From positions 1 through 38,918 of the forward strand of contig CAJAFJ010000509.1 in the NCBI GenBank assembly GCA_903938955.1: a stretch of 38,918 nt of DNA. Direction: 5' to 3'. Position numbers and translations under genes: made by a program. Under the pieces are notes generated by a model. That model searched no databases. It saw only the letters and a program-made list of their open reading frames with translations, and was not told where the DNA came from. Of the stretch, positions 1 through 38,918 are shown piece by piece (the first letter of the stretch is position 1; every line of letters begins with the position of its first letter). Source of the DNA: an uncultured beta proteobacterium (lineage in GTDB: Bacteria; Pseudomonadota; Gammaproteobacteria; Burkholderiales; Burkholderiaceae).

Positions 1-1029
1 CTGTGCCGCCGTGCGCAAAGCCGCCACCAGTGGCGTTTTATTGACCCAGGTGATGAACAGCATGACGCTCGCCTTGCCGCCAATCAACAGCACCACGGCC
101 AGCAGCAGTTTGTCGGCGTTAGCCAGCACAAAATGCAGGTCCAGCATCATGCCGACGGTGACAAAAAACAGCCCCAGCAAAATATCGCGAAAGGGCCGGA
201 TGTCGCCCTCGACCTGGTGGCGGTAAATGGTCTCCGAGATCAGCATGCCGCCCACAAACGCCCCCAGCGCCAACGACAAACCACTGAGCGCCGTGAGGTA
301 GGACAGGCCCACCACAATCCACAAGGTGGACAGCACCAGCAATTCATCGGAGCGGTGCCGGGCCACGGTGTCGAGCACTCGCCCGAGGTATTTTTGCCCC
401 AGCCAGATCAGCAAGGTCAACACCACCACCGCCTGCAAAGCGGCCAGTCCGAGCGACGGCAACAAATCATCCCCCGGCGCGGCCAGCGCGGGCAGCAGGA
501 TCAGACACGGCACCACCGCCAGGTCCTGAAACAGCAGCACGCCCATGGTCTGGCGCCCAGAGCGCGAGTGCAGCTCAAAATTATCAGACAGCAGTCGGGC
601 AACGATGGCAGTGGACGACATGGCCACCGCCAGGCCCACGGCAATGCCGCTTTTCCAGTCCTGCCCATAACCGTAGCCGGTGATCAGGCCCGTGACCAAG
701 GCCGTCACCGCCATCTGGGCCGAGCCAAAACCGAACACCAGTTTCTGCATCGCCCGCAGCCGCTTGAGGCTGAACTCCAGGCCGATGGAGAACATCAAAA
801 AGACGATGCCGAACTCGGCAAAATCCGACACCTCCACCGACTCTTTCAGCAGGGCCAAACCGTGTGGCCCCAGCGCAATGCCGATCACCAGGTAGGCCAG
901 CATGGTGGGCACCTTGAAACGGCGGGCGGCATACACGGCGGCCACGGCCGCAGTCAGGAGAAGAAGGAGGGTCAGGAGGTGGGAATGCACCGAATCATGA
1001 TAGCTCGCAGCAGGACATACCTGACGCAT
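1..1029 (-). CDS. Kef-type monovalent cation:proton antiporter (CPA2), 3' end outside window
   Basis: An open minus-strand frame runs off the left edge, so the C-terminus (and any TrkA-N/RCK domain) is missing; 343 residues are visible. The product is a string of hydrophobic segments typical of the Na+/H+ exchanger domain of KefB/KefC-like inner-membrane antiporters. A segment reading GLFFVTVGMMLD (bases about 130-170) matches the family's conserved GLFF(I/V)(S/T)VGM region, and it is preceded by the YRHQVEGDIRPFRDILL-like linker. The start is uncertain: an ATG at 1027-1029 and a GTG at 988-990 are both in frame and neither has a strong ribosome site; the GTG would begin nearer the usual hydrophobic N-terminus. 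It exchanges K+ or Na+ for H+ by family knowledge; the ion cannot be told from sequence. Divergent from the lipoprotein gene at 1149. Confidence 0.85.
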   Translation of the reverse strand, partial: MRQVCPAASYHDSVHSHLLTLLLLLTAAVAAVYAARRFKVPTMLAYLVIGIALGPHGLALLKESVEVSDFAEFGIVFLMFSIGLEFSLKRLRAMQKLVFGFGSAQMAVTALVTGLITGYGYGQDWKSGIAVGLAVAMSSTAIVARLLSDNFELHSRSGRQTMGVLLFQDLAVVPCLILLPALAAPGDDLLPSLGLAALQAVVVLTLLIWLGQKYLGRVLDTVARHRSDELLVLSTLWIVVGLSYLTALSGLSLALGAFVGGMLISETIYRHQVEGDIRPFRDILLGLFFVTVGMMLDLHFVLANADKLLLAVVLLIGGKASVMLFITWVNKTPLVAALRTAAQ

Positions 1030-1148
1030 CTTGATACACATTGGTCATTGATTTTTATCGACCCGTGAATCAACAATGCGGTCTAAATTCCCAACCCCAG
1101 AGTGGTCGCATCAGCGTACCGATGAATCATTTTTGAGTGAGGTTTGAT

Positions 1149-2321
1149 ATGAACACAATCCGAAATTTCAAACTGGCCTTGGCTGGTGTGGCGCTGGCGG
1201 GCTTGGCGGCCTGCGGAGGTGGCGGGGGTGGCGAGGCCAGCACCGGCACCTTGCGACTGGCGCTGACCGATGCCCCGGCCTGCGGCTATGACGAGGTCAA
1301 TGTGACGATCCAGAAGGTTCGGGTGCACAAGAGCAGCACAGCCAGCGACACCGATGGCAGTTGGTCCGAAATCGTCCTCAACCCCGCCCGGCGCGTGGAT
1401 CTGCTGGACCTAACCAACGGCGTGCTCGACGAGTTGGGCCAGACGTCGCTGCCCACGGGCAAGTACACCCAGTTGCGGCTGGTGCTGGCAGCCAACAGCA
1501 GCGCCCTGCCACTGGCGAATTCCGTCGTCCTCTCCAGCGACCACAGCGAGGTCGCGCTCACGACCCCGAGCGGCCAGCAATCGGGCCTCAAAACCAATAT
1601 CAACATCGACATCGCCAGCAACCAACTGGCCGATTTTGTGCTCGACTTTGACGCCTGCAAATCGGTGGTTCGTGCGGGTAACTCGGGGCAATACCTGCTC
1701 AAGCCGGTCCTCAGCATAATCCCGCGCTACACCAGTGGCGTTGCCGGTTTCGTGAACGTCAGCCCGCTGCCATATGGCAGCGCCACCCTGTCGTTGCAGC
1801 AAGGCGGCGTCATCATCAAGGCGACTCCGCCAGACAGCAGCGGCCGGTTTCTGCTGCAGCCGGTCGCACCCGGCAACTACACGCTGGTGTTGACCGCGCC
1901 TGAACGCGACACCACCATCGTGACCCAGGTACCGGTGGTGGCCAACACCGTGACCTCTGTCAATACCAGCATCACCGCGTTCACCCCCGCCATCACAGGC
2001 TATGCCACCGTGAACGGCAGCGCCCCGATCGACACCCTGGTGCGTGCGCTGCAAGCGCTCACGGGGGGGCCGGTGGTGAAAATTGCCGGCCAGTTTGTCG
2101 ACGGCAGCACCGGGGCCTACTCGTTCCCACTGGTGGTCAATGCGCCGATGGTGGCGCCCTACGTGGCGGCACCGGGCCCGCTGGTGTTTGCGCCCGACAC
2201 AGCAGCGGCCGGGCTCTACACGCTGAACGCCAGCCTCAGCGGCCAAGTGGACCAGACCGTCGTGTTGAGCCCCTTGACCGCGGGGGCGACCGTGTCGGTG
2301 CCAGAGATTGTGTTTCCTTGA
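1149..2321 (+). CDS. DUF4382 lipoprotein
   Basis: A 390-residue secreted protein. The N-terminus has a short positive stretch, a hydrophobic segment and a lipobox LAAC with the lipidated Cys at residue 22, followed by a run of six glycines that probably acts as a flexible tether. Residues about 35-190 match the DUF4382 pattern (TLRLALTDAPACGYDEVNVTIQKVRVH, split here as two conserved blocks: LALTDAP and the VNVTIQKV strand). The remainder is beta-rich and resembles carboxypeptidase-regulatory-like folds. Start chosen at ATG 1149 because AGG at 1140-1142 sits six bases before it; the upstream in-frame GTG at 1137 overlaps that ribosome site. Function unknown; likely an outer-membrane or periplasmic surface lipoprotein. 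Monocistronic, convergent with kguD. Confidence 0.85.
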   Translation: MNTIRNFKLALAGVALAGLAACGGGGGGEASTGTLRLALTDAPACGYDEVNVTIQKVRVHKSSTASDTDGSWSEIVLNPARRVDLLDLTNGVLDELGQTSLPTGKYTQLRLVLAANSSALPLANSVVLSSDHSEVALTTPSGQQSGLKTNINIDIASNQLADFVLDFDACKSVVRAGNSGQYLLKPVLSIIPRYTSGVAGFVNVSPLPYGSATLSLQQGGVIIKATPPDSSGRFLLQPVAPGNYTLVLTAPERDTTIVTQVPVVANTVTSVNTSITAFTPAITGYATVNGSAPIDTLVRALQALTGGPVVKIAGQFVDGSTGAYSFPLVVNAPMVAPYVAAPGPLVFAPDTAAAGLYTLNASLSGQVDQTVVLSPLTAGATVSVPEIVFP

Positions 2322-2325
2322 GTAA

Positions 2326-3330
2326 TCAAGGCGTGAGAGAAAACACCGCCAGTGGGGGCTGGCCAGCCAAGGCCAGCAACAAATTGCTGGTGGCCATCTC
2401 CGCCATGGCGTGGCGCGTCTCGTGGGTGGCGGAGCCGATGTGCGGCAGGGCGGTGACCTTGGGGTGGGTGCGCAGCGGCGAGTCTTGCGGCAGCGGTTCG
2501 GTCGCAAACACATCCAGCCCGGCGGCGCGCAGGGTGCCGTGATCCAGAGCGTGCAACAGCGCGTCTTCCTGCACGATGGCGCCGCGGGCGCCGTTGATAA
2601 AAATGGCGCCCGGCTTCATCAAGGCAAACTCGCGCGCCCCCATCAGGCCCCGGGTTTCCGGGGCGAGTGGCAGCACCACGGCCACGATGTCGGCGCGTTG
2701 CAGCAGCTCGTCCAACGGGGTGTGACGGGCTTTGCCGACCAGTTCGGGGACTTCGTGCGCCAGATCAACCGGGCGGCGGTTGTGGTACAGCACCGGCATG
2801 CCAAAACCCAACGCGGCACGCCGCGCCAGTGCCTGGCCAATGCGGCCAAAACCCAGAATACCCAGCGTTTTGCCGTGCACGTCCGAGCCAAACAGGTCGT
2901 CACCGATGTTGCGGCTCCAGCGGCCTTCGCGCACATGGTTGGCCAGTTCCACCAAGCGCCGGCTGCTGGCCATGATGAGTGAAAAAATAGTATCGGCCGT
3001 GGTCTCGGTCAACACGCCGGGCGTGTGACAGAGCGTGATGCCGCGTGCCGCCAGCGCGTCCAGCGCGTAGTTGTCAACGCCCACCGACACGCTGGAAATC
3101 ACTTTCAGCTGCGGCGCCTGCGCCAGCAAGGCGGCGTCCACCGGGTAGCTGGAGCCGATCATGGCGTCGGCGCGGGCCAGTGCGGCGTGAAAGGCGGTGG
3201 CCTGCTCCGGCACACGCGGGTTGGCCAGCGTCACGTTGTGCTGCGCCTGCAGGCGGGCCAGCTGGTCCGGCGGCAGTTCGCGAAAGACCAGTACGTTTTG
3301 ACGCCGGGTGTCGACGGTGGGGGTCGCCAT
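2326..3330 (-). CDS. kguD: 2-hydroxyacid dehydrogenase, probable 2-keto-6-phosphogluconate reductase KguD
   Basis: A 334-residue D-isomer-specific 2-hydroxyacid dehydrogenase of normal length. The nucleotide-binding loop GFGRIG lies near residue 160, and the catalytic trio is visible: Arg in NGARG, Glu in ATEPLP and His in LPHIGSAT. By itself it could be a glyoxylate/hydroxypyruvate reductase (GhrB) or a gluconate 2-dehydrogenase. The context decides: it is the last gene of an operon with a PfkB kinase and a KguE-like protein under a PtxS-type repressor, matching the Pseudomonas kguEKTD set in which KguD reduces 2-keto-6-phosphogluconate to 6-phosphogluconate with NAD(P)H. It starts 2 bases after the kguK stop, so it is probably translationally coupled. 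Cytoplasmic. Confidence 0.85.
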   Translation of the reverse strand: MATPTVDTRRQNVLVFRELPPDQLARLQAQHNVTLANPRVPEQATAFHAALARADAMIGSSYPVDAALLAQAPQLKVISSVSVGVDNYALDALAARGITLCHTPGVLTETTADTIFSLIMASSRRLVELANHVREGRWSRNIGDDLFGSDVHGKTLGILGFGRIGQALARRAALGFGMPVLYHNRRPVDLAHEVPELVGKARHTPLDELLQRADIVAVVLPLAPETRGLMGAREFALMKPGAIFINGARGAIVQEDALLHALDHGTLRAAGLDVFATEPLPQDSPLRTHPKVTALPHIGSATHETRHAMAEMATSNLLLALAGQPPLAVFSLTP

Positions 3331-3332
3331 GG

Positions 3333-4277
3333 TCAGAACCCGGCTTGCGCCAGTTCGGCGCGGGACGGCAGCCCTTCGCTGTCGCCCAGCACCTGCACGG
3401 CGCGGGCGCCAATCCAGGTGCCGCGCTTGACGGCATCAGCCACGCTCAAGCCTTCAAGCAAGGCGCTGATCACACCGACGGCAAAACCATCCCCGGCGCC
3501 CACGGTGTCCACTACCTCGGCCACGGGCACGCCCGCGACATACGCGGCGCCGGTGGGCCCATCGTAAAACGCGCCTTCGCTGCCGAGTTTGACCACCACC
3601 AGTTCGGCGCCGCGCTGGCGGTAAAAGCGGGCAATGCCTTCGGGTGTGGATTCGCCAGTCAGAAAACGCCCTTCCTCCAGGCCGGGCAGCACCCAGTTCG
3701 CACGCGTGGCCAGGTCATTGATGGCGTTGCGCATGAGGTCGGGCGTGGCCCACAGCGTGGGGCGCAGGTTGGGGTCAAACGACACGCTGCGACCGGCGCT
3801 GCGCATCAGATCCATGGTGTGGCGGGCGGCCGGTAGCGTGGTGGCCGAGATCGCGGCAAACACGCCGGTGGCGTGCAGGTGCCGGGCGCTGAGCAGCCAG
3901 GCTTCGTCGATGTCGGCCAGACCCATGTGGCTGGCGGCGGAACCGGCGCGGTGGTATTCCACCGGCGGGTCGCTGCCGTCACTGACCTGGCCCTTGAACT
4001 GAAAGCCTGTTTTTTGTGTCGCGTCACACACGACGTGTGAGCAGTCAATGCCCTCGGCCCGCAGGGCGGCGAGCAAATAACGCCCCATGGAATCGGTGCC
4101 CAGGCGGCTGGCCCAGCCGACTTTCAGGCCGAGCCGTGCCAGGCCAATGGCCACATTGGTTTCGGCACCGGCCGTGCGTTTGTGAAAGGCGGCAGCCTGT
4201 TCCAGCGGGCCGGGCTGGTCCGCGACCAGCAACATCATGGCTTCGCCAAAGGTAATAACGTCCAGCGTGGGGCTCAT
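3333..4277 (-). CDS. kguK: PfkB-family sugar-acid kinase, probable 2-ketogluconate kinase KguK
   Basis: A 314-residue ribokinase-fold kinase. The N-terminus has the substrate region (FGEAMMLLV, then the GAETNVAIGLARLG block) and the C-terminal PfkB signature DTVGAGDGFAVG carries the catalytic Asp and the anion hole near residue 250. In isolation most pipelines would call it 2-dehydro-3-deoxygluconokinase (KdgK); the two substrates are chemically close. The operon and PtxS operator favour 2-ketogluconate phosphorylation at C6, giving the substrate of the next enzyme, KguD. It lies 11 bases downstream of the kguE-like gene, with AGGA upstream of its ATG. Cytoplasmic, ATP-dependent. Confidence 0.85.
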   Translation of the reverse strand: MSPTLDVITFGEAMMLLVADQPGPLEQAAAFHKRTAGAETNVAIGLARLGLKVGWASRLGTDSMGRYLLAALRAEGIDCSHVVCDATQKTGFQFKGQVSDGSDPPVEYHRAGSAASHMGLADIDEAWLLSARHLHATGVFAAISATTLPAARHTMDLMRSAGRSVSFDPNLRPTLWATPDLMRNAINDLATRANWVLPGLEEGRFLTGESTPEGIARFYRQRGAELVVVKLGSEGAFYDGPTGAAYVAGVPVAEVVDTVGAGDGFAVGVISALLEGLSVADAVKRGTWIGARAVQVLGDSEGLPSRAELAQAGF

Positions 4278-4288
4278 GGTGGGGTGTC

Positions 4289-5176
4289 CTATCGGTTGTT
4301 AGAAAGATGAAGGCGCTCAGTGCGGACCGCATCGGCCTGGCGGGTGGCGACCGCGCGCAAATGATCTAGCTCCTGCTGCGTAACGGTCAGCAGGTCATCG
4401 CCGGCCAGCGGGTATTCAATGGCCCACGGCACATCGGCCGGCAAGGCGCGCAGCACCGCACGCCAGGGGGCGCTGGAGTCGGCCAGCGGCACAGCGACCC
4501 AGCGCTGCGGCTGGCGTTGCACGCCTTTGCAATGCACATAACGCACTTGCGGCGCCAGTGCGGCGGCGGCCTGCAGCGGGCACTCGCCGGTCCAATGCCA
4601 ATTGCCCATGTCAAAGGTCATGCCCAGAAAAAGCCCGTGGGCGTTGGCGGCGGCAAAGAAATTTTGCAGGGCAGTCAGCGTACCCGCCGCCGGGGTCTGG
4701 TCGTTTTCAATCACCAGTTCAACCGGGGCTTTTTGCAGGCGTTGTTGCAGGTCGTCCAGCGAGTCATGGGAGGCCGAGCCAAAGCCGCCCATCGACATCT
4801 TCAGGCGCGACGCCTGCAGGGTGTGTGTCGCCGTCAGGGCGCGCTCCAGTGCCGGCACGTCGAGCCGGCCGTCAACCGTCCAGAGCGGCTCTGCGCTGGA
4901 ATACACCAGCGCTTTGCCAGCTGTGCGCACGAGGCTGGCGATGGCCGGGAGTTCCCGCGCCGGGTCCAGCAGTAATTCGCTGCGCACTTCCACACCGTCG
5001 GCACCGGCGGTCAGGCTGAGTTCGCTGAACCAGTGTTGGCCGTGGCGCCGCACTTCGGCCACTCCGAAGGCGGTCAGGGAAATCAGTATCGGCGGGGCGG
5101 TCTGCAGGCCCTCGCCCGATGTCGAGGCTGGCGTCTCTCCAGACACGGTGGCCGGACAAGCGTCTTCAGTGCGCAT
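4289..5176 (-). CDS. kguE: TIM-barrel sugar isomerase/epimerase-like protein KguE
   Basis: A 295-residue protein of the xylose-isomerase-like TIM-barrel (AP endonuclease 2) superfamily. Barrel-strand signatures are visible: GADGVEVR near residue 60, VELVIENDQ near 155 (a metal-ligand Glu is expected here), [10 protein letters not shown] near 190 and VRYVHCKGV near 215. The Pseudomonas kgu operon starts with a protein of this type, KguE, annotated as a putative epimerase whose exact reaction is not settled. The first about 28 residues (rich in Ser/Thr/Pro) look dispensable; an internal start is possible, though this ATG overlaps the end of the ABC ATPase gene by 11 bases, a common coupled arrangement. 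Probably assists 2-ketogluconate use; the precise role is inference. Confidence 0.75.
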
Positions 5177-5957
5177 GTTGCGAATTCAGAATTTGTCCCA
5201 GGAAGTTCCGGGTAGTTTCGTGTTTCGGGTTGCTGAAGAACTGCTGGGGCGGGGCCTCTTCGATGATCTTGCCGTTGGCCATGAAGATCACGCGGTCGGC
5301 CACGCTGCGGGCAAAGCCCATTTCGTGCGTGACACACAGCATGGTCATGCCTTCTTCGGCCAGGCTGACCATGGTGTCCAGCACTTCCTTGACCATCTCG
5401 GGGTCGAGTGCCGACGTGGGCTCGTCAAACAGCATGATCTTGGGCGTCATGCACAGGGCACGCGCAATCGCCACCCGCTGCTGCTGGCCGCCCGAGAGCT
5501 GGCTGGGGTATTTGTGTGCCTGCTCGGGAATGCGCACGCGCTTGAGGTATTTCATGGCGATGGTTTCCGCCTCTTCCTGGCTCAGACCGCGTGAACGCAT
5601 CGGTGCCAGCGTGCAGTTTTGCAAAATGGTCAGGTGCGGAAACAGGTTGAACTGCTGGAACACCATGCCCACCTCTTGCCGCACCGAGTCCACGTTTTTG
5701 CCACCGGCAGTCAGGTCGATGCCGTCCACCACAATGCGCCCGCTTTGCACCGTTTCCAGCCGGTTGATGCAGCGGATCAGCGTCGACTTGCCCGAGCCCG
5801 ACGGCCCGCAGACCACGATGCGCTCCCCGGCCCGCACGTTCAGGTTGATGTTGGTCAGCACCTGGAATTTGCCAAACCATTTGTCCACCGCTTCGATGCG
5901 GATGATGGGCTCGGCAGCCGGGGCCGCAGCGGGAGAGGATTGCATTGTGTCTGTCAT
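5166..5957 (-). CDS. polar amino-acid-type ABC transporter ATP-binding protein (GlnQ/HisP-like)
   Basis: A 263-residue ATPase of the PAAT family. Walker [11 protein letters not shown]-loop [11 protein letters not shown], signature LSGGQQQR, Walker [13 protein letters not shown] and the switch His in CVTHEMGFA are all intact. The first about 20 residues (Ala/Pro rich) precede the typical start of such proteins. It energises import through the two permeases encoded upstream in the same transcript. The 3' end overlaps kguE by 11 bases, tying the importer to the sugar-acid enzymes. The family classically imports glutamine, histidine or glutamate; here the operon partners suggest a sugar acid (2-ketogluconate), which is inference. 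Faces the cytoplasm on the inner membrane. Confidence 0.93.
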
Positions 5958-5990
5958 GAAAGCACCGTGGTCGCTGACTCGGGGTCGGGT

Positions 5991-6797
5991 TTATTGCATT
6001 TTTGGCAGGTCGGTTTCCAGCCATTTGCGGTAGAGCTTGTTGAGCTCGCCGTTGGCGCTGTTTTTGGCGACAAAATCGTCCACGGTTTTGAGCAGCTCAG
6101 CCTGGCCCGGGCGCATGGCCACCGCCATGACCTGCTGGCGCAGCAGGAACTTGTTCTCGTAGGTATTGGCCGGGGCGCGCTTGTCGATTTGCGCGGCCAC
6201 CGTGGTCGAGCAGCCAATGGCGTCCACCTGGCCCGACATCAGCGCCTGCATGGCGGAGGCGTCGTCGTCAAAGCGGCGAATCTCGGTGCCTTCAGGGGCC
6301 ACGGCGGTCAGGGCCACATCCTGCGTGCTGGCGCGGGCAACCCCCACGCGTTTGCCTTTGAGGTCAGTCGCCGACTTGATGTTAGCTTTTTTGTCGCCGT
6401 ACAGCACGATGCTGGCGGCAGCATACGGTTTGGAGAACTGCACCTGCTTGGCCCGCTCGGGCGTCACGGCCAGCGAGGCCACCAGCAAGTCAACCTTGTT
6501 GGTCAGCAGAAACGGGATGCGGTTGGGGCCGGTGACCGGCACCAGGTTGACCTTGACGCCGAGGTCTTTGGCCATCAGGCGGGCCACATCAGCGTCGTAG
6601 CCGTCGGGCTGGTTGCTGCTGTTCATGGTGCCGTAGGGCGGAAAATCGACCAGCATGCCGACCGTCAGCTCGCCTTTTTTCTTGATGTCGGCGACGCTTT
6701 GCGCGCTGGCCGCAGGAGCCCACGCGGACAGGGTGGCGGCCAGGCCCAAGGCCAGGGCGGTGCCCGTAAAGAGGCGGCGTTGCAGATGCTTGATCAT
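5991..6797 (-). CDS. periplasmic solute-binding protein (family 3) of the kgu-linked ABC importer
   Basis: A 268-residue SBP_bac_3 protein. The N-terminal signal peptide has Lys/Arg residues, a hydrophobic core and a likely Ala-X-Ala cleavage near residue 32 (ASA|QS). Mature-domain landmarks are GELTVGMLVDFPPYG, the YDADVARLMAKDLGV block, LVASLAVTPERAKQVQFSKPY and the LKGKRVGVARAST hinge region. In amino-acid binders a conserved Arg and Asp clamp the alpha-amino and carboxylate; whether these are adapted to a keto-acid sugar cannot be judged by eye. Located between the permeases and the ATPase, 55 bases after the second permease. It should define the importer's specificity, so it is the best target for testing the 2-ketogluconate prediction. 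Confidence 0.9.
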   Translation of the reverse strand: MIKHLQRRLFTGTALALGLAATLSAWAPAASAQSVADIKKKGELTVGMLVDFPPYGTMNSSNQPDGYDADVARLMAKDLGVKVNLVPVTGPNRIPFLLTNKVDLLVASLAVTPERAKQVQFSKPYAAASIVLYGDKKANIKSATDLKGKRVGVARASTQDVALTAVAPEGTEIRRFDDDASAMQALMSGQVDAIGCSTTVAAQIDKRAPANTYENKFLLRQQVMAVAMRPGQAELLKTVDDFVAKNSANGELNKLYRKWLETDLPKMQ

Positions 6798-6852
6798 GGT
6801 GAAGTCTCCGTGAGTTGTGGTGAGAAATGACAGGGTGAAAAACAGGGCGCGC

Positions 6853-7506
6853 TCAGCGCGTCAACGCCGCCGCTTGCCGGCGTTCCATGCGGGCGGCCAG
6901 CAAGGACAGCGGCCAGCACAGCACAAAATAAATGGCCGCCACCACGCTGAACACAATCAGCGGCTGGAACGTGGCGTTGTTGATGATCTGGCCGGAGCGC
7001 GTGACTTCGACAAACCCAATGATGGCCGCCAGGGACGTGCCCTTGATGATCTGCACCATGTAGCCGACCGTGGGCGCAAGCGCAATTCGGCCGGCCTGCG
7101 GCAAGATCACATAACGCATGCGCGCCACATAGGGCAGGCTCAGCGCCTGCGCCGCTTCCCATTGACCACTGGGAATGGCCTGGATACAACCACGCCAGAT
7201 TTCGCCCAGAAAAGCGCTGCTGTTGAGAATGAGGGCCGTGCCCGCCGCCACCCAGGGGTTGATTTCCAGCCCCAGCACTGGCGCGCCAAAGAACACCAGA
7301 AACAGTTGCAGCAGCAGCGGCGTGCCCTGAAAAACCTGGATGAAGGCACCCGACAAAAACTGCGCCACGCGGTTGTGCGAGGTGCGGCTCAGCGCAATGA
7401 TCAGGCCACCGATGGCACCGCCAGCAAAGGCAATCATCGAGAGCGCCACGGTCCACTTGGCCGCCTCAAGAATGAACAAAAATTCGGAGAAACCAAAAGT
7501 ACGCAT
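6853..7506 (-). CDS. PAAT-type ABC transporter permease (second permease)
   Basis: A 217-residue inner-membrane permease of the HisM/GlnP type with about five hydrophobic segments. The cytoplasmic EAA loop that docks the ATPase is visible as EAAQALSLPYVARMRYVILP near residues 137-156. The region QVFQGTPLLLQLFLVFFG (residues about 57-74) matches the conserved periplasm-proximal block of the family. Its ATG shares one base with the TGA of the first permease (TGATG), indicating translational coupling. The two permeases presumably form a heterodimer. Confidence 0.92.
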   Translation of the reverse strand: MRTFGFSEFLFILEAAKWTVALSMIAFAGGAIGGLIIALSRTSHNRVAQFLSGAFIQVFQGTPLLLQLFLVFFGAPVLGLEINPWVAAGTALILNSSAFLGEIWRGCIQAIPSGQWEAAQALSLPYVARMRYVILPQAGRIALAPTVGYMVQIIKGTSLAAIIGFVEVTRSGQIINNATFQPLIVFSVVAAIYFVLCWPLSLLAARMERRQAAALTR

Positions 7507-8177
7507 CAGCGGCCTGCCGGGTAGTTGAGGGCCAGGCGGTAGATCACCCGGAACAAGGCGGAAAACGACAGCGCCAGCAGCAGGTAAATACCGGCCACGA
7601 CGATGTAAATCTCAAAGCTGCGGAAGGTCTGCGACTGCAGATTGGCCGCGACCGAGGTCAAGTCGTCTGCCGAAATGGCCGACACCACGGCCGAACTCAG
7701 CATCAGCAAAATGAACTGGCTGGTGAGGGCCGGGTAGACGGTGCGCAGCGCCGGTTTCAGAATCACAAAGCGGAAGATTTCGTGGCGCTTCAGGTTCAGC
7801 GCCAGGCCGGCCTCGATCTGCCCTTTGGGAATCGACTCGATCCCGGCGCGGATGATTTCGGTGGCGTAGGCGCCCAGGTTCACCACCATGGCGACCAGCG
7901 CCGCCGCGTAGGCCGACCAGCGCAGGCCCAGCGCCGGCAGGGCAAAAAAGAAGAAGAACAACTGCACCAGAAACGGCTTGTTGCGGATCAGCTCAATATA
8001 AGCATTGATGACCCAGCGCAGCGGACGCGGCCCGGCGGTCTTGCCCCAGGCGCAGACGATGGCCACCAGCAGGCCGAGCAGCATGGCCAGCAGCGACAGC
8101 TCGATCGTGTTGAGCGTGCCCTTGACCAGCAGCGGCCAGGCAGCAAAGACATCACCGAATTGAAATGAATAGTTCAT
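7506..8177 (-). CDS. PAAT-type ABC transporter permease (first gene of the kgu operon)
   Basis: A 223-residue permease with the family block IELIRNKPFLVQLFFFFF and an EAA loop (EAGLALNLKRHEIFRFVILK) near residues 137-156. Start chosen at ATG 8177, giving MNYSFQFGDVF; the open frame continues upstream only to a TTG at 8222, which adds 15 residues unlike family members and would lie in the leader. It is the promoter-proximal gene: a near-perfect -10 and the PtxS-type palindrome lie 76-100 bases upstream. Repression at this site would therefore control all seven genes down to kguD. Confidence 0.92.
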   Translation of the reverse strand: MNYSFQFGDVFAAWPLLVKGTLNTIELSLLAMLLGLLVAIVCAWGKTAGPRPLRWVINAYIELIRNKPFLVQLFFFFFALPALGLRWSAYAAALVAMVVNLGAYATEIIRAGIESIPKGQIEAGLALNLKRHEIFRFVILKPALRTVYPALTSQFILLMLSSAVVSAISADDLTSVAANLQSQTFRSFEIYIVVAGIYLLLALSFSALFRVIYRLALNYPAGR

Positions 8178-8253
8178 GAGCGGGCGCAGTCGCCAGGTTA
8201 AGCACAAAAATGATCGGATCAACCTGATTCAGAATCCCTGTGAGCAAGCAACT

Positions 8254-8269
8254 CTGAAACCGGTTTCAG
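8254..8269. promoter_or_regulatory. PtxS-type operator (perfect 16-bp palindrome)
   Basis: CTGAAACCGGTTTCAG is a perfect inverted repeat. Its inner 14 bases (8255-8268) are identical to the operator described for PtxS, the LacI-family 2-ketogluconate repressor of Pseudomonas. It starts 3 bases downstream of the -10 box of the ABC/kgu promoter (minus strand), so bound repressor would cover the transcription start. The regulator gene lies directly upstream. Confidence 0.85.
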
Positions 8270-8272
8270 TAA

Positions 8273-8302
8273 ATTATAAAAATACAGTTCATCAATAAGC
8301 AA
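8273..8302 (-). promoter_or_regulatory. sigma70-type promoter of the ABC-kgu operon
   Basis: On the minus strand a perfect TATAAT (8273-8278) is preceded, with an 18-base spacer, by TTGCTT (8297-8302), a four-of-six match to TTGACA. The predicted start falls near 8266, inside the PtxS-type palindrome. The promoter lies between the ptxS stop (8325) and the first permease, which makes the operon separately transcribed from ptxS. Confidence 0.6.
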
Positions 8303-8324
8303 CTATGGAAAACCCTAACCCAGA

Positions 8325-9398
8325 CTAACGATCGGCGTGTACCGACGAACCGCGCGGCACCAGTTGGCCGGACAGCAAAATCTGGCGTGGCGGCAGGTCC
8401 AGCCCGTTCAAACGCTCAAGCAGGCAGCCCGCCGCAATGCGCCCCAACTCGTTGGTCGGCTGGGCGATGCTGGTCAGACCGGGGCCGATATACGGCGACC
8501 ACTCGGTGTCATCAAAGCCCACCAAACCGACATCGCGACCCAACTGCCAGCCCAGCCGCGCCAGCGCGGCGACCACCCGCAGCGTCACCACCGCGTTGCT
8601 CGACAGCACACCGGGCAAGCGCGCACCGGCCCGTTGGCGCAGATGGCGCAAAGCCTCGTCCAGCGCTTGCGGCTCGTCCGCCGCGTGTTCAAACGTGACA
8701 CCCTGCAGACCAGCGACCTGGGGTTGCGACTCGCTGACATAGGCGCGAAACGCTGCCTCGCGCTCCTCGCGCGAGCTGACGTTTTTGACCGGCTCCGAGA
8801 CAAACAACAGCTCGCGGTAGCCCGCTTCCACCAAGTGGCTGGCCCCCAGGCGCACCGCGCCCGCATTGTCCAGTGACACAAAATCGGCCTGCATCCCGGG
8901 GTGGCGCCGATCCACCAGCACCACCGGCTTGCCGTGGAGCGCGGCCTCGGCGGCGGCCTTGCCGTCACGGCCCAGCGTGTTCAAAATAAAGCCGTCCACC
9001 TGATACGCCGTGAGTGCGTCAATGGCTTCACTTTCGCGCTGGCTGTCATTGCCCAGGTTGAACAGCATGAGCAGGTAGCCCGCATCCTGGCAGGCTTTTT
9101 CCGCGCCGCGCAGCACGGCCACCGAGAACGGGTTGGTCACATCCGCCACCACCAAACCGATCAGGCGCGAGCGTCCGCGTTTGAGGGCCTGCGCCATCGG
9201 ACTCGGGCTGTAGGCCAGGGCCGCAATCGCCACCTCGACGCGGGTGGCAATGTCTTTGGTCAACAGTTTTTCACGGTGATTCAGAAACCGCGACACCGTG
9301 GCTTTGGAGACCCCGGCCCTGCGCGCCACATCTGCAATCGTGGCGCGCGCCGCCTTCTGCGGGGCCGGGCTGGTGGGCGATTTTTTTTGATTTGGCAT
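8325..9398 (-). CDS. ptxS: LacI-family transcriptional repressor, PtxS-like
   Basis: A 357-residue LacI/GalR regulator of usual length. The DNA-binding helix-turn-helix with hinge is at residues about 19-75 (ATIADVARRAGVSKATVSRFL), followed by a periplasmic-binding-protein-like effector domain (GLVVADVTNPF, then GFILNTLGRDG and VGLVGFDDTEWS). Operators of PtxS type are present in front of both this gene and the adjacent importer/kgu operon. In Pseudomonas PtxS, 2-ketogluconate releases the repressor from DNA; the same inducer is inferred here. The ATG at 9398 has only a weak ribosome site, but the imperfect operator at 9429 lies just upstream, consistent with autoregulation. Confidence 0.88.
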   Translation of the reverse strand: MPNQKKSPTSPAPQKAARATIADVARRAGVSKATVSRFLNHREKLLTKDIATRVEVAIAALAYSPSPMAQALKRGRSRLIGLVVADVTNPFSVAVLRGAEKACQDAGYLLMLFNLGNDSQRESEAIDALTAYQVDGFILNTLGRDGKAAAEAALHGKPVVLVDRRHPGMQADFVSLDNAGAVRLGASHLVEAGYRELLFVSEPVKNVSSREEREAAFRAYVSESQPQVAGLQGVTFEHAADEPQALDEALRHLRQRAGARLPGVLSSNAVVTLRVVAALARLGWQLGRDVGLVGFDDTEWSPYIGPGLTSIAQPTNELGRIAAGCLLERLNGLDLPPRQILLSGQLVPRGSSVHADR

Positions 9399-9428
9399 CG
9401 GGAACAGGCAATGGGTGAAGGGTATTTA

Positions 9429-9442
9429 TGAAACCAGTTTCA
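9429..9442. promoter_or_regulatory. PtxS-type operator upstream of ptxS (imperfect)
   Basis: TGAAACCAGTTTCA keeps both half sites TGAAAC/GTTTCA of the 8255-8268 palindrome, with one changed base in the centre (CA for CG). It lies 31 bases upstream of the ptxS ATG on the minus strand, next to an AT-rich stretch (TAGTATTTAT) that could serve as -10. The same operator-after--10 layout as at 8254 suggests weaker, autoregulatory binding. Confidence 0.7.
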
Positions 9443-9542
9443 ATAAATACTAGCATCCCTGATGCCTCTCGGGCTAGCCTTATTCCATGAGGAATGCGCC
9501 TAGTCCCCAGCCAGCAAGCCGTCCCGACTGCAGAACCAGGGG

Positions 9543-9758
9543 CTAATGAGATCTGGCGTGTCGTGCAACGACGGGGCCACTCTGGAAAGCCCCTTTGATA
9601 AATTTTTCATAGGGCAGTGACCAGCGGCTGTCATTGGCGCTTTGGGTTTTCTGCAAATCAATTTCAGTTTTTATTTGCACCACCAATGCATCGTCAACGC
9701 CATAGCGGGCGAGCAGTTTTGAGTGGAGTCGATTCAAGTTGCCAGGATGTTTTGACAT
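9543..9758 (-). CDS. small hypothetical protein
   Basis: A 71-residue protein, charged and probably soluble, with no domain I recognise. Support for it being real: an AAGGG ribosome site eight bases before the ATG (9758), a plausible amphipathic composition (RLHSKLLARYGVDDALVVQ near residues 10-28) and a position in an otherwise empty interval, with nothing better on either strand. The last about 12 residues are rich in His and Arg. It is monocistronic as far as can be seen. An 11-base string at 9760-9770, overlapping the ribosome site, recurs upstream of the gene starting at 20054. Confidence 0.55.
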   Translation of the reverse strand: MSKHPGNLNRLHSKLLARYGVDDALVVQIKTEIDLQKTQSANDSRWSLPYEKFIKGAFQSGPVVARHARSH

Positions 9759-10010
9759 GGGGTTTACCCTTGTGAAAAATCAAAGTATCCCCCGGATTTC
9801 ATCAGAAAATTCCAAAAAATTTAATGCCTCTTTGACGTGAAGCAAGTATTTGATTTGAACGCGGATGCGCATCGCGCACGTTCACCAGGTGGCACCGTGG
9901 ATGCTAATTGGGATGAAATTTAGAGTCATGACAGCCCCCGCGTCGAGTGCAAAACACGGTTGATAATCGACCCTCATTTTTTCGACAATTGACAACCCGA
10001 AAGCCAACTG

Positions 10011-10508
10011 ATGAGCGACAAGATCTTCAACGTACTGTTCCTGTGCACCTGCAATACGGCGCGCAGCCTGTTGGCGGAAGCGCAATTGAACGCACTGGGC
10101 AAAGGGCGCTTCAGGGCTTTTTCGGCGGGTAGTTTCCCGACCGGCACGGTGAACCCCAATGCCATCGATTTTCTTGCGCATATTGGCCTTCCCACGGAAG
10201 GCTTGCGCAGTAAATCATGGGATGAATTTGCGACGCCTGACGCGCCCGTCATGGACTTCATTTTGACCATCTGTGACGACGCGGCCGAAGACCAGTCCCC
10301 CATTTGGCCCGGTCATCCCATCGCTGCGCACTGGGGCGTGGCAGACCCGGCCAAAGTCAAAGGCAGCGCTGAAGAAAAGCATCACGCCTTCATGGATGCG
10401 GGCTCCAACTTGCGTAAGCGCATTGAGCTTTTTATCGCCTTACCCACCAGCGCACTGGACCGCATGAGCCTCAAGTATCAGTTGGATGAAATTGGCAAAT
10501 CTGTGTGA
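10011..10508 (+). CDS. arsenate reductase-like low-molecular-weight phosphatase family protein
   Basis: A 165-residue protein of the LMW protein tyrosine phosphatase / ArsC fold. The phosphate-binding loop CX5R is CTCNTAR at residues 12-18 followed by Ser19. The family blocks RSKSWDEFA (66-73), APVMDFILTICD (78-89) and AHWGVADPA (106-114) are clear. Two things are unusual: the P-loop has an extra Cys14 where relatives have Gly (CTGNSARS), and the second resolving cysteine usually found about eight residues after Cys88 is replaced by Ser96. The Cys relay of thioredoxin-linked ArsC enzymes is thus altered. It stands alone, not in an ars operon, so arsenate may not be the physiological substrate. 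Confidence 0.8.
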   Translation: MSDKIFNVLFLCTCNTARSLLAEAQLNALGKGRFRAFSAGSFPTGTVNPNAIDFLAHIGLPTEGLRSKSWDEFATPDAPVMDFILTICDDAAEDQSPIWPGHPIAAHWGVADPAKVKGSAEEKHHAFMDAGSNLRKRIELFIALPTSALDRMSLKYQLDEIGKSV

Positions 10509-10578
10509 GAGCGCCAATGATGGCTACGGGGGATGGTCATCAAACTTTCATATCGTTCGGTAATGCTGTGAGGGCGGT

Positions 10579-10905
10579 ATGTCACCGCTGCCCACCCTTT
10601 GCGAGCCCTCCATGACTAATGAAAATACCCCCGTGATACCTGCTGACACGACTGTCGAGTTGACCGAGAAATATTTCGAAGAGGATTTTGAGACCCCAGG
10701 CGAGTACCACCGGATGGCCGCATTGCACTTTTCTGCCGCCGCCAAACATCACCTTGCGGCGGCCACTGCCGATGACGACGGTGACAGCGACGGCACCGCC
10801 CGCCACGCATTTCAGGCCTTTCGCCACCAACTCAATGCGGTGCAATACGCCGAAATTGCCGTCATGGATAACGAAAGCCTGGAAGAAGACGCCGACAGTA
10901 TTTAA
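10579..10905 (+). CDS. small acidic hypothetical protein
   Basis: A 108-residue acidic protein (many Asp/Glu in ELTEKYFEEDFETPGEYHR and at the C-terminus) with a central Ala/His-rich helix (MAALHFSAAAKHHLAAA) that suggests a small helical bundle. No family was recognised with certainty. Two starts are possible: ATG 10579 with AGG five bases upstream, or ATG 10612, which begins MTNENTPV and has a poorer ribosome site. Codon use and composition look like the neighbours. It is followed after 54 bases by the convergent binding-protein gene. Confidence 0.6.
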   Translation: MSPLPTLCEPSMTNENTPVIPADTTVELTEKYFEEDFETPGEYHRMAALHFSAAAKHHLAAATADDDGDSDGTARHAFQAFRHQLNAVQYAEIAVMDNESLEEDADSI

Positions 10906-10959
10906 AACGATTGCCCGGCTGGCCACCTATCATCTTGCGCCTGTTGCACGCAGCACCCA

Positions 10960-11838
10960 TCAGGGTTGGCTGGCGTAGATGTCCCGGATTTCTCGGTACT
11001 TGTCATCGCTGACGGGGTTAAAGCCCTCCGCATTCATGCTCCGCAACATGCCTTGCAGGGATGCGCTGTTTTGGAAGAAAGCCTGCTTGATTTTGTCGAT
11101 CACGGGCTGACACAGCCGACCCCGGTACACAAAGGGGTCATAGGGAATGGGCGATGATTTCCATTGCACCACCATTTCATCCGGACGGACGCTGCCGGTA
11201 CGCAGCGCCTCATCCAACCGGCTACTCGATACAAACGCGGCATCCACAAAGCCTTTTTGCACGGCCTGGATCGCGCGGTCATGCGAGCCGGCGAAGGTGA
11301 TCCGGCCGAAGTAGCGCTCAAACGGCATGCCCGTCAGTGTGCTGATGGCCTGCCGCGGGATCAAGGCCCCCGATGTGCTGGCCGGATCAACCAGGCTGAC
11401 GCTACTGTCGCGCAGGCTGGCCAGGCCGTTGAAATGCTTATCGCGACGCACGATCAGCAGCGAGCGGTAGCTGTCGCTTGAATCGGTGTGGAGCCCCACG
11501 CGCTGGATCAATGACGCAAAAGCCGTGATTCCGGCATCACGCGCCTTGGCTTGGGCATAGGAGGCCGGCCCCAGTTCGGCCAGCTCAATATTGGCGGCCA
11601 GCAACCCTTCCACCACGGCACCGTAGGAAGGGGCCAGAACCAGCTCCACGGGTCGTTTCAAACTGGCTTCGAGTGCGTTGACCAGCGGGCGAAATTCGGC
11701 GGCCTGTGATGCCGCATTTTTGAGCGGAATCAGTGAAAGGCGGATGACTTTGGGGTTGTCGCAGGCTTGTGCCTGACTAGAACCCGCGAAGAGTGCGAAG
11801 GACAGAGCTAGCAAAAAGGTTCGGGCGTTAAGGTTCAT
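10960..11838 (-). CDS. PhnD/SsuA-type phosphate/phosphonate-like periplasmic binding protein
   Basis: A 292-residue binding protein. The signal peptide ends near residue 24 (SSQAQA|CDN); note the Cys at 26, so a lipoprotein is not excluded although the lipobox is poor. Family features include the RLSLIPLKNAA start, FRPLVNALEASLKRPVELV, the conserved EGLLAANIELAELGPASYAQA block, and VSLVDPASTSGALIPRQA, matching phosphonate/phosphite-type binders. No ABC permease or ATPase is nearby. Instead its ATG overlaps by four bases (ATGA) the end of a GGDEF-EAL gene, so it may serve as the ligand sensor for that membrane protein. Ligand unknown. Confidence 0.85.
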   Translation of the reverse strand: MNLNARTFLLALSFALFAGSSQAQACDNPKVIRLSLIPLKNAASQAAEFRPLVNALEASLKRPVELVLAPSYGAVVEGLLAANIELAELGPASYAQAKARDAGITAFASLIQRVGLHTDSSDSYRSLLIVRRDKHFNGLASLRDSSVSLVDPASTSGALIPRQAISTLTGMPFERYFGRITFAGSHDRAIQAVQKGFVDAAFVSSSRLDEALRTGSVRPDEMVVQWKSSPIPYDPFVYRGRLCQPVIDKIKQAFFQNSASLQGMLRSMNAEGFNPVSDDKYREIRDIYASQP

Positions 11839-14195
11839 TTGGGCGGTGTCAGGATGGATTGCTGGATGAGGTGAGCTGCGGCGGTCGCATCGACCGGGCG
11901 GCTCAGAAAATAACCTTGCACCTGGTCACAGTTGATCGATTTGAGATGCAACAGTTGGTCCAGCAATTCCACCCCTTCGGCCACTACCTGCATCTTCAGC
12001 TTGTGGGCCATGGTCACGATGGAATCCACAATGGTGGCATCCTGCGGGCTGTTGCGGATGTCGTTGATGAATGAGCGATCAATCTTGATGACGTGAATCG
12101 GCAGCGTGCGGATGTAGGTCAGGCCCGAATAACCGTTGCCAAAGTCATCCAGGGCGATGTGAACGCCAATGCGCGCCAGGTCAGACAAGACCTTGGTGGC
12201 GATCTCGATGGAGTCCACCAGACTGCTTTCCGTAATTTCGACTTCCAGCAAGTTGGCCGCCACGCCAAAAGAGGCCAGATAGTCCGCGATGCGCTGGGGG
12301 AAATTCAGGTCGTGCAATTGACGCGCCGTGACGTTGATGGCGACCGGAACCGGATTCAAACCCTGGGCTTGCCACTGGGCCAATTGCAAGCAGGCGCTAC
12401 GCGCCACCCAGTCGCCCAGCGCGACATCCATGCCCGTCAGCTCCGCCATCGGGACAAATTCACCCGGGAGAATCAGGCCGTGTTCCGGGTGCTGCCAGCG
12501 CACCAGCGCCTCCAGCCCCACAATTTTGAAGTCGCTCAGGCGCACCTTGGGCTGAAAATGCAACACCAGTTCGTCTTCCGCAATCGCGGTGGGCAGCCGT
12601 TGCTCCAGGCTGAACTGGCGGTTACTCACCGGGTTGAGCGCCGGGTCGTAAAAGGTGTAGCGCCCCCGACCCGCTCGCTTGGACTGGTACATGGCCGCAT
12701 CGGCATGCTGGCACAGCGTTTCCACGTTGTGTCCATCTTGCGGAAACACGGCAATGCCGATGCTGGGGCTGACCTGAATATCGTGCCCATCCAGATTGGT
12801 GCAGGGGCGGCTGATCAACTCGATGATGTGGCTGGCCACCCGACTCAGGTCAGCCACACTGTCGAGTTCGTTCAGCAGCAGCGTGAACTCATCACCGCCC
12901 ATGCGGGCAATCACGTCCGACTCCCGCACGGCGGCTTGCAGCCGGGTGGCCACGGTTTGCAGCAGCAAGTCGCCCACATGGTGGCCGAGGGTGTCGTTGA
13001 TATTCTTGAAACGGTCCAGATCCAGATACATCAGACCGTAGTACTTGCGGCTTCTTTTGGCACGCGACAGGTGGCTGTGGCCCAACTCCAGGAACAAGCG
13101 GCGATTGGGTAGCCCGGTCAAGGCATCGTGCGACGCCATCGTGATGGCGTGGTGACGTTGATCCTCCAGCTCCAGGATGAGTGTCCGATTTTCAAGGTCC
13201 GCATTTTTGAGCGCGTCATACAACTTTTCGCGCCCCCGCAACGACCGAGCAATAAAGAAGGTGGTCATCAAAATGAAGCCCGAGAACAGCCAGAGCAGCC
13301 ACTGGCCGCGTGTTCGGTTGGCACCGTATCCCGTCTGAAGCTCCGCCATATCGCGACTCACCACCACCAGAAATGGATACGCCGCCAGATGTTTGAAGCT
13401 GGCCAGATAGCGATGCCCATCCCCAAAATAATCAGCGACCACCGAGCCTTGCGCGCCATCGTTCGGCCTGAAGAGCCCGGTGCGCCAGGTGCCTTGGGTG
13501 TATTCCAATCCGCCAAGGCGGGCCCGCGCGACCTCTTCGCCACTGCGCTGAAGAATCTGGATGGCCCCGGTGCGCCCAATATCGACTTCACGGTAAAGAC
13601 CCAGGATGTAGCCGAGGTCCAGCACGACCAGAAAAACACCGTGGGTGTCACTGTTCTTACCCTGGACGGGGAGCAGCAATTGCACCTGCCAGGCCCTGGC
13701 CAGCGGGTCCGCCCAAGGAACCAGCTGGGGTCCGCTTGCTTCCTCTGGGTTGGCTAACAACGCACGAATCGCCTGCGTCAACAAGCCGCTGTCGGTGTCG
13801 GGTGAAGAGGCATAGACCTGCCGTGCGTTTTTGTCGTAAAGCGCAATGCGCAGAAACACCTGGTTCGCGGAGCGCATGGCCGATAGCCGCTTGGCCGCAT
13901 CGCCCGGGTTGCCGTCAAACCATTCGGACGACGCCAGGGACAGAAATCTGGCCCGCTCCAGCACCTGGTTGAAATTCTCGGAAATGATGATGGCCAGGCT
14001 TTCCTGGTGTGCCCGCGAATTTTTATCCAGTAACGCCCGTTCGTTGTCTAGCCAATGCCAGGTCACCGACCAAGTGGCCGCCAACAGGACCAAACACAGG
14101 GCAATCACCCCGACCAGTGGGCGTCTCCAGTCGCTGACTTTTTGAGTTTTTAGCCTGCGCCAGAAACGTTGATGGGGTGGAGTGGTCACGGGCAA
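11835..14195 (-). CDS. membrane GGDEF-EAL c-di-GMP protein with periplasmic sensor domain
   Basis: A 786-residue protein. Residues about 26-48 form TM1, about 50-290 a Cache-like periplasmic domain, about 298-318 TM2, followed by a short coiled linker, a GGDEF domain (about 355-515) and an EAL domain (about 530-780). The cyclase motif is intact (RMGGDEFTLL) with an inhibitory-site RxxD (RESD) five residues before it. The phosphodiesterase also looks intact: EALVRW, the Asn of AINVTARQL, EITESS, LDDFGNGYSGL, KIDRSFI, VVAEGVE and VQGYFLSRP. It can therefore be bifunctional; which activity dominates is not predictable. First gene of a two-gene operon with the PhnD-like binding protein. Confidence 0.92.
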   Translation of the reverse strand: MPVTTPPHQRFWRRLKTQKVSDWRRPLVGVIALCLVLLAATWSVTWHWLDNERALLDKNSRAHQESLAIIISENFNQVLERARFLSLASSEWFDGNPGDAAKRLSAMRSANQVFLRIALYDKNARQVYASSPDTDSGLLTQAIRALLANPEEASGPQLVPWADPLARAWQVQLLLPVQGKNSDTHGVFLVVLDLGYILGLYREVDIGRTGAIQILQRSGEEVARARLGGLEYTQGTWRTGLFRPNDGAQGSVVADYFGDGHRYLASFKHLAAYPFLVVVSRDMAELQTGYGANRTRGQWLLWLFSGFILMTTFFIARSLRGREKLYDALKNADLENRTLILELEDQRHHAITMASHDALTGLPNRRLFLELGHSHLSRAKRSRKYYGLMYLDLDRFKNINDTLGHHVGDLLLQTVATRLQAAVRESDVIARMGGDEFTLLLNELDSVADLSRVASHIIELISRPCTNLDGHDIQVSPSIGIAVFPQDGHNVETLCQHADAAMYQSKRAGRGRYTFYDPALNPVSNRQFSLEQRLPTAIAEDELVLHFQPKVRLSDFKIVGLEALVRWQHPEHGLILPGEFVPMAELTGMDVALGDWVARSACLQLAQWQAQGLNPVPVAINVTARQLHDLNFPQRIADYLASFGVAANLLEVEITESSLVDSIEIATKVLSDLARIGVHIALDDFGNGYSGLTYIRTLPIHVIKIDRSFINDIRNSPQDATIVDSIVTMAHKLKMQVVAEGVELLDQLLHLKSINCDQVQGYFLSRPVDATAAAHLIQQSILTPPK

Positions 14196-14343
14196 AGGGT
14201 CACAAGGCTAAACGTTGAATTGTGTTTCGGTTTTGTGACAATGGCGTTACGTCACCGAATGACCCATGGCCACCCATCGGTCATACCGGACAATGGTTGA
14301 AAACTCCCGGATCGGCCGGGGGATGCTGACCGCAGGACGCCCC

Positions 14344-14766
14344 ATGAACCCCATCACCATTTATCACAACCCCCAATGCGGCACCTCACGCAACACGCTG
14401 GCCATGATTCGCCAGAGCGGCGTGGAGCCCACGGTCATTGAATACCTCAAAACCCCACCCAGCCGCGACACGCTGCAACAGCTGGTGGCGCGCATGGGCG
14501 TGCCGGTGCGCGACATCCTGCGCCAAAAGGGCTCGCCCTACGATGAACTGGACTTGGGCAACGCCCAATGGACCGACGCGCAGTTGCTCGATTTCATCGG
14601 GCAGCACCCGAGTCTGCTGAACCGGCCGATTGTGGTCACGCCGCTCGGCGTTCGGCTGTGCCGGCCATCAGAGGTGCTGTTGGAAATCCTGCCCCAGCCT
14701 TTGCCAGGCGTCTTCACCAAGGAGGATGGCGAAGTCGTGAACAACGCCAAGCCTTCCACGACTTAA
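14344..14766 (+). CDS. arsC: arsenate reductase (glutaredoxin-dependent type)
   Basis: A 140-residue ArsC of the glutaredoxin/thioredoxin fold, close to the normal length. The catalytic Cys is residue 12 in NPQCGTSRNTL; conserved arginines appear in ILRQKGSPYDEL, NRPIVV and RLCRPSE, which bind arsenate/arsenite in the Escherichia coli enzyme. Start set at ATG 14344 (AGGA eight bases before); the frame is open further upstream, but that stretch is unlike the family. It reduces arsenate to arsenite with glutathione and glutaredoxin. The following gene, 113 bases on, encodes an ArsP-like permease, so they may act together, although no arsR or arsB is seen. Confidence 0.88.
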   Translation: MNPITIYHNPQCGTSRNTLAMIRQSGVEPTVIEYLKTPPSRDTLQQLVARMGVPVRDILRQKGSPYDELDLGNAQWTDAQLLDFIGQHPSLLNRPIVVTPLGVRLCRPSEVLLEILPQPLPGVFTKEDGEVVNNAKPSTT

Positions 14767-14879
14767 ATCCGCAAGCTGTGGCTGCGTGCCAGGATTCAAA
14801 GCCGACCTTGTAATTTGTCAAGGCCGACGTCCCTCCTATTCCTAGAATGCACTGACCACTTCAAGAAAACGAGTGCCGC

Positions 14880-16226
14880 ATGGAACTCACGCTGAAACTG
14901 CTTTACGGCGGGGCGAGCAGCCTGGCCTCCTACCTGGCTGCGCATGTTCTGCTGTGCCTGTTGCCGGCTTTTTTCATTGCCGGCGCCATGGCCGCGCTGA
15001 TCCCCAAAGCCAGCATCACGCGCTGGCTCGGGCGCAACACCCCGGCGCATATTTCTTACCCCGCTGCAGCGGCGGCAGGCTCCCTGATTGCGGTGTGCTC
15101 CTGCACCATCGTGCCGCTGTTTGCGGGCATTTACCGCAAGGGTGCGGGCATGGGCCCGGCCATCACCTTTTTGTTCTTTGCCCCGGCGGGCAACATCATG
15201 GCGTTGGCCTACACCGGCAGCATTCTGGGGCCTCAATTTGCAGCAGCGCGGTTGTTGCTGTGCCTGGTATTTGGCATCGGCATTGGCGTGCTGATGGCGC
15301 GCATCTTCTGGCGCGACGACGCCAGCCACGACGCGCAAACCGACACGCTGTTTGGGGAGCAGGCCGCGATTGCCCCAGCAGCGCTGGGCGTGCTGCTGTC
15401 GCTGGTGGCCTTGCTGATTGCGGGCACCTTGAAACTCTGGCCGCTGACGGCGACGGTGGCAGCTTTTGAGGTGCCACTGAGCTGGGCGCAGGCGTGGCAA
15501 ACCACCCTCTTCCAGTGGGTGCCGTTTGATGCCGCCAAAGGCGAAGAAGGGGTGAGCTTGCAAGGCTCGGTGCTGATTGGCTTGCTGCTGCTGATTGCGG
15601 CTACCGCCTGGCAAGGGCTGGAGAACATTGTCGAAGGCGCCAACCGCTGGACCTGGCTGGCGCTGGGCCTGGCCGCTACCACCTTGCTGGTCGCCTCCTT
15701 GCGTCTGACACCCCATGCCAACGGCCTGCAAGTCGGCGTGACCGGGCGCGTGCTGGCCGTGGGCTTGAGCCAATGGGCGGTGTGGCACTTTGCCCGCCAA
15801 CTGGCCGCCGATGACTGGCGTGCCTGGCTGTGGGAAGCGTGGCGGTTTGTAAAACAGATTTTTGTGCTGCTGGTGGTCGGCGTGTTCATCGTCGGCATGG
15901 TGCGCCAGGTGATTCGCCCGGAATGGATCGAGAGCCTGGCCGGCAGCAACACAGTGCAGGCCAACGCGGTGGCAGTGGGCTTTGGCGTGTTCATGTACTT
16001 TCCGACGCTGGTCGAGGTGCCGGTGGCGCGCATGTTTTTGGACCTGGGCATGCACCCCGGCCCGCTGCTGGCCTACCTGATGGCCGACCCCGAACTCAGC
16101 CTGCAAAGCATGCTGATGGTGGCGGCGGTGATTGGGCGTAAAAAAACGGCGGCTTATGTCGGCTTGGTGGCCGTTTTCAGCATCTGCGCGGGCCTGCTGT
16201 ATGGCACTTGGGTGGATGCCATCTGA
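14880..16226 (+). CDS. PF03773-family (ArsP-like) permease
   Basis: A 448-residue inner-membrane protein with about ten hydrophobic segments. The family hallmark CSCTIVPLFAGIYRKGAG near residues 73-90 and FLFFAPAGNIMAL near 99-111 are present; a second related half carries YFPTLVEVPVARMFLDLGM near 380. Members include ArsP, an exporter of trivalent organoarsenicals, but many are uncharacterised, so the substrate is open. The gene follows a Grx-type arsC and is followed after 39 bases by a small thioredoxin-like protein, the standard partner of this permease family. The pair probably forms one operon. Confidence 0.88.
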   Translation: MELTLKLLYGGASSLASYLAAHVLLCLLPAFFIAGAMAALIPKASITRWLGRNTPAHISYPAAAAAGSLIAVCSCTIVPLFAGIYRKGAGMGPAITFLFFAPAGNIMALAYTGSILGPQFAAARLLLCLVFGIGIGVLMARIFWRDDASHDAQTDTLFGEQAAIAPAALGVLLSLVALLIAGTLKLWPLTATVAAFEVPLSWAQAWQTTLFQWVPFDAAKGEEGVSLQGSVLIGLLLLIAATAWQGLENIVEGANRWTWLALGLAATTLLVASLRLTPHANGLQVGVTGRVLAVGLSQWAVWHFARQLAADDWRAWLWEAWRFVKQIFVLLVVGVFIVGMVRQVIRPEWIESLAGSNTVQANAVAVGFGVFMYFPTLVEVPVARMFLDLGMHPGPLLAYLMADPELSLQSMLMVAAVIGRKKTAAYVGLVAVFSICAGLLYGTWVDAI

Positions 16227-16265
16227 CGCATTTCATTTCAGTTTATTTCACGCTAGGAGACAGGT

Positions 16266-16502
16266 ATGTTGAACGTCAAGATTTTGGGCTCGGGCTGCGC
16301 CAATTGCAAAAAGCTGGAAGCCGTGGCCCGCGCCGCCGCCAGCGCCGCCAACATGGAAGCCGACTTCATCAAGGTGACCGACATGCAGCAGATCATGGTC
16401 TACGACCTGCTGTCCACACCCGGCTTGGTCATCAACGACAAGCTGGTCAGCAGCGGACGCATTCCGACGCAGGCGGAAGTCCAGAAGTGGATGGCCGCGT
16501 GA
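16266..16502 (+). CDS. small thioredoxin-like protein (redox-active disulfide protein 2 type)
   Basis: A 78-residue cytoplasmic thioredoxin-fold protein with the active-site motif CANC at residues 11-14 and the cis-Pro loop in STPGLVINDKL. The GGAGACAGGT sequence just before the ATG is a good ribosome site. Proteins of this family are nearly always encoded beside PF03773 permeases, as here (39-base gap). The likely role is handling thiol-bound metalloid or the redox state of the permease; that is inference. Confidence 0.88.
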   Translation: MLNVKILGSGCANCKKLEAVARAAASAANMEADFIKVTDMQQIMVYDLLSTPGLVINDKLVSSGRIPTQAEVQKWMAA

Positions 16503-16551
16503 GTCAGGGGTCAAAGGCAGCGCTGAGGCACCACCTCGACGCGCCCGGGCG

Positions 16552-16785
16552 CTAATCCCGCAGGGCGGTGCTCAATTGATCCGCCACTTCGGCCCAGTCC
16601 GAATCATCCAGCAAGGCTTCATGCAGGAAGGTGGCTTGCGCCGGGGTCCAGAACGGCGCGTTGGCCAGCGTGATGTCACCGGCCAGCGGCTTGTGCGCGG
16701 CGAGGAATTGCCGAATGTGCGCGTCATCATGGGGCAGCCCCAACTGGGCAAAGAGATCATGAAAGTGGTGAATGGGCTTGTTCAT
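16552..16785 (-). CDS. DUF2789 family protein
   Basis: A 77-residue small soluble protein. The pattern FHDLFAQLGLPHDDAHIRQFLAAH followed by FWTPAQATFLHEALLDDSDWAEVADQLS (each part shortened here) matches DUF2789, a small helical family of unknown function in proteobacteria. AAGGA lies before the ATG. It ends 49 bases from the convergent thioredoxin-like gene. The 160 bases upstream, to the end of the SulP gene, hold no gene. Confidence 0.85.
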   Translation of the reverse strand: MNKPIHHFHDLFAQLGLPHDDAHIRQFLAAHKPLAGDITLANAPFWTPAQATFLHEALLDDSDWAEVADQLSTALRD

Positions 16786-16946
16786 GGCAGTCCTTCAAAA
16801 AGTTCACGCATTAGCCCCTGCACCTATTGCGCGGGGTTTAGGCTAGCCCTATCTTCAACGTTTTCAACCCGCGCTGTCCATTGGTTTTCGCAAATCACGG
16901 TCAAATAAGGGCGATGCCGACCTGAGCGGGTGGCCCCGGGCGGCGT

Positions 16947-18467
16947 TCAGCCCAGCTTGTTATCGGCAATGTGGTAGTGCGGGTCCTCAAAGGTATTGAT
17001 CTCGACCATGTGTTTGGCCCGCTCCAGCAACTCAAGACAATCCGGGCTCAGGTGGCGCAGGTGCAGCGTCTTGCCGGCCTGCTGGTAACGCGCGGCCAGC
17101 GCGTCGATGGCCTCAATGGCGGAATGGTCGACCACCCGGGCGTTGCGGAACTCGATCACCACATGCTGCGGGTCGTCTTTGGGCGAAAACAGCGCCGCAA
17201 AATGAGCACAGGAGGCAAAAAACAGGCTGCCTTGCAAGGCATAGACCTTCCAGCCCTGGTCGTCGGTCGTGCTGGTGGCGGTGATCTGCCGGGCCTGCTG
17301 CCAGGCAAACACCAGTGCGGCAAACACCACACCTGCCAGCACGGCAATGGCGAGGTCGGTCAGCACCGTGATCACGGTGACGCCCACCACCGTGATGGCG
17401 TCCTGGCGCGGAATCTTGCGCAGGGTTTGCAGGCTGCCCCATTCAAACGTTTTCTCGCACACCACGAACATCAGGCCCACCAGCGTGGCCAGCGGAATCA
17501 TCTCGATCCAGGGTGACAAAAACAGGATGAAGCCGAGCAGACACACCGCCGCCACGATGCCCGAGAGCCGGTGCCGGGCCCCATTGCCGATGTTGATCAT
17601 GCTCTGGCCAATCATGGCGCAGCCGCCCATAGTGGCAAAGAATCCGCTGACCACATTGGCCAGGCCTTGCGCCATGGATTCACGGTTGGGTTTGCCGCGG
17701 GTGTCGGTGATGGCGTCGATCAGGTTCAGCGTCAGCAGGGTTTCGATCAGGCCAATGGCGGCGAGGATCAGCGCGTACGGAAAGATGATATATAGCGTCT
17801 GCCCATTCAAAGGCACCTGCGGCAGGTGAAACTGCGGCAGGCCCCCGGCAATCGAGCCCATGTCGCCCACCGTCTTGGTGTCAATCCCCAGGCCCGCCAC
17901 CAAGCCGGCCACGATCAGGATCGCCGCCAGCGATGACGGAATGGCGCGGGTCAGTTTGGGCAACAGGTAAATGATAACCATGGTCAGCGCAATCAGGCCC
18001 AGCATCAGGAACAGCGCCGGCCCCGCCATCCAGCCGCTGCTGCCATCGGCTGCGGCGGTCTTGAAGTGGCCAAACTGGGCCAGAAAAATCACGATCGCCA
18101 GGCCATTGACAAAGCCGAGCATGACCGGGTGCGGCACCATACGAATGAACTTGCCGAGCTTGAGCGCGGCAAACAGCAGTTGCAGCAGCCCCATCAAGAT
18201 CAGGGTGGCAAACAGGTACTCCACCCCGTGCTGGACGACCAGGCTGACCATGACGACCGCCAGCGCGCCGGTGGCGCCGGAAATCATGCCCGGACGCCCG
18301 CCCAGCAGGCTGGTGATCAGACACACGAAAAAGGCCGCATACAGGCCGGTCAGCGGGCTGACATGGGCGACCAGCGCAAAGGCAATCGCCTCGGGAACCA
18401 GCGCCAGTGAGACGGTGAGGCCGCTCAGCACGTTGGTCCGGAGGTCGGCGGGTTTCAGTCCAAACAT
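16947..18467 (-). CDS. SulP family inorganic anion transporter
   Basis: A 506-residue transporter. The N-terminus (DLRTNVLSGLTVSLALVPEAIAFALVAHVSP) is the SulP signature region, here extending over residues about 7-37; 12 or so membrane segments follow, and a C-terminal STAS domain begins near residue 410 (VVIEFRNARVVDHSAIEAID near 445). Start placed at ATG 18467, with GGGAG six bases upstream; the open frame extends 66 codons further but does not resemble the family. Substrates of SulP proteins include sulfate, bicarbonate and dicarboxylates; none can be chosen here, as no sulfur or carbon-fixation genes adjoin it. Confidence 0.9.
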   Translation of the reverse strand: MFGLKPADLRTNVLSGLTVSLALVPEAIAFALVAHVSPLTGLYAAFFVCLITSLLGGRPGMISGATGALAVVMVSLVVQHGVEYLFATLILMGLLQLLFAALKLGKFIRMVPHPVMLGFVNGLAIVIFLAQFGHFKTAAADGSSGWMAGPALFLMLGLIALTMVIIYLLPKLTRAIPSSLAAILIVAGLVAGLGIDTKTVGDMGSIAGGLPQFHLPQVPLNGQTLYIIFPYALILAAIGLIETLLTLNLIDAITDTRGKPNRESMAQGLANVVSGFFATMGGCAMIGQSMINIGNGARHRLSGIVAAVCLLGFILFLSPWIEMIPLATLVGLMFVVCEKTFEWGSLQTLRKIPRQDAITVVGVTVITVLTDLAIAVLAGVVFAALVFAWQQARQITATSTTDDQGWKVYALQGSLFFASCAHFAALFSPKDDPQHVVIEFRNARVVDHSAIEAIDALAARYQQAGKTLHLRHLSPDCLELLERAKHMVEINTFEDPHYHIADNKLG

Positions 18468-18507
18468 GCAAACTCCCTGCGTGCGACCCCGGAGCGGGCG
18501 CAGCATT

Positions 18508-18541
18508 TTAAAAAAATGAAAGACCCACCGCCGCATGGCGG
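18508..18541 (-). promoter_or_regulatory. GC hairpin plus T-run in the sulP leader
   Basis: On the minus strand CCGCC-ATGC-GGCGG (18528-18541) can fold into a five-pair stem and is followed about 11 bases later by seven T (18508-18514). The element sits some 45-75 bases upstream of the SulP start codon. The gap before the T-run makes it a poor terminator; an attenuator is only a possibility. Confidence 0.25.
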
Positions 18542-18719
18542 CCGCAGCGGGCCAAGTGAGACGCTCGAAACGGAAGGTGGGGAACAAACCGGACGCGTCC
18601 CACCGTGAAGATGGGCGGCCAAAGGGTGTGGTTTGATTATCCCACGCGACTTTCAGCGCCCGCACGCCTGCGTCACGGTCAAGCCAAACGCCGGGGTAAC
18701 GCTCGGGAGGCCCTGAAAA

Positions 18720-20054
18720 CTAGCGCATTTCAAACAGCTCCTGGTGAAAGCGTGCGTCAGGCAGGCCCAGGGCCACCAGGTCTTTTTTCAGGGTCTGGCC
18801 AAAGGCGGCGGGGCCGCAAAACCAGACGTCCGCCGCCTGCCAGTCGGGCACCTGCGCGGTGAGGCGGGCCGCGTTGAGCCGGCCGTCCCGCTCGTCCCAC
18901 AACACATGCAGGTGCACCCCGGCCGCTGTCGCGTCGCGCTCCATCAGGCTGATGGCGTGGGGGTCGTAGACGGCGGTGGTGTGGAACAGGTCGATGGTTT
19001 TGCCATCGGGCACCGTGGCCAGAATCTTCATGCGCGCAATAAAGGGCGTGATGCCAATGCCCGCGCCGACCCAAATTTGGCGCGCTTGCGGGCCTTCAAA
19101 ATTGAAGCGTCCGTAAGGGCCTTCGACCTGGACCACGTCGCCCACACTGAGCCGCTGCGCCAGCGTGCGCGTGTAATCCCCCAGCGCCTTGATGATGAAA
19201 GTGATGCGACCATCGCCCGCCCAGGCCGATGAAATGGTGTACGGGTGAGCGCCTTCGTCCTGGTGCAGGGTGACAAAAGCGAACTGGCCGGACGCATGCC
19301 CCGCCCAGCGCCCCTGCAAGGCTATGTCGACCTCAATGACCTGCAGCAAAGTGTGCTGGCGCAGCGCCACCACCTCGCCCACAACCGGGCGGTGGCTGGC
19401 CACCCGGCCAAAGATCACCATCACGGCGGCGAGGCTGCCCGCAGTCATCAAAACGGCCATGACCAGCCCCAGCCCACTGCTCCAGTTGTCAAACTTGAGC
19501 AAAATCACCGAGTGCCCCACCAGCGCCAGATACGCCACGGCGAGCAGGTGGTGAGTTTTGAAAAACAGGCGGTACGGGAAGCGCTTGACCAGGGCCAGCG
19601 CCATCAGCAGCACGGCCGCATAAAAGGCCCATTCGCCCACGCCCTCGGCCAAGCCGCGCTGGCTCATGAAGAGTTGCTGCAGCGAGCCCTCCGGCAGCAC
19701 TGGGCGGGGGCCACGCATGGGCCGCGTCAGCCAGCCCAAGCCCACCATCCATTTGGCCGCCTCCGACAGCAGCCAGTGGCTGATGGCCAGCACCAGGCCC
19801 GAGATGCCCAGCCATTTGTGCAGCCGGTACATTTTGTCCAGCCCGCTCAGGTAGGGCTCAAACCACACCGGCCGCACAGCCAACACCATGGCCACGCTCA
19901 TGACGCCGATGCCCAGCACGCCGCTGTACTGCATCAACGGGCCGCGCCAGGCAAAGAAGTTCGGGGCCGTCGCGCCCAGGTTCTGGCCGGCCAGCAGCCA
20001 TAAAAGCGACAGGGCGGCGAGGTAGAGGGCAAAGAAGCGTTGGATGGGTTTCAT
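18720..20054 (-). CDS. ferric reductase-like transmembrane flavoprotein (FAD/NAD(P)H)
   Basis: A 444-residue protein combining a membrane ferric-reductase-like domain (residues about 1-210) with a ferredoxin-reductase-type FAD and NAD(P) module (about 215-444). Candidate haem-ligand histidines occur in RLHKWLG, AISHWLL, KTHHLLA and LVGHSVI. The flavin site is HPYTISSAW, the nucleotide site GAGIGITPFIARMK, and the C-terminus has WFCGPAAFG. It probably moves electrons from cytosolic NAD(P)H across the inner membrane to haem and an unknown acceptor. Start at ATG 20054 (MKPIQRFF); an in-frame ATG 33 bases upstream at 20087 is less likely. Divergent from the DUF3422 gene. Confidence 0.85.
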   Translation of the reverse strand: MKPIQRFFALYLAALSLLWLLAGQNLGATAPNFFAWRGPLMQYSGVLGIGVMSVAMVLAVRPVWFEPYLSGLDKMYRLHKWLGISGLVLAISHWLLSEAAKWMVGLGWLTRPMRGPRPVLPEGSLQQLFMSQRGLAEGVGEWAFYAAVLLMALALVKRFPYRLFFKTHHLLAVAYLALVGHSVILLKFDNWSSGLGLVMAVLMTAGSLAAVMVIFGRVASHRPVVGEVVALRQHTLLQVIEVDIALQGRWAGHASGQFAFVTLHQDEGAHPYTISSAWAGDGRITFIIKALGDYTRTLAQRLSVGDVVQVEGPYGRFNFEGPQARQIWVGAGIGITPFIARMKILATVPDGKTIDLFHTTAVYDPHAISLMERDATAAGVHLHVLWDERDGRLNAARLTAQVPDWQAADVWFCGPAAFGQTLKKDLVALGLPDARFHQELFEMR

Positions 20055-20197
20055 GGCACTAAAAATATTAGGGTTTACCCTGATCATCTTAGGCCGCCAA
20101 GGTAAAGCTGAGGTAAGCGCTCTGCGCTGACGCGGTAAAAACGAGCCCACAGCCGCCCCGGCGCCAGAGGTTCGAAGTTGCCCGCACAATAGCGGGC

Positions 20198-21568
20198 ATG
20201 AATTCATCCGCCCCCGCCATCGCCGCTCCTTCCCTGTTGCCGCCCGACGATCCGCTGCGCGCCACCTTGCACAACGAAGTCCACGCCCGCCCACCGGCCC
20301 GCGTACGCCTGCCGGCCTTGGTGACGTATGTCGCCGTGCTCAACGCGGGTGTCACGCGCGAGCAGGAGTGTGCGCATCTGCGCGCCCTGCCCGGCCAGCA
20401 AGACCTGCCGCTGAGCAGCCTGCAGAGCAGTTTTTTGCGCCTGCGCCTGGGCGGCTACACCGTCAAATGGGAGCGCCACACCGAGTTCACACGCTACTCC
20501 ATCGTGCAAGAGATGCCCACCACGGCCTTGCTGGGCGCCACCGAGCCGGACTTGTCGGGCACGTTGGCGGTCACGGCGGAGTGGCTGCGCCACATTCCCG
20601 GCGCCACCGTGGCCGCCATTCAGATGGCGATGCTGCATGGGGATTTGACCGACCAGCGGGCGCTCATGGCGCAGGCGCAGGCCTGGTGCGGCAACGACAC
20701 GCTGATCGCCTCGCAACTCGGTACCGTGCCTAGCCAGGGACTGGAATCCCCCAAGCCCATGGGCCACTCCTGGGCGCTGACCAACTTCCGCATCGGGGCC
20801 GACGGCTTTGAGCGTGTGCTGGTCATTGCCCCGCCCGGCACCTCGGAGACACGGGCCGGGCGCATCTCGCAGCGCCTGCTCGAATTGGAAACCTACCGCC
20901 TGATGGCGCTGCGCGGCTTGCCGGTGGCCAAGCAACTGGGGCCGATGCTGGCCGAGGCCGAATCCGCGCTGGCGACCATCACCGCCCGGTTGGAGAACAA
21001 GTCGGCCTCCGACCAGGAGTTGCTCGACACGCTGGTGTCGCTGGCGGCCCGCGTGGAGCGCGCCACGGCCGAGAACGTTTACCGTTTTTCAGCCACCCAG
21101 GCGTATTCGACACTGGTGCAGCAACGCATTACTGAGCTGCGCGAAAAAGCCATTCCCGGCACCCAAACGATTGGCGAGTTCATGCAACGGCGCCTGTCAC
21201 CGGCGATGGCGACGGTGTCGGCCACAGCGCAGCGGCTGGCGTCTTTGTCCGAGCGGGTGGCGCGCACCAGCGACTTGTTGCGCACGCGGGTCGACATTGC
21301 CACCGAGGTGCAAAACCAGCAGCTGCTGGAAAAACTGACCAAGGGACAAGAGCTGCAACTGCGCTTGCAAAGCACGGTGGAAGGGCTGTCGATTGCCGCC
21401 ATCTCCTACTACGTCATCAGCCTGCTGCTGTACGGTGGCAAGGCGCTGAAAGCGGTGGGCGTGCCGGTCAACCCGGAAATGGCCGCCGGCGCGCTGGTGC
21501 CGCTGGTGCTGTGGTCGGTCTGGTACACCACGCGGCGCATTCACGCCAAGCTGCACGCAGAGCATTGA
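20198..21568 (+). CDS. DUF3422 family protein
   Basis: A 456-residue protein matching DUF3422: the N-terminal block HNEVHARPPARV, WERHTEFTRYS near residue 95 and GRISQRLLELETYRLMALRGLP near 230 (shortened). A helical stretch (about 270-390) with coiled-coil character follows, then two hydrophobic segments near the C-terminus (SIAAISYYVISLLLYGG and ALVPLVLWSVWY) that anchor it in the membrane. Biochemical role unknown. Normal length for the family, divergently transcribed from the ferric reductase-like gene with 143 bases between. Confidence 0.88.
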   Translation: MNSSAPAIAAPSLLPPDDPLRATLHNEVHARPPARVRLPALVTYVAVLNAGVTREQECAHLRALPGQQDLPLSSLQSSFLRLRLGGYTVKWERHTEFTRYSIVQEMPTTALLGATEPDLSGTLAVTAEWLRHIPGATVAAIQMAMLHGDLTDQRALMAQAQAWCGNDTLIASQLGTVPSQGLESPKPMGHSWALTNFRIGADGFERVLVIAPPGTSETRAGRISQRLLELETYRLMALRGLPVAKQLGPMLAEAESALATITARLENKSASDQELLDTLVSLAARVERATAENVYRFSATQAYSTLVQQRITELREKAIPGTQTIGEFMQRRLSPAMATVSATAQRLASLSERVARTSDLLRTRVDIATEVQNQQLLEKLTKGQELQLRLQSTVEGLSIAAISYYVISLLLYGGKALKAVGVPVNPEMAAGALVPLVLWSVWYTTRRIHAKLHAEH

Positions 21569-21580
21569 GGGCCCAGTGGC

Positions 21581-22459
21581 TCAGGCAGACTCGCCCAGCC
21601 GCCCATCCCGAAAGTCAGACAGGGCCTGGTAAATTTCTTCTTGCGAGTTCATCACAAACGGGCCGTACTGAACAATCGGCTCTTTCAGTGGCTGCCCGGC
21701 AATGAACAGCACTTTGGCGTCGGCGCTGGCCTCGATCACCACGCCGTCGGCCTGCGCGTCATTGGTCAAAATGGCCATGCGCTGCACTGGCACGGTTTGC
21801 CCGGCAATGCTGACTTCACCGCGGTAGACGTAGACAAACGCGTTGTGGCCCGCCGGTAGTTGCTGCTCGAAGCGCGCGCCCTTGGGCAAGTGCAGGTCCA
21901 GGTAGTGGGGTTGCGTCACGTCGCGGGTCACGGCCCCGGTCACGCCCTGGCTTTCACCGGCAATCACGATCACCGCCACGCCCTGGTCGGTAACAAATTT
22001 AGGCAGGTCAGCGCTCTTGAAGTCGCGGTACCAGGGGGTGTTCATCTTGTCGCGCTTGGGCAGGTTCAGCCACAGCTGAAAGCCTTCCATCACGCCTTCT
22101 TCCTGCTGCGGAATCTCGGAATGGATCACGCCTTTGCCGGCCGTCATCCACTGCACGCCGCCGTTTTCCAGCAAGCCCTCGTGACCCGCGCTGTCACGGT
22201 GCAACATGCGCCCGGCAATCATGTAGGTCACGGTCTCAAAGCCGCGGTGCGGGTGATCGGGGAAACCGGCGATGTAGTCGTCAGGCTGGTCGCTGCCAAA
22301 GGCATCGAGCATCAGGAACGGGTCGAGCCGATGCTGCAGGTTTTGGGTCAGCACCCGGGTCAGTTTGACGCCCGCACCGTCGGAGGTGGCCTGACCGGCG
22401 ATCAGGCGCTCCACGGTACGGGTCTGCGTGACGGGTGGGTGAGCGAGGGGGATGGTCAT
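21581..22459 (-). CDS. pirin family protein
   Basis: A 292-residue bicupin. The pirin metal site is visible in FPDHPHRGFETVTYM (two His) and GVIHSEIPQ (His and Glu), near residues 66-115. The C-terminal pirin_C domain carries LFIAGQPLKEPIVQYGPFVMN. Bacterial pirins of this kind can act as quercetin 2,3-dioxygenases or redox sensors; the substrate here is unknown. AAGGAG lies seven bases before the ATG. Divergent from a LysR gene that probably controls it, together with the azoreductase downstream. Confidence 0.9.
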   Translation of the reverse strand: MTIPLAHPPVTQTRTVERLIAGQATSDGAGVKLTRVLTQNLQHRLDPFLMLDAFGSDQPDDYIAGFPDHPHRGFETVTYMIAGRMLHRDSAGHEGLLENGGVQWMTAGKGVIHSEIPQQEEGVMEGFQLWLNLPKRDKMNTPWYRDFKSADLPKFVTDQGVAVIVIAGESQGVTGAVTRDVTQPHYLDLHLPKGARFEQQLPAGHNAFVYVYRGEVSIAGQTVPVQRMAILTNDAQADGVVIEASADAKVLFIAGQPLKEPIVQYGPFVMNSQEEIYQALSDFRDGRLGESA

Positions 22460-22497
22460 AGTTGGCTCCTTCTTGAAATAAGATGCGATGGCGATAG

Positions 22498-22511
22498 TTT
22501 ATTTATCAACA
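22498..22511. promoter_or_regulatory. candidate LysR site between pirin and lysR
   Basis: The 74-base divergent spacer contains an AT-rich partly dyad element (GATAGTTTATTTATCAAC region) in an otherwise GC-rich locus. The TTATCAA string recurs in the azoR upstream region (23546-23552), as expected if the same LysR protein controls both genes. Assigned only from position and repetition. Confidence 0.3.
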
Positions 22512-22533
22512 ATGCGACTGGGAACCCCCTGAA

Positions 22534-23487
22534 ATGGATAAGACTAAACCGGTGACGGAACAATCTAGCGCCAGCATTGACCCCAATGACCTGCTGATTT
22601 TTGCCTGCGTGGCCGAGCTGGGCAGTTTTAGCCGGGCCGCCGACCGCCTGGGCGCGCCCAAATCCACCATCTCGCGCCGACTCGCCGCGCTGGAACAGCG
22701 CCTGGGCGAGCGCCTGTTGCTGCGCACCACCCGGCGCCAGTCTTTAACCGAATTCGGCCTGCAACTGCTGGAGCATGCGCGCCAGGTGGCGTCTGAGGTG
22801 GAGGCGGTGACCGCTTTGAGCGAGCGCCGTCAGGCCACGCCGAGCGGGCGCCTGCGTGTGTCCATGCCGAGTGACTTTGCCAACCTGTTGCTGGCCGACA
22901 CGCTGGCGGCCTTTATTGCGCTGTACCCGGCGATTCAGCTGGAGCTGGATTTGTCGCCACGCCGGGTGGACCTGCTGGGAGAAGGCTTTGATGTGGTGGT
23001 GCGCATCGGCAACCTCCCCGACGATGCCTCGCTGGCCGCCCGGCGGCTGGCCGCCTTTTCTATCGGTTTGTACGCGGCCCCCAACTACCTGGCCGAACAC
23101 GGCGAGCCCTCCAGCCCCGATGACCTGGTGCAGCATGCGGCGATCAAGATGCTGAACACCAGCGGCGAGGCGGCCAGCTGGACCTTGGTGCAGGGCGAGA
23201 CCCGCTGGCAGGGCGTGCCGCCAGGCCGGGCCAGCGCCAATGCGCCCGAACTGCTGATCAAGCTGGCCTGTGCCGGCACCGGTATTGCGGCGGTGCCGGA
23301 TTACTTTGCCGCGCCCGAAGTGCGCCGCGGCGCCTTGCGCCGGGTGTTGCCCGACTGGTGCTTGCCCAGCCAGACGGCGTGGGCGGTGTTTCCGGAACGC
23401 AAGCTGATGCCGATCAAAACGCGGGTGTTTATCGACATGCTGCAAACCGCCTTGTCGCAGGTGCAGCCCGCAGGTCAGCCGTGTTAG
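22534..23487 (+). CDS. LysR-family transcriptional regulator
   Basis: A 317-residue LTTR. The winged helix-turn-helix occupies residues about 16-75 (LLIFACVAELGSFSRAADRL, then KSTISRRLAALEQRLG), followed by the periplasmic-binding-fold effector domain (SGRLRVSMPSDF near 105, LLIKLACAGTGIAAVPDYFA near 245). It sits between pirin (divergent, 74 bases) and azoR (downstream, same strand, 143 bases), the usual place of a regulator controlling both. The inducer is probably an electrophilic quinone or phenolic compound, by analogy with similar loci. Confidence 0.9.
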   Translation: MDKTKPVTEQSSASIDPNDLLIFACVAELGSFSRAADRLGAPKSTISRRLAALEQRLGERLLLRTTRRQSLTEFGLQLLEHARQVASEVEAVTALSERRQATPSGRLRVSMPSDFANLLLADTLAAFIALYPAIQLELDLSPRRVDLLGEGFDVVVRIGNLPDDASLAARRLAAFSIGLYAAPNYLAEHGEPSSPDDLVQHAAIKMLNTSGEAASWTLVQGETRWQGVPPGRASANAPELLIKLACAGTGIAAVPDYFAAPEVRRGALRRVLPDWCLPSQTAWAVFPERKLMPIKTRVFIDMLQTALSQVQPAGQPC

Positions 23488-23544
23488 CCGACGCGCCTCG
23501 GCGAATTGTTCTATTTTTGGAACGATGAATCTCAATAGGGTGGG

Positions 23545-23560
23545 CTTATCAAAAAATAAG
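23545..23560. promoter_or_regulatory. candidate LysR operator upstream of azoR
   Basis: CTTAT-CAAAAA-ATAAG is an inverted repeat with five-base arms, in the AT-rich spacer 71-86 bases before the azoR start. It contains a T-N11-A-like spacing and shares TTATCAA with the pirin/lysR spacer. A second dyad, GTTC-N8-GAAC, lies about 25 bases upstream (23507-23522). Confidence 0.35.
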
Positions 23561-23630
23561 GGGCTAAATAGAATAATGACACCACCGACTCACACCGTGT
23601 CGGCCCTTTCAATACCAGAGAGCATTCACC

Positions 23631-24242
23631 ATGAAATTACTGCACATTGACTCCAGCATCCTCGGCGCCCATTCCGTTTCCCGCCAACTCACGGCCGAAG
23701 TCGTCGCTGAATGGGTGAAGAGCCACGCCGGCACCACCGTTGAGTACCTTGACCTGGCGGTGAATGCCCCCAACCATTTCGGTGCCGATGCCATCGCCGT
23801 CAAGGGTATCGCCCAGCCCGAACCCACCGACGCCCAGCGCGCCGAGAACGCCGTGTCCGAGCAGCTGGTGAGCCAGTTCCTGGCCGCTGACGTGATTGTC
23901 ATTGGCGCGCCGTTCTACAACTTCTCCATCCCGACTCAGCTCAAGGCCTGGATTGATCGCCTGGCGCAGCCGGGCCGCACCTTCACCTACACCGACAAAG
24001 GCCCAACCGGTCTGGCCACCGGCAAAACCGTGATCGTGGCCTCCACCCGCGGTGGCGCCTACTCGACCAGCGAAGGCGGTCAGGCGATGGAACACCAGGA
24101 AAGCTACCTCAAAGTGGTGTTTGGCTTCTTTGGCGTGACCGACGTGCGCATTGTTCGCGCCGAAGGTCTGGCGATGGGCGATGCCCCGAAGGCCGCCGCC
24201 CTGAGCGCCGCGCGCGCCGACATGGAAACGGCCACGGCCTAA
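23631..24242 (+). CDS. azoR: FMN-dependent NADH-azoreductase
   Basis: A 203-residue flavodoxin-fold quinone/azo reductase of typical length. The FMN-binding N-terminal [13 protein letters not shown] block, [19 protein letters not shown] (residues about 94-112), the [13 protein letters not shown] loop and STRGGAYS are family landmarks. AzoR-type enzymes reduce quinones and azo dyes with NADH in two-electron steps and protect against thiol-reactive quinones. Next gene, 56 bases on, is a LigB-type dioxygenase, and upstream lies a LysR regulator; together a detoxification module for aromatics. Confidence 0.92.
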
Positions 24243-24298
24243 AAAGACCCGCGGCGGGCGAAACGAATCAACCTGGTTTCATTCATTGGAGAGCTTTT

Positions 24299-25135
24299 AT
24301 GACCGCAACCCAACACCCCTCGCCCGCTGGCACTGGCGCCCGGATGCCCACCTGGTTCATCCCGCATGGCGGCGGCCCGTGTTTTTTCATGGACTGGAAT
24401 CCGCCCGACGCGTGGGACAAGATGGGCGACTTCCTCAAGGGCCTGGCCGCCACCTTGCCCCAGCGCCCCAAGGCAATCGTCATGGTGTCCGCCCACTGGC
24501 TGGAGTCGGGCTTTAACGTCACCACGGCGCCAGCGCCGTCGCTGATCTATGACTACTATGGCTTTCCGCCGCACACCTACGAGTTAAAGTACCCGGCCGC
24601 CGGTTCGCCCCCGTTGGCGGCGCGTATCAGCGAGTTGTTGGGCAACGCCCATTTGCCCACTAACGCCAACCCAAGCCGGGGTTTTGACCACGGCATGTTC
24701 ATCCCGATGATGCTGATGTTCCCCGACGCGGAGATACCGGTCGTGCAACTGTCACTGCACAAAAATATGGACCCGGAACTGCACTTGCAGATGGGCCGCG
24801 CTCTGGCGCCGCTGCGCGATGAAGGCGTGCTGATCATCGGCAGCGGCATGAGTTTTCACAACATGCGGGCCTATGGCAACCCCAAATTCGGCCCGGTTTC
24901 CGACGAGTTTGACGGCTGGCTGACCGCCGCCGTGGAAGCGCCCGCACCACAACGCCATCAACATCTGGTCGATTGGGCCCAAGCGCCTTCCGCGCGCCTG
25001 TCGCATCCGCCGCAGGCCGAGGAGCATCTGCTGCCGCTGATGGTCGTCGCCGGCGCGGCGGGCGATGAGCCGGGGCACCACGTCTTCAGCGACCGGGTGA
25101 TGGAAACCACCTTGTCGGCTTATTCGTTTGGTTGA
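24299..25135 (+). CDS. LigB-type extradiol dioxygenase (DODA/YgiD family)
   Basis: A 278-residue class III extradiol dioxygenase resembling 4,5-DOPA dioxygenase YgiD. Candidate metal-binding histidines are in WFIPHGGGPCFFMD (near 20), VSAHWLESGF (near 66) and SGMSFHNM (near 185); the block SRGFDHGMFIPMMLMFPDAEIP is characteristic. GGAG precedes the ATG by nine bases. It opens catechol-type rings, in line with the quinone reductase beside it. Pieces of a second, decayed copy are present at 32608-32692. The 247 bases to the next (convergent) gene contain no recognised gene, only a CCCTGA-AGC-TCAGGG hairpin at 25270-25284 without a T-run. Confidence 0.88.
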   Translation: MTATQHPSPAGTGARMPTWFIPHGGGPCFFMDWNPPDAWDKMGDFLKGLAATLPQRPKAIVMVSAHWLESGFNVTTAPAPSLIYDYYGFPPHTYELKYPAAGSPPLAARISELLGNAHLPTNANPSRGFDHGMFIPMMLMFPDAEIPVVQLSLHKNMDPELHLQMGRALAPLRDEGVLIIGSGMSFHNMRAYGNPKFGPVSDEFDGWLTAAVEAPAPQRHQHLVDWAQAPSARLSHPPQAEEHLLPLMVVAGAAGDEPGHHVFSDRVMETTLSAYSFG

Positions 25136-25382
25136 ATTGCGTAAAGCCGCAAAAGCGCACGATTGTTGTTTGTGCAGCGCAAGCCGACGTTCGAGGTGAG
25201 CTAAATATCTCAATCGATTTCTCCGGTCCGGACATTCAGGCTGCTGGTCCATTTTGGGAATTCTTTGGTCCCTGAAGCTCAGGGCCAGTCGTTCAACCAA
25301 GGATGTCAGTTTTCTTGACAATCCGGCTCTTGGGCATCTCCATATCGTTTTTGCGGAATTGGCGAAAAGCGCTATATGTGGA

Positions 25383-26156
25383 TCAGCGCATTTGATCGAG
25401 CGCAACCAGTCGATAGCCTTTGGTCTGCAGCGCTTGATGAATGGCGCTGGCTGTGGCGACTGCTTCGGGACCATCACCGTGAACGCAAATGCTGTCGATG
25501 CGGGTCGGCAGGTGGTGCCCACTCGCGGCCACGATGGCATGTGCATGCAACATGCGCAACACATGGTCCACACACGCCTGGGCGTCGTGCAGCACGGCGC
25601 CCTCGCGTGAGCGCGGCATCAGCTGGCCGTTGTCGAGGTAAGTGCGGTCGGCAAACACCTCGTAGCGTACTGGCAGTCCGGCCGACTCGGCGGCTTGCAC
25701 CAGCGCCGAGTGCGCCGGCGCCAGCAGGATCAGCGTGCGATCCAGCGCCTGCACTGCGCGCACCACGGTGGCCGCCACAACCGGGTCGGCACAGGCGACG
25801 TTGTTGAGAGCTCCATGAGGTTTGACGTGGCTGACACGGCCACCCTCGGCTGCGGCCATGGCTTGCAGCGCACCCACCTGGTAAAGAATGGTGGCTTCCA
25901 GGTCGGGCGCGGACATCTGCAGCACGCGCCGCCCGAAGCCTTGCAGATCGGGATAAGACGGGTGCGCGCCCAGGCTCACGCCGCGCGCGATGGCCTGGCG
26001 CACCGTGTCGCGCATGATGGAGGGGTCGCCTGCGTGCATGCCACAGGCGATGTTGGCACTGCCCACAATCTGCAGCAGGGCGGCGTCGTTGCCCATTTGC
26101 CAAGGACCGAAGCCCTCACCCAGGTCGGCGTTGAGATTGATGTGGCTAGTGTTCAT
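25383..26156 (-). CDS. pxpA: 5-oxoprolinase subunit A (LamB/YcsF family)
   Basis: A 257-residue PxpA. The signature start INLNADLGEGFGPW, NIACGMHAGDPSIM and VKPHGALNN blocks, and the DRTYLDNGQLMPRSREGAV segment, are all intact. With PxpB and PxpC it forms the ATP-dependent prokaryotic 5-oxoprolinase that opens pyroglutamate to glutamate. Start set at ATG 26156 (MNTSHINL); the open frame reaches a TTG 18 bases upstream. It is the last gene of a TRAP-pxp operon, 14 bases after pxpC. Confidence 0.93.
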   Translation of the reverse strand: MNTSHINLNADLGEGFGPWQMGNDAALLQIVGSANIACGMHAGDPSIMRDTVRQAIARGVSLGAHPSYPDLQGFGRRVLQMSAPDLEATILYQVGALQAMAAAEGGRVSHVKPHGALNNVACADPVVAATVVRAVQALDRTLILLAPAHSALVQAAESAGLPVRYEVFADRTYLDNGQLMPRSREGAVLHDAQACVDHVLRMLHAHAIVAASGHHLPTRIDSICVHGDGPEAVATASAIHQALQTKGYRLVALDQMR

Positions 26157-26170
26157 GAGGGTGTTCCGTT

Positions 26171-27211
26171 TCAAATGTCGGCGCGTAGCTGACCGCTGAT
26201 CAGGTTACTGCCATACAGCGCGATTTCATCGATGAAACCCGGGGGAAGAAAGGCCTCGCGGGTGGCCAACCAGCGGGTCCAGGCGTCGCGCTGGTCTAGC
26301 AGCGCCTGGCGAGCTTGCGCTGCAGTGACCGCTTGGAAGTGCACCCGGGTGCTTGGCCGCAGGTGCGCCAGCCGAGGCAGGTCGGCGCGGATGACGGTGG
26401 CGATCTTGGGGTAGCCGCCCACGGTCTGGCTGTCGGCCAGCAACACAATGGGTTGACCGTTGGCGGGCACCTGTACCGCGCCGGCGGTGACCGCGTCTGA
26501 CACGATGTCGGCCGCTTTCGCGCTGGTGTGCGTGAGCGGCGTGCCGCGCAGGCGCAGGCCCATGCGGTCTTGCTCGGCGGTGGCCACCCAGCCGTCGCGC
26601 AAAAAAGCGGCCAGGGCGTCGGGTTGGAAATGGTCGGCTTGCGGCCCCAACATTACCCGCACTGGGCCCTCAGGCAGTGCCCAAGGCGTGGGCGCGCGCC
26701 ATTGTTTGGGGTCGGGTGTGGCCCATACCGAGCACGGCAGCAGGTCACCCGGGCGCAGCGCGCGGCCCAGCACGCCTTGCAGACCCGCGCGCCAGTTGCT
26801 GGAGCGGCTGCCCAGTTGGGCCGCAGGCTGGCAACCGCCCGACAGGGCCAGATAAGCGCAGCCGGTATCAGCCGCGCCCAGCACCAGCCGGTCACCCACC
26901 TGCAAGGTTTGGCTCTGCCAAGCTGGCAAGACCCTGATGCCACCCTCGGCAAGCAGGCATTTGGCGCTGACGCTGCCGGCCAGCGCCACGCGCACCGGGC
27001 CGGTGGTCACCCGCAGTTCTGTGCCCAAACCGCGCAGCTCCAGCACAGCGGCGCCGCCGTGGTTGCCCACCAGCGCATTGGCCGCCTCGGCCAGCGGCGC
27101 ATCGAGCCAGCCAGACACGGCAACGCCTTCATGGCGGTGGCCTTGGCGGCCCCGGTCTTGCACCGTGGTACCAATACCCGGCTGCACAATGGTCAACATG
27201 CCAGTGCTCAT
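26171..27211 (-). CDS. pxpC: 5-oxoprolinase subunit C (biotin-dependent carboxyltransferase-like)
   Basis: A 346-residue PxpC/AHS2-family protein. TIVQPGIGTTVQDRGRQGHR at the N-terminus and VRVMLGPQADHF, TEQDRMGLRLRG-like and GGYPKIATVIRADLPRLA segments match the cyclophilin-like AHS2 domain. It overlaps pxpB by four bases (ATGA), supporting a coupled PxpB-PxpC complex. Part of the 5-oxoprolinase; PxpBC are thought to activate or phosphorylate the substrate for PxpA. Confidence 0.93.
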   Translation of the reverse strand: MSTGMLTIVQPGIGTTVQDRGRQGHRHEGVAVSGWLDAPLAEAANALVGNHGGAAVLELRGLGTELRVTTGPVRVALAGSVSAKCLLAEGGIRVLPAWQSQTLQVGDRLVLGAADTGCAYLALSGGCQPAAQLGSRSSNWRAGLQGVLGRALRPGDLLPCSVWATPDPKQWRAPTPWALPEGPVRVMLGPQADHFQPDALAAFLRDGWVATAEQDRMGLRLRGTPLTHTSAKAADIVSDAVTAGAVQVPANGQPIVLLADSQTVGGYPKIATVIRADLPRLAHLRPSTRVHFQAVTAAQARQALLDQRDAWTRWLATREAFLPPGFIDEIALYGSNLISGQLRADI

Positions 27212-27975
27212 GCGGCCCCCTGGGATTCAAGAAAAATTTCGCGCGGCAACTGCCCGGCCACGGTGAGCTGGTGCAGGCGCTCGTATTCGCCCAGGGGCAC
27301 GGGGTACCAGCGCACCCGGTCGCCCACCGCGAGCATGGCCGGATGTTCGGCAAAGCGCAGATCGAACAGTTGCACCGGTGTGCGGCCCAGCAAGTTCCAG
27401 CCGCCCGGGCTGTCCCAGGGGTAAACCGCACACATCTCGCCCGCCACTGCCAGCGAGTGGGCGGGCACACGCTGGCGTGGGCTGGCCAGACGCGGCATGG
27501 CCAGCTCAGGCGGCAAGCCGCCCATGTAGGGGAAGCCGGGCTGAAAGCCGATTACATACACCCGAAAATCAGCATCCAGCAGCCGATCGATGACCTCGGT
27601 CTCTGATAGCCCCCGGGCTTCGGCCAAGCGGGGCAGGTCTGGGGCAAAGCTCGGCTCAAAGCACACTGGCAGGCGCCAATGCTGCCCCTCGCGCACCACT
27701 TGGCCGCCCTGCTGGCCCAGGGCCAGCAGGCGCTCACCCAGGCTGTCGGCATCAGCTGTCAGCGGGTCAAAGTGCACGGTGAGCGAACGAAAGGTCGGTA
27801 CCACATCGGTCACCGCAGCAAACAGCAGCTCGGTCTGGCGCAACTGAGCCACCCGGTCGGCCAGGTCAGTCACGCGGGCGTTGGTGGCGGTGCTGATGTC
27901 GCTCCCGAACTCCAGCGTCCAGGCGGCATCACCCAAGGCCAGCAAACGTGGCGTTGGCAAGACATGTGCATCCAT
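27208..27975 (-). CDS. pxpB: 5-oxoprolinase subunit B (AHS1/KipI-like)
   Basis: A 255-residue PxpB. Family features are LLALGDAAWTLEFG near residue 12, the VYVIGFQPGFPYMGGLP block near residues 145-161 and a PAHSLAVAGEMCAVYPWDSPGGWNLLGRTP stretch (shortened). It starts 3 bases after the TRAP large-permease stop and overlaps pxpC by four. KipI-type annotation (kinase inhibitor) is possible in other contexts, but the adjacent pxpC and pxpA settle the oxoprolinase role. Confidence 0.93.
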   Translation of the reverse strand: MDAHVLPTPRLLALGDAAWTLEFGSDISTATNARVTDLADRVAQLRQTELLFAAVTDVVPTFRSLTVHFDPLTADADSLGERLLALGQQGGQVVREGQHWRLPVCFEPSFAPDLPRLAEARGLSETEVIDRLLDADFRVYVIGFQPGFPYMGGLPPELAMPRLASPRQRVPAHSLAVAGEMCAVYPWDSPGGWNLLGRTPVQLFDLRFAEHPAMLAVGDRVRWYPVPLGEYERLHQLTVAGQLPREIFLESQGAA

Positions 27976-27978
27976 GGT

Positions 27979-29277
27979 TTAGCCTGCCATTTGGCCGGGC
28001 AGCCAGGTCACGATGCCCGGGACGAAGTAAATCAACAGCACCGCGAATACCATCAGGAGAAACATGGGGAGCGCATGCCAGGCGAGGTAGGAGATTTCCT
28101 TCTTTGTCATGCCCTGCAAAACAAACAGGTTGAACCCCACTGGCGGTGTTATCTGTGCCATTTCGACCACCAACACCACAAAGATGCCGAACCAGACGGG
28201 GTCGATGCCGGCTTTCTCAATGGTGGGCAGCAGCACGCCCATGGTCAGCACCACGATGGAGATGCCGTCCAGAAAGCAGCCCAGTACGATGAAGAAGCCC
28301 ATCAGCGCGATGATCAGCTGCCATTGGGGCAGCCCCAGCACGCCGATCCACTCGGCCAACTGGCGCGGCAGACCGATGTAGCCCATCGACAGTGTCAAAA
28401 ACGCGGCACCGGCCAAAATCAGCGCAATCATGCAGTACAGGCGGGTGGCACCGAGCAGGCTGTCGCGGAACTGTTGCCAACGCATCTCGCCCTGGACGGT
28501 GGCGATGATGAGCGCGCCCACCACGCCCAGTGCCGCCGATTCGGTGGCGGTGGCGATGCCGCTATAGACCGAGCCCAGCACGGCCCCGATCAAGGCGACC
28601 ACAGGCAGCAGGTTGCGCGACGCCTTGAGCTTGTCGACAAAGCGCATGGCAGGGCCTGCCGGCGGGATCTGGTCCGGGTGCAGCAACGCCCACACCATCG
28701 TGTAGCCCATGAACAGACCTGCCAGCAAAAGGCCTGGAAACACGCCGGCAATAAAGAGTTGGGCAATTGACACGTTGGCCGCAACACCGTAAACGATCAT
28801 GATGATCGAGGGCGGAATCATCAGACCCAGCGTGCCCGCGCCGGCCAGTGTGGCCAGGGCCATGTGCTCGGGGTAGCCGCGCTTTTTCAGCTCGGGCAGG
28901 GTCATCTTGCCAATGGTGGCGCAGGTCGCCGCTGACGAGCCCGACACCGCCGCAAAAATGGTGCAGCCGATGATGTTGGTGTGCAAGAGGCGGCCCGGCA
29001 GGCGTTCCAGCCACGGTGCCAGGCCCTTGAACATGTCCTCTGAGAGTTTGGTGCGAAACAGAATCTCGCCCATCCAGATGAACAGCGGCAGCGCGGTCAA
29101 GGTCCAGGACGAGGCTGAGCCCCAGATGGCGACCGCCATCGCGTCGCCGACCGGGCGGCTGGTGAACAGCTCCATGCCGATCCAAGCCACGCCGGTCAGC
29201 GTCAGGCCCACCCAAACGCCACAACCGAGGGTGAGAAACAAGGCTGCAATCAGCAGCGCGGTAATAGTGAAGTCCAT
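27979..29277 (-). CDS. TRAP transporter large permease (DctM type)
   Basis: A 432-residue inner-membrane protein with about 12 hydrophobic segments. DctM hallmarks include AAVSGSSAATCATIGKM, the GTLGLMIPPSIIMIVYGV block and a C-terminal TPPVGFNLFVLQG. It carries Na+- or H+-coupled uptake of the solute delivered by DctP. It lies 9 bases after dctQ and 3 before pxpB. With pxpBCA on the same transcript, the substrate is probably 5-oxoproline (pyroglutamate). Confidence 0.93.
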   Translation of the reverse strand: MDFTITALLIAALFLTLGCGVWVGLTLTGVAWIGMELFTSRPVGDAMAVAIWGSASSWTLTALPLFIWMGEILFRTKLSEDMFKGLAPWLERLPGRLLHTNIIGCTIFAAVSGSSAATCATIGKMTLPELKKRGYPEHMALATLAGAGTLGLMIPPSIIMIVYGVAANVSIAQLFIAGVFPGLLLAGLFMGYTMVWALLHPDQIPPAGPAMRFVDKLKASRNLLPVVALIGAVLGSVYSGIATATESAALGVVGALIIATVQGEMRWQQFRDSLLGATRLYCMIALILAGAAFLTLSMGYIGLPRQLAEWIGVLGLPQWQLIIALMGFFIVLGCFLDGISIVVLTMGVLLPTIEKAGIDPVWFGIFVVLVVEMAQITPPVGFNLFVLQGMTKKEISYLAWHALPMFLLMVFAVLLIYFVPGIVTWLPGQMAG

Positions 29278-29286
29278 GGCAAGTCC

Positions 29287-29805
29287 TTATTCGATACGGG
29301 CAGGTTCGTTGTCGGTCATGGGGTCGCGCAAGGGTTCGCCGCGCAGCAACAGAATCAGGTCACCCAGAAAGGCGAGTACAAAAAGCGAGGTGCCGATGGC
29401 CATGCCCAGTTGCGGAATCCACAACGGGGTGGCGTCCAGACCGGTAGAGATGTCATGGAACTCACGCGACTGCAGCATCAACCGGATCGAAAACCACGCC
29501 AGAGCGCCAGACAGGGCAATCGCCACTAAATGGCACGCAATGTCCAACAGACCCTTGCCCCGCTCAGGCAGCTGGTTGAACAACAGCGTGACGCGGATGT
29601 GCTCACCCCGACGCAAGGTGGGTGCCAGCGCCATAAAGGCCGAAATAGCCATGCAGTAGCCTGCGTAGGCATCGGCACCTGGCAGGTCGAAGACAGGGTG
29701 GAGTCGGCCCAGGATGCTGGCCAGTACCGACACCAGGGTGCCAACCATGAAGACCCCGGCCAGGTACCCCGTCGCGTTGAAAAATCGATCAAGCAGTTGT
29801 CGCAT
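29287..29805 (-). CDS. TRAP transporter small permease (DctQ type)
   Basis: A 172-residue membrane protein with four hydrophobic segments, the normal size for DctQ. The GADAYAGYCMAISAFMALAPTLRRGEHIRV region (shortened) includes the conserved polar RRGEHIRV motif before TM3. It forms the complex with DctM. 66 bases separate it from dctP. Confidence 0.9.
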   Translation of the reverse strand: MRQLLDRFFNATGYLAGVFMVGTLVSVLASILGRLHPVFDLPGADAYAGYCMAISAFMALAPTLRRGEHIRVTLLFNQLPERGKGLLDIACHLVAIALSGALAWFSIRLMLQSREFHDISTGLDATPLWIPQLGMAIGTSLFVLAFLGDLILLLRGEPLRDPMTDNEPARIE

Positions 29806-29871
29806 GATGCGCCCTTTTAAGAAGTTGATGGAGGGCCGCCCCGTGTGAGGCGGTACGGTCTTGGCAACGGT

Positions 29872-30852
29872 TTACTTTTGGAACGCGCTGATGATCGCTT
29901 GGCCGTCAGCCCCGGTCTGCTTGACCCAGTCGGCCACCATGCTTTCGCCAATCTTTTTCAGCTCGGCGCGCAGGGTCGGGCTGCCCGCGTCCACCGTCAT
30001 GCCGTTTTTACGCAACTGGTCAAGGTACCAGCCGTTTTTCTCGGCGCTGATCTTCCAGCCACGGGCTTCGGCATCGGCGGCGACCTTGGTGAGTGCTGCT
30101 TGTGTGGGTTTGTCGAGGCCGTCAAACGCCTTTTGCGACACGATCACCAGGTTTTTGGGCAACCAGGCGCTGACGTCGTAGTAGTACTTCACCTGCTCCC
30201 ACACTTTGCTGTCGTAGCCGGTCGCACCCGACGTCATGAACGTGGTCACGGCTCCGGTGGCCAGCGCCTGCGTCAGTTCGGCGGCCTGCACGGTGACCGC
30301 CTGCGCGCCCACGAGCTGGGCGATGCGGCTGGTGTTGGGGTTGTAGGCGCGCCATTTCACGCCCTTGAGGTCGGCCACCGACTGGATCGGCTTGGCGCTG
30401 AAAATGCCCTGCGGTGGCCAGGCCACCGAGTACAGCACCTTGATGCCCTGTTTGGCCAGCGCAGCCTCGGTGGCGACATGAGAGACGCGCCACAGCTTTT
30501 GGGCCTCGGCGTAGCTGGTGGCCAGGAAGGGGATGGAGTCCAGACCAAACAGCGGGTTTTCGTTGGAGTAGCCCGAGATGATGATCTCGCCAAGCTGCGC
30601 CTGGCCACCCTGCACCGAGCGCTTGATTTCGTTCGCCTTGAACAGCGAGCCACCGTCATGCACCGTGATCTTGAGCTTGCCAGCGGTGGCCTGGTCAACA
30701 TCCTTGGCAAACTGATGGATGTTTTCGGTGTGGAAGTTGGCGGCCGGGTAGCCCGTGGGCATGTCCCACTTTTGCTGGGCCATCACCTGGCCTGCGGACG
30801 ACAAGACTGCTGCGGCGAGGCTGGCGACAGCCCACTGTTTGATAGTGACCAT
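29872..30852 (-). CDS. TRAP transporter solute-binding protein (DctP type)
   Basis: A 326-residue periplasmic binding protein. Start placed at ATG 30852 with GGAG seven bases upstream, giving the signal peptide MVTIKQWAVASLAAAVLSS with cleavage near QVMA|QQK; the frame continues upstream without family resemblance. FHTENIHQFAKDVDQATAGKLKI, the GEIIISGYSNENPLFGLDSIPF block and the Arg in GVKWRAYNPNTSRIAQ (carboxylate clamp) match DctP. Bordetella DctP6/DctP7 of the same superfamily bind pyroglutamate, which agrees with the linked pxp genes. Confidence 0.92.
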   Translation of the reverse strand: MVTIKQWAVASLAAAVLSSAGQVMAQQKWDMPTGYPAANFHTENIHQFAKDVDQATAGKLKITVHDGGSLFKANEIKRSVQGGQAQLGEIIISGYSNENPLFGLDSIPFLATSYAEAQKLWRVSHVATEAALAKQGIKVLYSVAWPPQGIFSAKPIQSVADLKGVKWRAYNPNTSRIAQLVGAQAVTVQAAELTQALATGAVTTFMTSGATGYDSKVWEQVKYYYDVSAWLPKNLVIVSQKAFDGLDKPTQAALTKVAADAEARGWKISAEKNGWYLDQLRKNGMTVDAGSPTLRAELKKIGESMVADWVKQTGADGQAIISAFQK

Positions 30853-30920
30853 GGAGTACTCCGTTAACGATGAGACGGCCCACTGGCAGGCGCCAACAGG
30901 CGTCATTGATTGCACAACGA

Positions 30921-30979
30921 CAACGTAATGTTAATAGAATATCAACGTTTTATCGCTATGGTTTTCCCTTATTAGCGAT
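30921..30979. promoter_or_regulatory. AT-rich divergent dctP/marR control region with repeats
   Basis: The spacer between dctP (30852, minus) and the MarR-like gene (31038, plus) is markedly AT-rich. It contains direct repeats CAACGT at 30921-30926 and 30943-30948 (22 bases apart) and inverted repeats ATCGCTA (30952-30958) and TAGCGAT (30973-30979) with 21 bases between their starts, i.e. two helical turns. These are candidate binding sites for the adjacent regulator. Confidence 0.45.
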
Positions 30980-31037
30980 TTGTTATTCATATAAACTACA
31001 GTTTGAGACCGCCCGACCACTTTTGATTGACGCCCCG

Positions 31038-31589
31038 ATGCCCTCCAACACGCCTTCAACCCCAACGACCAGCCCGCTTGCCACCGACTCGCAACGCATC
31101 GTCACGTCGGCGCACCTGGTGTCGGAAAAGTCGCCCGAACTGTCTGAGCTCGAATTCGGGCTGATTATTGCCACCCACGCCTTCAATCGCTGGATGACGC
31201 GCTGCATGGGCGCCGCCGGCGTGAAAGACATGACGGCGGTGGATGTGCTGGTGCTGCATCACACCAACCACCGCGGCACCGAAAAGCGCTTGGCCGACAT
31301 CTGCTTCGTGCTCAACATCGAGGACACGCATGTGGTGTCCTATTCGCTCAAAAAGCTGATGGCAGCAGGCTATGTGCGCAGTCAAAAGAAGGGCAAGGAA
31401 GTGTTCTTTGCCACCACCGAGGCGGGCCTGGACCTGTGCCTGCGTTACCGCGAGGTGCGCGAGGCTTGCTTGTTGCCCGGCTTTTCCGGTGCCGCCGAAG
31501 AAAACGGCCAGCTGGGCGACATGGCCAAATTGTTGCGCACGGTGTCAGGCCGCTACGATCAGGCAGCGCGCGCAGCCACTTCATACTGA
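31038..31589 (+). CDS. MarR-like winged-helix regulator of the TRAP-pxp operon
   Basis: A 183-residue regulator. After a disordered Pro/Ser/Thr-rich N-terminus of about 30 residues comes a winged-helix domain: FNRWMTRCMGAAGVKDMTAVDVLVLHH, then the recognition region with LADICFVLNIEDTHVVSYSLKKL (each shortened in sense) and the wing KGKEVFFATTEAG. Start at ATG 31038; the frame is open upstream, but that part is AT-rich promoter. Divergent from dctP, so it probably controls the pyroglutamate uptake/oxoprolinase operon. The effector is unknown. Confidence 0.82.
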   Translation: MPSNTPSTPTTSPLATDSQRIVTSAHLVSEKSPELSELEFGLIIATHAFNRWMTRCMGAAGVKDMTAVDVLVLHHTNHRGTEKRLADICFVLNIEDTHVVSYSLKKLMAAGYVRSQKKGKEVFFATTEAGLDLCLRYREVREACLLPGFSGAAEENGQLGDMAKLLRTVSGRYDQAARAATSY

Positions 31590-31664
31590 ACTGCTGATCT
31601 TTGACATTGCCAATGTCCGTAATCTACCAAGTGACGTCGAGGCCGCTGGGCTCGTTAAAGGAAC

Positions 31665-31680
31665 GCCCCTTGGGGCTTTA
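31665..31680 (+). terminator. probable intrinsic terminator after the MarR-like gene
   Basis: GCCC-CTTG-GGGC (31665-31676) followed by TTTA, 75 bases after the stop codon of the MarR-like gene. The T-run is short, so confidence is moderate. Confidence 0.4.
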
Positions 31681-31769
31681 TCGGGTGGCGCGAAACCAGC
31701 GGGCAGCGACTCATTCTGGTAGTGCGAATGAAAGTGCCGCATCGTCGCGATAAGTCCTGCAGTCGGACG

Positions 31770-31940
31770 CTACGCTGCATCAGGCTGACATGCCGGGGAA
31801 GCGCGCTGGAAAGCATCGAGCGCAGCGCAGGCCTGGTCAATGGTCACGATATGGGGAAACGGCGTCAGGTCCACCTTGAAGCGGCGGGCAATTTCTACCT
31901 GCGGCACCAGGTTGGCAATGGCTTGCGGCAACCATTGCAG
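31770..31940 (-). pseudogene. maiA/zeta-GST 3' remnant
   Basis: The minus strand encodes a C-terminal piece of maleylacetoacetate isomerase: LVPQVEIARRFKVDL, then IDQACAALDAFQRASP and a terminal QPDAA before TAG (31770-31772), all in one frame and in family order. The rest of the gene (about 150 residues, including the glutathione-binding domain) is missing; similarity stops near 31910-31940, where the neighbouring antitoxin-like gene ends. It is a truncated leftover with no start of its own. Confidence 0.75.
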
Positions 31941-31942
31941 GA

Positions 31943-32410
31943 TCAAGAAGCGCTCCCGGCACGCTTGACCAGCTCGGCACGTTGTTTGGCCCAACTCTTA
32001 TTGGCATCCTCATTCGACACCCATTGGGTGGTGGGGTCGTCGGCCTCCTTGATTCCTTCTGCCACCTCGGCGCGAAACCACTTGTCGTAAGCTGCCGCCG
32101 CGTGGGTCTGGCGCATGCGTTCGGCTGCGTCCGTGCGTTGGGGTGCTGGCTTGATCGTCGCTGGGGCAAACTGTCGTGTGTCCGTCTTGAATTCTTCGAT
32201 GCCGACCGTTTTGAGGTAGCTGGCCAGCGTCTCGAACTTTCTAAAAATGCGGACGGCACCGCGCTTGGCCGCTAACGCGCGCTCGGTTGTTCCGTACTGG
32301 ATAACAACGCCCCAGCCGCCCGGCTGACCCACGACACAAGCACTCCGCACCGCGCCTGCTTCAGACAGGTGCGCAAGGGTCGCATGGTCTATTGTTGTAG
32401 CAGTTGTCAT
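31943..32410 (-). CDS. antitoxin-like hypothetical protein (orphan)
   Basis: A 155-residue soluble protein with AAAGGCGAG upstream of its ATG (32410), a strong ribosome site. The N-terminal half (residues about 1-75) is a small alpha/beta domain (SACVVGQPGGWGVVIQYG, then FRKFETLASYLKTVGI); the C-terminal half is helical and ends in WVSNEDANKSWAKQRAELVKR. That tail resembles RelB/ParD-type or stability-determinant antitoxins, so I call it antitoxin-like, but I cannot name the family. No toxin follows: the stop codon abuts the maiA remnant. Paired inverted repeats around the start suggest autoregulation. The low-GC leader and the setting point to transfer. Confidence 0.6.
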   Translation of the reverse strand: MTTATTIDHATLAHLSEAGAVRSACVVGQPGGWGVVIQYGTTERALAAKRGAVRIFRKFETLASYLKTVGIEEFKTDTRQFAPATIKPAPQRTDAAERMRQTHAAAAYDKWFRAEVAEGIKEADDPTTQWVSNEDANKSWAKQRAELVKRAGSAS

Positions 32411-32444
32411 TTACTCGCCTTTTTAATAAAAACAATAGACAACT
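32387..32444. promoter_or_regulatory. two nested inverted repeats around the start of the antitoxin-like gene
   Basis: GTCTATTGTT (32387-32396, inside codons 5-8) pairs perfectly with AACAATAGAC (32431-32440, upstream of the ribosome site). AGTTGTC (32402-32408) pairs perfectly with GACAACT (32438-32444). The start codon (32408-32410) lies between the arms. Such elements are typical operators or mRNA structures of self-regulated small genes. Confidence 0.5.
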
Positions 32445-32522
32445 TTAAACCGAATATTAGAGAAGTGGGAAATGTTCTAAAGACAAATTGCTAATTAGCT
32501 CAACTTAACGCCCGCTTCATCT

Positions 32523-32594
32523 CACCCGCTCACGCTGGCCCAATTCGCGCACATTGACCAGAGGGCACGACTCGCCCGCCTGATCGCACGGCAC
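32523..32594 (-). pseudogene. 72-bp fragment of a FisR-like sigma54 regulator gene
   Basis: 66 of 72 bases match 36379-36450, inside the intact FisR-type gene. The minus strand still reads [13 protein letters not shown] and GQRERV in frame, including the two cysteines of the sensor motif. Neither flank continues the similarity. It lies in the AT-variable stretch 32411-32712 that holds no complete gene. Confidence 0.8.
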
Positions 32595-32607
32595 ATCAAG
32601 GAGAATT

Positions 32608-32692
32608 CATCAGCATCTGGCCGATTGGGCCCAAGTGCATTCAGCGCGGCTGGCGATGAAGCGGGGCACCACGTGTTCAGCGACCGGGTGAT
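32608..32692 (+). pseudogene. fragment of a LigB-type dioxygenase gene with internal deletion
   Basis: 32608-32648 matches 24956-24996 at 36 of 41 bases, and 32652-32692 matches 25061-25101 at 38 of 41 bases. The 64 bases between these blocks in the intact gene are reduced to 3 here, which also shifts the frame. Only about 45 codons of the 3' part remain. Confidence 0.8.
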
Positions 32693-32712
32693 TCAAAGCG
32701 CCGGGGCGGCGG

Positions 32713-33417
32713 TCAGACCGGTGGCGGAACCGTCAGCCCGCGTACCACGGCGGGCCGCGCTACAAACGCGGCCAGTGCCCGCGTCACCTGCGTGAAATCC
32801 TGCATGCCCACCAAGTCGCCCGCGCCGTAGCGCTCGATCAGGTTACGCACCCAGGGAAAGATCGCGATGTCGGCAATGGTGTAGGCCTCGCCCATGACCC
32901 AGCTGCGCCCGGTGAGACGCTGGTCCAGCACGCCCAGCAGGCGCCGGGATTCGGCCAGGTAGCGCTCCAGCGGGCGCTTGTCCTCAAAGTCCTTGCCCGC
33001 AAAGAAGTTGAAAAAGCCCACCTGTCCAAACATCGGCCCGATGCCGCCCATCTGGAACATCAGCCACTGAATGGTCTCGTAGCGCAGTGCCGCCTCCTGC
33101 GGCAGTAACTGGCCCGTTTTCTCGGCCAGGTACAGCAAAATCGCGCCCGACTCGAACAGCGCCAGCGGCGCACCGCCCGGCCCGTTCGGGTCCAGAATGG
33201 CCGGAATCTTGTTGTTCGGGTTGAGCGAAAGAAACTCGGGCGAGAACTGGTCGCGGGTCTCAAAGTTGACCCGGTGCGCCTCGTAAGGCAGGCCCGTTTC
33301 CTCCAGCATGATCGACACCTTCACGCCATTGGGCGTGGGCAGCGAATACAGCTGCAGCCACTCGGGATGCCGGGCAGGCCATTTGTGGGTGACGGGAAAG
33401 CGGGAGAGATCAGTCAT
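32713..33417 (-). CDS. glutathione S-transferase (Nu-class-like, YfcG/YghU type)
   Basis: A 234-residue GST. The thioredoxin-fold N-terminal domain contains LYSLPTPNGVKVSIMLEETG, where TPNG is the Nu-class signature, followed by NPNNKIPAIL and ESGAILLYLAEKTG (glutathione-binding Glu-Ser). The C-terminal helical domain has GEAYTIADIAIFPWVRN with the conserved Asp cap. Nu-class enzymes show disulfide-bond reductase and peroxidase activity. Start at ATG 33417; the frame extends upstream without similarity. Its 3' end borders the gene-fragment patch. The LysR gene upstream lies 90 bases away on the same strand. Confidence 0.9.
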   Translation of the reverse strand: MTDLSRFPVTHKWPARHPEWLQLYSLPTPNGVKVSIMLEETGLPYEAHRVNFETRDQFSPEFLSLNPNNKIPAILDPNGPGGAPLALFESGAILLYLAEKTGQLLPQEAALRYETIQWLMFQMGGIGPMFGQVGFFNFFAGKDFEDKRPLERYLAESRRLLGVLDQRLTGRSWVMGEAYTIADIAIFPWVRNLIERYGAGDLVGMQDFTQVTRALAAFVARPAVVRGLTVPPPV

Positions 33418-33507
33418 GGTGCGGCGCTCTTGTCTGAGTGATAGGGAATGGCCTTGAAAGGCGGGGCCCGATTGTCGCCGCTGGGTTGGCACCACCCCAA
33501 GTGCCCG

Positions 33508-34416
33508 CTACCGCCCCTGCCGTGGCAGCGGCTCAAAATGCGCGGCCAGCAGCGCCAGCGCGTGGCGCACCTTGGCGGGCTGCTCGCCGCGCCGGGGGGT
33601 GATGGCGTACACCGGCAGCTCGGGCAGGCGCCATTGCGGCAGCACCGGCAGCAAACGGCCATCGGCCAGCGCGCGGCGGTCGTCCTCGCTCACCACCACG
33701 CTGATGCCCCAGCCCGCCACACACAGCGCGTGCAAAGCCGTCACCTGGCTGGCCTGCACGCGGCGGGTGACCTGCACCGTGGCCTGCTCCCCGCTGTCGC
33801 GGTGCAGCACCAGCGTGTCGATGCCGTAGCTGGTGTTGGACGGGCGCCCGCCCAGCCAGTCGTGCGCGCTCAAATCTTGCGGTCCTTGCGGCCAACCGCG
33901 TTGCGCCAGATAGGCCGGGGCGGCGCACATTTGCGCGTCCATGCTGCCCAGCTTGCGCGCCACCAGGCTGGAGTCGGGCAGACTGCCCGCGCGCAGGGCA
34001 ATGTCCACCCGCGCCTCGATCAGGTCAATCAGCGCGTCGTCCAGCAGCAGCTGCAGCGTCAGCTTGGGGTGGTTGCGCAGCGGGGCCAGCGCCTGCGCCA
34101 GCAAACCGCCAAAGCCGATCGGTGCGGCAATGCGCAACTCGCCCTCGGGCTCGTCGCGGTGGCGCGCCAGCGCCTGGTCGGCTGCTCGTGCGGCGGCCAC
34201 CATGGCGCTGCAGCCGTCGATGTAGCGCGCACCGGCCTCGGTCAGCGTCAGCTTGCGGGTGGAGCGGTGCAGCAGCGCCAGCCCCAGCGCCGCCTCCAGC
34301 TGGCGCAAATGCTGGCTCACCGCTGACGGCGTCATGCCCAAACGGCGCGCCGCCGCCGTGAGCGACCCGGCCGCCACCACCTCGGCAAACACCGCCATGC
34401 GTTTGAGTTGATCCAT
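33508..34416 (-). CDS. LysR-family transcriptional regulator
   Basis: A 302-residue LTTR of the CrgA/DsdC-like group. HTH at residues about 3-60 (MAVFAEVVAAGSLTAAARRLGMTPSAVSQHLRQLE region), then an effector domain with GELRIAAPIGFGG near 90 and SYGIDTLVLHRDSGE near 205. It is divergent from an NmrA-like reductase (114-base spacer) and upstream of the GST, so either or both may be its targets. LTTRs of this set often control a divergent reductase in response to electrophiles; inducer unknown. Confidence 0.9.
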   Translation of the reverse strand: MDQLKRMAVFAEVVAAGSLTAAARRLGMTPSAVSQHLRQLEAALGLALLHRSTRKLTLTEAGARYIDGCSAMVAAARAADQALARHRDEPEGELRIAAPIGFGGLLAQALAPLRNHPKLTLQLLLDDALIDLIEARVDIALRAGSLPDSSLVARKLGSMDAQMCAAPAYLAQRGWPQGPQDLSAHDWLGGRPSNTSYGIDTLVLHRDSGEQATVQVTRRVQASQVTALHALCVAGWGISVVVSEDDRRALADGRLLPVLPQWRLPELPVYAITPRRGEQPAKVRHALALLAAHFEPLPRQGR

Positions 34417-34530
34417 GTAAAAACCTTTGATTGATTAGTTTTACTTCACGTTGATAGCGAAATTTGCGGTCTATTCAAGCACGGGTGAAGCCATAACAAT
34501 CAAGCCATCTTAAACACACCGGAGATTGAT

Positions 34531-35175
34531 ATGAAAGTTGCACTCATTGGCGCCACAGGTTTTGTGGGCACCCCTGTTCTGGCCGAACTGCTCAACCGCG
34601 GCCACCAAGTCACCGTGCTGGCGCGCAACCCCGGCAAAGTGGCGGCCCAACCCGGCCTGACCGTGGTCGCTGCCAACGCGCTGGACGCCGCCCAAGTGGC
34701 CGCCGCCGTGGCCGGGCATGACGCCGTCGTCAGCGCCTACAACCCCGGCTGGAGCGAGCCGCAGATTCATGACTTGTTCTTGCAAGGCAGCACCGCCATT
34801 GTCGAAGGCGTCAAACGCGCCGGGCTGAAACGCCTGCTGGTGGTGGGTGGCGCGGGCAGCCTGTTCGTTGCTCCCGGCGTGCAGCTGGTGGACACCCCGC
34901 CGTTCCCCGCCCAATACAAGCAAGGCGCGCTGGCCGCCCGCGAAGCGCTGAACCGCCTGAAGCTGGAAACCACGCTGGACTGGAGCTTTGTCTCACCCCC
35001 CATCGGCCTGGCCCCCGGTGCACGCACCGGCCAGTACCGCACCGGCCTGGACGACCTGCTGCCCGGCGTGGGCGACACCCCTGCCGGCATTTCAGTGGCC
35101 GACCTGGCCGTGGCGATGGTGGACGAACTGGAAACCCCGCGCCACGTGCAACAGCGCTTTACCGTGGCGAGCTGA
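34531..35175 (+). CDS. NAD(P)-binding NmrA-like oxidoreductase (atypical SDR)
   Basis: A 214-residue Rossmann protein: MKVALIGATGFVGTPVLAEL holds GATGFVG, the atypical-SDR nucleotide loop, and VTVLARNPGKV with Arg34 suggests NADPH. GLKRLLVVGGAGSLFV (near residue 95) and WSFVSPPIGLAPGARTGQYR (near 150) are typical of the YwnB/NmrA group. Substrate unknown, possibly a quinone or flavin. CGGAG lies eight bases before the ATG. Divergent from the LysR gene. Confidence 0.88.
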   Translation: MKVALIGATGFVGTPVLAELLNRGHQVTVLARNPGKVAAQPGLTVVAANALDAAQVAAAVAGHDAVVSAYNPGWSEPQIHDLFLQGSTAIVEGVKRAGLKRLLVVGGAGSLFVAPGVQLVDTPPFPAQYKQGALAAREALNRLKLETTLDWSFVSPPIGLAPGARTGQYRTGLDDLLPGVGDTPAGISVADLAVAMVDELETPRHVQQRFTVAS

Positions 35176-35245
35176 GGCGGACAAGCGGTACGGGCTTGCA
35201 AAGCCTGCTGACGCCTGTTCGTCAGATCTCAGACGTTTCACGCAG

Positions 35246-35262
35246 TGACCGCCATGCGGTCA
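35246..35262. terminator. hairpin between the convergent NmrA-like and fisR genes
   Basis: TGACCGC-CAT-GCGGTCA is a perfect seven-pair stem with a three-base loop; it includes the stop codon of fisR (minus). It may serve as a terminator for the plus-strand gene, but only TTCCCC follows. Confidence 0.3.
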
Positions 35263-36621
35263 TTCCCCCAGCGCCTTGAGTTTGCGGTACAGCGAGCGCT
35301 CGCTGATGCCCAGCTGGCTGGCCAACGCGGCCCGGCTGCCCGGGTGCGCGGCCACCAACTGCTGCAGCGCAGCGCGCTCAAGCGCCTGCAGCGCACCCGG
35401 GGCGGGCAGCAAGCGTGCCGCGCCAGCGCTACCCAAGGCCTCTGGCGCCAGGCCGGGGGCCAAGACATCGCTGGGTGGTGTGACCGACGGGCGCCGACCC
35501 GACACCAAGGCCTGCTGCACATGCGCGGCTTCGATGGTGTCACCATCACACAGCAAGGCCGTGCGCTCCAGTAAATTGCGCAACTCCCGCACGTTGCCCG
35601 GGTAGTCCTGCGCCTCCAGCAAACTCAGGGCGGGCGTGCTCACCTGCAGTTTGCGGATCGGTGCCACGCGCGCCAGCAAGGAGGCCACCAACAGCGCAAT
35701 GTCCTCCCGGCGCTCGCGCAGGGCAGGCAAATGGATCGGAAAAGTGCTCAGCCGGTAATACAGGTCTTCACGAAACAGGCCTTGCGCCACCCACCGGTCC
35801 AGGTCGCGGTGGGTCGCCGACACCACGCGAATATCGGCATGGCGTTGCTCGGTGCTGCCGACGCGGCGGTAGGTGCCGGTCTCCAGCAGGCGCAGCAGCT
35901 TGACCTGCATGGCCAGCGGAATGTCGCCCACCTCGTCCAGAAACAAGGTGCCGCCGCTGGCCGCTTCCACCAAACCGCCGCGCGCCGTGTTGGCGCCGGT
36001 AAAAGCGCCGCGCTCATGGCCAAACAACTCAGACTCAAACAAGTTTTCCGGCAAGCTGGCGCAGTCCACCGCCACCAACGGCCGGTGGGCGCGTGGGCTG
36101 GCCTCGTGCACGGCGCGGGCCACCAGTTCTTTGCCGGTGCCGGATTCGCCCAGCAGCAGCACCGTGGCCATGGCGGGTGCCACCCGCGCCACCAGGCTCA
36201 GCATGTGCTGAAACGCCGGTGCCCGACCAATCAGCCCTTGCGCCGCCGACTGGCCTTGCGCCACGCGCAGCGGCTCCATTTTTTCGATAAAAAAGGCCTG
36301 CTCGCCACTGGCATTGAGCAGCGGGGCCAGTTCAATATTGACGTACGCCTCGCCCTTGGGCGTGTGGTGCAGGTGCAGCACCCGCTCACGCTGGCCCGAT
36401 TCGCGCGCCTTGACCAGAGGGCACGATTCGCCTGCCTGATCGCAGGGCACGCTAAAGCGGTGCGACACCTCAAAACAGGTGCGCCCGACCACGCTGCGCT
36501 CGGGGCTGAACTGGCGCCGGTAGGCCGCATTGGCCGCCAGAATGCGGTACTGCGTGTCAAACAAAATATGCGGCTCGGGCAGGCCTTCGAGGTAAGACAT
36601 CAGTTCCGGCAGTGGCTTCAC
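35260..36621 (-). CDS. fisR: sigma54-dependent FisR-type activator (sulfane-sulfur sensor)
   Basis: A 453-residue activator with an N-terminal PAS-like sensor (about 10-115), an AAA+ sigma54-interacting domain (about 130-365) and a C-terminal Fis-type helix-turn-helix ([19 protein letters not shown]). Walker A GESGTGKE, the sigma54-contact GAFTGA and [10 protein letters not shown] are intact. Three sensor cysteines, C49, C60 and C67, have exactly the spacing (11 and 7) of C53/C64/C71 in Cupriavidus FisR, which senses polysulfide and activates persulfide dioxygenase/SQR genes. GTG start at 36621 with GGAG upstream. Divergent from a sigma54 promoter and an MBL-fold gene related to persulfide dioxygenase. 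A 72-base piece of a second copy lies at 32523. Confidence 0.88.
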
Positions 36622-36640
36622 GGGGACTCCTTCAGTAAGG

Positions 36641-36707
36641 CTGTCAGTTTATGACTTAATTAGCAGTTTCTGCCAATTCTGGCAGTCAGCACCTTTATCA
36701 CTGACAG
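36641..36707. promoter_or_regulatory. inverted repeats upstream of the sigma54 promoter (candidate FisR sites)
   Basis: CTGCCA-ATTC-TGGCAG (36670-36685) is a perfect dyad. Outside it CTGTCAGT (36641-36648) pairs perfectly with ACTGACAG (36700-36707). They lie about 65-130 bases upstream of the -24 element, where enhancer-binding proteins act. Confidence 0.55.
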
Positions 36708-36771
36708 ACATCAACCCAGGCACAACATCACAAGCCCTTGAATTCAAACAGGTTTTTCAAATCCCATACCG

Positions 36772-36787
36772 TGGCACGCTTCTTGAA
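36772..36787 (+). promoter_or_regulatory. sigma54 (-24/-12) promoter
   Basis: TGGCACG-CTTC-TTGAA matches the consensus TGGCACG-N4-TTGCW except for A in place of C in the -12 element. The predicted start is near 36798, about 58 bases before the MBL-fold gene. Its location opposite a FisR-type activator makes it likely to be real. Confidence 0.75.
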
Positions 36788-36855
36788 TTAATACCTTGGT
36801 GTGCCGTCATTGCAAAACCCGGTCGCAAGCGTCTGGCACCCCAAGGAGAATTTGA

Positions 36856-37488
36856 ATGTATTTCCGTATCCTGCACGACGAAGCTGGGGGTGAATTGAGC
36901 TACCTGCTGGCTGACACCGTCACCCGCGAGGCGGTGTTGATTGACCCGAATGGCCGGGATGTGCCGCTGCTGTCCGCCCTGCTGGCCGAGCGCGAGCTGC
37001 GGCTGCGCTGGGTGCTGCGCACCCACCAGCACGACCACCTGAAACCGCAAGAATCCAAACTGCTGGCAGGCTTGGGCGCGCCGATGGCGCAAGGCGCCTT
37101 GCAGGCCGGGGCACATTTTGCTGCTGACGGTGATGTGCTGGACTTTGGCCATGAGCTCATCCGCGTGATGGCGACACCGGGTCATACCGAAGCGTGTCTG
37201 AGTTTTGCCTGGCGCGACCGGGTGTTTTGCGGTGGCTTGCTGGCGGTTGAGGCCTGCCGGGAGCAGCCCACACCAGCCGCCCCCGAAGACCTGTGGGACA
37301 GCGTGACCCAGCGCATTTTTACCCTGCCCGATGAAACGCTGTTATTTTCTGGGCATGATCGACGGGCCCGCACCGTGACGACCGTGATGGAGCAGCGCCG
37401 CTGGCACCCCTTGTTTGCAGGCGTCTCCCGGGACGAGTACCTGGCCCGCGTCGCCGACCTGGCCGCCCAAACCCTGCAGGCACATTAA
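36856..37488 (+). CDS. MBL-fold protein related to persulfide dioxygenase (ETHE1-like), degenerate metal site
   Basis: A 210-residue metallo-beta-lactamase-fold protein that aligns along its length with ETHE1/PDO: MYFRILHDEAGGELSYLLAD start, EAVLIDP, VMATPGHTEACLSF, LPDETLLFSGHD and RTVTTVMEQRRWHP. Metal-site departures: the HxHxDH motif is shortened to HQHDH (residues 57-61), and the TGD containing the iron-ligand Asp is CGG (125-127). His110 (ATPGHT) and His167 (SGHD) remain. Loss of the Asp ligand should weaken or abolish dioxygenase activity, so it may be a hydrolase, a binding protein or regulatory. It follows a sigma54 promoter and AAGGAG (36843-36848), with FisR divergent; expression is probably triggered by sulfane sulfur. 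Confidence 0.8.
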   Translation: MYFRILHDEAGGELSYLLADTVTREAVLIDPNGRDVPLLSALLAERELRLRWVLRTHQHDHLKPQESKLLAGLGAPMAQGALQAGAHFAADGDVLDFGHELIRVMATPGHTEACLSFAWRDRVFCGGLLAVEACREQPTPAAPEDLWDSVTQRIFTLPDETLLFSGHDRRARTVTTVMEQRRWHPLFAGVSRDEYLARVADLAAQTLQAH

Positions 37489-37506
37489 TAGATTGAAAAA
37501 CCGACC

Positions 37507-37917
37507 ATGACGACAGAAGTGACCCCAACCCCTTACGAAGCGCTGGGTGGAGAAGCGGGCGTGCAACGCCTGGTGCACCGCTTTTACGCGCTGATGGACG
37601 AGCTGCCAGAGGCCTACACTGTGCGACAAATGCACCCCGAAAGTCTCGCGGGCAGCGCAGAAATGCTGTTTGAGTTTCTCTCGGGCTGGCTGGGCGGGCC
37701 GTCTTTGTACATCGCCAAGAAAGGGCATCCCCGACTGCGCATGCGCCACGCCCCCTATGCGGTGGGCACGACGGCACGCGACGAATGGATGCTGTGCATG
37801 CAACAGGCACTGACCGAGCAGGTCAGCGATGTGGCATTTCGGGCGCGCCTGATTGAAACTTTTGCCCAAATGGCAAACCACATGGTGAATACCGATTCGA
37901 CGAAGGAAAACACGTGA
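37507..37917 (+). CDS. group II truncated haemoglobin
   Basis: A 136-residue 2/2 haemoglobin. Landmarks: YEALGGEAGVQRLVHRFY (residues about 10-27, Tyr at B10), LSGWLGGPSLY (about 58-68), the proximal His in LRMRHAPYAVG (near 80) and the conserved Trp in RDEWMLCMQQAL (near 98). It binds O2, NO or H2S-type ligands; the role in this operon (after a persulfide-dioxygenase relative) is likely oxygen/NO or sulfide handling. It lies 18 bases after the MBL-fold gene and overlaps ccoG by four bases (GTGA). Confidence 0.9.
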   Translation: MTTEVTPTPYEALGGEAGVQRLVHRFYALMDELPEAYTVRQMHPESLAGSAEMLFEFLSGWLGGPSLYIAKKGHPRLRMRHAPYAVGTTARDEWMLCMQQALTEQVSDVAFRARLIETFAQMANHMVNTDSTKENT

Positions 37918-38918
37918 ACAACAAAACCACCGGGGCCAAAAAAGTTATCCCCATCACCCCCATGGAGGCGTACACCCCGCTCGTCCAGGCGCCGGAGCAG
38001 GAGGCCAAGCTGGTCTCCCTGTACGCCGCGCACAAAAAGATTTACCCACGCAGTGTCTCGGGCCTGTTCAACAACTGGCGCTGGGCGGCCGTGTTTCTGA
38101 CGCAGCTGGTGTTTTACGGCTTGCCGTGGCTTGAATGGGGCCAGCGCCAGGCGGTGTTGTTTGACCTGGGGGTGCGGCGGTTCTATATTTTTGGTCTGGT
38201 GCTGTACCCGCAGGATTTCATTTACCTCACCGGCATGCTGGTGATTGCGGCACTGGCGCTGTTCCTATTCACGGCGGTGGCCGGGCGTCTGTGGTGCGGC
38301 TACGCCTGCCCGCAGACGGTGTACACCGAGATGTTTCTCTGGATCGAGAAGCTGCTGGAAGGCGACCGCTCGGCCCGTATGCGCCGGGATGCCAAGCCGA
38401 TGTCGGCCGACAAGTTGTGGCGCAAATCCGCTAAACATTTCCTGTGGTTGTTGGTGGCCTTGTGGACCGGCTTTACCTTTGTCGGTTACTTCACCCCCAT
38501 CAAAGAACTGAGCCGTGAGTTCCTGAGCATGGGCATGGGGCCATCAGAAATTTTCTGGACCCTGTTCTACGGCTTTGCCACCTACGGCAACGCGGGCTTC
38601 ATGCGCGAGCAGGTCTGCCTGCACATGTGCCCGTATGCACGCTTTCAAAGCGCCATGTTTGACAAGGACACGCTGATCGTCACCTACGACGAAAAACGCG
38701 GTGAGCCGCGTGGTGCCCGCTCCAAAAAGGCCGATCTCTCGACGCTGAACCTGGGTTCGTGCGTGGACTGCAGCCTGTGCGTGCAGGTCTGCCCCACCGG
38801 CATCGACATTCGCAAGGGCCTGCAATACGAGTGCATTGGCTGCGGCGCCTGTGTGGACGTGTGCGACACCGTGATGGACAAGGTCGGCTACCCGCGTGGC
38901 CTGATCAAGTACGCCACC
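37914..38918 (+). CDS. ccoG: cytochrome c oxidase accessory protein CcoG (5' part)
   Basis: The open frame begins at GTG 37914 (AAGGA upstream, overlapping the haemoglobin stop) and continues past the right edge, so only 335 residues are seen. Features: an N-terminal cytoplasmic region, several membrane segments (FLTQLVFYGLPWL, FIYLTGMLVIAALALFLF and others), a LWCGYACPQTVYTEMFLW block, CLHMCPYARFQ, and two ferredoxin-type clusters CVDCSLCVQVCPTG and CIGCGACVDVCD. CcoG reduces copper(II) during assembly of cbb3 oxidase. Coupling to a truncated haemoglobin suggests a microaerobic or NO/sulfide-stress setting; ccoG may also belong to a cco operon beyond the window. Confidence 0.93.
   Translation, partial: MNNKTTGAKKVIPITPMEAYTPLVQAPEQEAKLVSLYAAHKKIYPRSVSGLFNNWRWAAVFLTQLVFYGLPWLEWGQRQAVLFDLGVRRFYIFGLVLYPQDFIYLTGMLVIAALALFLFTAVAGRLWCGYACPQTVYTEMFLWIEKLLEGDRSARMRRDAKPMSADKLWRKSAKHFLWLLVALWTGFTFVGYFTPIKELSREFLSMGMGPSEIFWTLFYGFATYGNAGFMREQVCLHMCPYARFQSAMFDKDTLIVTYDEKRGEPRGARSKKADLSTLNLGSCVDCSLCVQVCPTGIDIRKGLQYECIGCGACVDVCDTVMDKVGYPRGLIKYAT

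Follow-up and report, generated by a model that had tools for sequence, protein, structure and literature searches.

A polar-amino-acid-type ABC importer in the place of KguT in a 2-ketogluconate-type operon of the Burkholderiales

The 38,918-nucleotide stretch of DNA from an uncultured beta proteobacterium analysed here (the window) carries what is probably a 2-ketogluconate utilisation operon in which an ABC importer of the polar amino acid type (PAAT) stands in for the carrier KguT and imports 2-ketogluconate. The case is built on gene content and order, an operator sequence, conservation among relatives, the lack of a close KguT and substitutions in the ligand pocket of the binding protein.

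Results

Organization of the operon

The operon runs head to tail on the minus strand, beginning with a PtxS-like regulator of the LacI family (8325–9398; Pfam LacI and Peripla_BP_3), which lies just beyond the range quoted in the first-pass annotation (2326–8177). It is followed by ABC permease 1 (7506–8177) and ABC permease 2 (6853–7506), a periplasmic binding protein of the SBP_bac_3 family with an altered ligand pocket (5991–6797), a GlnQ-like ABC ATPase (5166–5957; PF00005), a KguE-like TIM-barrel protein (4289–5176), a KguK-like PfkB sugar-acid kinase (3333–4277; PF00294) and a KguD-like 2-hydroxyacid dehydrogenase (2326–3330; PF02826/PF00389). Both permeases are of the PAAT/HEQRo type, scoring 97.9 bits (permease 1, on 7506–8222) and 94.9 bits (permease 2) against TIGR01726 (cut-off 42.2); the ATG at 8177 is the likelier start of permease 1, the upstream TTG at 8222 being also open. 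The PAAT set (SBP_bac_3 binding protein, two HEQRo permeases and one ATPase) is therefore complete, and its last gene overlaps the kguE-like gene by 11 bp, as had been proposed. It has the composition of the GlnHPQ and EhuABCD systems, whereas its genes reach no equivalog cut-off for a named amino-acid or ectoine system in the families listed (the top 25 of 189 in the case of the ATPase), the GlnQ model giving the ATPase 329.6 bits against a cut-off of 379. Reading of the open reading frames together with Pfam and NCBIfam searches found no MFS gene in the operon, bearing out the absence first noted from the sequence. Promoter and terminator scans of the window yielded about as many hits as shuffled sequence, and Rfam gave no match in it.

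The kgu enzymes

The KguE-, KguK- and KguD-like genes and the adjoining LacI repressor gene are common to the window and to the kguEKTD/ptxS systems of Pseudomonas and Enterobacteriaceae; those systems have kguT, whereas the window operon is without it and has four ABC genes before kguE instead. The same kgu neighbourhood with an MFS gene was found in Enterobacter, Klebsiella and one genome of the order (G123). The sole PDB match of the KguE profile (A1) was PA2260 (1yx1; E 4.2e-53), which we take to be kguE, whilst the protein scored below the cut-off of Pfam AP_endonuc_2 (26.0 against 31.1 bits), had no NCBIfam match and is 37–39% identical to the KguE proteins of three operons with an MFS carrier (L089, L119 and L120). 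The KguK-like protein is 54–58% identical to the kinases of these three operons, the figure for the Enterobacter sugar kinase being 57%, and has a PDB match to 4du5 (602 bits); since it reached no NCBIfam equivalog cut-off (best 171.8 against 400), we take this as a sign of kinship rather than of substrate. The KguD-like protein had as its best PDB match 9m0t, a 'Probable 2-ketogluconate reductase' (E 3.2e-73), and as its best NCBIfam model GhrB (363.5 against a cut-off of 492), and is 52–54% identical to the reductases of the three MFS-bearing operons and 52% to GhrB of the Enterobacter kgu operon. The PA2260 and reductase matches, the MFS-bearing equivalents and the exact PtxS operator described below all support the original kgu assignment.

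The regulator and its operators

The pattern TGAAACYGGTTTCA occurs in the window at 8255–8268 and 9429–9442, with 0 matches in 100 shuffles. The site before permease 1 (8255–8268) reads TGAAACCGGTTTCA, the same letters as the 14-bp palindrome published for the PtxS site of Pseudomonas, and that before the regulator (9429–9442), 30 bp 5′ of its ATG, is the one-base variant TGAAACTGGTTTCA. A ptxS-type LacI gene adjoining the operon and a PtxS palindrome in its promoter region are thus both present, and the palindromes lend weight to the repressor's description as PtxS-like. Comparison with PtxS was made via the Enterobacter and Klebsiella operons, the window regulator being 40% identical to the LacI protein encoded where ptxS is expected in the kgu operon of Enterobacter (L120), whose own regulator site reads TGGAACCGGTTCCA and differs from that of the window. 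RegPrecise contains predicted LacI regulons.

Conservation of the cassette

Related loci were the best 80 of 349 relatives of the window KguE, so that the figures describe conservation within the lineage rather than how common the arrangement is in kgu operons at large. Of the 69 loci that extend 4 kb or more upstream of kguE, 66 have the four transport genes in the order of the window, in Comamonadaceae, Alcaligenaceae and Oxalobacteraceae, and a LacI protein more than 45% identical is encoded in 67 of the 80, some loci being incomplete. In 54 of the 66 loci the 260 bp preceding permease 1 contain an operator-like site; 28 have one at most that far before LacI, and 63 have one before either gene. 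Of the 84 such sites in 1.29 Mb, 82 fall within that distance before either gene. The cassette is complete in L041 and L044, where there is neither a LacI gene in the locus nor an operator.

Among 250 genomes drawn more widely from the order, five had a KguE match at E 1e-15: G001 itself and G175 have this cassette, G182 another PAAT type and G123 an MFS gene, and no transporter was recognised near KguE in the fifth (G103). KguT, a TRAP protein and the second PAAT type each occupy the place of the importer in one relative. The closest binding protein in six genomes with kgu-type genes and without this cassette was at most 43% identical. A search of 369 genomes from the class with KguE of L089 gave matches in two. 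Edd scored above its cut-off in 35 of the 36 cassette genomes searched (of 49), whilst eight of these 36 had a match to PF13618, the model for a gluconate 2-dehydrogenase subunit; its rarity suggests that most of these bacteria take 2-ketogluconate from outside, use an enzyme beyond the reach of the model, or have another substrate. PF13618 was present in three of four other kgu genomes, one alone of which has KguT. We considered whether the ABC form is typical of bacteria with no 2-ketogluconate production of their own and set the idea aside, the counts (8/36 against 3/4) being too few for such a claim.

The pocket of the binding protein

From the GlnBP, LAO and iGluR structures we presume that amino-acid sites of this fold hold the α-ammonium group with Thr/Ser and Asp/Glu and the carboxylate with Arg. 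The window protein keeps the carboxylate arginine (Arg115) and lacks the α-ammonium side chains: the Thr and Asp of the GlnHPQ/EhuABCD type, present at these two positions in the five PDB proteins displayed, are replaced by Ala110 and Ser197. Ala110, Ser197, Arg115 and Arg155 are found in 74 of 74 aligned rows. Asp at 197 was also missing from all 33 further rows whatever their neighbouring genes (three being cassette rows from other genomes), which makes its loss a mark of a wide subfamily and not of 2-ketogluconate in particular. A tree was built from the window protein, 25 chosen from the 73 locus rows and 33 others, 59 binding proteins in all. The kgu-linked proteins lie near one another in it, but a branch sets them apart from all the rest in just 6% of 200 bootstrap trees; the long-branched paralogue L092 (82/63) and the lone Variovorax protein (L084) are interspersed with them, and L088 lies outside on a long branch. 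Variovorax has two plasmid-borne binding proteins of about 80% identity, one of which was inspected and had no permeases or kgu genes beside it.

Cassettes of LacI, PAAT and 2-hydroxyacid dehydrogenase genes in Sinorhizobium meliloti pSymA, Azospirillum lipoferum and three further genomes (together L082, L083 and L101–L103) have the four transport genes ordered as in the window, binding proteins 52–61% identical with mostly the same pocket residues, and the 2-hydroxyacid dehydrogenase gene after that of the ATPase. They differ in having Gly at position 110, no KguE, a distant LacI (28–32%) with a different palindrome (TTTAGATCGATCTAAA or a variant) and no KguK, except that L103 has a distant kinase (27%) scoring below the cut-off for 2-dehydro-3-deoxygluconokinase.

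Such relatives bear on a reading that we consider rather unlikely, in which the cargo of the cassette is a neighbouring sugar acid (2-keto-3-deoxygluconate, gluconate, 2-ketogulonate, 5-ketogluconate or glucosaminate), with this compound or its product serving as substrate of the kgu enzymes. Related cassettes adjoin genes resembling 2-dehydro-3-deoxygluconokinase (L103), the altronate dehydratase family (L086) and a rhamnonate-pathway hydrolase (L092), so that members of the subfamily may differ in the sugar acid they carry, and KguK of Cupriavidus necator is reported also to phosphorylate 2-keto-3-deoxygluconate, 2-ketogulonate and 2-keto-3-deoxygulonate (PMC6651773). Published primer ends of the kguK tested there, from strain H16, matched none of the loci collected; the kinase found instead, that of strain C39, sits in an altronate-type gene group, whose genes were identified by visual reading of their translations and by resemblance to L086, which is annotated. 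Against a neighbouring sugar acid, the set of KguE, KguK and KguD and the exact PtxS operator point to 2-ketogluconate.

Absence of KguT and the role of the importer

A probe sharing 74–77% identity with the Enterobacter and Klebsiella KguT proteins detected no close KguT in the 49 cassette genomes, which, with the window operon, make up the scope of this absence. Matches of 32–34% were found in three of the 49, the other 46 giving nothing at E 1e-60; in seven of the 49, scoring was confined to 35 of the first-look candidates. Since G123 has 15 proteins at 28–32% besides its true KguT, identity of that level reflects mere MFS kinship. The suggestion that the ABC importer had replaced KguT gains support from this result.

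That the operon merely co-transcribes an amino-acid importer with kgu enzymes seems very improbable. The closest structures in PDB fold searches were amino-acid-type proteins, and database names for the importer proteins, where shown, are polar amino acid transport or similar; we discarded the fold matches as a guide to the ligand because fold does not decide it. Against this reading, the linkage persists in the related loci, a close KguT is otherwise missing and the α-ammonium side chains are lost. The opine and Amadori PAAT binding proteins OccJ, NocT and SocA have ligands that contain an amino acid, whereas no amino-acid enzyme was recognised in the window operon. Least credible of all is an MFS carrier elsewhere in the genome with the ABC system as an auxiliary, for which the three genomes with 32–34% matches and the scope of the KguT search might be cited, but against which stand the failure of so close a probe to find KguT in 49 genomes and the G123 proteins, which show that such matches mean kinship only.

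Discussion

If the importer carries 2-ketogluconate, as operon context and the lost α-ammonium side chains lead us to infer in keeping with the keto-sugar-acid cargo first suggested, the PtxS-like repressor would occupy the 14-bp palindromes that precede permease 1 and the repressor gene and, by analogy with PtxS, 2-ketogluconate would release it. The binding protein would capture periplasmic 2-ketogluconate, with Arg115 holding the carboxylate and the neutral surroundings of Ala110 and Ser197 plausibly suiting the C2 oxygen of a sugar acid, and the two permeases and the ATPase would bring it into the cell. There KguK would phosphorylate it at C6 and KguD would convert 2-keto-6-phosphogluconate to 6-phosphogluconate for the Entner–Doudoroff pathway; KguE would, by analogy, also be needed. 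A PAAT system for glucosamine is reported in Pseudomonas. Among the titles and abstract openings listed from the open-access literature there was no ABC or PAAT importer for 2-ketogluconate.

An amino-acid-type importer in the place of KguT is a variation on the known kgu operon, and possibly also a sign of a sugar-acid branch among 'amino-acid' importers. The evidence seems to us evenly poised on a broader proposal: that a large branch of 'polar amino acid' ABC importers, having lost the α-ammonium site and lying beside enzymes for the breakdown of 2-ketogluconate, altronate- and rhamnonate-type compounds and 2-hydroxyacids or keto-sugar acids, consists of sugar-acid importers, that it entered kgu operons at least twice, and that four kinds of carrier (MFS, two PAAT types and TRAP) interchange in one catabolic operon.

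2-Ketogluconate is made by Pseudomonas in the periplasm and is an industrial product (PMC5902321, PMC11678583). PAAT importers are named amino-acid transporters by default, and if the one described here carries 2-ketogluconate such names would be wrong in Burkholderiales and possibly in rhizobia, and two binding-protein residues might help to tell which. The importer would then allow a sugar acid to be taken up by way of a binding protein and at the expense of ATP, and the kgu operons would be a clean case of unrelated carriers replacing one another while the rest of the operon and its regulon stay constant.

The kgu operon and its transport genes

The eight genes of the operon lie head to tail on the minus strand of the window and comprise a LacI regulator (9398-8325), permease 1 (8177-7506, with a TTG at 8222 also open), permease 2 (7506-6853), a binding protein (6797-5991), an ATPase (5957-5166) and kguE-, kguK- and kguD-like genes (5176-4289, 4277-3333 and 3330-2326 respectively), their nearest named homologues being from Rhodoferax and Polaromonas. 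The largest intergenic gap (~150 bp) separates the LacI gene from permease 1, the ATPase and kguE genes overlap by 11 bp, and no MFS gene is found among the eight. The first-pass annotation had described three kgu-like enzyme genes with four ABC genes and no MFS gene, the ATPase gene overlapping kguE, and both gene content and order bear this out. A DUF4382 protein (1137-2321, plus strand), with a signal or lipoprotein start as judged by eye, is convergent with the operon end, 4 bp from the end of kguD.

Searched against the entire PDB, a profile built from 22 KguE-like sequences matched one protein alone, P. aeruginosa PA2260 (1yx1, E 4.2e-53), which we take to be kguE, and the top PDB match of the KguD-like dehydrogenase was 9m0t, a ‘Probable 2-ketogluconate reductase’ (E 3.2e-73). 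In Enterobacter hormaechei the gene order is LacI, epimerase, sugar kinase, MFS and ghrB; compared with Enterobacter and Klebsiella operons the window proteins show identities of 39% (KguE), 54-57% (KguK) and 52-54% (KguD). None of the KguE-, KguK- and KguD-like proteins reached an NCBIfam equivalog cut-off, nor did any transport protein of the operon among the matches listed.

Elsewhere in the window, minus-strand genes at 25383-30915 (LamB/YcsF, two carboxyltransferase-domain genes, TRAP DctM and DctP) presumably resemble an operon for 5-oxoprolinase (PxpABC) that carries a TRAP importer of its own, and the plus strand carries an LMW-phosphatase-like protein below the ArsC cut-offs (10011-10508) and an ArsP_1 permease (14880-16226).

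Regulator site

The sequence TGAAACCGGTTTCA occurs at 8255-8268, 77 bp ahead of the permease 1 ATG, and matches in every letter the operator that two papers (PMC5902321; also PMC11678583) report for PtxS in the ptxS, kgu and gad promoters of Pseudomonas. A one-base variant lies at 9429-9442, ahead of the LacI gene, and these two sites are the only window matches to the pattern TGAAACYGGTTTCA, which was found in none of 100 shuffles. This match to the published operator, together with 40% identity between the window and Enterobacter LacI proteins (the value is for Enterobacter only, the Klebsiella gene being annotated in two pieces), upholds the description of the repressor as PtxS-like.

Of 84 operator-like sites across 80 related loci (1.29 Mb), 82 lay no more than 260 bp ahead of a permease 1 or LacI match, and by this rule 63 of the 66 loci whose sequence extends far enough beyond permease 1 carried a site. 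Among the three that did not, L054 has an exact site 4 bp inside the start of the permease match, one of the two outlying sites; the other is 762 bp ahead of permease 1 (L013). The remaining two (L041 and L044) have no operator, and no LacI gene lies in the locus. Both contain the full ABC-kguEKD cassette and share another conserved stretch upstream of permease 1, so another regulator may control the cassette there.

Conservation of the cassette and absence of a close KguT

A KguE alignment, run against GTDB genome contigs, found 349 relatives, and the analysis used the 80 best. The order permease, permease, binding protein, ATPase on one strand was found in 66 of the 69 loci that extend 4 kb or more beyond kguE on its upstream side, a proportion that describes the loci most similar to the window KguE and is no estimate of frequency among kgu operons. 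The exceptions were L033, where the binding protein and ATPase alone were recognised, and L076 and L077, with none. The loci span Comamonadaceae, Alcaligenaceae and Oxalobacteraceae, among others. In L066 (4911-6642), counted among the 66, the permease 1 match is split into two pieces ~1 kb apart, as if by insertion; in L097 (6119-10085, genome G571) kguK comes straight after the four transport genes, and the sequence read there gave no match to KguE or KguD.

When 250 genomes of the order were drawn more widely, five encoded KguE at E 1e-15: two (G001 and G175) with this cassette, one (G182) with another PAAT type, one (G123) with an MFS gene, and one (G103) with kguE and kguK but, over the sequence read, no recognisable transporter. 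The G123 MFS protein is encoded between kguK and kguD, gives an MFS_1 match, scores below the cut-off of a D-galactonate-transporter model, and is 74-77% identical to enterobacterial KguT. Used as a probe against 49 cassette genomes (in seven of which only 35 first-look candidates were scored), it found nothing at E 1e-60 in 46 and proteins of 32-34% identity in three. G123 itself encodes 15 further proteins at 28-32% identity to the probe, and therefore this level reflects MFS kinship only. Conversely, the closest binding protein in six other kgu-type genomes was 36-43% identical, with none at E 1e-40 in one of them (G298). In the genomes examined, therefore, this cassette was never found together with a close KguT, and the proposal that an ABC importer replaces the MFS carrier is backed by the lack of a close KguT in the 49 cassette genomes.

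Other carriers also occur in kgu operons. In Azohydromonas lata (L077, 7563-13780) the gene after LacI, kguE, kguK and kguD encodes a TRAP binding protein (DctP) in place of KguT or the ABC cassette, with near-palindromes of the PtxS kind ahead of LacI and kguE. The G182 locus (L088, 4643-11846) reads LacI, binding protein, permease, permease, ATPase, kguE, kguK, kguD; unlike in the window the binding protein comes first, and the importer is of another PAAT type (binding protein 44% and ATPase 52% identical), which suggests separate recruitment. Its site reads TGGAACCGGTTCCA, as in the G123 locus (L089) and Enterobacter. In a tree of 59 binding proteins the G182 protein sat on a long branch apart from the kgu proteins. 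On the plain reading, PAAT importers would have come into kgu operons on two occasions. In the same tree L092, a Polaromonas paralogue, and L084, a lone protein, fell among the kgu rows, and a single branch separated these rows from the rest in 6% of 200 bootstrap trees.

Ligand pocket and wider subfamily

The predicted model of the binding protein (mean pLDDT 85.1) is closest to amino-acid-type binding proteins. In the alignment of five PDB proteins among the matches listed (ArgBP of T. maritima, a cysteine binder from Campylobacter, an ancestral glutamine/arginine binder and an ancestral reconstruction represented by two entries), Thr stands opposite Ala110, Asp opposite Ser197, and Arg is retained opposite Arg115. 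From GlnBP, LAO and iGluR structures we take this Arg to bind the alpha-carboxylate, with the alpha-ammonium held by the Thr hydroxyl and the acidic side chain. Ala110, Ser197 and Arg115, as well as Arg155, Asn92, Arg93, Thr158, Asp160 and Asp178, were invariant across the window and 73 loci (74 rows). Judged from the alignment, the pocket would fit an acid lacking an alpha-amino group, such as 2-ketogluconate. Another 33 rows, with L091, L097 and L098 from cassettes among them, had neither Asp at 197 nor Thr at 110, and three had Ser at 110; the pocket change is the mark of a wide subfamily, which counts against a reading specific to 2-ketogluconate.

For substrates in this subfamily, gene context is the guide. 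The Polaromonas OV174 paralogue cassette (L092, 3326-9698; binding protein 55% identical) follows an SDR gene and a hydrolase scoring 430 bits against a cut-off of 500 for 2,4-didehydro-3-deoxy-L-rhamnonate hydrolase; a MocR-like regulator gene is convergent at the cassette end. In Diaphorobacter a 38% relative (L086, 1-6972) has annotated neighbours from the altronate dehydratase and mannitol dehydrogenase families and of sugar kinase type; the same kinds of gene, as judged by eye, lie beside a 39% relative (L081, 1-6942) in C. necator, and both binding proteins likewise lack the Asp. Five further loci (S. meliloti, Azospirillum and three other genomes; L082, L083, L101, L102 and L103) have a LacI gene and a 2-hydroxyacid dehydrogenase, with a 2-dehydro-3-deoxygluconokinase-like gene in addition in L103. 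The palindrome TTTAGATCGATCTAAA or its core lies ahead of permease 1 in L082, L101, L102 and L103, the last with a second site, TTTGGATCGATCCAAA; in L083 a variant, TTGGATCGATCCAA, at 6349 precedes the LacI-linked PAAT/2-hydroxyacid dehydrogenase cassette. No clear sugar-acid neighbour was annotated for L084, where a gluconolactonase-family gene lies ~3 kb off, or found for L095, L099, L100, L104 and L107, with one neighbour each looked at. Since such surroundings occur in several relatives and none is clear in others, we offer a sugar-acid branch of PAAT importers as a hypothesis with an even chance of being right.

Proposed role

That a PAAT importer stands in for KguT, with 2-ketogluconate as its predicted substrate, is well supported. 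Periplasmic 2-ketogluconate would be captured by the binding protein, brought in by the ABC importer at the cost of ATP and phosphorylated by KguK, after which reduction by KguD would yield 6-phosphogluconate. Edd, the next enzyme in the Entner-Doudoroff pathway, was above cut-off in 35 of 36 cassette genomes. PF13618, a gluconate 2-dehydrogenase subunit, was found in only eight of the 36, so most cassette bacteria may scavenge 2-ketogluconate made by others, other routes being possible, and a binding-protein importer would help such scavengers.
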